Source of the DNA: Eunapius fragilis
Lineage: Eukaryota; Porifera; Demospongiae; Spongillida; Spongillidae
Length of the DNA: 64,000 bases
Assembly (NCBI GenBank): GCA_963681505.1
Contig: OY811976.1
Coordinates: forward strand, 62,001-126,000
Reading direction: 5' to 3'
The translations under genes and the position numbers were made by a program. Numbering within the stretch: the first letter of the stretch is position 1; every line of letters begins with the position of its first letter. The notes beneath the pieces were generated by a model. That model was not told the origin of the DNA and searched no databases. It saw only the letters and a program-made list of their open reading frames with translations. This document shows positions 1 to 64,000 of the stretch, in pieces.

Positions 1-900
1 TCCTGTACATGCAGCAATCCAGTTTTTGTTTTAGTTACTTCAGATGAAGTCTGACAGACATGTAAAGGTTTCAAAATAATGTGCCTGGGCATTGCATTGC
101 GAATGCATATACCATGGCCCCGACCAACCATAATCTACAGATAGGGCTAGTAATGATAATCACAATATCATGCGGCTATAGTTGAAGCAATGAATATAAT
201 TAAAAGCTATCATACTGCTTGGTACTAAATGTAAGGTCACCTTCGATCGCTAGCACGCTAAGCCTTACTAGTATCCTGTATCCACCCCTGCTGAATTCTG
301 CTGCAGTAGGGTCTCCTTTGTGCTCCAGTGACCATGCATCATAGATCCCCATAAAATGGCACGAATCGAGTGGGAAAGATGTACTTAATTTGCACAGCTG
401 TCTCTCTGTAATGTAACAAAGTAAAAATTAACGAACAGGGCAGATCAATAGGTACAGGATCCCCCTACGTATAAAACAAATTTGATGTGAATTGAATTTT
501 CCTGCAGGAAGATATGGCACGTTTGAACCCCATAGGGTATCGAACGTTGCAACACTGGCACCAAGCTAATGCAAGATCCCAAAATCTATTCTACATAGTG
601 TAGTATGAAGTGTTGAAAATAGGAAGTGGATAGCGTTAACCGTTGGGAGGTTATAGTGATTTAAACTTAACGTGATGCATTTTTTAAAAAAATTTTATTA
701 TATGCGCTTGGTCCTATTTCGCTGCCTCGATCCCATATATTAAAGCGAAGGCTCATTTTCGCGGAAACTGACCCAAATATATGAATTATTATTCAGAGTC
801 TAGACTTGCCACCTCCATGTGTTGGCCAAAGTCCATCGTACTTAATGAGATCTATGGCCCATTGAATCTCCACCTGGTCAGGGCTAATGCTACAGCTATC
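1..900. other. No gene seen
   Basis: AT-rich sequence with stops in all frames. No exon-like stretch with splice sites and no tandem repeat was recognised. The segment ends in the TATC that forms the left target duplication of the element starting at 901. Confidence 0.5.
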
Positions 901-1503
901 TGTCACGGAGGAAAGTGTCCGTCAAAGTAAATGATCCTACCTGACATTTTACTCCAGAGTAAATTGTCCCCTGACGGAGTAAGTAGTCCGTCATATATAT
1001 CGTGTAAATTGCAATTCAAACTAGTGCGTAGCCACGGGGTTTAAGTTGTTAATCACTACCGATAAGGAGCGTAGCTGCCAGCTGGCTTTCAGAGGTTGTA
1101 TGTGACTTCCTAATACATTATAGCTGATGTAAATGGATGAAACTCATGCGAGGACAGATGAAAATGAGGAACGAGAGTTTGCTGATGTCAGCTGAACTCA
1201 GTGCACATGCATCAATCCAGTGAAAAGCAAATTGTCCTAGGACATATTACTATGGAGTAAATTGTCCTAGGACATACTTATTCCAAAGTAAGTTATCCTA
1301 AGACATCACACTGCGGAGTAAATTGTCCATGGGAAGAGGTTGGGGGGACAGTTTACTCCAGATCAGGACAGCTTACTCCAAAGTAACTTGTCCTAGAGGG
1401 ACAGGTTGCTCCGGACTCCAGAGTAAAGTGTCCTAGGAATACTTACTCCAGAGTAAATGGTCCGGGCGGACACTTTACTCCGTGGACAGTTTACTCCGTG
1501 ACA
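901..1503. mobile_element. Non-autonomous Ginger-like element (603 bp)
   Basis: The left end TGTCACGGAGGAAAGTGTCC and the inverted right end TGTCACGGAGTAAACTGTCC match at 18 of 20 positions. The element is bracketed by TATC (897-900 and 1504-1507), a 4-bp target duplication. Inside each end, about 15-20 bp words of the type AGAGTAAA-TGTCC recur in both orientations (about 905-1000 and 1235-1500). There is no ORF. TGTC ends, a 4-bp duplication and subterminal repeat clusters match the architecture of the Ginger-like element at 31,533-34,038, although the internal sequence differs. Family assignment is inference. Confidence 0.7.
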
Positions 1504-2594
1504 TATCCTCTCTAGCATAGCTCGTTTACTGTAGAGCTGGACTTCGTATTTAATCAGTGTTGCTATGTTCATACATACCAATCACAAGATAAATACTTAA
1601 ACGTAAATGATTTCAAGCCAAAACAATCAAGTTGTTTCATTTGAATATCATTATTTAATAAAATGTTAATGTAACCCAAATATGTTTCAGACATTGTTAT
1701 TAGTTCATTAAAGAAACAATACAGATTTATAAGTGTTTAAAACAACTGACAGTCACATCAGTAAAAACTTCATTGCAGCTGCATCAAACACTCTGATTAT
1801 TTACACATAAGCTAACCTTGTACATATAACTTTGGCTTCTTGGATAGGCGTGTATCACCTGAAGGAAGGAGGGTGGATAGAGGAAATAAAAAGTTACTCG
1901 AGGTTTTTGGCACAGGTTTATGGGTGTGGTCTGGAGTGAGAAGTTGTGGGGTTAACGTTCTAACTATGGATGGATGGATGGATGGATATTTATATGTCTC
2001 AGACATCGCATCTCGAGACGTGACCCAGCTTGGATTGTTTTACAATGCCCCTAGATTCTGTATTTTATCGTCACAACTCACCTGGAAGTTCGAGAGCCTC
2101 TCAAATAGTCCGCCAAAAGATGCACTTGTAACAAATTAACAAGCACGTGATTACTAGAAGCGTTGCACCGTATGTTCAAATGCAATAAAACATGTGAGCA
2201 GTTGATTTGGGTTTGTGCTTAGACTATTGCTATGCATGGAGTTATCAATAGAGAGGCGTAGTAATACTGGGTTGTAGCAGAAACCGGCCTTGAATATGTT
2301 AGTGCGTTCATGAGCTAAGAAAATCATTTTTACGTAAATATGTCATTGGACATCTAAATGTCCACTCCCAAACACCCGTGCCATGTCGCCCTGAAGTCCT
2401 AGTCAATTAAAGGTAGATAATAATATCAATCCTACAAACTATATTATTTTTGACTAAATCATAACAAGCTGTATATTAACATACCTCCATCAGTGATTGG
2501 TCTCTTAGCAGCAGAAGTGCCTAAGTAAAAATATACAATTGCATTCCCTCACCCATGTGTCCAATACTACATATGAACATTGTAACTACATATA
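1504..2594. other. No gene seen
   Basis: No convincing exon. A short GGAT microsatellite lies near 1969-1987. The 99-residue plus-strand ORF at 1840-2139 has no recognisable domain and is not called. Confidence 0.4.
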
Positions 2595-2885
2595 GATTGA
2601 TTGGGTGATTGATTGCATGATTAGTTGATTGATTGGATGATTGGGTGGTGATTGGATGATTGGGTGGTGATTGGATGATTGGGTGCTGATTGGGTGATTG
2701 GGTGATTGGGTGGTGATTGGGTGATTGGGTGGTGATTGGGTGATTGGGTAGTGATTGGGTGATTGGGTGGTGATTGGGTGATTGGGTGGTGATTGGGTGA
2801 TTGGGTGGTGATTGAGTGATTGGGTGGTGATTGGGTGATTGGGTGGTGATTGGGTGATTGCGTGATTGGGTGGTGATTGAGTGAT
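2595..2885. repeat. 19-bp minisatellite (GATTGGGTG-rich)
   Basis: Tandem units built from GATTGGGTGATTGGGTGGT run across the interval with small variants. On the minus strand the array reads as Pro/Asn/His/Thr/Gln-rich peptide in more than one frame, so the ORF there is a repeat artefact. Confidence 0.8.
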
Positions 2886-3057
2886 GATTCTGAGGTTAAT
2901 GGCATGGATGGATGGATGGTGACCACACTAGATGACAGATGATGACCACACTAGATGTGGTAAGATGTGATGATCATGACCACACTGGATGATGACCACA
3001 CTAGACTTATGTACTGCTTAAATAAGTGTCGGAATTCATAGCACAAAAAAAGTGTAC

Positions 3058-3524
3058 CTTGATGGGATTCAAGTTGTCTCAATGCTGCTCGCTTAGCTTC
3101 TAGGTCTAGGGGTGAAAGTGTGTGTCAATTACATGGTCATGTATGAAGGCAGTTAGAGATGGAAGGGATGGGTGTGAATGGATGGATTGTCAATCAAGGG
3201 AACGGGACACTTACCATTTACTACACTGCTTAGAACATTTTGGGCGATCCTTAAACCAACTATGGCATTACCAAAACAGTCCATGACATAATCTGCATAT
3301 TTTTGGGCTCTCTCTGCACATTTTTTGGCTTCTTCCTTAGCCACTTCATCCTTAGCCTCAGCCACTTTCTTCTCAGCCTCAGCCACTTTCTCCTCAGCCT
3401 CAGCCACTTCATTCTTAGCCTCAGCCACTTTCTTCTCAGCCTCAGCCACTTTCTTCTCAGCCTCAGCCACTTTCTTCTCAGCCTCTTCCACTTCCACTTT
3501 CTTCTTATCTTCTGCATCAGACAT
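3058..3524 (-). CDS. Heptad-repeat coiled-coil protein, 5' exons
   Basis: Two minus-strand exons are supported. Exon 1 (3215-3524) begins with ATG at 3524 and encodes MSDAEDKKKVEVEEA, then about nine seven-residue repeats of the type VAEAEKK (DNA unit 21 bp, about 3345-3490), then a less repetitive helix CAERAQKYADYVMDCFGNA. It ends at a GTAAGT donor in phase 1. Exon 2 (3058-3099) has an AG acceptor, joins in the matching phase and reads EAKRAALRQLESHQ before a GTAC donor. The product is a charged, probably long coiled coil with no signal peptide or membrane segment seen. The downstream exons are not visible; the next 150 bp hold a degenerate GACCACACTAGATGATG repeat. Family and function unknown. 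The plus-strand ORFs over this interval are shadows of the heptads. Confidence 0.6.
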
Positions 3525-3784
3525 TTTCTCAGGCTTGCAGAGTCAAACACCCTTCAAGAAGTGCTAAGAAAGGAACATGACTTGAAAAGGTATTCTTGAT
3601 GAGGATGCAAGCTCCATGCAAATTGGACACTGAAACATCCGGTTGTTACCAAGCCACCATTTCTCTATATCACTACATACCCTGCCCTGGGATTCTAAGG
3701 TAATAATATCACAGTGAGAGATAGGTGGAGAGAGTGGATAGGCAGAGGGTGGAGAGAGAGAGGGAGGGTGGTGAGAGGAGTGAG

Positions 3785-4205
3785 AGTGACCATGAGTACA
3801 AAGGGTGACCATGAGTGCAGAGAAGAGAGATGGGTGACCACGTGTGAAGAGAAGAAAGAAGGGTGACCCTGGGTGAAGATAAGAGAGAGGGGTGACCAAG
3901 AGTGCAGAGAAGGGTGACCATGAGTGCAGAGAAGGGTGACCATGAGTGCAGAGAAGGGTGACCATGAGTGCAGAGAACGGTGACCATGAGTGCAGAGAAG
4001 GGTGACCATGAGTGCAGAGAAGGGTGACCATGAGTGCAGAGGAGGGTGAAGAGAAGGGTGACCATGAGTGTAGAGAAGGGTGACCATGTGTGCAGAGAAG
4101 GGTGACCATGAGTGCAGAGAAGGGTGACCATGAGTGCAGAGAAGGGTGACCATGAGTGCAGAGGAGGGTGAAGAGAAGGGTGACCATGAGTGCCGAGAAG
4201 GGTGA
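3785..4205. repeat. 22-bp minisatellite, block A
   Basis: About 19 units with core ACCATGAGTGCAGAGAAGG (full unit 22 bp). The block follows a purine-rich GAGAGAGGG stretch and contains a 121-bp internal duplication: the same GAGGAGGGTGAAGAG variant occurs near 4041 and 4161. The array is open in all three minus-strand frames, which gives spurious His/Ser/Leu-rich ORFs. Confidence 0.95.
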
Positions 4206-4466
4206 CTATTATAAACAGTCCGAAGGACTGTGAGCTTGAGGAGGAAAAATTAGAGGTTAGGGCAGGGTAGGGGGGGCCCGAAGGCCTGCTACGCCGACCC
4301 AACTTTTCACCCCCTCTCCAAATCCGCTCTCGAATTGCACCCGTCCCTCCCTCCCGACACTCTTCATTGAAACTTACTAACTCCCCTCTTCCTTAATAAA
4401 CGCCATCTTGGTAAATGAGGGCGCCTTCAGCGCCGTACTTGGCGCCTTTGGCGCGATACCATTTGT
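4206..4466. other. Unique spacer between minisatellite blocks A and B
   Basis: The 22-bp array stops after GGGTGAC and resumes at ATGAGTGC, so this 261-bp segment probably inserted into, or was left inside, one array. It contains AGTCCGAAGGACT (a short palindrome), a G-run and GGCGCC-rich sequence near 4430-4455. No ORF and no clear terminal repeats. Confidence 0.4.
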
Positions 4467-4806
4467 CCTATGAGTGCAGCGAAGGGTGACCATGAGTGTA
4501 GAGAAGGGTGACAATGAGTGCAGAGAAGGGTGACCATGAGTGCAGAGAAGGTGACCATGAGTGCAGGCATGAGTGCAGAGAAGGGTGACCATGAGTGCAG
4601 GCATGAGTGCAGAGAAGGATGACCATGAGTGCAGAGAAGGGTGACAATGAGTGCAGAAAAGGGTGACCATGAGTGCAGCGAAGGGTGACCATGAGTGCTG
4701 ACCATGAGTGCAGAGATAGGTGACCTTGAGTGTAGAGAAGGGTGACCATGACTGTAGAGAAGGGTGACCATGACTGTAGAGAAGGGTGCAGATGAGTGCA
4801 GAGGAC
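4467..4806. repeat. 22-bp minisatellite, block B
   Basis: Same 22-bp family as block A. The right end carries an ordered set of variants (two units with ACTGTAGAG, then GGGTGCAGATGAGTGCAGAG) that is also found at the right ends of blocks C and D. Confidence 0.95.
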
Positions 4807-6946
4807 ACCATACAGTGACAATTATAACGGTCGGACATCAGACATTTGGCGGGGCGTTTTAGCTAATTGTCCGATCATTTGGTTAATTAATCGGACACAA
4901 TGGCCGACCGCAAACGAGACGCATGTTTTAGTGAAGATCAAGAAGCAGATGAATGTGGAAGTGCATCTAAAAGGAGGCAGGTATCGAAGAGCACTTTCGA
5001 AAATTGGCAACGCAAGTTCGACAAAGAGCATCAAACGTTGACTTGGCTTCGCTGTCACCTGGACCAGTGCAATATCTGTATTGCGATGTTTGCAAGAAGT
5101 ATGAAGCTAACATCCAGTCGTTAAAGAATTTCACCACCACATGGATAACCGGCTCCACCAACCAAAAGGTCAGTAACGTCGTCGACCATGCCTCTAGCGA
5201 TGTCCACAGGGCAGCTATGATGCGGTTGCAAGCTGACCATGCCAAAGCGAAGGGTCAGCCTACCACAATGGTTTCTCCAATTGTAGCGTCTTTGTGGCAA
5301 ATGGATGACAAAACACATTCACGAATGCGACGGAAGTTTGACCTCTGTTTTGTTATGGCTAAGGAAAGTCTTCCTTTTGCCAAATATCCATCGCTGCTGG
5401 AATTAGAAGCTCGACATAGTGTTGACTTGGGTTTTGAGTATAGCACACCTGACTCTGCTAAGGCATTTACTAGCTATATAGCTCAAGCACAGCGTGAAGT
5501 GTTTCTTAAAAGCCTTGCAATCCGAAAATGTTTCTTTTATAGCATAATGATGGATGGTTCAACTGATGCTGGCAATGTAGAAGATGAAATGGTTGTACTA
5601 TTGAATAATTGCAAGAATGATGACACAAGAGAAATTACTTCAGTCACTAGATATTGCTCTGTCCATAGTCCAAACAGAGCAGATGCCACTGGACTAATAG
5701 GATCACTTAAACATGCCCTGCAACCACTTGGTGTGACAGATCTACTTGATCAGGCTAGTGTTCTTAATGTGAAAAACATGCCTGTATTAGTTGGAGGTAG
5801 TTCAGATGGAGCCTCTGTTAACATATCTGACTGCAATGGTGTTAGGGGACAATTACAACGTGCTTTACCATGGCTGTTTTGGGCGTGGTGTTTTGCGCAT
5901 CGTTTGGAATTGTCATGCAACAATGCATTTTGTAGCCCTTTGTTTACATACATTCAAGAAATGCTGCTTCGTCTATATTATCTTTATGAGAAATCGCCCA
6001 AAAAGTCTACCGACCTTGCCAATATTGTTAAGAACCTTCAGCATGTTTTTGATTTCCCTAAAGGAGGTAACCTTCCAACTCGATGCCATGGAACTAGGTG
6101 GATTTCTCACAAGAGGAAGGCTCTACAACGCGTAGTAGACAGATATGGAGCCTACATTGTCCATCTGCAGGCTTTAATTGATGACAAATCTATCAAGACC
6201 ACTGATAGAGCCAAGCTGAAAGGCTACCTAGTGAAATGGAAGGCAGAAAAGACATTGATTGGCTGTGCAATATATACAGATGCTCTGAAACCAGTGTCAC
6301 TTCTTAGCTTGACTCTGCAAAACAGTGATGTGGACATCGTTATGGCAATCAGCAATCTTTGACCACTCTCCGGTCATTGGCACAGACAGATCCTACTGAG
6401 TGGCCCACATTGCAGTTAGTCAAGAGCAGGTTGAAGGATGATGATGGTAACAAGGAGTACCAAGGCATAATTTTACAGAACTTTGAAGGAAGTCTTGAGC
6501 AGTGTAAAACACACGTTTTAGCTGACCTCCAGATGCTTGAAGATTGTATTAAGCAGCGTCTTGGATGGTCCGATATTACCCTCTTAAGGTCAATTCTGGT
6601 TTTTATAGATACTCAGAACTAGCAGCAGAGCAGTAATGGAACAGAGAATGATGAAAGTTTGGCTTCAGTAAAAGCAGCAGTAGAACACATTATTTCTATC
6701 TTTCGTTTTCCACTAGAGGCTAAAGGGGTGTGTGTAGCAGTGTGTCAGGATGAAATACAAGAGGCTGTGGAGCATGCACGAATGTTTCTTCCCATTGGCA
6801 CAGAAACGTATCGTAAGATTTGGTATAAACTTGAAAAATGTCCAGACTCCAGCAATTGGCAAAACGTTGTCTGCTTGTGCCATCTGATCTTTAGTCTCCC
6901 ATTTACAACTAGTAGGGTCGAACAGCTGTTTTCCAATGAGTATAGA
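4807..6946 (+). pseudogene. hAT-family transposase pseudogene (ZNF862-like type)
   Basis: The reading starts at ATG 4900 (MADRKRDACFSEDQEA, then FENWQRKFDKEHQTLTWLRC) and moves into a second frame near 5050. There a TTF/BED-type zinc finger appears (YLYCDVCKKYE, then SNVVDHASSDVH: two Cys, two His), followed by RNase-H-like core motifs MMDGSTDAG and GGSSDGASVN and by WCFAHRLELSCNN. A stop with frame change follows at 6360-6362, and TAG closes the frame again at 6620. The hAT C-terminal dimerisation motif LIFSLPFTTSRVEQLFSN is present, but the ORF runs straight into the 22-bp minisatellite, which supplies its last residues. Three lesions plus the missing 3' end make it non-functional. Domain order is that of domesticated and transposon hAT proteins of the ZNF862 kind. 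TGTCCG-type words upstream (4826-4895) may be subterminal transposase sites. Confidence 0.85.
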
Positions 6947-7138
6947 GAAGGGTGACCGTGAGTGCAGAGAAGGGTGACCATGAGTGCAGAGAAGGATGAC
7001 CATGAGTGCAGAGAAGGGTGACCATGAGTGCAGAGGAGAGTGAAGAGAAGAGTGACCATGACGGTAGAGAAGGGTGACCATGACTGTGGAGAAGGGTGTA
7101 GTTGAGTGCAGAGAAGGGTGACCATGAATGCAGAGAAG
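6938..7138. repeat. 22-bp minisatellite, block C
   Basis: Nine or so 22-bp units between the truncated hAT gene and the hAT-like non-autonomous element. It shares the ordered right-end variants with blocks B and D. Confidence 0.9.
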
Positions 7139-8111
7139 CAGGGCTTGAAATAACTTTGTCACTTGTGCTGACAAATTGCCAGTACAATGCTAGGTTTGTC
7201 TTGTCAAATAATATTTGTCCTGCCGATTCCCCCAGTACCCATACAAATTTTATTAAGTTGTATAAATTGAATATGCATACATGTAAGTGATCTCTGATGT
7301 AATTATACGTTTTATTTGACCTTGTGTGGTAGGATCCATCGAAGAACGGAGTAACGACGTTACAATTGGTGACTCCGTGACGATTGTTGTCAATGTTGTG
7401 CTATTCCGAAAAAAAAAGCCATTGCACGCTTGTGCATGTCTGTCACAGCATGGTCTTTAAAAGAAGAGGCTCTGACATTACTTGTCCCCTCCACAAACGC
7501 AGGATGGTAGTTATGTACACCAAGCAGTTTATCTTTATACTGCCTGCAAACTTTACACGAAAGTGTGTTTTAAATACATGGCCGTGTCCATCACTATCAA
7601 ATATTATCCAGATAGTCGTGCTGAACGATCGATTGTTTTCCATTATCCATTTCTCTACCATTTCCAGCTAACTGCACGCTTCCAGGGGCGAATCCAGGAA
7701 TTTTGATAGGGAGGAGGGGGGGAGAGGCCACCAATAATGACAAGTTATAATTAAGCGGAAAATGGGCGTGGTTCACCGAAAAGGGGTGGGTGCGAGAGGG
7801 GGATATGCCCCCTCCCGCGCAAAGCGCGGATGCTTTTGGTAGCTGTACGTTCAAAATGCAATACAAAACGCTATATTGCGCGACTATGAATATATATTAA
7901 TTAGACGAACAAAAGGGAGAGCACGGGCCCCCAGTCCCCCCCCCCCCCTGGATTTGCCACTGGCTCCTTGGCTGGTGGGGGACTGTCACTGTCATTTACA
8001 GCATCCACCATTTTGTCCGGACATTAATTACGGATCAATATTAATTTTGCCTGGACATTACAATAATTTGTCCGAAAATTGCCAATGTGTCGGCCGCTAT
8101 TTCGAGCCCTG
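7139..8111. mobile_element. Non-autonomous hAT-like element inserted in the 22-bp array
   Basis: The ends CAGGGCTTGAAATA and TATTTCGAGCCCTG are terminal inverted repeats matching at 13 of 14 positions, with the CAGGG...CCCTG termini typical of hAT elements. The array breaks after ...CAGAGAAG and resumes with AGAAGGGT, so AGAAG (5 bp, perhaps the remnant of an 8-bp duplication) is repeated at the junctions. TTGTCC/TGTCCGG words recur near both ends. There is no transposase ORF; the roughly 970-bp interior is filled partly by a nested element (7683-7962). Confidence 0.7.
7683..7962. mobile_element. Nested MITE with CAGGGGCGAATCCAGG ends
   Basis: The left end CAGGGGCGAATCCAGG and right end CCTGGATTTGCCACTG are inverted repeats (13 of 16 positions). 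The ends resemble a common hAT-type MITE terminus. Flanks GCTTC and GCTCC could be an eroded target duplication. The interior is G- and C-rich and includes a C homopolymer near 7937-7949. Confidence 0.5.
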
Positions 8112-8524
8112 AGAAGGGTGACCATGAGTACAGAGAAGGGTGACCATGAGTGCAGAGAAGGGTGACCATGAGTGCAGAGAAGGGTGACCATGAGTGCAGA
8201 GAAGGGTGAACATGAGTGCAGAGAAGGGTGACTATGAGTGTAGAGAAGGGTGACCATGAGTGCAGAGAAGGTGCAGAGAAGGGTGACCATGAGTGCAGAG
8301 ATGGGTGACCATGGGTGCAGAGAAGGGTGACCATGAGTGTAGAGAAGGGTGACCATGACTGTAGAGAAGGGTGACCATGACCGTAGAGAAGGGTGCAGAT
8401 GAGTGCAGAGGATCACCATGAATGGGGAGATGGGTGACCATGTGCATAGATAAGGGTGACCAAGAGTGGGGATAAGGGTGACCATGAGTGCAGAGTGACC
8501 ATGAGTGCAGAGTGACCATGAGTA
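8112..8524. repeat. 22-bp minisatellite, block D
   Basis: Continuation of the array of block C beyond the inserted element, ending in shortened units (GAGTGACCATGAGTGCA). Confidence 0.95.
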
Positions 8525-8956
8525 AAAAATCTAGCAACCACTAGACTAAATGGTCAGTAGTCAGGAACTAGCAAGTCTTATGTATTTTATGACCTATGTA
8601 TGTGGTTCTAAACTGCATATGATCAATTGATATTCCTAAAATTTATATCCATCTTTTAAATTTTACTACCCACAAAACAAGCTTCCACCCCAAACACACC
8701 CCACCCCCTTTCAACATCATCTACTATTTTATGCGGTTCTAAATAAAACCTCATCCGAGCAGCCTCACCTTTAAAATATTTGACAGTAGTAGTATCACAA
8801 GCTGAATGTTCAATAATAAGTGCTCAATCCACAGCAACGTCAAGATCGAACAGAGTAACAAGACTAAATAGAGGTCACCAAACAAAATTAGCCAGCAAAA
8901 GTATAACTTATTGTTTACACAAACAAAATGTATTCTATTCCAAAACTAAACGTTAA
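8525..8956. other. No gene seen
   Basis: AT-rich unique sequence between two blocks of the 22-bp minisatellite. No exon or terminal repeat recognised. Confidence 0.4.
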
Positions 8957-9346
8957 CATGAATGCAGAGAAGGGTTACCATGAGTACAGAGAAGGGTGAC
9001 CATGAGTGCAGAGAAGGGTGGCCATGAGTGCAGAGAAGGGTGACCATGAGTATAGAGAAGGGTGACCACCATGAGTGCAGAGAAGGGTGACCATGAGTGT
9101 AGAGAAGGGTGACATGAGTGCAGAGAAGGGTGACCATGAGTGAAGAGAAGGGTGACCATGAGTGCAGAAAAGGGTGACCATGAGTATAGAGAAGGGTGAC
9201 CATGAGTGTAGATAAGGGTGACCATGAGTGTAGAAAAGGGTGACCATGAGTGCAGAAAAGGGTGACCATGAGTATAGAGAAGGGTGACCATGAGTGTAGA
9301 TAAGGGTGACCATGAGTGGGGAGAAGGGTGACCATGAGTGCAGAGA
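8957..9346. repeat. 22-bp minisatellite, block E
   Basis: About 17 units. Positions 9169-9234 and 9245-9310 look like an internal duplication (the same AGTATAGAG then GTGTAGATAAG order of variants). Confidence 0.95.
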
Positions 9347-9578
9347 ATGGGTCAGGTATTATGACCAGTGTAGGTCATGTGTCATATTGCCATTGTGCAT
9401 GCTGCCAGCGTTTGACCTTTGAGTTAAACGGGAAACCCAGGGGGGCCAGGTACTTCGTGTTCGTAGTACTAGTATTCGGTGTAAGTACATCGCTCGAAAG
9501 ACCAAATGGCAAAACCTTTCTTAGGTGTTCACCCTCGTGTACAATTGTAATCCCCGATGGCATCCATGACAGTTACAA

Positions 9579-9814
9579 TACAGTAGCGGCTCGCTACAGC
9601 GGTAATTATCACATTCGCTCCAGCGGAAAAATAATTATTTCACCTGGTACAGAATGAACTGTTGGTGTACTTAGCAAACCCACCTGTGGTTGACTACGCC
9701 CCTCTCTAAATGGGTTTGCTAAGTACACCAACAGTTTCTTCTGTACCAGGTGAAATAATTATTTTTCCGCTGGAGCGAATGTGATAATTACCGCTGTAGC
9801 GAGCCGCTACTGTA
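9579..9814. mobile_element. Hairpin MITE with TA target duplication
   Basis: Two arms of about 104 bp, nearly identical when inverted (left arm begins TACAGTAGCGGCTCGCTACA; right arm is its complement ending at 9814), separated by a spacer of about 28 bp near 9683-9710. The ends read TA-CAGTAGCGG...CCGCTACTG-TA, consistent with Tc1/mariner-type insertion at TA. No ORF. Confidence 0.75.
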
Positions 9815-10710
9815 AACGCTTATTCTTGAAGTCGCCATCTTTAGCAACTCAAATTGGGGCCCATTTCCGGCCAGCCATCGCTTTTATACCCATAAAACAC
9901 CACAAACCTACAGTCAACAACCGCACAATGAGTACTGTTTCTAGTTTAGTTTATACAGTAGCCCACCACGTAAGGTTGTACCACACCACACGCTTAGTAC
10001 CTGTTTGCCGTTAGCAATAAGATCTGGAGCAAAACGCTATGCGCATGCGTAATATTAAGCAGACCACATAACACGCCCACAAACACTAGTACGGGTTGGG
10101 AAAATAATTGGCTGAGGTGGGTTACTGTTTTGTGAATGTCTATCTGTGTCTTATTAAGAGGTGACGCTATACCATTGTTATGTGATATGATCTGTGGGGA
10201 TCTTTTTAAAATATAGGTTTGTCCTAACTTGTGAGTACTTTCGCCTTTGTTACTTGTCTATTGAATATTGGGATGTGATTTCAAAGGTTGCTTATCTGAT
10301 GTGCAAAAAGCTTCCTTAAATGACAGCATAAACGGTAAGGGAGTATAAGTATTACTAAGTATTACTAACTTTGTTTCCAACCATCTTAGTCTACTTCAGG
10401 GCCAGCGGCTATTTTGCACTTTGCTTTTCGGTCAGCACACCTTACAAACAAGACTTCATTGTCAGATTAAAATGCTCTGAAAGCATACACTTAAATACAA
10501 AAGAATTAATATGTCACATACAGACAGTTAAAGTTCACATATGAAGCACTGGAGCCCATTGTTGTTCAGATCAGATGAGTAGGAAGGTACCAGACATCTG
10601 TCCCATAACATTACACAAAGTACACCACAAATTACAGTAAAAAACCACGCAATGAGTTTAGTGGGCGAATTGTTTATAACCCACACTTAATTTCTTCAGT
10701 TCTGGAGTAT
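9815..10710. other. No gene seen
   Basis: No splice-flanked exon or domain recognised. The 77-residue ORF at 9781-10014 is largely read from the MITE arm and is not called. Confidence 0.4.
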
Positions 10711-11022
10711 ATGCCGAAATTACTGGGGGTATACAAGGGTGGGCACGAGGAGAACTGCACTGCTAAAAGGCAGAAATATGAGGACAATTCAGCTGCCATT
10801 AAGGCATCTGAAAGGAATCGGTATTGGAATGACACACTGTCTGACTGGCTAAAGGTCGCTGCTGAGAGGACACGGTATCAAAGGAACTACCAACAAACAG
10901 TACCAATCGCTTCAGAATGGATCTGCCATCCCCATATGGATGGATATCACTACAGAGAGCAACACCTTATGCAATACCAGGTTCTATATATATGTGGCTA
11001 CAGTGGTATTAATAATCTTTAG
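10711..11022 (+). pseudogene. Fragment of a Lys/Arg-rich repeat ORF (transposon-associated)
   Basis: Encodes CTAKRQKYEDNSAAIKASERNRYWNDTLSDWLKVAAERTRYQRN. The same block, DNA and peptide, recurs at 34,440-34,590 preceded by several RRYEEDLEENRAAKR repeats. Such basic, Ala/Glu/Tyr-rich repeat stretches are often seen at the start of large transposon-encoded proteins in sponges and cnidarians (family memory, not tested). Both copies are isolated from any core domain, so this is read as a dispersed-element remnant. Confidence 0.45.
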
Positions 11023-14000
11023 GCAAATCAACAAGACTAAATTGCAAGCGAGCAATTGTATATTTGATCAACACAACTTTTGCCAACACCCCTTTAAATT
11101 TACATATCGTACTTATAGACACAGTTTCACTTTCAAATTCACTTTGGATAATGAATACTAATATAATTGAAAGTTGGAAATTTCAGTAGGACAAGATATC
11201 TTTGTAATGCTGTAGTAATGCAATGCTTACTAAAATGACGGTTTAGTTGACATGGAGGTACCCTTAACCCTTAGACCACTATAGGCCACTATGTATGTTG
11301 TATTTTGTACATGTAAACTCTGTGGTGCATCATCCAATTTGGAATGTGTAAAAACTCTTTGATAGAGCACATTCAAAACACTTTGCCAAAGTCCAAGTAC
11401 AAAACACAACAGTATGCCTGTTAAGGCAAACTATGTGATAAGGGTTAGATCTATCTTCAGTCAGAACAGAAGGCATTTCCTCCCATTGTGTGTACACAGA
11501 AACTAAACTAGCAGGACTATTAATCAATGGGAGGACACTAAGCCTGCACCAACAGAGGTCGGGCATTGCCCCAATCCTATATGCCTATTATTATAAACAG
11601 GAATTCTATTTCTTTTAACCAACGCACATTGCAAATAAAAAATAAGAAGCCAACCTTGTCTGTCTAACTAATAATAATACTTCAAGGTTAACAAAAGGAT
11701 GCTCAAATGGAAAAGTTAGCTATAAATCCACAAAGTACATTTTAGCTTCTCGTACGCTAGGGCCTGGTAGCTAAATGGCATAACGAGCAGTACGTTCATA
11801 AGTCCACATGATATTCATGTATACATACAAATAGCACAAGACTACCAATCTATTACGTGGTAACTTTTAGGTCCCCTAATAAAATAATAAGGATTGATCA
11901 ACAGTTAAAAAAAAGCCCTACACGCTCTCACTCTCTACAGCACAGTTGGCAAGCTTATGTGCATGGCACCATTAGTAACACCCGGTGGACTTTGAGCATA
12001 TACATGTATTGAAGGCCTTGGGATTTTGAATGTACCCGGACTTGGGGAATTTTTTCTGACCTCACACCACATATACATGCAACATCCCTTCCCCCCTTGT
12101 AAATATTAAGAATAGTACAAGGCAAGTAAACGTTTCCATTTCCGTAAAAACAGATGAACTACTACTAAGTGTCTTAAATCAGGTGTATCAAATATCACAT
12201 CACATCCCAGCAATAATCCCCTTCAATAATAATATCCTTCTTTAGTAACAGCAAAAGGGCTAAGCCGGCAGACCAGTAGTAACCCAAAGACCAACAGTGG
12301 TAGACTCTGAACAAGGATCAATCATAATTTTAACATATACATGTATATTATTATAGGTTTGCATTCTTGTATCTCCTATAAATACTGTTTTCAGTACTGT
12401 TCACAAACACAAACTCCAAATAGTGTTATTTCTATATATTCAAACATGTGGTAGGCTTCTGAACCACATTTGAATAAGTAAATGATGACAAACATGACAT
12501 ATACATTTCTATATTCTGGTAAGCTGCATGCAGAAACACATGTTCTTAGATGAAGTATGTGATGCTCATGTCAATTGTCATGCATCAACAACAATCTCTT
12601 GCTTCAGATTAGGGCTAAAATAAACAGTACAATAACTAAGGTCAAACAAATTTGAGCATTTACACCAAAATCTAAAGCATAGCTTCCAACTCTAGTCCCA
12701 AATGATATATGGTAGCCAACAGAAGGGGGTAGGCGTGAGTACATTACAGGGCGAGGGGGGTAGCTGTTAGTGTAAATTAAAGAGCAGGGGAGGGAGGTAG
12801 CCCCTTGCATAGCCTTCGACCTTCCATCTATTTCCATGATGCGACATCGACGTCGTACGTAATATTCTCTTTACCTGTTCTGTCTTTAAAACGCTTCGAG
12901 ACATCCCACGATCCCACGAGCAGGGAAAATTTCTAACAGCCTTGATTGTTTGTGTTAGTGGGTGTGGTTTGTCGCAGGAATAAGATTTTTTTTCTATCTC
13001 ATCTCTGCGTGTGCTTGCGACAGAAAACGATACGTCACGATGCGACGCGATGCGATATCGCAGTGTTGTCAGAAATTGTACGTTGGTCGCATCGCGACGT
13101 AGCCTATCGCGGGCACTTGCGTCATATTGTGAACCAGCTAAGTTCGAACGCGTACAATTGTCGTGCATGTAAGTCACATACAAATACTATCTTAATTAAC
13201 TTACACTGTGAAATAGCTTTCAACGGTGACGTTAGGGTAAATAGCCTCCAACGGGTAACAGTGCAGAAAGAAAGCTAAATTGTATCTATAAATGGAATTG
13301 CCCACGTGACGGCACGAAGTAATTACATTTCATTCGAAATAGCCTCCTAACCAAATACAGGTACATGTAGCCTGATTTCAATAGCTGAATCAGTTGACTC
13401 ACCACTACTTTCCAAATGCATTTGCTGCTGTTTTCGTGCCAGGAAGAAGAGAAAATATGACCAACGTACTGATCATGTCTCTTTTACTCCCCTCATTCTG
13501 TCTTGCACGCCTCAAGTCACAACTAGCTATAAGCACCTGGCCTCCCTGTGCTCTGCTAAATAGAGCCAAGCCTTACGTGTGCAGTATGGCACGTAATCCC
13601 AATGATTGGTGGTGGCTGCATGATCCAGTATGAAATGTCCATCTCCTCTCACTTCATCTTGGATTCCGTCAAGTTGTTGTGTAAACATGAATACATGACT
13701 AAAGGTGACTGGTCAAATAACATCACCAAAGGCCTTGGAAGAGAAATATTTGTCTCTACTTATAATGCAGAGGTCCAATGCCTGTCTGTTCATTTCTTCC
13801 AGTTCCAGCCCTGGGTGGCTTCGCATATGTCAACAATAAGTGGTAGGCACAAGCTGGTGCACTTTGAACAGTATCAACAAATGTCTGAACAGACTTATGT
13901 AGATCGAGTCATAGCATCGACTTGTATGTTGAACCATGCGTTCTGGGTTGTAGTAACAAGTATTAGGAACTATTAACGAAATTTAAGTTCACCCCAGTAC

Positions 14001-14070
14001 GTGAGCATAGGAATTGAATTGATATCTGGCTGGAAATAGACATCCAGGCATGCACTGTTATTACCAGTCA
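11023..14070. other. No gene supported
   Basis: Long AT-rich stretch. ORFs of 100-140 codons (12,767-13,183 minus; 13,602-13,976 plus) show no domain and no splice context. Around 13,020-13,120 there are several GCGATGCGA/TCGCATCGC words that form imperfect inverted pairs, source unknown. Confidence 0.35.
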
Positions 14071-14150
14071 AAGTTCTATCACTCTTGTTTCCATCCTTTG
14101 TACACCACCATTAGTCAATCCTACATGTGTATACCAACAACTTTCTCATT
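14071..14150. mobile_element. Half copy of a foldback MITE
   Basis: Matches the right arm of the MITE family at 35,002-35,299: TCTATCACTCTTGTTTCCAT, then TACACCACCATTAGTCAATC and TATACCAACAACTTTCTC. No left arm is present, so it is truncated. Confidence 0.55.
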
Positions 14151-15111
14151 AACCCTCGTATCACCTCCTTTTGTCTCTAAGCGTCTTAAAAGCGACATCA
14201 CTTTTAAGACACTTATACGTGAGCCTGTTGTGGGCTACAAGAGATGGCAAATCTATTTGTTCAGTTTGTGTTGCTCATAGTTCCACAGTGAGCATGAAAC
14301 ATAGTTACATACATGTGTGATGTTTTTGCATGTGTTTGCATGCAGGCTAGCACAGGCATATATATAACCCAGCATACATAGGTCTACTTGTCTGCTTGTA
14401 GTATGGCTTAGACCTACTTTGATCGTAAACGGCTATACTTGCTTGTTGACTTGGTTGCCATCATAAATCCATGCATATCCCTGAAGGGGTGGAACAGGAT
14501 TTATACTGTGTTCCTCATTATGCCTCTTTTTAATGCCCACTTGGAACTTGTGATGGTCTGATGTGGTTTGGGTAAAGATTTTGGTACATGATAAGGAATG
14601 TGGCACAACACCATCCCCACCCACCTGATATCCGATATGGTAGAGGCTATCAGGTGAGGTCATATCTGTCCACAGCTGTCTGAAGGTCTGTTGGTCTGGA
14701 CATAAAAGAAGTGTTAGAATCAGTCTAAGCATAATGTGCACCACCACTGGTAGATTTAACCCCTTACATAATGTGTAGGTGGCTTAAACAAGTTGATGGC
14801 CAACAGTCGAATATGTAATATCGATATGCTGAGAAAAACATTATTAGATGGTGGTCGGGCTGGCATGGCCATATATACAGCTAGTTGCAGATAGAAAATA
14901 ATATATGGAGCCCTGCAGCATTCTATGAACGAGGTGCCGCTACCAGTAACTGCATGGTAGGCCTTAACTGGCCACTCCCGCTGCCGGTCATAGCCAAAGA
15001 GATACTAAGTTACTGTTTATTATTGTATTTGATGCGCATCCATACAGTATTATTGTATCGCAACATAACAACATAATCCTGCAAGAATGCAGCTGTTATT
15101 CAATGAACATG
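14151..15111. other. No gene supported
   Basis: A 104-codon minus-strand ORF (14,433-14,747; contains PDQQTFRQLWTDMTSPDSLY) is preceded by a pyrimidine-AG context and might be an exon, but no family is recognised. Confidence 0.3.
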
Positions 15112-17611
15112 TTATTTATTAGAGAAATAAAACCTCTCAGCAGCAGCTGATGATGGCTGAAGGAGACAGTACCAACAAAACAAAGCATAGAAATCAGGTA
15201 GAAAAGCAGCTCTTTCGTTCCAAAAGATCATCACATTTACTGATAGTGAAATGCCATCACGCGCTGTCAGATACTGGGGTAAATTTTGAACCAGACTATG
15301 AATGGAAATTTTCCCACTTTGAATAACCTTCAGTATCTTCAATTCATCCAACAGGATAGCATTCAAACCTAACTCCACTGCTCTGCATGGCACTAAATAT
15401 TTAATCTTGCTGCCTTAAATAGGTCTAATTGAGGTCTAAGCTTTCCCATGATTGGTTGCCATAAAATACTCAAATCCTGGTCTCACACAATCCTCCCCAA
15501 GGTGATACAACTTTAGATATTCTGTTGTGCCTGAGTTCCACCAAGCTCAGCACAAATAGTTAAAAAAATTGTGCGTTTGCAATGAAGTATTCACATTTTT
15601 AAAATCCTCAAAAGCTAGTGGGCCATCACCTTTGAAACTATAGCAGGCTTTTAGAAATGACTGTGCTCCATTCACTACGGCTGCTAACTCCACCCTTAAC
15701 TTGGGCACTCTGTGAGCATCTGATAAGCTTCAACAGCTGAACCAGCCTCATTAATGCTGGCTACTTTCAATATCTTAATCACATCACCCCACACTCTCAT
15801 CAGTTGCTCAAAACATTCGCACTTTGACCACCTCGAGTATTAAAATTCATTCCAGTTACCTGATTGAATATCTTTTTGGCAATGACTGAATAGATTAAGC
15901 CATTTACTCCAAAACTTTGTTAGTGTTTCACACTTAAACTTATTGCCTACATGGTCAAGGGTGTGGGAAAAGCACTTTGTCTTCTGAGCATTGGAAATCC
16001 CCCGAAAGTTGATCCATTGCAACATCATTGACTGATGCTCTGTCACACATAAGTGTCATCCACAATGCCAAGCTTTACCATTATGATCTTGTAAATCACA
16101 TGTGCTGTCGTCATTCCAATTAGTTTATCATCAATCATTGAAATAGCTAATACCATTTGACAAATGTCACTCTTTCCACTGAAAAGGCTTCACAGACTTA
16201 GGGTCAAATACATGTATGATGGAAATGTTCCTTCCTTGAAGTACTTTCTAGTTCTTGGGCCTGTATGATTGGGGTCAGCTGCCTTAAGTGGGATGCGTCA
16301 GGAACCCTCTGAGCATACTTTTCCAGAAATGGAGCAAACTCATTTAGGGAATTCAAACTGAGGCCACACTTCATCCACCAAGAAACAAGCTCAATCTGCC
16401 AAATCCTTGCCTCTTCAATAGTCCTGCTTCCAAATCCTTTAGGAGATTGCAGTGCACTACCTGACCTCTCCAGCATCTAACTTATCCAGCAAGTTAACAA
16501 CAGATTTTCCTTGCTGAAGACTTAGCATGTACTTTTCCTTCCTTGTCTGATGTTTTGTAGACTGTATGTGTTGTAAGGGTAAAAATCCATTTAAGAACCA
16601 CATTTACTTTCAGAAATCACAGCTCACTTAACACGCTGAATTTTGTTATGATTTCTTTGAAACCTATTTCCAAATTCATCAAAGAATATGGGTAAACTAT
16701 TAGTTTGTCTCCATCTGGTTGATAGCATGCCCCTCACAGTGATGATATCTTGTGCTACTGTTTCTGACTGGATGTCATACTCCTCAGCCACAGCAAGAAC
16801 TGCCAGATTGTCTTCTGTACAAGTGAAGGACTCAGAAATGGTAAGCTTGTCCTTATTCTCTGCCACCCACTTAGAATTAAAAGGGTACAGTATAAACCAC
16901 TTTTCTTCATACCCCACCTGGCCAACTCATTTCCCTCCATAATCTTCTCCCATATGACCTGGAACCACTTGGTCTTGTTCTCCTTACCAGTAGGTCTGAC
17001 AGTGGATTGCTGAATATGTAAGGCATTAGAGGCTTCGATAATTAGCTGGGCCAGGGGCTTCCTCCCTCCACCCTTAAAAGCATTCTTAGGATGTCCCCAC
17101 TCCTGGACGATCTTTCTCAATCATTGCCCTAGTTGCTGTTTCCTCATGTAAGAGAATTGTAGCCATCTCCTGAGCTTTATCATGGATGTCATGGGCTTGG
17201 ATCAGGGATCGGAACTCCAAGAGATGTGTCACTTTCAATCGAGAAATAACTTGTTGAAAGCGATGACCCTGAAAGGATAAAAGTGTCATAATGGTCCTTC
17301 CTATAACACCAAGCTTAACACCCTTATTGTGACACAAGTGTCGCTGAAACTCACAGAACAGGTAGGCAGTTTTAGCATCTTCAAGATTGGAGTAGTGTCG
17401 CAGAGCCACCATGATTGTGGGGATACAAATTACTATAGCTTAAGTCTAGTTTAATATTAAACCGGAAGCAAGTCATGGCTGTGTTTAGTTCCGAGTGGAG
17501 GATAAACACATGAGCGGCTCGAGAAAGCCAACAAGGCTGGTTTTGGTTGTTTTCGCCTAAATATTTTCCTGCCACGCCCCCACTTGTAGTAGAAGCTGAA
17601 CAAGAAGACAT
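15112..17611 (-). pseudogene. Decayed hAT-like transposase relic
   Basis: Read on the minus strand from about 17,611 to 15,112, coding potential survives in fragments in different frames: a charged N-terminal region (17,412-17,086), RKIVQEWGHPKNAFKGGGRK (17,118-17,060), VSWWMKCGLSLNSLNEFAPF near 16,380, KCFSHTLDHVGNKFKCETL near 15,960 and finally FWNERAAFLPDFYALFCWYC...SSAAAERFYFSNK (15,235-15,115). The last stretch has the layout of the hAT C-terminal dimerisation domain, and SHTLDHVGNKF resembles the conserved helix before its insertion domain. Many stops and frame changes separate the pieces. No terminal repeats were found. The hAT assignment rests mainly on the C-terminal piece. Confidence 0.5.
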
Positions 17612-18355
17612 AACAAGGCTACATGTTTTTGGTTTGTTTCGCTTTAAAAAAAACTTGTCAACCTTACGCAGTACACACAGACCCTACCCCCCTTCCAGTT
17701 CTTATTAGGACACCAGTTCTTAAATGGATGATTACCCTTACAACCCTGTCCTTCTTGAGGTTAACTTGCTCACAACAACACATACAAAATACGTAGGACT
17801 TGAGGGCTCATTAGGAAATTTATTTTCCTGTAATGCCTTTTAAAAGGTAGATTGTTTGGCTTTCGTGGAAGATCAGGGATGAGATTTGGCTGAAATGATT
17901 TTTCGTTTTCTTTCGAGGCAAGACCACTTTAGAGCTTGCACATCACTGTAGGCACTGGCCAATTTCTCCTCTCCAGTTAGTTTAAACTTTACTTTGATGA
18001 TGAACTCTTGCAAGGCTCATTTGACGCCATTTAAATTTATAGCAATCAACAGCAGCTGGTAACCGATATGGCATCATTTTCGATATTAATCAGTCCACTT
18101 TTGGGCTATATCAATGCATAAACACCTACCAAAATTGATGTTTATGCAAAACCGACATCAACAACATGATGTAAGCAGTTAATATCATATTCAGGTCATT
18201 TACATTAAGCTGCCGTGCCGCGGCATCCGATAGTGCTTAAGCCTAGAGGTGATTGTGGTTACAGTATTATTTGGCATCCAGGCAGTGCCATAGTTACATT
18301 GTGCATACTGTGCAACTTGGCATACTATAGTCATACCTGTTTCACTAGAGGTAAC
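17612..18355. other. No gene seen
   Basis: No ORF or repeat of note. Confidence 0.4.
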
Positions 18356-18545
18356 CTTACCTCCTTCACTTAAGGTAGCCTTACCTCCTTCATTATAGGT
18401 GGCCTTACCTCCTTCACTTGAGATAGCCTTACCTCCTTCACTATAGGTGGCTTACCTCCTTCACTTGAGGTGGCCTTACCTCCTTCACTAGAGGTGGCCT
18501 TACTAGAGGTAGCCTTACCTCCTTCACTTGAGGTGGCCTTACTGG
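18356..18545. repeat. About 24-bp minisatellite (ACCTCCTTCACTTGAGGTGG)
   Basis: Seven or eight degenerate units, each with a small internal inverted repeat (CCTCC...GAGGTGG). It reads as Glu/Gly/Lys/Ser peptide on the minus strand, a repeat artefact. Confidence 0.7.
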
Positions 18546-18668
18546 TTGTGTAAAACTGGCAAGAATTGACAGGAGGGTGCACTAATTAGATAGCACATTG
18601 CATGTAGCTAGCTACCCTTCCTTCCATTGTTAACTAGCTAGTAGCATGCCCTTTATAGACACCTTTCC

Positions 18669-18669
<1 letters not shown>

Positions 18670-18703
<34 letters not shown>
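18670..18703. repeat. (AC)n microsatellite
   Basis: Pure AC dinucleotide run of about 17 units. Confidence 0.95.
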
Positions 18704-18708
<5 letters not shown>

Positions 18709-18883
18709 ACAGTCGGAGGGCATCCATACTGTGGTATGTGATAGACCCTTACAATGAGGCCTGTGTTAGACTAGAAGTGGAGGTGATGGAGCCCGAGTTC
18801 TCTGTTCTGAAGGAGACTCCTTAGACTCAGGGTTTCAAAGTAAGGATTGGAAACATTTGAAGACTAGGATGTTGAGGGTGGGC

Positions 18884-19056
<173 letters not shown>

Positions 19057-19350
19057 TACAGTGCTATAAGTTGAGCAGTACGTGGGTCACAACTTTAACC
19101 CTCCTATTACACCTTTCTTGGATCCTTCATTGGAATACCTGATAGTACACAAGGTCCACATAGTCTTAGTTTTGTTTTGCATATCAAGCTGAAAGTGCTT
19201 GAATGACATCTTGAATAGCATTAGTGTGTATGTGCATCCTTCCATAATTGGCTGTAGCTTTCAACCTTGTTTGCCATATGCATGTATTACACCAGTGGAT
19301 TTCTGTTGACATGTTGTGCCTTTGTTATGCTATATATGTACATGTGAAAT

Positions 19351-19373
19351 GGGGGGGGGGGGGGGGGGGGGGG
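19351..19373. repeat. G homopolymer (23 nt)
   Basis: Uninterrupted G run; its length is prone to sequencing error. Confidence 0.9.
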
Positions 19374-19953
19374 ATATTTGCAATTGTTCCTATTCAGTTC
19401 ACATCTCGTTTGCCTAGCATTCCTCCTCGTGTCCCACTTCCACAGGTGGATAGCAGGAGTTGTGACTGTTGCTTTTTAGGCTGAATCATAAGCCCAGTCA
19501 ACAACTCATGCCATTCTTTTTGGGAGGTACCAACATTGGCTACTACAACCACCTGCCTAATGTGAGAGGTTTGCGAGAGTTGTTTGTACAGTGGCTCTGT
19601 GTATATTGTGAGTGTGTGTGTATGTGTGTGTTGTCTATACATGTGTGTGAATATGTGCATGTATGTGTTTCAAGTGGGTGTTATAGTGTGTCAGATTTCC
19701 ATGTGCTATTATGCAACTATAGTTAGTATATTCTGTCTGTGCTGTATAAGACCGGTTTAATAGTACCTGAATACATTGGTCTGGTCCAATGTTTGGCCAG
19801 TGCTGTAATTACTATATTGCTGCAGCACAAGAGGAGCATTTTATGCTGCTGACTTGTGAGACATTGAACACAATTTCATTGAAGCAAGGGCAAAAAATAT
19901 ATGGATTTTGCACGGGAGGTTGGGAACCATCATACTGCATTGCCGTTCATGTG

Positions 19954-20235
19954 ACCATGAGTGTAGAGAAGAGTGACCATGAGTGCAGAGAAGGGTGATC
20001 ATGAGTGCAGAGAAGGGTGACCATGAGTGTAAAGAAAGGTGACCATGAGTGTAGAGACGGGTGACCATTAGTGTAGAGAAGAGTGACCATGAGTGCAGAG
20101 AAGGTGACCATGAGTGTAGAGAAGGGTGACCATGAGTGCAGAGAAGGGTGACCATGAGTATAAAGAAGGGTGACCATGAGTGCAGAGAAGGTGACCATGA
20201 GTGCAGGCATGAGTGCAGAGAAGGGTGACCATGAG
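19954..20235. repeat. 22-bp minisatellite, block F
   Basis: Thirteen or so units, cut at ATGAG (20,231-20,235) by insertion of the LTR retrotransposon. The array continues as block G after the element. Confidence 0.95.
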
Positions 20236-20455
20236 TGTTGTGGCGAGCATGTATTGAATATTCACCCCCCCTCATGTGCACTAATTAGATGATTCACGCA
20301 TGCGCTTGGTGGGGGGTCTCCTCGTGGATAGAGAATTGTGGTTGATCGACTTTGGCGGTGTAATAAAGTTTTGTTGTAATTGTAGAGACGTGATTAAGTG
20401 TGATTCGCCAACCTATTTCTATTTTGTGAGATCCTGTTTCTGTAAGAACACGACA
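20236..20455 (+). repeat. 5' LTR (220 bp)
   Basis: Begins TGTTGTGGCG and ends AACACGACA (TG...CA). Contains a poly(A) signal AATAAA at 20,362-20,367. No clear TATA box. Confidence 0.95.
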
Positions 20456-20463
20456 GGATCGAG

Positions 20464-20481
20464 TGGCGTAGTCGGCAGGAT
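20464..20481 (+). promoter_or_regulatory. Primer binding site, tRNA-Ser type
   Basis: TGGCGTAGTCGGCAGGAT, eight bases after the LTR, is the complement of the CCA-tailed 3' end of eukaryotic tRNA-Ser(UCN) (18 of 18 against the animal sequence as I remember it). Confidence 0.8.
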
Positions 20482-20540
20482 GGCAGTTAGCACAGTTAGT
20501 CCAGCTACTCCAACAACAGATAACGGCGCAGCAGAAAAGC

Positions 20541-22712
20541 ATGGAAACGCAGCAACAGCAACATCTGGAGGCACAGCAACAGCAGAGGGAAGAAGGTCGC
20601 AAACAGATGGAGGCGCTTATCACCGCGTTCACCACGGTGACGGACAAGCGAGATCAGCACACCTCCATTTCCCAGCAAATCGCCATTCCTAATTTCGTTC
20701 CATTTGACTCGACGACTGAGCTATGGAAGGACTACTGGGCTCGTTTTCAAACGTTCATTGGAGCAAATTCTGTTCCCGTGGGAAAGCAGGCACAAGTGTT
20801 CCTCACAAACCAGTCGCGCGTCAACTACAAGCTGTTGAGCAATCTCGCCTCCCAACAATCACCGCCCAAGGACATCAACGGCCTCAGCCTAGAGGAAATC
20901 GCCGAGTACATGAAAGACCAGTTCGACCCAGCACGCTACGTCGTTCGTGAGCGTTTTAAGTTCTGGAGCGCAATGGACCGCAAACCAGGGGAGTCCGTGC
21001 ATGAATTAGCTGCACGAATTCGTCACGATGCAGTAACGTGCGATTTTCCATCAATTAGCGACCCACTCGATGAGGCAATGCGGACCCGTTTCATGTGCTC
21101 AGTAAACAATGAGGCAGTGCTCAAGGCGTTGTTTAAACAGAAGGAGGGTGATCTTACTTTTGCTAAAGCGGTAGCGATAGCATTGGAGACAGAGGAAGCA
21201 GCAAAGGTGGCAAAAGAGACAGTCCATGGGGTGGTGTTGGATCCTATTCATCGGGTTGAGGCATCAAACAAGCGTTTGCCTTCAACAAGAGATGGTCCAC
21301 ACCGCAATAGTAATGCTTATGGCGGTAGGGATTTCCCCACTGGAACTTGTCCACGTTGTGGTAAAACGGACCACAGGTCGGCTGAATGTCCTTTCAAGGA
21401 GGCAATTTGTCGATTCTGCCAGAAACCAGGACATTTGGAGGCAGTGTGTTTGAAGAAACGGGGATTGATGACACAGCAGGTGAAGCCCATTTCAAAGCAC
21501 TGGATCCAGACAGTGAAGGCTATCGAGACAGTTCCTCAGCTTCAACAGTCCATCTGTATGGAAGACAAGCAGTTCATATTCGAGGTGGACACGGGTGCAG
21601 GTGACAACTTCTGCTCGATAGACATCTGGAAGGAGGCAGGGGAGCCTCCACTCTCACCAGTGATTGGGCGTTATGAGGTGGCTAATGGGCAGTCATTACC
21701 TACTCTGGGTATGTTCGAGACTATAGTCTCATTGCCAGGTGACATGTCACCTAAGGTATCCCTCCAGTTCACAGTTACCGAGGTTCCCCAGCTCAACCTT
21801 TTAGGACGTGATGCCATTATTCGGTTACACATCAATGTTTCTGCTCTTCTACTTTCGAGGGTATCACCTGCGGGAAAGCCTCGTTCTTCCCTAGTGTTAC
21901 CAATTTTCGATGGATTGAAGCCTGACTTAGTTCTGCAAGATTCATGCAGGCAACTCTGCCAAGAGTTTCCAGATCTCTTCAAACCTGAGCTGGGTTGTTT
22001 GAAAGATTTTCAGCTGGAGGTAAAATTCAAGCCAGAGGCACAACCAGTCTTTTGCAGGCCTCGAGTAGTCCCCTTTGCTATCCAGGATGAACTCTGTTTG
22101 GCCTATGATGCTGGCATTGCTGCAGGGGTGTGGCAACCTACGCAATTCAGTGCCCATGGGACTCCTGTCGTCCCTATTCGTAAGGCCGCACTTCCTGGAA
22201 AACCCGCCAAACTTCGGGTCTGCGGGGACTACTCTGTTACAGTTAACCATCAGCTGGAACCCCATCGTCACCCTATGCCACTTCCTGAAGATCTCATGCG
22301 GAAGTTGGGTGATGGGTATGGTTTTACCAAGATTGACTTGGCGGATGCCTATAACCAGATCATGCTGGCTCCCGATAGTCAAAAGCGTTTGGCTCTCAGC
22401 ACCCACCGAGGAGTACTCCTTCAAATGCGACTTCCATTCGGCATTACCTCAGCCCCAGGCTATTTTCAGGAAATAATGGATCAGCTGACCAGCGATCTTA
22501 GAGGGGTGGCAGTCTACATAGATGACATCTTGGTCAGTGGTACCACTGCCTCTGAACACCTCCAGAACCTCCGTGCTCTTCTCCATCGGTTAGAAAGCAA
22601 GGGTCTTCGCTGTCGTTTGGAGAAGTGTGTTTTCGCACAGCCTTCTGTGGATCCAGTACCTGGGTCACATCCTGTCGAGTCAGGGGATTGCAAAAGGTCC
22701 AAAGGTGAATGA
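20541..22712 (+). CDS. Gag-protease-reverse transcriptase ORF of the LTR element
   Basis: ORF of 723 codons from ATG 20,541 (METQQQQHLEAQQQQ). Residues about 1-260 are gag capsid-like. Two CCHC knuckles follow (CPRCGKTDHRSAEC from residue 270, then CRFCQKPGHLEAVC). The aspartic protease has VDTGAG (catalytic Asp at residue 350). Reverse transcriptase runs from about residue 520, with KIDLADAYNQ and the active-site YIDD at residues 659-662. Gag and pol are in one frame. The frame is lost near 22,650, where sequence that should continue the RT thumb shifts by one nucleotide into the downstream ORF; the last 20 or so codons here are out of frame. An extra C in the CC of GGATCC is the simplest cause. 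It sits inside a conserved domain, so it looks like mutation or sequencing error, not programmed recoding. Confidence 0.93.
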   Translation: METQQQQHLEAQQQQREEGRKQMEALITAFTTVTDKRDQHTSISQQIAIPNFVPFDSTTELWKDYWARFQTFIGANSVPVGKQAQVFLTNQSRVNYKLLSNLASQQSPPKDINGLSLEEIAEYMKDQFDPARYVVRERFKFWSAMDRKPGESVHELAARIRHDAVTCDFPSISDPLDEAMRTRFMCSVNNEAVLKALFKQKEGDLTFAKAVAIALETEEAAKVAKETVHGVVLDPIHRVEASNKRLPSTRDGPHRNSNAYGGRDFPTGTCPRCGKTDHRSAECPFKEAICRFCQKPGHLEAVCLKKRGLMTQQVKPISKHWIQTVKAIETVPQLQQSICMEDKQFIFEVDTGAGDNFCSIDIWKEAGEPPLSPVIGRYEVANGQSLPTLGMFETIVSLPGDMSPKVSLQFTVTEVPQLNLLGRDAIIRLHINVSALLLSRVSPAGKPRSSLVLPIFDGLKPDLVLQDSCRQLCQEFPDLFKPELGCLKDFQLEVKFKPEAQPVFCRPRVVPFAIQDELCLAYDAGIAAGVWQPTQFSAHGTPVVPIRKAALPGKPAKLRVCGDYSVTVNHQLEPHRHPMPLPEDLMRKLGDGYGFTKIDLADAYNQIMLAPDSQKRLALSTHRGVLLQMRLPFGITSAPGYFQEIMDQLTSDLRGVAVYIDDILVSGTTASEHLQNLRALLHRLESKGLRCRLEKCVFAQPSVDPVPGSHPVESGDCKRSKGE

Positions 22713-24807
22713 TGTCATGCAAATGCCAGCTCCAGAGAATGTCTCTGGTCTACGATCATTCCTAGGATCGGTTCAGTTTTACAGCAAGTTTCTCCCTAAC
22801 CTGGCCACGTTAACAGAACCACTTCACCGTTTGACCAAGAAGGACACAACATGGATCTGGGGTGCAGAAGAGCAAGCTGCTTTTCAGAAGCTCAAGAATC
22901 TACTCTGTGCAGACAACGTCCTTGTCCACTTTGATCCATCTCTCCCAGTCGGGATTTCTTGCGATGCCTCGGAGGTGGGTTTAGGAGCAGTACTTTTTCA
23001 TCGGTACCCAGATGGCAGTGAACGTCCTATTGCCAATGCATCAAAGACTCTCACAACCACACAACGCCGATATAGCCAGATTCAAAAGGAAGCACTGGCT
23101 ATTGTATTTGCCCTGAACAAGTTTCACCAGTTTCTCTATGGTCGCTCATTTATTCTGGTCACGGACCACAAGCCTCTCCTGGTGTTATTCGGACCAACCA
23201 AGGCAACTCCTGCTTTGGCGGCCAACAGGCTTGCGCGATGGGCCCTGACACTTAGCCAGTACCAATACACCATTGAGTACAGGAAAACATGCGACCACAG
23301 CAATGCAGATGCTCTTAGCCGCCTCCCTGTGGGACCAGATGCCAGATTTGATGAGGAGGAAGACAATGCAGATGTGGACACAGTCTGCATCATCAAAACT
23401 GTCAGCCTGCAGCTGGACCCCACCGATCCGGGAACAATGGCCAAGGAGTCGGCCAAGGATCCAGTCATTGCCAATGTGATGCGCTTCACACGCGAAGGTT
23501 GGCCACCCAAGGATAGAAGAGAGGGATCAAAGGATGACGACATTGAGGATTTCCGAAAGTTGGCAGTGTCACTGTCCACAGCTCACGGGTGCCTTCTGTA
23601 CGGCTCCAGATTGGTCATTCCTCACAGCCTGAGGCCCCAGGTACTGCAGCTTCTTCACTTGGGACATTTCGGGATGCAGCGGATGAAGCAACTTGCACGC
23701 ACTGCAGTCTACTGGCCGAGAATAGATGTAGCCATTGTGGATCTTTGCCACCGGTGTACTGCCTGCGCAGAACACCAAGCCAAGCCGCCCAAGCCTGCCA
23801 ACCATCCCTGGATGCTGCCCGAGAAGCCGTGGAGCAGAGTGCATGTGGATCATGCAATCAACTTTTTGGGGTCGAACTGGTTGGTACTTATTGACGCCTA
23901 TTCTAAGTACCCATGCATTCACCCGACGACTTCTACTTCTACTAAGGCCACCACAGAGCTGCTGGAGCAAGATTTTGCTCATTTTGGCTATCCGCACACA
24001 ATTGTATCAGATAATGCCACTTCCTTCTCTTCCGAGGAATTCCAGGCATGGTGTAGAGAGAGAGGAATCGTCCACCTCACTGGAGCTCCGTACCACCCAG
24101 CCACCAATGGGGCAGCCGAACGGCTGGTGCAGACTTTCAAGCAGGCTCTTTCTAAGTCCTCGCTTCCTCCACGAGCAGCTCTTCAGGAGTTCTTGATGCA
24201 GTATCGCCGAACACCGCTGGCAGACACTTACTCACCAAGTGAACTCCTTAATGGTCGGCAGATGAGGACGAAGATTGATGTGTTACTTCCTTCCCCACCA
24301 CACCTAGCACAAGGCAAGCAGGCCCGAGAAGCAACAAAATCTCAGGAACAGGAGCTTGCTACTCGAGTGACTCCTATCTACTCTGTGGGCTCACCTTGCT
24401 ATGCGCTCTACTGTGACCCGAGGCGTGATAAGGATCCTAGATGGGTGCCGACAGTGGTAACAAAGAAGTTTGGCACACGCAGTGTCAGTGTACGTATGGT
24501 CCCAAGAGGTGGCACATGGCGTCGCCACATTGAGCAGCTGCGTCCTCGCTATGTGGACCAGGATGATACGGACCCTGGTGAGATACAGATTCAAGCATCA
24601 GCTCCAGATTTGTCGGTCCTGACGGCATCACCCCTATTGGAAGATACTCCAGGAATGGAAATGGCACAAGCATCTACAACACTAGTTCCAGTGGCCCCTC
24701 CTGTTAGGAAGGCCCGTAATCCTCGTCTCCCCACAGGGAATGAGTATGGCCCACACCATCCTCGACGATCATCCAGGCTCAAGAATCCCAAGTTTTCCGC
24801 CTTGTGA
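22627..24807 (+). CDS. RNase H-integrase part of pol of the LTR element
   Basis: The frame is open from upstream of 22,650 to TGA at 24,805-24,807; it has no proper start and is the continuation of pol after the frame change. RNase H shows ISCDASEVGLGA, QKEALA and VTDHKPL. The integrase has a HHCC zinc site (HLGH...CHRCTAC) and a core with D at residue about 408 (VHVDH), D at 462 (VSDNA) and E at 498 (GAAERL), spacing D-53-D-35-E as in retroviral-type integrases. A GPY/F-like module (RWVPTVVTKKFG) and basic tail HHPRRSSRLKNP follow. All catalytic residues are intact. Confidence 0.93.
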   Translation: MFSHSLLWIQYLGHILSSQGIAKGPKVNDVMQMPAPENVSGLRSFLGSVQFYSKFLPNLATLTEPLHRLTKKDTTWIWGAEEQAAFQKLKNLLCADNVLVHFDPSLPVGISCDASEVGLGAVLFHRYPDGSERPIANASKTLTTTQRRYSQIQKEALAIVFALNKFHQFLYGRSFILVTDHKPLLVLFGPTKATPALAANRLARWALTLSQYQYTIEYRKTCDHSNADALSRLPVGPDARFDEEEDNADVDTVCIIKTVSLQLDPTDPGTMAKESAKDPVIANVMRFTREGWPPKDRREGSKDDDIEDFRKLAVSLSTAHGCLLYGSRLVIPHSLRPQVLQLLHLGHFGMQRMKQLARTAVYWPRIDVAIVDLCHRCTACAEHQAKPPKPANHPWMLPEKPWSRVHVDHAINFLGSNWLVLIDAYSKYPCIHPTTSTSTKATTELLEQDFAHFGYPHTIVSDNATSFSSEEFQAWCRERGIVHLTGAPYHPATNGAAERLVQTFKQALSKSSLPPRAALQEFLMQYRRTPLADTYSPSELLNGRQMRTKIDVLLPSPPHLAQGKQAREATKSQEQELATRVTPIYSVGSPCYALYCDPRRDKDPRWVPTVVTKKFGTRSVSVRMVPRGGTWRRHIEQLRPRYVDQDDTDPGEIQIQASAPDLSVLTASPLLEDTPGMEMAQASTTLVPVAPPVRKARNPRLPTGNEYGPHHPRRSSRLKNPKFSAL

Positions 24808-24824
24808 AAAGGAACCTCAAGGCT

Positions 24825-24834
24825 GGCAGGGAGA
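24825..24834 (+). promoter_or_regulatory. Polypurine tract
   Basis: GGCAGGGAGA directly before the 3' LTR, with one C; short for a polypurine tract but correctly placed for plus-strand priming. Confidence 0.6.
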
Positions 24835-25054
24835 TGTTGTGGCGAGCATGTACTGAATATTCACCCCCCCTCATGTGCACTAATTAGATTATTCACGCAT
24901 GCGCTTGGTGGGGGGTCTCCTCGTGGATAGAGAATTGTGGTTGATCGACTTTGGCGGTGTAATAAAGTTTTGTTGTAATTGTAGAGACGTGATTAAGTGT
25001 GATTCGCCAACCTATTTCTATTTTGTGAGATCCTGTTTCTGTAAGAACACGACA
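24835..25054 (+). repeat. 3' LTR (220 bp)
   Basis: Same as the 5' LTR except for two substitutions. Poly(A) signal AATAAA at 24,961-24,966. Followed by ATGAG, the right target duplication. Confidence 0.95.
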
Positions 25055-26420
25055 ATGAGTGTAGAGAAGGGTGACCATGAGTGTAGAGAAGAGTGACCAT
25101 GAGTGCAGAGAAGGGTGACCATGAGTGTAGAGACGGGTGACCATGAGTGTAGAGAAGAGTGACCATGAGTGCAGAGAAGAGTGACCATGAGTGCTGAGAA
25201 GGGTGATCATGAGTGCAGAAAGGGTGACCATGAGTGCAGAGAAGGGTGACCATGAGTATAGAGAAGGGTGACCATGAGTGTAGAGAAGAGTGACCATGAG
25301 TGCAGAGAAGGATGATCATGAGTGCAGAGAAGGGTGACCATGAGTGCAGAGAAGGGTGACCATGTGTGTAGAGAAAGGTGACCATAAGTGTAGAGACGGG
25401 TGACCATGAGTGTAGAGAAGAGTGACCATGAGTGCAGAGAAGGTGACCATGAGTGCAGGCATGAGTGCAGAGAAGGGTCACCATGAGTGTAGAGAAGGGT
25501 GACCATGAGTGCAGGCATGAGTGCAGAGAAGGGTGACCATGAGTGCAGAGAAGGATGACCATGAGTGCAGAGAAGGGTCACCATGAGTTTAGAGAAGGAT
25601 GACCATGAGTGCAGAGAAGGATGACCATGAGTGTGGAGCGGGGTGACCATGAGTGCAGAGAAGGGTGACCATGAGTGCAGAGAAGGGTGACCATGAGTGC
25701 AGAGAAGGGTGACCATGAGTACAGAGAAGGGTGACCATGAGGGCAGAGAAGGGTGACCATGAGTGCAGAGAAGGGTGACCATGAGTGCAGAGACGGGTGA
25801 CCATGAGTGCAGAGAAGGGTGACCATGAGTATAGAGAAAGGTGACCATGAGTGTAGAGAAGAGTGACCATGAGTGCAGAGAAGGGTGATCATGAGTGCAG
25901 AGAAGGGTGACCATGAGTGCAGAGAAGGGTGACCATGAGTGTAGAGAAAGGTGACCATGAGTGTAGAGACGGGTGACCATGAGTGTAGAGAAGAGTGACC
26001 ATGAGTGCAGAGAAGGTGACCATGAGTGCAGGCATGAGTGCAGAGAAGGGTGACCATGAGTGCAGGCATGAGTGCAGAGAAGGGTGACCATGAGTGCAGA
26101 GAAGGATGACCATGAGTGCAGAGAAGGGTGACCATGAGTGCAGAGAAGGGTGACCATGAGTTTAGAGAAGGATGACCATGAGTGCAGAGAAGGATGACCA
26201 TGAGTGTAGAGCGGGGTGACCATGAGTGCAGAGAAGGGTGACCATGAGTGCAGAGAAGGGTGACCATGAGTGCAGAGAAGGGTGACCATGAGTACAGAGA
26301 AGGGTGACCATGAGTGCAGAGAAGGGTGACCATGAGTGCAGAGAAGGGTGACCATGAGTGCAGAGAAGGGTGACCATGAGTACAGAGAAGGGTGACCATG
26401 GATGCAGAGAAGGGTGATCA
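25055..26420. repeat. 22-bp minisatellite, block G
   Basis: About 62 units and the longest block. A distinctive GTGCAGGCATGAGTGCAG variant recurs at about 25,453, 25,510, 26,025 and 26,062. The 572-bp offset between the pairs equals 26 units, so a higher-order duplication occurred. The minus strand is open in all frames, producing ORFs up to 432 codons with no biological support. Confidence 0.97.
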
Positions 26421-26757
26421 TAAGGAAGGTGAGGGTTAGGTAGAGGAGGAAGTACGAATCGGTGAGGGAGAGGGAAGAGATATGAGGGAGAATGATCGCA
26501 CCCATGGATAAGGATTAACCTGCAGTGCATTTGTTGTAAGAAGTACATAACAGCTAGCAGTTTATACATTGCTGGTCATGCTAGATTCCACTGGGTTCGA
26601 TTCTTGGTCAGTACATGTACCCTTTATTTGTTTTGATAGTGTGTTGATTTTAAAAAAAACTGGTTGTCGATTCTCTTTGATACACTGCATCCTGTGTTTT
26701 ATTTGTACATTATAGCAGCAATTCTCAGCATGTAATACAACATCTCTCCCATCTGCA
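26421..26757. other. No gene seen
   Basis: Purine-rich border of the array followed by AT-rich sequence. Confidence 0.4.
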
Positions 26758-26914
26758 CACAGTGGCACAGCTATCGACTCATAGTGACAAGATCCAGGAG
26801 GCTGTTCATTCTTGTGCTGTTGTGGTTAGTTCCATTGTACATGTATAAATAATGTAAAAGTCCTTGGTGCATGGTTTTGGACTACAGATGTTGCAGCATA
26901 GTGATGTGTGGTGA

Positions 26915-26954
<40 letters not shown>

Positions 26955-27678
26955 GCATGTTCAGTGCATGGCATATGTTCAATGTGTGTCTCTGCTTATC
27001 TTGTTTGTGCATCTCACAGGGCTAACCAGACATTTGAGCCATGAAGAGGAGGCTACATCAGAAGTGGTTGTAGCCGAGATGAACATCAAGATGACTGTTC
27101 AAACAGCAAGTTGTGTGTTTGTTTGAGTACATGTAATGTGTGTGACTGTTGTGCACATGTGTATTCAGCTAGATGTGTGTACATGTCTTCAATCATGAGA
27201 CCTCTATGGGTCACACATACACACACACACACATAAAGTTTGTTGCATTTCTGGCTCATGCTTGCCTTGGGGCTTTGGTATGTCACACCCATTAGCTGGG
27301 AAATGCTGAGTACAAGAGTGCTGTAATTGAGGGATATGTATGTTTGTGCGTGGTGTGCATATGTGGTATGTGTGTACATGTGGTGTGCATGTGGGATGTG
27401 TGTACATGTGGTGTGTGTGGGGTGTGTGTACATGTGTATTGACTTCTGATTTCAGTTGTTCAGTGAAAATTAAGCAACTTGGGCAGAGGGGCCATCTGAA
27501 GTAATACCGATGGTATCATTTTGTTATTACCTCATACACTTGTTCTGTTATATGTAGGAATGTGACCTTGGCTTAAGGGAAAACCCCTGTGGTCCTGCTG
27601 GTGTAGGAATGACTGAATCAGTGAAAGCTCTGGGAGAGGGCTATTTGATCCTCAGGTGCTGATCTTCAACTTTGATGA
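26758..27678 (+). other. Possible exons of an unidentified plus-strand gene
   Basis: After a CTGCACACAG acceptor, 26,762-26,825 reads AQLSTHSDKIQEAVHSCAVV. After CATCTCACAG, 27,021-27,106 reads LTRHLSHEEEATSEVVVAEM. After TTATATGTAG, 27,558-27,678 holds CDLGLRENPCGPAGVGMTES and, in a shifted frame, LFDPQVLIFNFDE before a strong GTAAGC donor. The frames do not join cleanly and no family is recognised. The 26-bp array that follows would then lie in an intron. Confidence 0.3.
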
Positions 27679-27726
27679 GGTAAGCCAGTTATGTGGCATG
27701 TGGAGATGATGAATATTGGCCATGCA

Positions 27727-29768
27727 CCCTAGAGAACATGTGTATGTATGCACCCTAGAGAACATGTGTATGTATGCACCCTAGAGAACATGTGTATGTA
27801 TGCACCCTAGAGAACATGTGTATGTATGCACCCTAGAGAACATGTGTATGTATGCACCCTAGAGAACATGTGTATATGTATGCACCCTAGAGAACATGTG
27901 TATGTATGCACCCTAGAGAACATGTGTATGTATGCACCCTAGAGAACATGTGTATGTATGCACCCTAGAGAACATGTGTATATGTATGCACCCTAGAGAA
28001 CACGTGTATGTATGCACCCCAGAGAACATGTGTATGTATGCACCCTAGAGAACATGTGTATGTATGCACCCTAGAGAACACGTGTATGTATGCACCCTAG
28101 AGAACACGTGTATGTATGCACCCTAGAGAACACGTGTATGTATGCACCCTAGAGAACATGTGTATGTATGCACCCTAGAGAACATGTGTATGTATGCACC
28201 CTAGAGAACACGTGTATGTATGCACCCTTGAGAACACGTGTATGTATGCACCCTAGAGAGCACGTGTATGTATGCACCCTAGAGAACACGTGTATGTATG
28301 CACCCTAGAGAACACGTGTATGTATGCACCCTAGAGAACACGTGTATGTATGCACCCTAGAGAACACGTGTATGTATGCACCCTAGAGAGCACGTGTATG
28401 TATGCACCCTAGAGAACATGTGTATGTATGCACCCTAGAGAACATGTGTATGTATGCACCCTAGAGAACATGTGTATGTATGCACCCTAGAGAACATGTG
28501 TATGTATGCACCCTAGAGAACATGTGTATGTATGCACCCTAGAGAACATGTGTATGTATGCACCCTAGAGAACATGTGTATATGTATGCACCCTAGAGAA
28601 CATGTATATGATGTATGCACCCTAGAGAACATGTGTATGTATGCACCCTAGAGAACATGTGTATGTATGCACCCTAGAGAACATGTGTATATGTATGCAC
28701 CCTAGAGAACACGTGTATGTATGCACCCTAGAGAACATGTGTATGTATGCACCCTAGAGAACATGTGTATGTATGCACCCTAGAGAACACGTGTATGTAT
28801 GCACCCTAGAGAACACGTGTATGTATGCACCCTAGAGAACACGTGTATGTATGCACCCTAGAGAACACGCGTATGTATGCACCCTAAAGAACATGTGTAT
28901 GTATGCACCCTAGAGAACACGTGTATGTATGCACCCTTGAGAACACGTGTATGTATGCACCCTAGAGAGCACGTGTATGTATGCACCCTAGAGAACACGT
29001 GTATGTATGCACCCTAGAGAACACGTGTATGTATGCACCCTAGAGAGCACGTGTATGTATGCACCCTAGAGAACACGTGTATGTATGCACCCTAGAGAAC
29101 ACGTGTATGTATGCACCCTAGAGAACATGTGTATGTATGCACCCTAGAGAACATGTGTATGTATGCACCCTAGAGAACATGTGTATGTATGCACCCTACA
29201 GAACATGTGTATGTATGCACCCTAGAGAACATGTGTATGTATGCACCCTAGAGAACATGTATATGTATGCACCGTAGAGAACATGTGTATGTATGCACCC
29301 TAGAGAACATGTGTATGTATGCACCCTAGAGAACATGTGTATGTATGCACCCTAGAGAACATGTGTATGTATGCACCCTAGAGAACATGTGTATGTATGC
29401 ACCCTAGAGAACACGTGTATGTATGCACCCTAGAGAACATGTGTATGTATGCACCCTAGAGAACATGTGTATGTATGCACCCTAGAGAACATGTGTATGT
29501 ATGCACCCTAGAGAACATGTGTATGTATGCACCCTAGAGAACATGTGTATGTATACACCCTAGAGAACATGTGTATGTATGCATCCTAGAGAACATGTGT
29601 ATGTATGCACCCTAGAGAACATGTGTATGTATGCACCCTAGAGAACATGTGTATGTATGCACCCTAGAGAACATGTGTATGTATGCACCCTAGAGAACAT
29701 GTGTATGTATGCACCCTAGAGAACATGTGTATGTATGCACCTTAGAGAACATGTGTATGTATGCACCC
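27727..29768. repeat. 26-bp minisatellite (GCACCCTAGAGAACATGTG)
   Basis: About 78 units of 26 bp, with occasional 28-bp units that carry an extra TA. Units alternate between ACATGTG and ACACGTG; the latter contains the palindrome CACGTG. Rare variants (CCCTTGAGA at 28,225 and 28,934; AGAGAGCACG after each) recur in the same order, showing an internal duplication of about 709 bp. Confidence 0.97.
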
Positions 29769-30037
29769 TAGGTACAGAGGCCTTTTGTTCATCACATTAT
29801 CACCCCTCCCTCACACCCCTCACCTTCAAAGTAAGGTCACACTCCTCCCTCCCCCATGAGTTAATTTGCTTGTGTGTACTCAACCAAGTCTGCTCAGACT
29901 ACATGCCAACAACAGTGCGGCCTTTTCTCACATACGTTACTTGGTGAGCAGGTACATGTAGACTTCAGAAAAGGAGTGGCGGTTATAAACAGTGTCAAAG
30001 GATAATTAGAGTGTTTAAACTCAGTATACATGTATAT
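29769..30037. other. No gene supported
   Basis: Sequence after the 26-bp array begins CTAG|GTACAGAGG and could be an exon (YRGLLFITLSPLPHT before GTAAGG), but there is no supporting domain. Confidence 0.25.
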
Positions 30038-30184
30038 GCAAAAAGGAAGGAAACAAAGGTCTAATAATAAGGGAAAATGTAATAGTCCTATATTTAGCAC
30101 ACAAGCATGCATAACTATTCTACAAATGTGCTAAATATAGGACTATTACATTATTAGACCATGCTTGTTTCCTTCCATTTTGCA
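30038..30184. mobile_element. Foldback MITE, partial copy
   Basis: Arms TGCAAAAAGGAAGGAAACAA and its complement flank the family core GTAATAGTCCTATATTTAGC / GCTAAATATAGGACTATTAC. The outer arms are truncated relative to the copy at 35,002-35,299. Confidence 0.7.
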
Positions 30185-31149
30185 CCACTATTGCCTTCAA
30201 ATCCTGTATACATCACCAACTTTCATATATGACCTGGAGTCAAACATGCCTAGGCATATATGACCGGGAGTCATATATGCCTAGGTGTGAATGACTGGGG
30301 AGTCAAAATTTAGGGGAGTCATTGGCGACTATGACACCTGTCCAGTTATATTAAATAAAGTGCCGGTACCGGTTCTGTAGAGAGTTCGTTTACTTAAATC
30401 ATGTGGTTGTTTACTTACTACATGTATAAATAACACTACGTTGCTATATACATGTATGTAAGAACAATACGTAATAAGGTAGCCTGCCTTCTTCCCTTCA
30501 TTGTTTGCATTTGTTTTCTCTTGCCCATGAGCTTTAATGCAACATGCATGACACCACTTGCAACTGCTCTATAAAATACCAAGGTTAAGGTTGTTTAAAC
30601 GGTTTGAAGCATATGCAGTTGCCTGATTTTCACAATTAGTTAACCGTCGGTTAACCAGTTAACCAGAGTTCTGGCACAACCGGTTTATGGGCACTGTGTA
30701 GTCTTGTATACCAAGGCACACAGTTGAGTACTGTGGGCATTTACATGTACATGTATATGATTTGTACCTTTCCTGTGTCAGACGCATAGCACACCAGGAG
30801 AGCTCACACACATTTGCAGTACTAACAACGAGGGTGGACAAGGCCAGTCGCCGAGGTACTGTGCCAGTGCGATCAAGGTATGTACAATGTACGGTATGTG
30901 CGCTATGTACTGCATTTATACTGGGTAGTTTAGTATTTTAGGTTCCTACTGGTGTAGCATATTATCCATGTGCGTGTGTGTGGACAGTCATAATGTTTGA
31001 ACCTTTAAATGCCATGAGAAGGAATCTTGCTGTACAACGATCACCTCTTCTATGGTGCATAGTACGTTGTAATGAGTATCTGAACCTGCGGCAGCAGGTT
31101 CAATATAGGATTGATTGAGGGTTGATGAATGTCATTAATAAAACTTCAC
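30185..31149. other. No gene seen
   Basis: Short repeats of CATATATGACC(T/G)GGAGTCA and CCTAGGCATATATG lie at 30,225-30,320. ACATGTA words are dense near 30,410-30,460 and 30,740-30,760. No supported exon. Confidence 0.4.
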
Positions 31150-31420
31150 GAGCGTCTGGAGGGACAACGGAGAAATGGATCGCTTATCTCTTTATCGCGA
31201 TGGAATGAGAGCACAACGATCTACAGTTCTACGTTGGTTCCGTGTCATAAAATGGTGTGGTTATAGAGATACAAACAATTTCCTGTTTGTTGTGCCCAGT
31301 CCTAAAATAATTCTCCATTGTCGTCGTCTTCTTCTTCTTCTTCTTAGGAAGGTATAACTCGAGCTAGGAACGGTTTAGAAGGACGGGAATAGTACCAATC
31401 GCTTCGAAATTTGCCGGCAC
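31150..31420. repeat. Dispersed repeat, copy 1
   Basis: The (CTT)n tract and following GGTATAACTC...AGGAACGGTTT...TACCAATCGCTT match, inverted, the segment at about 38,165-38,290 (GTC tract, GTATAACTCCGGATAGGAATG, ACCAATCGCTTTAG). The shared order microsatellite then unique tail suggests a retroposed or MITE-like family; type unknown. Confidence 0.45.
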
Positions 31421-31532
31421 GTTATCCTTTCATGTCATATAGACACATATCAATTTCTATTTAATAATGTATATAATAGATTTTGTTAATAATTTTAGGT
31501 CTCTAACCTGCACTAAATGTATTTGGTGCAGT

Positions 31533-31675
31533 TGTCGGAGCAGATTCTGTCCCCCCGCAGATTTTGTCCCCCCGGACACAATCCGCTAGCGGAAATTGTC
31601 CCCCACGGACATAATCCGCTAGCAGATATTGTCCCCCTTCCGCAGATATTGTCCCCCCCCCCCCCCCCCCCCTCC
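31533..31675 (+). repeat. Left terminal/subterminal repeats of the Ginger1-like element
   Basis: Repeated CAGAT(A/T)(T/C)TGTCCCCC and GGACA(C/T)AATCCGCTAGC motifs. Each contains the palindrome AATCCGCTAGCGGA(TT). Ends in a 20-nt C run (31,653-31,672). Confidence 0.8.
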
Positions 31676-31961
31676 AACCGATGCGCTTGGCCGTCCCGGT
31701 TTTTTTAATTGGTGTCAGATTGTCAGGTCCTATTAGCCCCGCCCGCTTTTTGCATCGAGCCAGAAAGGTAAGCTTAGCACACACACCCTCCCCCTCCCAC
31801 TTCAGTCCCGCAGTGCTATCAATCTATACCTTCCCGCCAGACGTCCTGGCTGCGGCTCTGAATATTGTCCCCTCCGCCCTTCTACAGTAAGTTGCATGCA
31901 CGTGGTGCGCTTTGCAGCTGCTAGTAGCTATTAGCTTTCAGTAATAGTCAGCTGCAGCATT

Positions 31962-33310
31962 ATGGATGAAGAAGAGTACGATGCCATTTTCAGCTTTCTG
32001 GAGTATGGTACTTAGTTACCCTCTGCATGGCATCACAAGGACCTAAAGCAAGCTCAAGTGTGTGCATGGACTATGCGGTCGATAGTGGCGTATACTGTAC
32101 CGCAAAAAGGATAAAGAAAGAGGGAAAATTGAATATCTTCAAGTTCCTAGAGGCGTAGAAGAAATAGAACGAATCCTTCATGCCATTCGTCCAAAGAAAG
32201 TGAGTATGACTGCCATGCACGTATATACGTACGCATCGGGGCTTGGTTATCGAATTAGTAGTATACTTCATGATCGAAACCAACTATTGACAGCTTTTGC
32301 ATTTAGTCTTGGTCTTTACGCATGCAAGCTGTTTTAAATTTATACAATGCACGCGTGTAAACGGTTGGTAGATCACCAACGTCAATAACCAAGCGCCCGA
32401 AAAGTGTCCGAGGATTAACACTGACTCATGCACGCTATAGGGTTGATCCAATAATCATAATAGCGCTTTTTGTATATACGTGGACACCTGGGAAGGGATA
32501 AAACAAGAGAAAATTAAGGTTTCATCGAGATTCTTCTGGAAGACGCAGATGAAAGATGTATGGGTGCATGAGTTCGTTAGACGTGCGATGCTTGCCCAAT
32601 TCAAGCACCAATGGTGCCAAGTTTATGATAACCGTAGCCCCTCTGCGTCCTATACCTATACAACCTAGTGTTTGGCATCAATTTAGTTGCAATCAAGACT
32701 ACCTTAAGTTAATGCATGCATGCATCAATTTAGGTTGGAATAGGCCTGATTGGTCCTCTCCCAAAAACTGAACGAGGCAATTGTTAAATCATCACCTTAG
32801 TTGATTACTTTTTTAAGTGGCCTGAGGCTGAGCCTATAGCCGACAAGACTGCAAGAACAGTTGCTGAGTTTCTGTATAAGATTATATGCAGACAAATGTT
32901 AATGATTTATTAATTCAGTTTACATATAAGGCTATAAGCATATAAGCATTTCATAACATGTAACTTTCTTACAGGCATGGTTGCACCAACGTTACCATAT
33001 CAGATCAAGAACGTGAATTTGTGAACAGAGTCAATGCAGTACTGTTCCAATTAACGGGAACTGAACACAGGATAATCTACAGCATATACCATCCTCAAAC
33101 TAATGGTTGGTATAATCAAACACTACAACGATCCCTAAGGATATTTATGTTCATTGTGCGTGTCTGATACTGATACCTGACACCGCTTACAGAGACTTGG
33201 TGCAATGTGACACCTGTCACAAATGGTTCCTTATCAAATGTGTTGGCATTCTCACACTTCCAACACTGCATGAGGACAAATGGTGTTGCTCTCCTGTGTA
33301 TGTGACTGAG
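31962..33310 (+). pseudogene. Ginger1-like integrase/transposase pseudogene with PHD finger
   Basis: A start-like MDEEEYDAIFSFLEYG (31,962) is followed, after frame changes, by LYRKKDKERGKIEYLQVPRG with a GTGAGT donor near 32,200. A zinc-binding-like part follows (GHLGRDKTRE, then SSRFFWKTQMKDVWVHEFVR; 32,483-32,580), then the catalytic core. The first catalytic Asp position reads GIGLIGPLP (Asp lost) and is followed by a TAA. VDYFFKWPEAEPIADKTART is preserved, and after an intron (acceptor TTACAG at 32,974) HGCTNVTISDQEREFVN keeps the second Asp. YHPQTNGWYNQTLQRSLR lacks the expected Glu. A PHD finger follows at 33,197-33,295 (VQCDTCHKWFLIKCVGI...DKWCCSP). Stops, indels and two lost catalytic residues mark it as dead. 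Confidence 0.8.
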
Positions 33311-33445
33311 ATACTGATTTATTGTTGGATTGAACCATTTCCAGCTTTTCTTTGTAAAATTAATATGTATCTGAGCGTTTGGCGACCATTTCACCATACG
33401 AAGCTGCATGCCTACACGCTCAGTTTGCTAATCAAACGCAATGTT

Positions 33446-33467
33446 GGGGGGGGGGGGGGGGGGGGGG
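33446..33467. repeat. G homopolymer (22 nt)
   Basis: Uninterrupted G run inside the Ginger1-like element. Confidence 0.9.
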
Positions 33468-33468
33468 T

Positions 33469-33668
33469 TACCCCTGGCCTCACTATGGCTCTGTTACCCC
33501 TAGCCTCACTATGGCTCTGCATGTTACCTCTGGCCTCACTATGGCTCTGTTACCCCATGCAGGCCTCACTATGGCTCTGTCACCCCTGCATGGCCTCACT
33601 ATATGGCTCTCCTCAATATGGATCTGTTACCCCTGGCCTCAATATGGATCTGTTACCCCTGGCCTATC
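33469..33668. repeat. About 26-bp minisatellite (CACTATGGCTCTGTTACCCC)
   Basis: Seven or eight units with variable spacing. Flanking sequence is also duplicated: GATTTATTGTTGATTGAACCATTTCCAGC-like text lies before (33,316) and after (33,699). Confidence 0.8.
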
Positions 33669-33861
33669 TACTCTTCCTGTGTGTGTGTGACTGAGATATT
33701 GATTTATTGTTTGATTGAACCATTTCCAGCTTTTCTTGTATATAATTAATATGTATCCGAGCGTTTGACGACCATTTTACCATACGAAGCTGCATGCCTA
33801 TACACGCTCGCTAATCAAATGCAATGGTTGGAGGGAGGGTGGGGAGGGGGGGGGGGACACA

Positions 33862-34038
33862 TTCTGCGGAGGAGGGACAGAATCCGCTAGCAGAACATGT
33901 CCCCCCGGACAGAATCCGCTGGCGGATTGTGTCCCCCCGGACAGAGTCCGCTAGCGGATTGTATCCCCCCGGACAGAATCCGCTAGCGGATTGTGTCCGG
34001 GGGGACACTTTTTGGGGGGGACAAAATCCGCTATGACA
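33862..34038 (-). repeat. Right terminal/subterminal repeats of the Ginger1-like element
   Basis: Four or five copies of GGACAGAATCCGCTAGCGGA followed by TTGTGTCCCCCC, inverted relative to the left cluster. Confidence 0.8.
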
Positions 34039-34083
34039 CAGTTCAGTTGTTACTTTGGCCATAGTGAAATTGTTTTTCTAAAA

Positions 34084-34620
34084 ATGCCTTCATGTAATCA
34101 AAAGAAGTGTCTAAGCAACATGCGGAATACCTCCAGAAGCAAGGCGAGAACAAAGCTAAAGCCCAAGCGCTCTACAAGGCCGATCCCGAAAAGAAGGCCT
34201 CTGTATGCGAAAACTACAACGCAGATATTGAATCGAAGTGAAAAGGTGGCGATATGAAGAGGACCTCGAGGAGAACCATGCTGCTAAAAGGCAGTGGCGA
34301 TATGAAGAGGACCTCGAGGAGAACCGTGCTGCTAAAGGCGGCTATATGAAGAAGACCTTGAGAAGAACCGTGCTGCTAAATATGAAGGGACCTCGAGGAG
34401 AACTGTGCTGCTAAAAGGCGGCGATATGAAGAGGACCTCGAGGGAAACCGCGCTGCTAACAGGCAGAAATACGAGGGCAATTCAGCTGCCATTAAAGCAT
34501 CTAAAAGGAGTCATATTGGAATGACCCCGCTGTCCGATTGGCTAAATGTGCTTCCGAGAGGACGCGGTACCGCAGGGTCACAGAACTACCACTACCACCC
34601 AAAGGTATGTTATGGCATGT
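34084..34620 (+). pseudogene. Lys/Arg-rich repeat ORF fragment (transposon-associated)
   Basis: Reads QHAEYLQKQGENKAKAQALY...PEKKASVCENYNADIESK to a stop at 34,238. It is followed by four imperfect 45-bp repeats encoding RRYEEDLEENRAAKR in shifting frames (34,245-34,460), then a block shared with 10,760-10,890. Frames change between repeats, so it is broken. It is not inside the Ginger1-like element (it starts 46 bp beyond its right end). Source element unknown. Confidence 0.5.
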
Positions 34621-35001
34621 TGTATTAATTAACATTAAAAAGCTGTGCATGCAACATTTGTACAGCATAGTCGGGCGGCCCGTTTGGTCGGGCTTGTCAC
34701 CCTACTACCTGACCAAACGTGGTAGTAGGGCCCGCCCAACTATGTACAGCACGGATCTGCACAAAACCATTCACTAAAGCATGCATGGTGACACAACTGT
34801 GTGTACAGTAGATTGTTTTAATCTGATAAGACTTCCTTACTTATCGATCTACACTGAGCCATGTAGTTCACTTCCTGAGTTCCCACACTATCCATCTATG
34901 CGCAAGTCGGCTACACCTCCATGTTTACATAGGAGCATTTTTACTGGATCAAATTTGACATTTGATTATTGACTACGATAGGGCGAAAAAAAACTTATGA
35001 A
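34621..35001. other. No gene seen; small inverted repeat
   Basis: GTCGGGCGGCCCGTTTGGTC...GACCAAACGTGGTAGTAGGGCCCGCCC (34,669-34,740) contains an inverted pair around ACCAAACG. No exon. Confidence 0.4.
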
Positions 35002-35299
35002 ACAAGTATATAATAAAACATTCTCTAACGAAAGAGTTGTTGGTATATAGGATTGACCAATGGTGGTGTAAAAAGCACAGAAACAAGAGTGACAGAAATT
35101 TTACTGGAAAATTGAAATAGGCCTATATTTAGCACACTCACAATATAACAGCGCATGCCTGAGTAATGGGCTAAATATAGGCCTATTTCAATTTTCCAGT
35201 AAAATTTCTGTCACTCTTGTTTCCATGCTTTTTACACCACCATTGGTCAATCTTATATACCAACAACTCTCTCGTTAGAGAATGTTTTTATATACTTGT
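35002..35299. mobile_element. Foldback MITE, near-complete copy
   Basis: Two arms of about 132 bp, nearly perfect inverted complements, separated by a loop of about 37 bp (35,134-35,170). The ends read ACAAGTATATA...TATACTTGT. The inner stem has AATAGGCCTATATTTAGC and its complement. The outer stem carries ACATTCTCTAACGA, GGTATATAGGATTGACCA and TGGTGGTGTAAAAAG. No ORF. Related copies lie at 14,071, 30,038, 37,531 and 39,985. Confidence 0.85.
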
Positions 35300-36070
35300 A
35301 CATTATGTACACAAATAAATAACATACTATATTTCGTGTCACTATCAGGAGTTGTAAGGAGACACGAGTTAATAAAGCAAGCACATTGAGACTATAGCCA
35401 AAGGTGAGGGTTCTAGTTAGGGTAAGTCCAATGGATAGCTGCGTGTATTTATGTTTATTTTTCAGATAGCTCTTTAGCCAATGAAATGCTGTAGTAAGGG
35501 AGGACTCTACCATAAGGCCTACAAGCAGAAAAGGACAGTAACCTGTGACTACGGTAATCCTCTTCTTTGGTTATAGAAGATAACTGATTCTCCTACTATC
35601 TAGCTAAACAAGTGCCAAGATAGTAAAGGTTCATGCTGAATTTAAAGACCTCTACCAGATAAAAGGATGCTGCATCTGAAATGTGGTGCTTGAAGAATGC
35701 TCCTGCCAACTGAACTCTGATAATTTATTTTGGTTGTTTGTGTAGCTGTAATTGAATAAGTTTCCTGCTCTTAATTATTACTGGCGTATATGGGATTTAG
35801 ACATGTATACCGGTCCTGTCTATCTTCAGTATGCAGGTCAGTGGGTGCATTGTAAAGTATTCGAATACATGACGTGCACAGAATCTGTATACGTTCATCT
35901 GAAGTATGCAGACAGGTGACAATCAATATGCAGACCGCGATATGCGCATATAAGTGAAGTGTTCGTTCTGAGACGTATGCTGACCCTGCATACGAGTCGT
36001 GTGAAAAACTGCCACGTGTCGAGTGCAGATGCGTGGCGACCAATATAGGTGTAATATACAGGACTGCATA
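35300..36070. other. No gene supported
   Basis: No domain-bearing ORF. The 118-codon minus-strand ORF 35,771-36,127 is rich in Tyr/Thr/Ile/His without motif. Confidence 0.35.
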
Positions 36071-37530
36071 CGGTACTATTCGCACCATGCTTGTGCAGGA
36101 TGTTGGTTCTTCTGACAGTGAGCCCAACCAGCACTGAAATTTACCTCAAATGATGCATATGAAGAAGTTCCAGGATTTGTAATTGCGGTTACCTTTGCTC
36201 TTGCCTGCCCATCTACTGTGAAGTCTCTGGTGCTTAGTACTTCATTAGCATAGCAAACAGCCATAGAAACACCACTACATTGCATGGAAGGACCTTTACA
36301 TTTGTGCTTCTCTCTGCTAAGAGCACTCTTAAAGTGACATTGGCAACGTGTGCATTGTGGGTAAATACTGCATACATCCTTCATAGCTTCTGCCTTAATG
36401 GATTCTGACTTTTCCTTGGCTTGTTGCCATTTACTTTTCTTAACTGATCTAGCAATATATCAATGGCGAGCTTTGGAGGCATCACTCTCAGAATCCATAT
36501 TGTGAAATTGCACTCTACAACCACTAAAGTTTACTGCTGGGTTTCCAAATGGGTCTTGGTCATAAGAATCTAATGGAGCAGGAATCAGCTTTCTATTTGA
36601 GAGGGTACAGATTGTCCAAGGTTGTGAAAAAATGAAACTTGAGGAGTTTCAGAATGGTGGTCATAATGAGCAGCCAAATAGGTTGAAATGCCTTTGGTTG
36701 GGGGAAGTTTTGCTGTCATGAATGGATAATCATCTTTTGGTTTCACTAGAAGGACAGTTGTATTCTTAACACATTTTGTGCTCAGAGCAACAGCAAGTTG
36801 CTTTGGAGTTGACACTTTTCTTCCCCACTCTCCTTCTGCAATGCAGGCTTCAACTCTAAACTGTTGGTGAGCAAAACATGAATCACATACATATTTTCCA
36901 GCTGCAGCCTCATTGTGATAGTATGCTACAAGTGTCATGCCACATGCAATAGCAGCCTGATGTAAGTACATCTTGGTAACTTTGCCAGCAAAATTTTCGC
37001 ATTATCACTTCGGAAAATTACATGCTTTAGATGAGGGTAATGATGTCAGATTGCTCTTAATCTAGCCTCAATACATGAAATAGCAATTAAAGCATCACTT
37101 TTTTATCATCAAGCATAATGCAGTCCACAAAGTGAAGACACATTGATTTTTCACCAGTCTGTATACAAGAACCATCCTCCAAAGATGTATCATTTTCGGT
37201 TGCATTCATTTCACACATTTTGTCACTACACTCTTCATCCCAGTCTGTCTCAAACTCTAACTCTGCTGATCCATCAAGCTCCTCTTCAGTAATTTCATTA
37301 TCTTCTTCAGACACATTTCTGGCAAGCTCTTCTTCAAGCTCTTGCTCTGTTTGACACTCTTCTTTGGACAATTTCACATATTCCTCTGTGGACATTTCAT
37401 CCATTTCTTCTTCCATTTCATGTTCAGACACATTTCCAAGCTCTTCTTCAGATACTACATAACTTTCTTCTTCTTCATAGTACTCTTCCAATTTTTCTTC
37501 TCCATAGTACTCTTCACATTTTTCTTCTCC

Positions 37531-37825
37531 ACAAGTAAAGAAAAACATTCTCTAACGAGAAACTTGGTGGGATATAGGAATTGGAGGCAATGGTGGTGTA
37601 AAAAGGAAGGGAACAAGAATTTGAGAAAAGGGTAATGAAGACAAAAATCCTATATTTAGCACTCAAGTTCTTTTGCTTCTGTTACATTTACACGTGCTAA
37701 CACTATAGGATTTTTGTCTCTTTACCCTTTTCTCAAAATCTTGTTCCCTTCCTTTTTACACCACCATTGCCTCCAATTCCTATATCCCACCAACTTTCTC
37801 GTTAGTGAATGTTTTTCTTTACTTG
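37531..37825. mobile_element. Foldback MITE inserted in the acidic repeat of the 36-39.6 kb gene
   Basis: The ends ACAAGTAAAGA...TCTTTACTTGT and long inverted arms match the family (ACATTCTCTAACGAGA; GGTGGTGTAAAAAGGAAG). The inner stem is CAAAAATCCTATATTTAGCA and complement. The loop is about 40 bp. Confidence 0.85.
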
Positions 37826-37875
37826 TTTCCTCTATTTTTTATTATCATTTTTATCGATTATTAAGACTGGCAAGT

Positions 37876-37946
37876 GCCCCCCCCCCCCCCCCCCCCCACC
37901 CACCCACCCACCCCCACCCCTCCCACCCATCCCCCCCCCCCCCCCT
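37876..37946. repeat. C-rich low-complexity tract
   Basis: Runs of 10-22 C separated by ACCCACCC. Reads as poly-proline; not a gene. Confidence 0.9.
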
Positions 37947-38164
37947 CCGCTTCAATTACCGTCACGAGCAGACGCCCGCTTTTGTTTGGGATCACTGTAA
38001 GGAACGCGGGAAAATTCTAACTCGTCGTTTCGTTGTTTAGCTTTTCTCTTTGTTTGCACAATTCTAAATATACGTAAATGTCACCATGGGAACGCTTCTA
38101 TTTAACACTACGCATTACGTAATGATTACATATGTCTTTATTCATACATCTGATACTTGAAGAT

Positions 38165-38500
38165 GTCCTTCCAGGAGGTTCTAAAGCGATTGGTATAATT
38201 GGCGCTCTTTAAAACCATTCCTATCCGGAGTTATACTCACCCGAGAAGACGACGACGACGACGACGACGGAGAAGATTTGGTCTGGGGACGAGGTAAAAC
38301 ACGAACTTTTTTGTTCTCTTAAAGCAAACAGTTCGAAGACTGGAATAAAACATTAAAATGACCGTCTTTGCCTTCTGGTTCGATAGCAACAAAGAGCAAC
38401 ACTGTCCGTTTCTCGGTACGCGAGTTATACGCGGGGCGCGTTTTTTAATGATTTCACGACCCGGGTCAATTCCTATATAGGAACTACTATCGTTGTTCCT
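38165..38500. repeat. Dispersed repeat, copy 2 (inverted) with (GAC)n
   Basis: Together with the adjacent MITE this fills the gap in the acidic coding repeat. The part around the (GAC)9 tract at 38,243-38,269 matches 31,330-31,410 in inverse orientation. A 7-bp inverted pair ACTATC-GTTGTTCC lies at the right border. Confidence 0.45.
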
Positions 38501-38926
38501 GATAGTACTCTTCACATTCTTCTTCTACATAGTACTCTTCACATTCTTCTTCTCCATAGTACTTTACACATTTTCCTTGAGACTCTTCTTCATAAAACTC
38601 CCCCACATCCTCCTTGTACTCTGCATTCTCCTCATTACCATCCATTTCATGTAAGTCCACAATAGGATGGTTGGGTATTTCCTCCGTGTCGAGTAATAAC
38701 AGTTGGTACTTGTTCAAGGTCACGATGAAGATAAGCAGCATCCATCTTGGCTTGAAATATTACGGACCTCAAGTGACCATCAGAACGTGTTTTCCCATCA
38801 TCAGCCATCAACTGCTGCACATACAAAAATGGTAATGTACTCAGGTGTGCAAGGAGACGACGAGCTGCAATGGATGTACTTGGTGCACAATGCTTTGCTG
38901 ACAAGACAATGCTTTTTGCAACTGCA

Positions 38927-39048
38927 CACTGCTAAAAATAAAGAGTATGATTTAATCTATTGAAGATTAAACAACGATCTAATTAAATCGTTTTAGATCG
39001 TTGTTTAATCTTCAATAGATTAAATCATACTCTTTATTTTTAGCAGTG
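38927..39048. mobile_element. Perfect 55-bp-arm hairpin (MITE-like)
   Basis: Arms 38,927-38,981 and 38,994-39,048 are perfect inverted complements (left begins CACTGCTAAAAATAAAGAG) around a 12-nt centre. It lies inside the minus-strand transposase-like coding sequence, interrupting the reading after LEKLHA. Short TGCA words lie near both edges, so a 4-bp duplication is possible but not proven. Confidence 0.75.
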
Positions 39049-39984
39049 CATGCAACTTCTCTAATGGGTTTTCAATTGAAATGGATGGAAACTCTTTCTC
39101 ACTCTCTCTTGCATCAGGTTCTTCAACAATTTTGAACACTTGTTTTATGGTGGCTACGTCAGGTAACTTCCAAGACGGAAGCAGCAACTTCATTAGTCCA
39201 AGGACGCCTTTCCTGAATACTCTTTCCATCGTTCTAAATGCTTTGTCGTCAATTCCATCCTTTTGACTCAACGCCTTTCGAACTTTCAATGATGGTAAAT
39301 TATTAATGTCACCATAGGCGTCATCCATATCCATGAGTGTATAGATTTCCAATATATTACCCGCGACTTCAATGGTTTCAGATACACCTGGCTCGTGTTC
39401 TGGAGGTTCAACAAAAGATTCAGGTTGAACAGCTCTACTGGTATTGCGTCGCAGTTGAATCACTTCCTGAGTGTTTATCTTCTTCGGACGACCTTTTGGC
39501 TTGAAACACTTGCAGCAAGCGCTGCAAATTCCTGAGTTGCAACGCAAACACGCTGCTTTCTTATGCACGCAACTTGGTGAAGCAGTGGCCATTACGCTCG
39601 TGTGCTGTATGACATGATCCACCCCTTTGCTAAAGATCAGATATGAAACCGCTAGTCCTGCATACTAATTGTAATGAATAAGCATAAGCATTTTTGTAAC
39701 GTACTTTGGTAACTTGTTGGTCACATTTGGCGATGTACAACTACATCATTAAACTACAAGCTAGATGATACTGCAATAAAAAAATTTGCATGGCGTTCGC
39801 ACCAAAAAAATGTATTTTAAGCCCAAAACGATCGCAGATTTTTGAAATCGAATGTAGTTCCAATGATGTAGTTTTATTAACGTAAGGATGCAAAGACATC
39901 CAGTCTTGTTTTCCAGTCTACCAATGGTTAAAGTGTTGAACTATGCTGCTAATTCACATCTTTGACTGCAGCCGATTATTTTAG

Positions 39985-40170
39985 CAAGGGAAAATATGTA
40001 AGAGTCCTGTATTTAGCACAGAAACAGCATATGCCTTAGTCGAAGTGTGCTAAATATAGGACTATTACATTTTCCCTTCTGATAAAACTTGTTTCCTTGC
40101 TTTTTTACACCAGTACACTATTTGCCTGCAAAACCTATATCCCACCAACTTTTTGTTTTTATTTACTTGT
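39985..40170. mobile_element. Foldback MITE, 5'-truncated copy
   Basis: Contains both core arms (GTCCTGTATTTAGCAC...GTGCTAAATATAGGAC) and the full right arm through TTTTTACACCAG, CCTATATCCCACCAACTTTT to ATTTACTTGT. The outer left arm is missing. Confidence 0.7.
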
Positions 40171-41578
40171 TAATATGAATTTACAACTAATCCGCAACGC
40201 TTGTGCAGTACATGCTTACACACCACATACACGTCTGACAATTAATATTAAAATTCATGTACAAAACGTTACAAAACGATGATTCCACTTATGTCCCTGT
40301 CTTCGGAAACTCCTGCATTTAACACATTGAGAGAAAGAATACAGCAGAGTACCTTATTTAGTTTATTAGGCTCAAATAACATTAACATCATGTCTCCACA
40401 CCATACTGTACAAGTTCAGTTACAAGTATTAATTTTCTTGTGTTGATGTAGTGTTGATGTATGCTTCAAAGAGGAAGTGGTGTTAGTACTGTAATGTCAG
40501 AATTAAAATCATCAAGTTTGAGAATTGAAGTATTTGTCGTGTTCTGCAATGCCTGATCTATTATCTATGCCTACATGCATACTAAGAGTGCTGCACTATT
40601 TAATAACTACAGCAGCTAACTTTTCCTTTGACAATCAATGCCCATCAAACACGTAACATATGGTTTGGCAAGCCAATAATGGTACTAATAGGATGCAAGC
40701 ATCATCAAATGAAACGGATAGATGATTAGCATGCTTATGTTTATTATTTATTTATGGGAGGGAGGAGGGGTAATATCGGTGGAGGAGGGTCACATGGGAG
40801 GGAGGGGTCATATCATGTCTACCTGAGGTTATGTACTCTATGGTCCAACACCAGCTTTCTCCCTCCCATAGCAACATCCAGTTTGGCCATCAGTTGTTTA
40901 GTATTATGATCCATGCATAATGTGCACTTTAAAATGATACATACCCCAAGCTCTTTCACTATTTGTCTTATCAGTGTTCTTTTGAATGGAGAGTGCCTTT
41001 AAATCAGATTGGAATTGCAAAAGCTTTAAGACACATCATTATGGCATAGTACCTACATTGTATCAGATGGTCTGATTTGGCATGGAAAATACTGTTCCTT
41101 CCCACATGGTGTGGCAAAAATATCATCTTGGTCAGGATTGTTCTTGAAATCAGGAACCCACGTTGGCCCCCTCTTCCCCATCCTCCTCCCTTCCCCTCCC
41201 CTATTGTACCATGATCATAATAAGATAATGACGATCTAAGCATTTGTTTTAATTTCCATCCACTCTTCAACCAAGTGCACCTGATCACAGGCCCTCAAGT
41301 ACACTGGACATACCTCACTAATGTTTATAAATAAAATGAAAAAGAGAGGTGCATATACATGTATGTATGTGTTAGGATGGGTGTGTGTGCTATGTTATTT
41401 TATTCGAGAGAGACAGGGTCTTTAATTATTGTGAAGACCCACTTGCCCCCAAATAGTTAAGCATTGCCATGACAATGTTTGGTTCTTGTTTAAAATGGAA
41501 CATTTCATAATGTTTCGCAGCACGCATACCGACACATGTACATACACAAAACACAAAAATGGGAGAACAGACCTACAA
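40171..41578. other. No gene seen
   Basis: AT-rich with purine-rich patches (GGGAGGGAGGAGG near 40,760). No supported exon. Confidence 0.4.
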
Positions 41579-43126
41579 CTATGTGGTGTCAGTGGCAAAT
41601 AGATTGCAAAGGGGTTTACTGAAGGATTTAAGGTCTTCGGTTTCTTTCCATTTCCCACAGTTGACCAAACTGTATATCAGTGATTCCGAATCAACATCTT
41701 TAAAGTCGTCTTCCGTCAGAAGCATTTGATCTACTTCCTTCAGTATGCTATAAATAAGTAAACCCAATTGTTTCCAATCGAGCAATTCTGCAGTCTTTGT
41801 AGCACCCTTTTCTGGAAATGTGTACATGAAGGAGTTACCATATTTCACTGATCTTTCGGAGCATGGAACAGCTCGATCCAAATCGATCAAAGTCACGTTG
41901 CCTTGGTGATAACATACATTTGGCAACCTTACATCTAGGTGTGCATAACCACATCTATGGAACTCGTCAAGTGCGTGTTTGATACCAGCAGCTATTGAAC
42001 AAAGGTAGTGTATTAGCTCAGAACTTTCAAAATCTGTTAGTTGGTGTTCTTGTCTCTCGTACAGAAAAAAACACACCTGCTTATCTCCTACTACCAATTG
42101 TTGTTTTTCTGGATAGACAATTAAACTGCTTTTCTCTTTTTGTGCAACAAGCAATCTGAACAAAGTATGTTCATAACGAGGAGCGTACTTGAAATAGTAG
42201 TGTTTATTATCAGTAAACACCAAAGAAAATCTTGATTCCACCTGTTTAAGCTTCTCTATTTCTGCATATCCCTTAGACTTCAATTCATTATTTAACAATT
42301 TAAAGAGGATTTTCAATTCTGAATCGTCATATGGCAGAAGAAACTCACGTACATTTCGATTGCTTATTGACACCCCACAAAACCTTCAGAAATCTTCATT
42401 TGATTTTTAGTAACCTCTCTCAATCTCATTTTGATGTTGTGTACCTCTGTCTTTTGAAATGATTTAGCAGTAATGACAAAAAACAGATTTTTAATTTCAA
42501 CAGTCACTTCACATACATACCCACTCTCTTCTGCACTTTTTGGGAAGGCAAAGCCCACCCAAGAAGTGACACTTAGATCATAGTGTCGCACAAAGCGAAG
42601 TTGATCAATAATGTTGCCTGCAAGTTTTGCTACTGAATTTTCCATTGGAGAGGATTGAATTTCATTGTGTAACACACAGCAACAATTGTAGACTATGGCA
42701 ACATCAGGATGCATACGCAACGAACTAAGTAGTGGTTCTAGTATGGAAGCAATTAAAGGAACTGATGATCGATCAAGTAAGTAGCAAACATTACCAGAAT
42801 CGAAACGTTGCTTTTTATCTTCCAGAGAATGTATGCATTCTGTGTAGCTATCATATTGTGGTAATTGTATGTCCAAATGTTGTGCTAACTGGTTAATTAA
42901 CCATTTACACAGTACTTCATAGTCAGACGCATTTTCCCAGTTGCCAGAAATCACGCCTTTCAGGCCATAACGTTCTTTAGGAGGGATTTCCCATGCACAG
43001 TCAAATATCGGCAATGTCCAAATGGGGTCTGACTGAGTCAGTTCACAAGACGGTTTTGTTTTGATTGTTGAAGAGTTTGATTTCTTCAATTTTATTATTT
43101 CAACTTCACGCGAATGCGACATAGAC
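41579..43126 (-). CDS. Protein-kinase-like gene with unknown N-terminal domain
   Basis: Two overlapping minus-strand frames (43,158-42,364 and 42,373-41,579) look like one gene split by a frame change near 42,370, because the second has no ATG there. The N-terminal part (about 250 residues, from MSHSREVEIIKLKK near 43,122) holds SVPLIASILEPLLSSLRMHPDVAIV and ends with YVCEVTVEIKNLFFVITAKS, which could be a nuclease-fold E-x-K strand but is not diagnostic. The C-terminal part (about 264 residues) is kinase-like: YYFKYAPRYEHTLFRLL (N-lobe Lys), FHRCGYAHLDVRLPN (catalytic loop HLD...N in place of HRD) and VTLIDLDRAV (DLD in place of DFG). The arrangement recalls kinase-bearing effectors of the Crinkler type described from many eukaryotes; that is a hypothesis. 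A TGTGCTTAG acceptor precedes 43,126. Confidence 0.65.
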
Positions 43127-43561
43127 CTAAGCACACACTGACACAGATAGAAAAACAAACTTTATATGTACATATAAAGGAAAAAGGAATCAATGATGAT
43201 ACAAAAAATTTTATAGTCCTATACTTGTAATACTTATAAATGTGTACAGTGTATACAATTGTCCCAATTTAAACTTTGAAATGGTCTGGGAACGAGGCTA
43301 GCTAGCAATACATATAGATATAATGTTCATTTTACAATTAAAGTTGACCATTCAGTGAATGAATGGCAATATATCGGAATCGAATCCCCCAGGATGATAT
43401 TCAGGACAACAGACATGAAATGAAGTCATTATTGGGTTGATTATTAAGTCATCATTGGTACATGTAGCTGCTTCCATTTTGCTAGGGTATGTGAATGTAT
43501 CTCTATCAACCTTTAATTAAACACCCCTACCCTTAGAAAACTGGAGAAATAGCACTTACAT
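43127..43561. other. No exon seen (probable intron)
   Basis: AT-rich sequence between the main kinase-like ORF and a possible upstream exon. Confidence 0.35.
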
Positions 43562-44036
43562 CAGACGATGTTGGGCGCTTCTGGTAACTGGCTGCCACTC
43601 TGTGATGCTACCATCTTGGTAATTGGCCTGGGTTCAATGTTGCTACTATCTTGGTCATCAGCCGGCACTGGGTGACGCACTTAACAGTTGATGACAAAAT
43701 TTGACAACGTTTCCCTAAAAGCCTCATACCTCAAAGAGCTGGCTACAACCGCTCAAAGAGTACATGTAACACGCATGCTGACTTAACTAATCCTTACCCT
43801 CCCATCCCAGGTACTTAGCACCAGGATGTATTACATACTGATAGTGCCTGCTGCTTTTATAGTGCCCCACCAAATATCAAGTACTAAGCACGCTATTAAC
43901 ATTGGAACTTGTACAAGATTATGCTTTCCAGTGCAGCCATCTTATTCTTAGGTTTTATATCAACTATAACAGAATCAACTTACTTTTCTTAGCACTAGGT
44001 CCATCACTTTGAGCTTTCCGCTTTCTTGCTGGCATT
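43562..44036 (-). other. Possible 5' exons of the kinase-like gene
   Basis: Minus strand 44,036-43,984 reads MPARKRKAQSDGPSAKK, after a TTTTGCAG acceptor and before a GTAAGTT donor; it looks like a first coding exon with a basic nuclear-localisation motif. About 43,690-43,562 contains ANYQDGSITEWQPVTRSAQ before GTAAGTGC, and that end phase joins the frame at 43,126. Phase between these two exons was not reconciled. Confidence 0.35.
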
Positions 44037-44480
44037 CTGCAAAACAAAATGTTTTCTATTCCATAGCTACATGTTAATACTTATTACAAAAGTACGTGTA
44101 CACACTGTACCCATAAATACACACACATATATACACACAATGGGAGAGATCATTTAGTGGTGTAAATCATGTCGGGGTATACACCTATGAAGCCATTGAT
44201 AAAGAAATTGGTAAATTTGCCAGAAGGGTGCTCAAACTCTCTTTGACAACACCATTACTTGCAATTGAAGGTAACCTTGACCTTTTATAACACATCTAAC
44301 ATATTTTGACTTGTAAGCAATTTTCTTATCATTAACATACAATGTACATGTAACTGGGAAGAGAAGGTAAGGGGAGGGGAGGGGAGGGTAGGGAAGCATA
44401 GCTAACTCCATAATGGCATGTCCGCGGCACCCTGGCAGACATGCCACTAACGCCCTAGCATCTGTTGTAGGACTGGGCAT

Positions 44481-44507
44481 GGGGGGGGGGGGGGGGGGGG
44501 GGGGGGG
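44481..44507. repeat. G homopolymer (27 nt)
   Basis: Uninterrupted G run next to the gag remnant; may mark an element border or a collapsed assembly region. Confidence 0.9.
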
Positions 44508-44601
44508 CACGTGAGTTCCTTTTGGTCGTTTTGAGCATTAATCTCGTGTACTGACAAGTCCGTGTGCATCTGCTAAAGGAGTAGTTATTTTGAGCATAAC
44601 A

Positions 44602-44619
44602 TGGTGTCAGAAGTGGGAT
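44602..44619 (+). promoter_or_regulatory. Primer binding site, tRNA-Leu type
   Basis: TGGTGTCAGAAGTGGGAT complements the CCA-tailed 3' end of animal tRNA-Leu. It directly follows ...GAGCATAACA, which would be the CA end of a 5' LTR. Confidence 0.7.
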
Positions 44620-44634
44620 GCTAAAGGTCTAAAG

Positions 44635-45141
44635 ATGGAGAAGTACCTTGTGCAAGAACCCATGGGTGAAAGCGACCTCACCGACCAATGGACCTACTTC
44701 AAGAAAGTATTCGGGCTGTTCTTAACAGCAATTGGAAAAGGGGATTCTGAGACTACCGTCAAATTAGCGATATTCCTAAGGGTTGCAGGTCAGCAAATTA
44801 ACAACATGCACGAGGCGCTCGTGTTTAGAGAGGGGGAATACAAAGAGGACTATGCCACTGTGATCAAAACGTTGGACAAGCAGTGCGTTAGTCGAACAAG
44901 TAGGCATGTAATTCGGGACCGTTTCTTCCAGATGAAACAGGAACAACGCACTGTGGATCAGTTCGAGGCCGACTTTAGGAAGCAAGTGAAGGACTGCGAC
45001 TTTGGAGCACTGAAGGATGACCTAATGCTGCACGTGCTGATTCGAGGCCTTGACAACGAAAGAATGCGAAGACGCCTAATTGAAACAGACAAACTTGAGC
45101 TAGCCAAGGTGATTCAGATGATTAACCCAAAGATAGCCTAA
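44635..45141 (+). pseudogene. Gag remnant of a second Ty3/gypsy-type retrotransposon
   Basis: An open frame reads MEKYLVQEPMGESDLTDQWT, then FKKVFGLFLTAIGKGDSETT and FFQMKQEQRTVDQFEADFRK...MLHVLIRGLDNERMRRRLIE, the pattern of a retrotransposon capsid domain. It stops at 45,139-45,141, before any zinc knuckle. No protease, RT or 3' LTR follows, so only the LTR end, primer site and capsid remain. The first in-frame ATG overlaps the primer site; MEKYL at 44,635 is the likelier start. Confidence 0.7.
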
Positions 45142-46585
45142 AGTACGCTCGCTAGGGCTATTAATATAATACACACACAAGCCAGCGTCAGCAAAGCTAG
45201 TGATTATAAGTCATCAAATAACCCGGCCTACAGTACGTTCGCTTAGTAGGGCCTGCAAGTAAGCAAACCTCTTTGGCGAAGGGCACACACACGACTCACA
45301 CACTCTTGTTCACAACTTGTATTGTTGTGCACATGTGTACATTCACATACATGTATTTTATTTCTGTAATACGATTCTATACAATCTCTTTATTTCCACT
45401 CCAAAACACTTAGGCTAGTGTTTCTTAAACATCCATTGACCCCATATCCCACAGGCATACTATGACAGGAGGAATTAGTATTCACCCTCCACAAAGGGTT
45501 TAATCATACATGTAGATTGACCGATCGTGACTTAAGTCATTAATTAGTGACTTAAGTCACTGAACTTTTGGAACAATAAAACACTTGAGTTGTCGATGCC
45601 AGCGCGTTTTTATTGCACACGTACTATGTGGCATGCAGCTTTAAACTATTCTAATATGAAGCGTAGCAAACAGGGCAGCTTTTATAGCTGTTTGGCGGCA
45701 AACATTACAAAATAAGCCCCTTTTTGTGTTCAAACCGCGATGCCTTTAATTCTTTGTTGGTGATCGTGTCACATGCAATGCAGCTAAGGTTTTAGGAAAC
45801 AAACATGCAAAGCAGGGGTATGGAAGGCTTTTTAAAAGAACTCCTCAGGGGTGTGCAGAGAATTGAGGGTAAAGGCCGTAGTATAAAATATGCATATTGA
45901 CAACTCTTGGTGCAGCTTCGCCTGTGCACGACAGCCAACTAGGTATATATATAACAGTGTACAGAACTTGCGAACAGCACATACAGACAACACAAACCAC
46001 ATCCAATGTATATCCACGAACGTAGAACATAGAGTCACCACATAAATGACACTCAGCAGGGGCCAACTACCTACAGCTATTGTGATTTGATTATAATTAT
46101 GGATTACGTATAAGTAACAGTTAATTTCATAATAGTTAATTCAATCACAATTGAACTTTTGATTGCCGAGGTTTGAATGTTATGTAATCAACTTAGCTAC
46201 ACTTTCTGCTATATCAACTCAAAATGGCTGCTCACACTTAAAATCATTTCTGGTCCTCAGGGGTTATCAATAATCAACATTTTTATTTTGAAAAAACACC
46301 AAGTTCAATATGGTGTCCAAACAGGTTTTTAAAAAGTGGTGATTTTCAACCTTCTTCTAACAGTATTTGTAAAATCTGCAGTATAAACCAATTAATAGTT
46401 TAACTCTTTCACCTCCCACCAAAATGCATATCGTATCTTGATTGCACTTCATGAGATCTTTGAGTGGTGTGAAACATGCAACTAGGCTATAATAAAACAT
46501 ATGAAAGTGAAGTGTATTATTATTCAACAATATGTATCTTCTAAACCATTAAGGTTTTTAAAGTAAAAAATGGTCAAATGTCTTC
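45142..46585. other. No gene supported
   Basis: Contains a palindromic pair GTGACTTAAGTCA(TTAATTA)GTGACTTAAGTCAC at 45,527-45,560. No convincing exon. Confidence 0.4.
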
Positions 46586-46965
46586 TCATATGAAGACAAT
46601 CATATATGAGAAATTGCACCAAAATCTGAGAGGTGCTGTCCATTTGCTGGGTGAAAGGAAGGAGAATGACCCTGCTGCCTGACGCCTGAATAGGCAATCG
46701 TAAGTTACCCAAGCCTGACCATCGAATGTCCGAGATGCGCGGATTACCCTGCGCATGTATGCAAACAGGCTTGGGGCTTTGGCGGGAAATCGGCGGGTTA
46801 ATACAGAGGCCATCAGGCAGAAGCACTCTGACCAGATCGCGATGTCGGTGACTAGAGCGCGGCGAGACAGCTTTCCAAACAGCCCTCGGTCAGGCTCGGA
46901 GTTGGTCCCTTCGCTCGTCGACCATGCCTCAATCAATTACTCGTTCATTTCAACGAACTTGAGCG
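46586..46965 (-). pseudogene. Retroelement gag-like ORF, 3' part
   Basis: Reads (minus) LKFVEMNE, a stop, then LIEAWSTSEGTN, VTDIAIWSECFCLMASVLTR and IRASRTFDGQAWVTYDCLFR. The pattern of PAxLIxKI-LxFVEM, VTDIxxW and FDGxAWVTYDxxYRRQAA is one I know from the first ORF of animal retroelements (DIRS-like or related); the exact type is uncertain. The 5' part lies at 60,096-60,250, on the other side of the 13.1-kb transposon that split it. Confidence 0.6.
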
Positions 46966-46973
46966 CCTCTATC
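46966..46973. other. Left target-site duplication (CCTCTATC)
   Basis: Identical to 60,088-60,095. Removing the intervening element and one copy restores an open minus-strand reading across the junction. Confidence 0.9.
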
Positions 46974-47033
46974 GACCGCTTAGAAGTTAGCCGTACATTC
47001 CACAGCCGTACATTCCACACCAATTAACACAAA
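46974..47033 (+). repeat. Left terminal inverted repeat
   Basis: Starts GACCGCTTAGAAGTTAGCCG; the first 34 bp are exact with the right end. The next 26 bp (GTACATTCCACACCAATTAACAC) match the right end loosely. Confidence 0.85.
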
Positions 47034-47144
47034 TGAACGGCCGTGCGGCCGATGACGTAATTGATTTTGCCGCTGGCAGGATAACAATTACCTAAGAAAC
47101 AATATTATTTTCGGTAATTATGGGGCGTATTTGAATGTGCTTCC

Positions 47145-50090
47145 ATTCTGGGCCTCACCCAGAGGTTGCCAGACGTAGCAAAGTTAATTGGTTCCTCCCA
47201 ACGGCTATGTCATCATTACACACATACATTGAGTAAATTAGATTCTGCTTAATCACCAGGGAAGCATGGTACTGGTGAGGCTGTGCATTCTGGATCTCAC
47301 CCAGAGGTTGCCTGACATGGGAAAGTGTACCTCAGGTCACTGGCCCCTCCCACCTGAGGACCCATGGCTATGTCATCATTACACACACATACATTGAGTA
47401 AGGTAAATACTGCTTAATCACCAGGGAAGAATGGTACTGGTGAGGCTGTGCATTCTGGACCTCACCCAGAGGTTGCCTGACTTGGTAAAGTCTATTTCAT
47501 GTCACTGGCCCTTCCCACCTGAGGACCCATGGCTATGTCATCATTACACACACATACATTGAGTAAATTAGATACTGCTTAATCACCAGGGAAGCGTGGT
47601 ACTGGTGAGGCTGTGCATTCTGGATCTCACCCAGAGGTTGCCTGACATGGGAAAGTCTACCTTAGGTCACTGGCCCCTCCCACCTAAGAACCCATGGCTA
47701 TGTCATCTATACACACACATGCATTGAGTAAGTTAGATACTGCTTAATCACCAGGGAAGCATGGTACTGGTGAGGCTGTGCATTCTGGACCTCACCCAGA
47801 GGTTGCCTGACATGGGAAAGTGTACCTCAGGTCACTGGCCCCTCCCACCTGAGGACCCATGGCTATGTCATCATTACACACACATACATTGAGTAAATTA
47901 GATTCTGCTTAATCACCAGGGAAGCATGGTACTGGTAAGGCTGTGCATTCTGGACCTCATCCAGAGGTTGCCTGACATGGGAAAGTCTACCTCAGGACAC
48001 TGGCCCCTCCCACCTGAGGACCAATGGCTATGTCATCATTACACACACATACATTGAGTAAGTTAGATACTGCTTAATCACCAGGGAAGCATGGTACTGG
48101 TGAGGCTGTGCATTCTGGACCTCACCCAGAGGTTGCCTGACTTGGTAAAGTCTATCTCATGTCACTGGCCCCTCCCACCTGAGGACCCATGGCCATGTTA
48201 TCATTACACACACATACATTGAGTAAGTTAAATACTGCTTAATCACCAGGGAAGCATGGTACTGGTGAGGCTGTGCATTCTGGACCTCACCCAGAGGTTG
48301 CCTGACTTGGTAAAGTCTATTTCATGTCACTGGCCCTTCCCACCTGAGGACCCATGGCTATGTCATCATTACACACACATACATTGAGTAAATTAGATAC
48401 TGCTTAATCACCAGGGAAGCATGGTACTGGTGAGGCTGTGCATTCTGGATCTCACCCAGAGGTTGCCTGACTTGGTAAAGTCTAGCTCATGTCATTGGCC
48501 CCTCCCACATGAGGACCCATGGCTATGTCATCATTACACACACATACATTGAGTAAGTTAGATACTGCTTAATCACCAGGGAAGCATGGTACTGGTGAGG
48601 CTGTGCATTCTGGATCTCACCCAGAGGTTGCCTGACATGGGAAAGTCTACCTCAGGTCACTGGCCCCTCCCACCTGAGGACCCATGGCTATGTCATCATT
48701 ACACACACATACATTGAGTAAATTTGATACTGCTTAATCACCAGGGAAGCATGGTACTGGTGAGGCTGTGCATTCTGGACCTCACCCAGAGGTTGCCTGA
48801 CATGGAAAAGTCTACCTTAGGTCACTGGCCCCTCCCACCTAAGGACCCATGGCTATGTCATCATTACACACACATACATTGAGTAAATTAGATACTGCTT
48901 AATCACCAGGGAAGCATGGTACTGGTGAGGCTGTGCATTCTCGACCTCACCCAAAGGTTGCCTGACATGGGAATGTCTACCTCAGGTCACTGGCCCCTCC
49001 CACCTGAGGACCCATGGCTATGTCATCATTACGCACACATACATTGAGTAAGTTAGATACTGCTTAATCACCAGGGAAGCATGGTACTGGTGAGGCTGTA
49101 CATTCTGGACCTCACCCAGAGGTTGCCTGACATGGGAATGTCTACCTCAGGTCACTGGCCCCTCCCACCTGAGGACCCATGGCTATGTCATCATTACGCA
49201 CACATACATTGAGTAAGTTAGATTCTGCTTAATCACCAGGGAAGCATGGTACTGGTGAGGCTGTGCATTCTGGACCTCACCCTGAGGTTGCCTGACATGG
49301 GAAAGTCTACCTCAGGTCACTGGCCCCTCCCATCTGAGGACCCATGGCTATGTCATCATTACACACACATGCATTGAGTAAGTTAGATACTGCTAAATCA
49401 CCAGGGAAGCATGGTACTGGTGAGGTTGTGCATTCTGGATCTCACCCAGAGGTTGCTTGACTTGGTAAAGTCTAGCTCATGCCATTGGCCCCTCCCACAT
49501 GAGGACCCATGGCTATGTCATCATTACACACACATACATTGAGTAAGTTAGATAGTGCTTAATCACCAGGGAAGCATGGTACTGGTGAGGCTATACAATC
49601 TGGACCTCACCCAGAGGTTGCCTGACTTGGTAAAGTCTATTTCATGTCACTGGCCCTTCCCACCTGAGGACCCATGGCTATGTCATCATTACACACACAT
49701 ACATTGAGTAAATTAGATACTGCTTAATCACCAGGGAAGCATGGTACTGGTGAGGCTGTGCATTCTGGATCTCACCCAGAGGTTGCCTGACATGGGAAAG
49801 TCTACCTTAGGTCACTGGCCCCTCCCACCTAAGGACCCATGGCTATGTCATCTATACACACACATGCATTGAGTAAGTTAGATACTGCTTAATCACCAGG
49901 GAAGCATGGTACTGGTGAGGCTGTACATTCTGGACCTCACCCAGAGGTTGCCTGACATGGGAAAGTGTACCTCAGGTCACTGGCCCCTCCCACCTGAGAA
50001 CCCATGGCTATGTCATCATTACCCACGCATACATTGAGTGTTGTAATCACCTTAGGGAAGCATTGTAGTGGGTCTCCTACAGAGAGACTA
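47145..50090 (+). repeat. 165-bp tandem array, left (about 18 copies)
   Basis: Strict 165-bp period: CATTCTGG recurs at 47,286, 47,451, 47,616, 47,781, 47,946 and 48,111. The unit includes CTCACCCAGAGGTTGCCTGA, CACCTGAGGACCCATGGCTA, ACACACATACATTGAGTAA and AATCACCAGGGAAGCATGGT. Each unit holds an internal inverted pair CCTCAGGT/ACCTGAGG. The first and last copies are divergent. Confidence 0.97.
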
Positions 50091-50268
50091 TCTGACCTGT
50101 GTCAAGATTCTCTTTATTAGCATTTAATTGTATGTGTTAATTCTCTATTAGCACAGTTTGTGTGAGTGGCATGGCTTGGTGTAGAATGCTTATTGTCTAG
50201 AATATTCCTAGATAGTATTTTAACACGGATTTTTTCCTTATTTATTGTGTGGTTGAAATTGTATTAGC

Positions 50269-53200
50269 ATGGTATGTTGCTGCTTAATGGTGTCTGCACT
50301 GTTTATTTTGCAAAATTTTCTCAGGGACGAACAAAATACAACATTGATCCTGCACGTTTTGTAGCTGTCCTTGTCAATAGAGGCCAGCCCCCTCTTGATG
50401 CCTCAAGGAAAGCTCCATGTGGGTACTGGTTTTTAGTAGCTGCATCTCTCTCGGGCTGTAGCAAGCCATCAGACAAGTATGTACTGGCTGTGTACAAATA
50501 CTGGAGAAGTAACAGAGGCAATCTGCACACATTGTTAGGTAATATGGTAGTTTCCAATCTGCACTAACTTATGTTTGTTTTTTGCTGCACTTTAGGTGAG
50601 GTTAATGACAGTACGGTTACCATTCCATTGGAGGGAGATGAAATAGTTCCTGTGCCTGAGACAAATGATGTTGATGAAGTTGATGAATGGATTATCAGAG
50701 TGTCTGAAGACGAGGGTGATAGAACAGATGCACTTCAAGTGTTTGAAAAAGAGGATACATTGATACAGCATGGCATTGTTCGCATAATAATGTAATGTTG
50801 GTCTAACTTATTATATTGTGAATTTCTGTCAGGCTGAATCAACAAGTGAATTCCCACTGAGAAGAGATGACAAGGTGTGTAGACATTAAGTACTTTGTAG
50901 TGATGCATATTTATTTAGGATTTGTCACAGGGGGTGAAGATGGAATCATTACAACTGTTTTGTTTATGTCAACAACCTTATGATCCATCAAAGTAAGAGT
51001 ACTGCTAGTAACAAATTACTTAACTACCCTTATTTATTTCTTTCTAGATTCATGATTGGTTGTGATTATTGCAATGAATGGTTTCACGGTAGCTGTGTAG
51101 GTATTAGTACAGTAGAAGCATCATCTATTGAGACTTACAAATGTCCTACCTGCTGTAAGGAGTGTATTGAGGATCCTTTCTACATTGAAGGTATAAACAG
51201 CTTTACATGAATAATGTACTCCATATGTACTGTTGCTACAGAATTATCAAGTGAATCAAGAGGCATTCCAACTTCTCAAAAGGTTTGAATTTTTAAGGGT
51301 TCTATATGAGTTTGTGTGGTTTGCATTGTGAGTGTGTTCGTGCATGTATTTCATTAGCTAGTGATCTAAACGCATAGTCATATCTGGTGTGCAGTGTATG
51401 CATATGTATTTCACTTTCCATAATCTGATGTACACATTTAGAGTATGTTTATATATGAGGGATTTGATACAATTAAATATCTGCTTACAACAATCCTAAC
51501 ATAGTTCCATTAATTGCATTACCGTAACTAGTAAAATGACTTAAGTGTGCAGAGTAATAATTATATATAACCTTTCCCTTCATTTCGTTCTGACCATGAC
51601 AAGCAATAGGTTAATACATAGGAGGTATTATACAATTTGTGACAATATTTAATAATGCTTTGTTTGTTTCAGCAAACAGATTTATGTAGAATTACAGCAG
51701 AACTGCTTGCCCAATCTGCTGACTTACCAACCAGCAACATGTTTTGTAAATCCACACTACATCGTGGTTCTTTTTCAATCACAAAGATAGTGTGGGATAC
51801 AATCTGCATAGGGGACACTATGAACCCGTCTTGGGTGCACGTAATGGTAAATGGGCTATCTGAGATCAACCAGTGCTGCTGTTTTGCTTTTAAGCGACAC
51901 TGGAAAAAGCAAGTCCAGTCAAGGAAACAGCTTAGTTCAATTTTCAGAGCAGATGCTTATTGCACCTTTTCTTCATGTCCAGTAACTGCAAAGCTTTCTA
52001 TAACTAAACAAAACATTCATGTAGATAGTGTCATTGTTGAGGTCAAGTTCACTGGATCTACGCAGCACGTTACAGGGGAAACAAAAGCTCGAAATATTAG
52101 TTTGTCTGTAAGGAACGACATGCAACAACATGTTCAAATGACGCACACTGCACCATCAAAAGAGTACCATCAAAGGCTGATAGCTCTTAGCTCTGAGCAG
52201 TATGCATCAGGGAATAGAAATGGAGTTGGTTGTTCAAGTTCAGTAATCAGAAAAATATCATCAGAAGCAAGGCTGGCAATGCAATGTGACAAGGATCTTA
52301 TTATGTCACTCTTAATACTTCAAACCGAATTATTAATGGAATCAGTTTCTAGTAATAAATCTGTTAAAGGCTATATCCAGCATATTCATGTTGCACCATT
52401 CAGTGTCATATGTTATAATGAGGCCTCAGTTCGTTTGTACCATGAGATAGCCAAATCTTCTCCACTGTTTTGTGATGCAACAGGTACAATAGTTGCCTTA
52501 CCCAAGAAAATAGGTAAACAGCCTACTGTCTATTATTATGCACTTGTTTTAAAACATCCTGTTGATGGCAAGGCTCCAATTGCTGTTGCAGAGCTAATTA
52601 CAGAGGACCACACAGTGCTATCCATATCTTTTTTTCTGCAAAGTTTTAGACGAGCTGAGAGTTTATTGTACGGTGCATGTAATTTGATAAATCCTGGTCA
52701 AGTCATCACTGACAGGAGTCAAGTGCTTCTGATCAGCTTTCTCCAAGTGTACTGCATGGAATCAATTGGAGATTACCTACATAGAGCTTTTAGAATTGTG
52801 AGTGGTTCAGGTAAACCCAAAGAATTCTCAAAAATTTTGCCTCATGCCTGTACCAGCCATGTCATGAATTCAGTCAAGAAGGACACCAAAAAGTGGTGCG
52901 TTTCATTATGCTACAAATATAAATGTAACTGGTTATTTCCATTTCAGGTTTCAAAATGAGCAATACAGGTTTAGCATGTACTGCTTTTCCATTGCAGTAA
53001 ACTGTTCAACACTTGACGAGTTGTCAAAAATCGTATGTTTGTATAAGTTATTATATTGCTCTAAGATGGAAACTGATGGCATGGTAACGGCATATAATTC
53101 TTTAGTCAGTATGGTCAATTCCTTTCGAGAAGACCAGATGTGCTTTCAAGACGAGGCTGAACAACCTGAAGCTGTTGTTGATCATGACTACAATCTTACT

Positions 53201-54337
53201 GTTCATCATCCATTTGGAGCTTACTTTAGCCAAAAAACCGATAAGGTGGTACTCACTGATGGAGGTAGTACTGTAAACATGTACTATAAGCCTGAATACT
53301 TTGATGTGTTAATGAAAAATTGATTTCCAATGGCTCCATTTTGGAGTGGACTTATGCTTGGTAAGGCACATTCTAAATTACGCATCTTCAACATGATTTA
53401 CATTAGTTTTCTATTGTAGGGGACCTTCAGCGCCATAAACAGGAGACATCACATGAAAACCAAGTATTATACTATTACCATTTAAGTATGTTATTTTTAA
53501 TAAGTTCACTTTGTCTTATCTTTCTAGAGATATGTGCAAAACAGCAGGAACAATAGAAGCATGGAACTACATATTAAAGAGGATAGATCATACAGAAATG
53601 CACATGAGACCAGATGTTTTTATTCGCAATCACTATCCAGTAATATTGGGAAGACAGCGGCAATTTTATGATGACCTACACAAGTCCTCAAGAAAAAGGC
53701 TGAAGGTGTCAATAAATGTATTTTGTTTCTTTTTCATATGAATAGCTTTTTTTGTTATAGACATCTGAGTCCAAAAAAGGTTTTCGCCAAATTTGTGAAA
53801 AATGGTCAAAGAGAAAAGTCAACAATGATGCCATCAACAATTCTATTGGATATTTTCAACAGAAGCCACCTAAACCATTTTCTATTAAGAATCAGACGTA
53901 TGTTGAATAACAATCTTACTGCGGCATCATATATTCATAAATAGAATGTATAAATTGCAGCAATGAACAAAGCAAGAAAGTAACGCCCAACACAACAACA
54001 AGGTTGTTACATTTTAAAAAATTTGGTTTAGTAAGATTAAATTTGTAACAATAAAATTATAGAGATGTAGCCAAGGCAGTAGAAGTGGATGATTGTTTTG
54101 CTGAGTCTGTGGATACACTCCTTGATCACAAGTAAGGGCACAAGGGTGCATCATTGATTTAAGGTGGATATAAATTAACATGCCATTTATCCCTTTATTG
54201 AAAGAAGTCACAAGGCTGCTTCTACAACACTTAGAACTGCTGCAAATGTAGGGGCTAAGGAACTTGCAGTCATGTTGAGCATTGCAGCTCTACTCAACAT
54301 AGCTGCAAGTTGTTGTTCAAAAATCGATGCCATATAA
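50269..54337 (+). CDS. PHD finger-DDE (MULE-like) transposase of the foldback element
   Basis: About 15 exons with matching phases. ATG at 50,269 is followed at once by a GTATGT donor; exons 50,325-50,538, 50,596-50,738, 50,833-50,874 and 50,931-50,992 follow. A PHD finger is split over 50,931-51,190 (LFCLCQQPYDPS | FMIGCDYCNEWFHGSC...YKCPTC). The main exon is 51,673-52,895, then 52,948-53,360, 53,420-53,485, about 53,530-53,705, 53,761-53,897, 53,961-54,002, 54,063-54,131 and about 54,205-54,337. The catalytic core shows LFCDATGTIV (Asp codon 52,474), QVITDRSQVLL (Asp codon 52,711) and LPHACTSHVMNSVKK, an order like Mutator-type and foldback transposases. A TGA at 53,321 interrupts MKN*FPMAPFWSGLMLG in frame, so this copy is probably inactive. 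The reading ends at TAA 54,335 overlapping ATG 54,327, or continues into the USP module if that TAA is a mutation. Confidence 0.78.
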
Positions 54338-57300
54338 GTCTGGCAAGTACCCCATACTTGTATTAAAGCTTTTTATTTATCAGGAAGAAACAGGAGCCAT
54401 CATAGAAGTTGCACGAAAACAGAACAAAGGACTGGAAAATTCATCAAACATATGCTGGCTGAATGCTGCCATACAAGCCTTGTTTACAACACCACTGTAC
54501 ATGATGATGAAAGGTATGTGGTAACTTTCTTACTTTGTATTTTGTGTTATGCACCATAGTTATGATTACCTATAATCCTTATACAGCAATGATGTCATTA
54601 AGTAAGGCATCACTACTTGAAGCATTTGTCAGCATTTGCAATGATTTGGAAGGAATGGTGAATCATCCCTGTGATCCTGCAAATCTTGCAGTAAGATTAT
54701 GTCACAATGGTTAGAATGCAATACATTTCTGATAAAACAAACATTAGGATGCAATCAGTGCAGAAATGGTCAGTCTTACTCGAGGTGCTCAAAATGACTG
54801 CTGTGAAGGAATCACTGCATTGTTAGAGAGATTGTTTATGGAAACGGAGGTTTAATGAACAATTTCATGGCAAAACATCAAATGAGCAACTTATGCCCTC
54901 TATTGCTAGATTGGTCATAAAATCCAACAGCAGATTTGCACATCTGTTACAAGGCAGTCCCAGTGTTGTTAGAAGGTGCATTTTCCTTTTGTTCTAACCA
55001 GTGCCTGCCTTAACCACAATATAACAAACAGAATGTGTGTGAAATCAATGCTTTCACTGTGATCCCATGTGGTGTTAACCAAACACATGGAAGAAGTGTT
55101 TTTGATTTAATGAGGGAGTGGCTAGATGGCAGACTCTCTGAAATGGAAGGACCACAAGTGTTAGATGTGTTACTGTAGTTCGAATTTTTTTTTTTTGTGC
55201 CATTTACACTATAGATTCTGTGAAGGTTGCAACCAACGTTTATCTGCTCAGCAGAGAGAATTATCATTTCCATCCATCTTAATTATTCATTGCTCAAGAG
55301 TATCAGCCAATAACACATACAGAAAGCTAAAAACCAGAATTGAAGTTCCAAGGTTTGCATCACAATTACCATTTAACACAAATGACTTATTTGTATTACA
55401 GATCATACCAACTGACTCATCCATGCTCCAGTGTCAATAGTGTCTATGAACTAAGTGCCTTGGTGGTAAGTTTGTATGCGCACGTTTCAGTAATGATTAT
55501 TTTTTCATTTATTTATTTAGCTTCATCACGGAAAAAGTGCAAATGAAGGACATTGTAATCCATGAAGAATACAATAAATCACTTATTAAGTTAACTTCTT
55601 TCAGACACATGCATTGTGCGGAGCAGGAATGCGTGGATTCATTATAATGATGTAGAAGTCAGTTTGGTTTCGCTTCCTGATTACAACTGCTCAAAAGAAG
55701 TGAAGGTAAAGATGTAAACAAATTATGACCATTATATTGTATTCAATTTTAGGAGAATGTATCATTGGCACTCTATACAACTTCTATGACATCCGTATGT
55801 GATGGCATGCATATTTGAGTCGCATCACATTGATGCATTGATTGATTTGCAGACATTCCTGGATAAATGCAAATGCAATTCCAATCCACCTCCAATATAT
55901 TTTCAGAAGTTCCACACTCTGGTAAGTGGCATGTGTGTTGCTGTTACATATTTGAAAGGTTGCATAATGGAATACTTCAATTCAGGAGTATTCCGGTTTA
56001 CCAGTGGAAATTGAAGCTGAGGTTGATTTATTAAATAAATGTATACAATGAACAACAACTTTCTTTCAGCTTAGGACAAAAGGAGCAAAACCACACTCCA
56101 GTTTTCAGCTAGAGAAATGTGATTTAACATCATTGATAAGTGGAGAATGGATCAGCTCAAGAGTAAAGTACTTTCCACATATAATGGTCAAATCAAAGAG
56201 TATTCTTATTCAACAGATCATTGCTGCTTATTTGGATCTACTTCAGAACTCTGTACATGTAAGCATTTGCATGTCTTTGTATAGTAATCCTACAAGCCAC
56301 TACATTACTAGGGAATGAAAGTCATTTCCTTTGATCCAACATTCTTGCCAGCCTTCAAAGCAAAAGGCTACAGTGGAGTTAGAAGGTCTGCAAAGGTAAA
56401 CAAAATCCATGTGTGAACTAATTTATAACACTAATCATTGGGTAGGGGAAGAATGTGATGGACTATGACATGCTCCTGTTTCCAGTACATAAACCACAAC
56501 ACTGGTGTCTAGTGGTTAGCATTTCTGTTTTTTTACTACATCTACCTGTGGATAAACAATACTGGTTTGCAGGTGGTTTATCTTAAGTCAAAGGAAATTC
56601 ACTGCATTGATTCACTAAATTGCAGCAATGAAGATGCTGTCAATTGGATATGGTGAAATGGGAAATTTGTCCTGTCAAAAATAATTGTTGTGTTTTTTAT
56701 ATTAAGGATGTATATGGCCATCGAAGTACAATATTCAAGTAAGACTCAACTCTCAAGCTCAGATTGGAAGTTTAGTGATGTAATGGTATACATAGTGCCT
56801 TATGCAGTTTGCTCAATGCACACCTTTCCTCTCTAAAGACTGGAGGTACAGATAATCCCATGCAGAAAAATTCACAAGATTGTGGAGTCTTTGTGTGCTT
56901 TGTAAGAATATAATATTATGATTACATGTCCTAGTGTGATGATGAACATATCTATTAGGCTGCAAGACTACTTGTAGAAGGATTCCCTTGTCTGCACACA
57001 CAGGTATGGCATGATGTTATATGATACTTTGCATCATCTAGAAAAATAATTTTATTGCACCTTTCCATCTAAACAAGGACTTGATTCACAAATTTAGATT
57101 GCAAATGGCACATGAGCTATCACTTGGTGCTCTCTGTTCACTACAATCAGCTGTAAGTATATCAATTAATTATAAATTGCAATCAAAATATTCTCAAACA
57201 TGAAGCATTTAGGACAAGCTGTCATAAAAGAAAGCAGTACTGAACATCAAGCTGCACGTGATGAGAATGAGAACAGTGATGATAGTGTTCTGGATCAAAG

Positions 57301-58090
57301 TATTAGGACGGACCATGATATGAGTGAAGGTTATGAAGACGATGGCAATAATGATGATTGTGATGACAAAGGTGATGAGGATGAAGATGAAGAGAGGGAC
57401 CCCAATTTTTTAGTTCCCACATATATCAATCAACCGGATCCAAATGATTTATGTGCACTTAAATGGGGCAAAGATCATTACATGAAATATCTTCCATCAA
57501 TGAAAAGAAAACCGTATACGTGAGGCAATACAATCCAGTTGTATACATCAATTTTACTGCAAAATCTCTCAGAAAACAACAGTGTCCATTTGAGAGAAAT
57601 TTCATCAGAAAAGTGGTGAAAGAAATGGAAGTAAATAACGCACGTTAGTTTAGGAATATAAATTAATTGTTTATACCTGGCACAGCCTGCCATCAGAAGG
57701 ATCCAGTCAGGAAAACAAAAAAGTGTATTCTATCAGCATACTTCAACAGTGGAGAAGAACTTGAAATCTGATTGGAACTGGCCATTACAACCTTGTTATG
57801 ATATGGTATTGAAATTGTAAGCAGTTCTCATTAACGTGCAGATTTCTATTTATTCCCAAAGGTTTCGGAGATTTTTCATTATCTCACTGAAGTGGAAAGT
57901 GATAACAATAAGACAGCATCAGTTACCATATCCCGCATAAATAAGCTAATTGTATGGCCTGAGGTAAGCTCTGCAGATTATTCTATAATGTATATGGACA
58001 CAAACAGATTGTTACTACTCTCATCATGATCAAGTACAACATCGACCACAAGCAAGCAACTTGTCACTTTCTTCAACAAACCCTTCCATG
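54327..58090 (+). CDS. Ubiquitin-specific protease fused to Ulp1/SENP SUMO protease
   Basis: USP exons begin at 54,384 (or ATG 54,327). The Cys box is NKGLENSSNICWLNAAIQAL (catalytic Cys codon 54,453). GAQNDCCEGITALLERL resembles the QQDxxEF block. FCEGCNQRLSAQQRELSFPS (55,215 on) is the zinc-finger/palm part. YELSALV|LHHGKSANEGH|YTCIVRSR (His codon 55,551) with WIHYNDVEV completes the His box. Phase-compatible exons run on into a Ulp1 domain: EWISSRVKYFPHI, MKVISFDPTFLPAFKAKGYS, LFPVHKPQHWCLV (His codon 56,500), VVYLKSKEIHCIDSL (Asp codon 56,609), NSQDCGVFVCF (Cys codon 56,881). An acidic tail (57,193 on; DDDxxDEDEDEERDPNFLVP) ends at TGA 58,088-58,090. Expected role: removal of ubiquitin and SUMO from the transposase or host proteins. 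An in-frame TAG at 54,970 may inactivate the USP in this copy. Confidence 0.82.
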
Positions 58091-58189
58091 AAAATGATAA
58101 TTTTCTGTTCTCCCAATATCATATGCCACACCGCATGCACAGCTTCACCAATACGATGCTTCCCTACTTACAATGCAGTATCTAACTTA

Positions 58190-59975
58190 CTCAAAGTATG
58201 TGTGTGTAATGATGACATAGCCATGGGTCCTCAGGTGGGAGGGGCCAATGACATGAGCTAGACTTTACCAAGTCAGGCAACCTCTGGGTGAGATCCAGAA
58301 TTCACAGCCTCACCAGTACCATGCTTCCCTGGTGATTAAGCAGTATCTAATTTACTCAATGTAAGTGTGTGTAATGATGACATAGCCATGGGTCCTCAGG
58401 TGGGAGGGGCAAGTGACATGAGATAGACTTTACCAAGTCAGGCAACCTCTGGGTGAGGTCCAGAATGCACAGCCTCACCAGTACCATGCTTCCCTGGTGA
58501 TTAAGCAGTATCTAACTTACTCAATGTATGTGTGTGTAATGATGACATAGCCATGGGTCCTCAGGTGGGAGGGGCCAGTGACCTGAGGTAGACTTTCCCA
58601 TGTCAGGCAACCTCTGGGTGAGGTCTAGAATGCACAGCCTCACCAGTACCATGCTTCCCTGGTGATTTAGCAGTATCTAACTTACTCAATGTATGTGTGT
58701 GTAATGATGACATAGCCATGGGTCCTCAGGTGGGAAGGGCCAGTGACCTGCAGGAGGTAGACTTTCCCATGTCAGGCAACCTCTGGGTGAGGTCCAGAAT
58801 GCACAGCCTCACCAGTACCATGCTTCCCTGGTGATTAAGCAGAATCTAATTTACTCAATATATGTGTGTCTAAAGATGACATAGCCATGAGTCCTCAGGT
58901 GGGAGCGGCCAGTGACATGAGATAGACTTTACCAAGTCAGGCAACCTCTGGGTGAGGTCCAGAATGCACAACCACACCAGTACCATGCTTCCCTGGTGAT
59001 TAAGCAGTATCTAATTTACTCAATGTATGTGTGTGTAATGATGACATAGCCATGGGTCCTCAGGTGGGAGGGGCCAGTGACATGAGATAGACTTTACCAA
59101 GTCAGGCAACCTCTGGGTGAGGTCCAGAATGCACAGCCTCACCAGTACCATGCTTCCCTGGTGATTAAGCAGTATCTAACTTACTCAATGTGTGTGTAAT
59201 GATGACATAGCCATGGGTCCTCAGGTGGGAGGGGCCAGTGACCTGAGGTACACTTTCCCATGTCAGGCAACCTCTGGGTGAGGTCTAGAATGCACAGCCT
59301 CACCAGTACCATGCTTCCCTGGTGATTTAGCAGTATCTAATTTACTCAATGTATGTGTGTGTAATGATGACATAGCCATGGGTCCTCAGGTGGGAGGGGC
59401 CAGTGACCTGAGGTAGACTTTCCCATGTCAGGCAACCTCTGGGTGAGGTCCAGAATGCACAGCCTCACCAGTACCATGCTTCCCTGGTGATTAAGCAGTA
59501 TCTAACTTACTCAATGTATGTGTGTGTAATGATGACATAGCCTTGGGTCCTCAGGTGGGAGGGGCCAGTGACCTGCAGGAGGTAGACTTTCCCATGTCAG
59601 GCAACCTCTGAGTGAGGTCCAGAATGCACAGCCGCACCAGTACCATGCTTCCCTGGTGATTTAGCAGTATCTAACTTACTCAATGTATGTTTGTGTAATG
59701 ATGACATAGCCATGGGTCCTCATGTGGGAGGGGCCAGTGACATGAGATAGACTTTACCAAGTCAGGCAACCTCTGGGTGAGGTCCAGAATGCACAGCCTC
59801 ACCAGTACCATGCTTCCCTGGTGATTAAGCAGTATCTAACTTACTCAATGTATGTGTGTGTAATGATGACATAGCCATGGGTCCTCAGGTGGGAGGGGCC
59901 AGTGACCTGAGGTAGACTTTCCCATGTCAGGCAACCTCTGGGTGAGGTCCAGAATGCACAGCTTTACCAGTATCA
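58190..59975 (-). repeat. 165-bp tandem array, right (about 11 copies, inverted)
   Basis: Reverse complement of the left array (CCATGGGTCCTCAGGTGGGA, CAGGCAACCTCTGGGTGAG, ACCATGCTTCCCTGGTGATT). Two units carry a 4-5 bp insertion (CCTGCAGGAGGTAG near 58,747 and 59,572), indicating local unit duplication. The first copy abuts the TGA of the coding region by about 100 bp. Confidence 0.97.
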
Positions 59976-60027
59976 TGCTCGTACGTGTAATCATATTCAC
60001 GCATACGCGGCGTGCGCATTATTTTTA

Positions 60028-60087
60028 ATCAGTGCTAATATGTGTGAAATGTGAGGCTGTGGAATGTACGGCTAACTTCTAAGCGGT
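60028..60087 (-). repeat. Right terminal inverted repeat
   Basis: Ends ...CTAACTTCTAAGCGGT, exact inverted copy of the left end over about 33 bp. Confidence 0.85.
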
Positions 60088-60095
60088 CCTCTATC
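60088..60095. other. Right target-site duplication (CCTCTATC)
   Basis: Identical to 46,966-46,973. Confidence 0.9.
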
Positions 60096-60250
60096 TTGGC
60101 GATGAGCTTAGGCGGGAGCCTTGCTGCCGGGTTGAAGGCCGTTGTTGCGCTGCTCGGGAGCGCTGGATCGGACGGGTCGGGATAGAAGGGCAGCCAGCTC
60201 ACGCCCCCGCTAGTGCCTGTTGACTGCTGCTCAAATGTGGGCAAGTCTGT
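60096..60250 (-). pseudogene. Retroelement gag-like ORF, 5' part
   Basis: Minus strand reads MPTFEQQSTGTSGGVSWLPF, then FNPAARLPPKLIAKIE up to the insertion point. It continues at 46,965 (LKFVEMNE) after removal of the 13.1-kb transposon. Start codon at 60,244 is tentative. Confidence 0.55.
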
Positions 60251-60339
60251 GAGCGTACGAGACGCCGTCCGTATTCATCCCCCGTGCCGTGCCACCCCCC
60301 GATCTCCCAGGTCGGTCGTGACCACCATCTTCAGTATCC

Positions 60340-62780
60340 TCAGTATTGGTCTGAGGGTCGGCTAGGTAGGGAGAGGTCACTCAGGTCATCACTGGCCACA
60401 CCCATCAGCTGGTGGATATAGGACTGGTCCTGCTGCCCACACAGAGGTCGAAGGTCATCACAGATGTGAACCAAGGTGGACAGGTTCTCCTGCATGGTCC
60501 CCAGGCCATTCAAGACCACCTGCACATTATGGCAATGATAGATAGCCATGAACACATCCTGTCATCCACCTAGGCTCATCCGCTCCAACCCCAAACTGGC
60601 CACACCCACATCCTCCCACACATCTTGGCCACACCCACACCCTCTCACACCTCAACCACACCCACATCTTTCCCCTTAGCTACACCCACCCACCTTGGCC
60701 ACACCCACATCCTCCCACACACCTTGACCATACCCCACCCACCTTGGCCACACCCAGGCCTCTCTGTGTGCTCAGGATGCTGCTTGCATTGGAAGACCCA
60801 AGCTTACTCCTCCCCTCTCCTAGGTGCTGCACAAGGTTGCCATGGAGCTCAGTGAACTGGGCCCACAGAGGTATGGACTCCCTCAGGTCCTCAGCATAGC
60901 TCCTCAGCTGCTTGGAGAGACTCTCGTACCGACTGGCAAAGTCCCTGACCATCACTGCTGTGGGTTCTCTGTCCTTCCCTCTCAGATGTTCCAACATGAA
61001 CTCCAGGGTCTCCTCACAGATGAAGCTCTTAAAGTGACTGTGCCTACACACCTCCTGGTACATTACCTAATGCAACAACAATGGAGTGAGATAACCTCAG
61101 CACATATACAGGGGATACCCCTAGTACAATAAGGGACTGTCCCTATTACATAAAGAACTGCTGAAAAGAGAGCAATCCTCCTAAAGATGGAGGCTAATCT
61201 ACAGGTCCAGCCCCCCTCCATTCTCCAACCCTGTTTCCGCCTCCCTATACCTACCTCATGGAGGTTGATCTCCTCATCGGATCACCTCCCTTCTACCATG
61301 AGTGGCTCTCTGTTCCCTCAAACATCCCTCAGTCCTCTCCAACCAATTGAATTCCTCTACTGTGACCTGTTGGATGTAACACATTTGAGACTTTGTGGCT
61401 TCCAGTCTCAGTATGGTTTCGTCCAGGAGCTTGCACACAGACTCCCAGTGTACCTGGACGTCGTGCATCCTGTGGGGGTGGGGCAACAGGAAGCCATTGG
61501 ATGGGGGTGTGGTCAACAACGTTACCTTGACGATACATCACTAGTCCCATTCTTCTTTTCGTCATGAGGTGTTAGCTCCACCCCCAAGGAGAGCACTCTG
61601 TCTCTACAGTCCACCTTAGCACCAAGGGTGTAAGTGAACACCTTTGGGAGGGTAAAGATAAACCAAGGGTGTCAGTGAACACCTTTGGGAGGGTAAAGAT
61701 ACACCAGGGTGTCAGTGAACACCTTTGGGAGGGTAAAGATACACCAAGGGTGTCAGTAAACACCTTTAGGAGGGTGAAGGGGTGCTTTATTTATACACAC
61801 TACCCCTGTTTGCTCATTGCTATAGGACTGGGGACCAGACAACTTACCTGGCAGGACTGCAGATGGTCTTCAATACCCTTCTCTCCTTTCTCTGTCACTT
61901 CTCTTGAGAACCTGTTGGCCTCCTGTGTCATCCACCCAAGCAGATCCTTCACTTCCTTCTCGTACTCCTCCCACCTCTCCTTTAGAGCCTGCTTCTCCCC
62001 ACTGTGGTGCTCCATTGCGGCCACAAACCCCGCCCATCTCTTGTGCATGGACACCATCTTGCCTTCAAGATGGTCACTGGGTTTGTACCTGGAAGACAGC
62101 TGCTCTGCATGGCAGTGCAGGGCATAGAACTGCTTTGTGTCGTTCCATCTCTTTCATCAAGTCCTGTATGTAACAAAATACAGCACCTATATCCCCACCT
62201 GTTACACAGAGAATATATACCAGCACTCACATAATACTCCTCCAGTTCGCTTCCAGTGACTCCAATTGGAGCCCTCTTCTCTGTCCATAGCTTGTGTTTA
62301 TCGTGGGCCTCACATAGCCACTTACCAAAGGTGTCATACTCACTCTGAAACTTTTGCATGGCTGCCACAGCTTCCTTGCAACACTCCCTCTGCTCAAAAA
62401 GCCTCTCTGAGAAGTCAGCAAATTCAGTTTGCGGCTGTTGGGCTTTTGATACTAGCTCCTCCTCCTCCTCCCCAGACCACACCAATCTCCTCAGCTTTGC
62501 CAAAATCCCTACCAGGGTCTTCTTTGTGAGTGAGGAAGTCTTCATCCAGTGTCACATGTGATACGATCACACTCAATGTACGAACATGTGCATTCAAAAT
62601 CAGGTGGTATACCACACAACACACCACCTCACCTCCATCCCTCCTCCCACCACAAGCACCCACCTGTAGAATTAGTCCCTGTTCCAACAGCCTCTCCAGA
62701 TGTGCTCCAATAGGTCCACACTCATTGTACCTTCTCTCTATCTCCCCCAGCTGACCAAAAGTCGTTATGGGGACACAGTT
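60340..62780 (-). CDS. Spectrin-repeat protein, 3' exons
   Basis: Six minus-strand exons, all with phase-0 borders: 62,664-62,780 (NCVPITTFGQLGEIERRYNE), 62,231-62,521 (TLVGILAKLRRLVWSGEEEE...FGKWLCEAHDKHKLW), 61,848-62,150 (FYALHCHAEQLSSRYKPSDH...MHKRWAGFVAAMEHHSGEKQ), 61,286-61,453 (VHWESVCKLLDETILRLEAT), 60,743-61,054 (EVCRHSHFKSFICEETLEFM...YESLSKQLRSYAEDL) and the terminal exon 60,340-60,519 (VVLNGLGTMQENLSTLVHIC) with TGA at 60,340-60,342. About 456 residues of helical, Trp- and Leu-patterned sequence match spectrin-type repeats of plakin/nesprin/spectrin proteins. No KASH or GAR domain is seen at the C-terminus. The 5' part lies beyond 62,780, outside or not recognised. Likely a cytoskeletal linker; the exact orthologue is not identifiable. 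Introns are filled with tandem repeats. Confidence 0.8.
60590..60742. repeat. CCACACCCACATCCTCCCAC-type intronic repeat
   Basis: Degenerate 30-35 bp units built from TTGGCCACACCCAC and TCCCACACACC, in the last intron of the spectrin-repeat gene. Confidence 0.7.
61625..61776. repeat. 40-bp intronic minisatellite
   Basis: Four copies with core GGGTGTCAGTGAACACCTTT followed by GGGAGGGTAAAGATACACCA; each contains the inverted pair GGTGT...ACACC. Lies in the intron between two spectrin-repeat exons. Confidence 0.85.
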
Positions 62781-62794
62781 CTGGAAGAAGGGTA

Positions 62795-63010
62795 GTGAGA
62801 GATGGCGAGAGAAGGAGGGAGGGGAGGTGGTGTGAGGAGGAAGGGGAGGAGGGAGGGGAGGTGGTGTGAGGAGGAAGGGGAGGAGGGAGGGGAGGTGGTG
62901 TGAGGAGGAAGGGGAGGAGGGAGGGGAGGTGGTGTGAGGAGGAAGGGGAGGAGGGAGGGGAGGTGGTGTGGGGAGGAAGGGGAGGTGGTGTGAGAAGGGA
63001 GGAAGGTGGT
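62795..63010. repeat. 34-bp purine-rich minisatellite
   Basis: Units with GAGGAAGGGGAGGAGGGAG and GGGAGGTGGTGTG repeated five times; G-rich strand with quadruplex potential. Immediately upstream of the first visible spectrin-repeat exon. Confidence 0.85.
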
Positions 63011-63204
63011 ATGGGGAGGAGGTGATGGTGGAGTTAGTGTGGGGTATTTACGACATGTCAGATCACTATGGAGACATGAATGTCATGCAATTGCACAGCA
63101 TCATACACAACACATGCAAATGTTTGGGGGGAGAGAGATTTAATGATGCAATACCCTTATCTAATGAGCTACTGTACCCTGGGCATGGCAGCATGACCCC
63201 AACA

Positions 63205-64000
63205 CATCCTGTACATTGTCCACTAACACATCCTGTACATGTGTCCACTAACACATCCTGTACATGTGTCCACTAACACACCCTGTACATGTGTCCACTA
63301 ACATATCCTGTACATGTGTCCACTAACACATCCTGTATATGTGTCCACTAACACACCCTGTACATGTGTCCACTAACATATCCTGTACATGTGTCCACTA
63401 ACACACCCTGTACATGTGTCCACTAACATATCCTGTACATGTGTCCACTAACACATCCTGTACATGTGTCCACTAACACACCCTGTACATGTGTCCACTA
63501 ACATATCCTGTACATGTGTCCACTAACACATCCTGTACATGTGTCCACTAACACACCCTGTACATGTGTCCACTAACACATCCTGTACATGTGTTCACTA
63601 ACACACCCTGTACATGTGTCCACTAACACATCCTGTACATGTGTCCACTAACACACCCTGTACATGTGTCCACTAACACATCCTGTACATGTGTCCACTA
63701 ACACACTCTGTACATGTGTCCAATAACACACCCTGTACATGTGTCCACTAACACACCCTGTACATGTGTCCACTAACACACCCTGTACATGTGTCCACTA
63801 ACATATCCTGTACATGTGTCCACTAACACACTCTGTACATGTGTCCACTAACACACTCTGTACATGTGTCCACTAACACACCCTGTACATGTGTCCACTA
63901 ACATATCCTGTACATGTGTCCACTAACACACCCAGTACATGTGTCCACTAACACACCCTGTACATGTGTCCACTAACACACCCTGTACATGTGTCCACTA
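63205..64000. repeat. 25-bp minisatellite (CCTGTACATGTGTCCACTA), runs off the window
   Basis: About 32 units of 25 bp, with variants at the ACA(C/T)A(T/C)CC positions and CTCTG. No unique spacers between units. Continues past the right edge. Confidence 0.97.

Follow-up and report, generated by a model that had tools for sequence, protein, structure and literature searches.

Transposons that carry one protease of the ubiquitin or SUMO pathway are known, and in 2010 these pathways were proposed to take part in transposition (PMC2836005). In Ginger1 elements, the transposase bears a C-terminal Ulp1 or OTU protease, and Ginger1-9_HM combines Ulp1 with a PHD finger; these elements differ from the one described here in their 4-bp duplications (CCGG/CCGT) and Gypsy-type integrase, and none of those in Table 1 of that report has more than one protease (PMC2836005). 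In a Trichomonas protein, a deubiquitinase (C19) is joined to a transposase of another type (transposase_11), with no Ulp1 mentioned in the account given there (PMC2836005). Plants, hydra and lancelet have Mutator elements with an Ulp1 protease, and CryptonF/S elements bear one as a C48 peptidase, but the descriptions in these two articles mention no USP (PMC2836005, PMC3212892). The Mutator-related Rehavkus group, which is included in Repbase, is listed for arthropods and annelids with one ORF, and the terms 'ulp1', 'protease' and 'ubiquitin' are not mentioned in the main text of that article (PMC6446971). A survey of transposon-domain fusions (PMC12062965) contains none of six protease and PHD terms, and our search of the open-access literature yielded no described element with both USP and Ulp1.

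An element with exons for both enzymes is present in the demosponge Eunapius fragilis (contig OY811976.1), at 46975-60087 of the window, which is the 64,000-nucleotide stretch that was analysed (positions 62,001 to 126,000 of the contig). It is very likely one copy of a multi-family, cut-and-paste, Mutator/Rehavkus-like lineage whose product or products combine an H3K4me3-reader-type PHD finger, a DDE transposase, a USP and a Ulp1/SENP protease. The lineage has defined ends, arms made of arrays and a shared exon order, and several of its insertions are flanked by 9-bp duplications; its transposase motifs and protease catalytic residues are kept in families approximately 50% identical.

The terminal inverted repeats (46975..47007 on the plus strand and 60055..60087 on the minus strand) are exact over 33 bp, and the likeness of the ends continues to approximately 57 bp. 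They are flanked by an unstranded target duplication, CCTCTATCG at 46966..46974 and CCTCTATCT at 60088..60096, with 8 of 9 positions identical. An earlier annotation of the window made from the letters alone (the sequence-only reading) had placed the left boundary at 46974, with 34-bp terminal inverted repeats and an exact 8-bp flanking duplication. The inverted repeats are real, but the claimed repeat and duplication overlap by one base and therefore could not both be exact. Because the duplication is a perfect 9 bp in four other copies, whose termini are ACCGC..GCGGT, it is taken as 9 bp long at this locus too, with one mismatch; the exact repeat is 33 bp, and the element starts at 46975. 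A 24-bp end pattern matched twice in the window and in none of 100 shuffles. A 15-bp duplication is also present in the left terminal region (46989-47019). Neither Rfam nor a tRNA scan found anything of use in the window.

Searched genome-wide with a tolerance of three mismatches, a 29-bp end pattern gave 40 matches, compared with none for the reversed control. Among nine end pairs, four have the perfect 9-bp duplications, at four different target sequences; the present copy has 8/9, three have none, and one lies in a run of C and is thus uninformative. The C4 copy, whose ends were located in another way, has terminal inverted repeats of 40 bp (92.5%) and no target duplication. These features bear on the idea that the genes (PHD, transposase-derived protein, USP and SENP) form a cluster that belongs to the host and happens to be bounded by repeats. 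The exons do resemble those of host genes in being on one strand with short introns, but the inverted ends with target duplications and the insertions at different target sequences refute this idea in this genome, and joining both flanks gives an open minus-strand frame across the junction, so that we give it practically no credence. A Pfam search with the joined-flank frame returned one sub-threshold match and nothing else.

The repeat arms were described correctly in the sequence-only reading: tandem arrays of a 165-bp unit extend over 47203..50039 on the left (plus strand, 17.2 copies) and, inverted relative to the left arm, over 58135..59979 on the right (minus strand, 11.2 copies). The term 'foldback-type' is also apt, as in five of the six copies tested, including the present element, one arm is an inverted copy of the other, the exception being C4. 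The C4 and C12 copies have arrays at both ends, as do the five long copies with 165-bp units, and diverged families have arrays of 153-173-bp units; the form of the arms has been retained across families while their sequence has been replaced. A stable hairpin within the 165-bp unit was considered and rejected (folding z-score -0.61, with 52 of 200 shuffles at least as stable). The same applies to the idea that the unit contains copies of the terminal repeat, since the matches of the left outer 48 bp were equalled or exceeded by 15/300 and 118/300 shuffles. The right subterminal 108 bp has two short matches in the unit, one of them 11 bp exact, at levels reached by 5/300 and 1/300 shuffles.

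Between the arms lies a plus-strand coding region with many introns, in the order PHD finger, DDE-type core, USP and Ulp1. It begins with N-terminal exons without a known domain (50325..50777; exons 50325-50538 and 50596-50777). The PHD finger named in the sequence-only reading occupies two exons (50931..51190; 50931-50992 and 51048-51190) and is of the PHF2/PHF8/BPTF type; its Pfam score (1.7e-9, on hand-spliced exons) is above the cut-off, and PHF2 is closest (3.5e-19). The N-terminal/PHD query matched all 11 stretches with a DDE match, and the PHD finger could be aligned in 8 of 10 stretches, C8 and C15:1.07M being without that part.

The transposase core follows on the plus strand at 51673..53897 (exons 51673-52895, 52948-53360, 53528-53705 and 53761-53897), with D at 52474, D at 52711, CxxH at 52849 and E at 53556. 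D268, D347, C393 and H396 are invariant among six aligned sequences, and the presumed catalytic Glu is present in all eight stretches that keep its exon (8/9 stretches keep it). No Pfam match was obtained for the core, whether searched whole, in pieces or as a six-sequence profile, nor a meaningful PDB match even with the profile; structure prediction for the DDE exon alone gave no confident model (mean pLDDT 31.6). The proposed DDE transposase core rests on its motifs, not on similarity to catalogued families, and the region is best regarded as a putative DDE-type transposase on the basis of residues invariant in the aligned copies.

This bears on whether the lineage belongs to another or new superfamily with 9-bp duplications instead of being Mutator/Rehavkus-like. 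The second Asp and the Glu are separated by 229 residues, which is long for Mutator, and this and the absence of a Pfam match to any transposase family would fit such a placement. On the other hand, the second Asp is followed, before the Glu, by a CxxH motif, and the Rehavkus row in Table 1 of PMC6446971 agrees with this lineage in its 9-bp duplication, its PHD finger, its subterminal minisatellite and the length of its ends, so that we regard a separate superfamily as rather unlikely. Membership in Ginger1 was rejected on the basis of the 9-bp duplications of varied sequence and the lack of a Pfam integrase match. Zisupton/KDZ elements have an 8-bp duplication and a KDZ transposase, and were ruled out by the 9-bp duplications here and because the transposase core has no counterpart in Pfam.

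Both proteases named in the sequence-only reading were recovered, on the plus strand. The USP (peptidase C19) exons lie at 54384..55705, with putative catalytic boxes at Cys 54453, His 55551 and Asn/Asp 55646-55651, and match PF00443 at 5.5e-31, with a query piece spanning exon 15-16-17 joins that fail to hold frame. The Ulp1/SENP (peptidase C48) exons lie at 56070..57152, with a predicted triad of His 56500, Asp 56609 and Cys 56881, and match PF02902 at 6.3e-20 and SENP1 at 6.2e-20; like that of the PHD finger, both Pfam scores exceed the Pfam cut-offs and were obtained on hand-spliced exons. In diverged stretches, the Ulp1 His, Asp and Cys are retained in 5/5 and the USP Cys in 4/5. Relative to the C1 copy, dN/dS is 0.24 for USP-Ulp1 and 0.33 for the DDE exon, values that rest on a small number of changes (17 in 435 codons); relative to C8, it is 0.51, with one stop.

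The sequence-only reading had stated that it would be refuted if no further copy shared both the ends and the gene set. Such a copy was found at C1:17034382-17052132; it is 17.7 kb long and has the same ends, longer arms (26.7 and 30.2 copies), a perfect 9-bp duplication and matches to all parts of that gene set. The genome contains close copies as well as families with transposases 50-60% identical. In a hand-made list of 66 transposase (DDE) loci, both proteases are downstream on the same strand at 34, neither at 20, only USP at 10 and only Ulp1 at 2; USP is upstream of DDE at none and on the opposite strand at one. Of 16 stretches examined, 9 have the PHD region, DDE and USP, followed by all or part of Ulp1, in the same order. 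Scans for relatives in viral and prokaryotic contigs led to nothing.

These counts weigh against a reading in which USP and Ulp1 derive from a host gene picked up as Pack-type cargo by an otherwise ordinary transposon, with no role in transposition. Mutator-like elements are prone to acquire host gene fragments (PMC6446971), and some copies with good ends have no proteases: a 10.2-kb copy on C23 has perfect ends and a perfect duplication and no match to either protease, so that a copy can move without them. Against capture, the catalytic residues are retained, dN/dS is below 1 in every comparison that yielded a value, and the USP and SENP chains that score best in PDB resemble the two domains only distantly. 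Because the pair lies downstream, in the same order and on the same strand, at 34 of the 66 loci, and also in families with transposases 50-60% identical, it is a trait of the lineage rather than a one-off capture, and we consider the cargo explanation improbable. A nested second transposon as the source of the proteases was likewise rejected, since the 11 inverted-repeat pairs found in 50040-58134 are short and inexact, the best having 28-29 nt at 72-79%.

The present copy carries an in-frame stop codon at 53321..53323 (plus strand), shared with the C3:0.71M copy; the site is open in the C1 copy and in the five diverged stretches aligned. The joins at 54205-54384 and 54748-55032 are in frame only by using weak splice sites, and the transposase of this copy is probably defective. 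The sequence-only reading had noted neither the stop nor the frame breaks. The hand-built exon chain is out of frame after exon 9, and other joins were used in the pieces for the Pfam and PDB searches. The C-terminal half of the USP, together with the Ulp1, forms a single open frame of 16 exons and 437 codons with no stops, and the two are probably a single polypeptide. A C-terminal exon with an acidic stretch follows (57213..57523, plus strand), and its end is kept in diverged families. A splicing program blind to domains scored 54340-57160 above all 100 shuffles at both penalties (1600 versus a maximum of 1358; 1410 versus 895), with minus-strand scores of 413 and 393, and 50300-54340 above shuffles at one penalty (2160 versus 1588) but not at the other (2240 versus 2310); its first run, with a high intron penalty, gave only a 3-exon chain. 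When it was run on the entire interior and the stop was masked, it produced a stop-free end-to-end chain, which carries no weight for a single gene because its exon boundaries cut known domains and no shuffle comparison accompanied it.

The sequence-only reading had proposed that this class of element uses both ubiquitin and SUMO removal, perhaps in protecting its transposase or countering host silencing, and it may do so. The transposase would bind the ends and the repeat arms and insert with a 9-bp stagger, and the PHD finger may keep it on active chromatin. USP and Ulp1 could then act on the transposase itself, on chromatin and repair proteins in its vicinity, or on both, by removing ubiquitin and SUMO, and the consequence would be a longer-lived transposase and weaker silencing where the element sits or lands. 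As a tentative extension, less likely than not, the lineage may have evolved a built-in counter-silencing module: an H3K4me3-reading transposase with a deubiquitinase and a deSUMOylase that, at the element's own copies, undo repression or turnover dependent on ubiquitin and SUMO, kept through several family splits while the arrays changed in sequence but not in form.

Among foldback elements, Tetris and Tm1 (Mutator/Foldback) share the inverted tandem-repeat arms and have duplications of 8-10 bp and 9 bp, respectively, but Tetris is without apparent coding capacity and Tm1 encodes a Phantom-like transposase (PMC3169594, PMC4079207); the main text of PMC3169594 does not contain 'ubiquitin', 'ulp1' or 'phd'. 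The PHD finger, 9-bp duplication and subterminal minisatellite together point to the Rehavkus group, likened here by its published description and not by sequence. In Table 1 of PMC6446971, Rehavkus has a 9-bp duplication, terminal inverted repeats of 26-400 bp, a PHD finger with the transposase and a minisatellite adjoining the end. The 9-bp duplication here agrees with this and with the Mutator superfamily (8-11 bp in MULEs), the 33-bp ends fall within the range, and the PHD finger lies alongside the transposase and the arrays adjoin the ends as in Rehavkus. With younger and older families in one genome, the lineage looks like an undescribed variant of a known transposon group. It differs from Rehavkus in adding USP and Ulp1 and in having arrays at both ends in the copies named above. 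A PHD-bearing, minisatellite-ended kind of element now includes a far larger gene set, and a lineage with both USP and Ulp1, their catalytic residues kept across its families, makes the 2010 proposal testable.

The element at 46975-60087, bounded by 33-bp terminal inverted repeats, carries plus-strand genes whose domains were largely revealed by splicing. As unspliced single ORFs, only the PHD finger (50931-51190; 7.9e-9) gave a clear Pfam match, the match of the deubiquitinase (USP; 54384-55705) to UCH remaining below the cut-off. When exons were spliced by hand with GT-AG introns, the PHD finger (1.7e-9), UCH (5.5e-31) and the Peptidase_C48 domain of the SUMO protease (Ulp1; 56070-57152; 6.3e-20) all exceeded their Pfam cut-offs, which bears out the exons proposed for these domains in the sequence-only reading. 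Among PDB chains, the PHD finger scored best against PHF2, BPTF and PHF8 (3.5e-19), the USP against USP21 and USP46/12 (1.4e-12), and Ulp1 against SENP1/SENP2 (6.2e-20). Four residues of the PHD finger, F, Y, M and W, align to what we take to be the BPTF cage, and it is a fair guess from these residues that the finger would read H3K4me3. The DDE transposase core (51673-53897) proposed in the same reading held up in part: its D, D and Glu motifs are conserved among copies, and the core, alone or as a profile, matched nothing in Pfam and nothing meaningfully in the PDB.

Because hand splicing is open to bias toward domain extension, two checks were applied. Sixteen exons at 55032-57152, separated by fifteen introns of 40-74 nt, form a chain of 437 codons without a stop that takes in Ulp1 (2.8e-19) and the C-terminal portion of the USP (4.4e-18). 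A domain-blind splicer was applied to 54340-57160 with two penalties and outscored all 100 shuffles under each: it reached 1600 where the best shuffle gave 1358, and 1410 where the best gave 895. On the minus strand it reached 413 and 393. The plus-strand chain of this splicer covers 1429 of the 1671 bases of the hand chain; the boundaries differ in places, including around the USP His box, and the exact gene model is therefore provisional. For the transposase half, the splicer exceeded the shuffle maximum at one penalty (2160 versus 1588) and fell short of it at the other (2240 versus 2310).

The genome (218.9 Mb in 24 contigs, cited here by C numbers) contains at least 103 stretches matching the 438-aa DDE ORF, at least 145 matching the USP and at least 147 matching Ulp1. 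Near-identical DDE copies are present on C1 (98%), C23 (97%) and at two places on C3 (96%), and many further loci show about 50-60% identity. From these matches, which are lower bounds, we listed 66 DDE, 58 USP and 59 Ulp1 loci by hand with one position each, merging rows of one locus by eye, so that a few entries may be pieces of a single locus. Both proteases lie downstream on the same strand at 34 of the 66 DDE loci, the USP only at 10, Ulp1 only at 2 and neither at 20; as a control, a USP lies on the opposite strand in the same range at one DDE locus, and no DDE locus has a same-strand USP upstream. Viewed from the USP, Ulp1 lies downstream of 42 and DDE upstream of 44 of the 58 listed loci.

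Sixteen stretches were examined in detail, and nine (this copy, C1, two on C3, C2, C4, C5, C7 and C12) retain the order PHD region, DDE, USP and at least part of Ulp1, the two on C3 having the Ulp1 start only. The C23 and C16 stretches have the PHD region and DDE only, the C8 stretch the USP, Ulp1 and C-terminal part, and the stretch at 1.07 Mb of C15 Ulp1 and the C-terminal part; three gave no gene-set match. Internally deleted relatives therefore exist, some with good ends. The fetched stretches C8:5161000-5166600, which keeps USP-Ulp1, and C15:1073600-1078500, which keeps Ulp1 alone, each have an end and an array and gave no DDE match.

In keeping with the 13.1-kb foldback-type transposon proposed in the sequence-only reading, further copies with the same ends are present. 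A 24-bp end pattern matched the window twice (46980-47003 and, inverted, 60059-60082; none in 100 shuffles), and a 29-bp end pattern, with up to three mismatches allowed, matched the genome 40 times (none for the reversed control). Among the nine end pairs examined (18 of the 40 matches), four (C1, two on C3, C23) have perfect 9-bp duplications, each of a different target sequence, and three (C3:12.46M, C22, C2) have none; the pair at C15:1.73M sits within a run of C and is uninformative. In this copy 8 of 9 bases are identical. Since the termini in the perfect cases are symmetric (ACCGC..GCGGT), the duplication is 9 bp long, and the earlier 8-bp duplication with a 34-bp repeat had counted one base twice. 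When the flanks are joined, a minus-strand frame, which we take to resemble a retroelement polyprotein, stays open over the junction and meets a stop some twelve residues later; Pfam gave this frame a single sub-threshold match, not to such a polyprotein.

Elsewhere in the window, a Gypsy-type LTR element (20472-24807), whose reverse transcriptase, RNase H and integrase domains are divided between two overlapping frames, and a gag-like retroelement ORF slightly under the Pfam cut-off (44542-45138) lie on the plus strand, as do a 463-aa ORF with a C17orf113-type zinc finger that looks transposon-derived (4971-6359) and another PHD-like ORF, whose similarity to the PHD finger of the element is weak (33116-33691; 5e-4, under the cut-off). 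A weak protein kinase match, also under the cut-off (41582-42385, minus strand), adjoins another long ORF (42367-43161). Minisatellites are abundant in the window (8957-9350, 25051-26424, 27722-29771, 62813-62985 and 63201-64000), and the first two, 16 kb apart, have a repeat in common that is about 90% alike.

The inverted 165-bp arrays were both located, with 17.2 copies at 47203-50039 and 11.2 copies at 58135-59979, mutually inverted. Mean unit identity is 0.941 in the left arm, 0.963 in the right and 0.951 between arms (17 left and 6 right units; two double-length right pieces left out), and one left unit is identical to one right unit across aligned positions. As cross-arm identity is about that within arms, the arms exchange sequence or share a recent amplification. 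The arms are mutually inverted in five of the six copies tested (this copy, C1, C3:0.71M, C23 and C12); in C4 the arrays at the two ends are unrelated to each other, and C2 has a large array on a single side only. Neither the C2 array nor those on the left of C4, C5 and C12 match the 165-bp unit, and in the right-hand array of C4 the match is confined to 35 bp. Thus, the array form persists across families with its sequence replaced. The C4 ends are still recognisably similar (92.5% over 40 bp), and no target duplication was found there.

This copy probably lacks a working transposase: it has an in-frame stop at 53321-53323, and no frame-keeping joins free of weak splice sites were found at 54205-54384 or 54748-55032. 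The stop site is open in the C1 copy and five diverged stretches (C2, C4, C5, C7 and C12; C2 and C7 are close relatives), and the stop is common to the C3:0.71M copy, whose target duplication differs; either a defective lineage carried the stop along or the stop is tolerated. On C3, two copies of 13.3 kb (C3:435593-448913 and C3:706175-719495) lie in opposite orientation; they agree in their Ulp1 truncation and their in-frame stops but differ in their 9-bp duplications. This pattern suggests renewed movement of a broken copy, the enzyme presumably being supplied in trans.

Six DDE sequences, that of this copy and five others showing 51-98% identity with it, all have D268, D347, C393 and H396, and GTIE[A/T]WN, which contains the presumed catalytic Glu, occurs in eight of nine stretches, all those retaining that exon. 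All five diverged stretches retain His, Asp and Cys of Ulp1 as well as the GH and W-x-x-Y-[N/D] motifs of the USP; the USP Cys is present in four, C2 being without that box. For USP-Ulp1, dN/dS was 0.24 against C1 (435 codons; 9 synonymous and 8 other changes) and 0.51 against C8, which has one stop; it was 0.19 for Ulp1 against C15:1.07M and 0.32 for the USP against C3:0.71M. For the DDE exon, the comparison with C1 gave 0.33 and that with C2, in which dS (2.7) is near saturation, gave 0.14; no value was obtainable against C12. All values obtained are below 1, from few changes, and at the sequence level constraint on the proteases appears to be not below that on the transposase.

By analogy with its family, the DDE enzyme would cut and paste the element with a 9-bp stagger. 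The arms may act as repeated binding sites, as PMC4079207 describes for Galileo and suggests for Tetris. The USP and Ulp1 may stabilise the transposase, may loosen SUMO- or ubiquitin-dependent silencing, or may act on repair following excision, a role suggested for Ulp1 and OTU in PMC2836005. The C23 copy has perfect ends and no match to the USP or Ulp1, which indicates that a copy can move without carrying the proteases, and nothing more.

The target duplication rules out identity with Ginger1 and, as KDZ elements have 8-bp duplications, with KDZ. For the Mutator-related Rehavkus elements, PMC6446971 gives a duplication of 9 bp, ends between 26 and 400 bp long, a PHD finger and a minisatellite, and the present lineage shares all four traits. 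It likely belongs to Rehavkus, as matched by description, the DDE core having no Pfam match. In searches of an open-access library, judged by titles, opening lines of abstracts and selected passages, no paper describing a transposon with both a USP and Ulp1 was found. A USP alone or Ulp1 alone is already known in transposons from the same literature; within it, what is new here is the presence of the USP and Ulp1 together in one transposon lineage.
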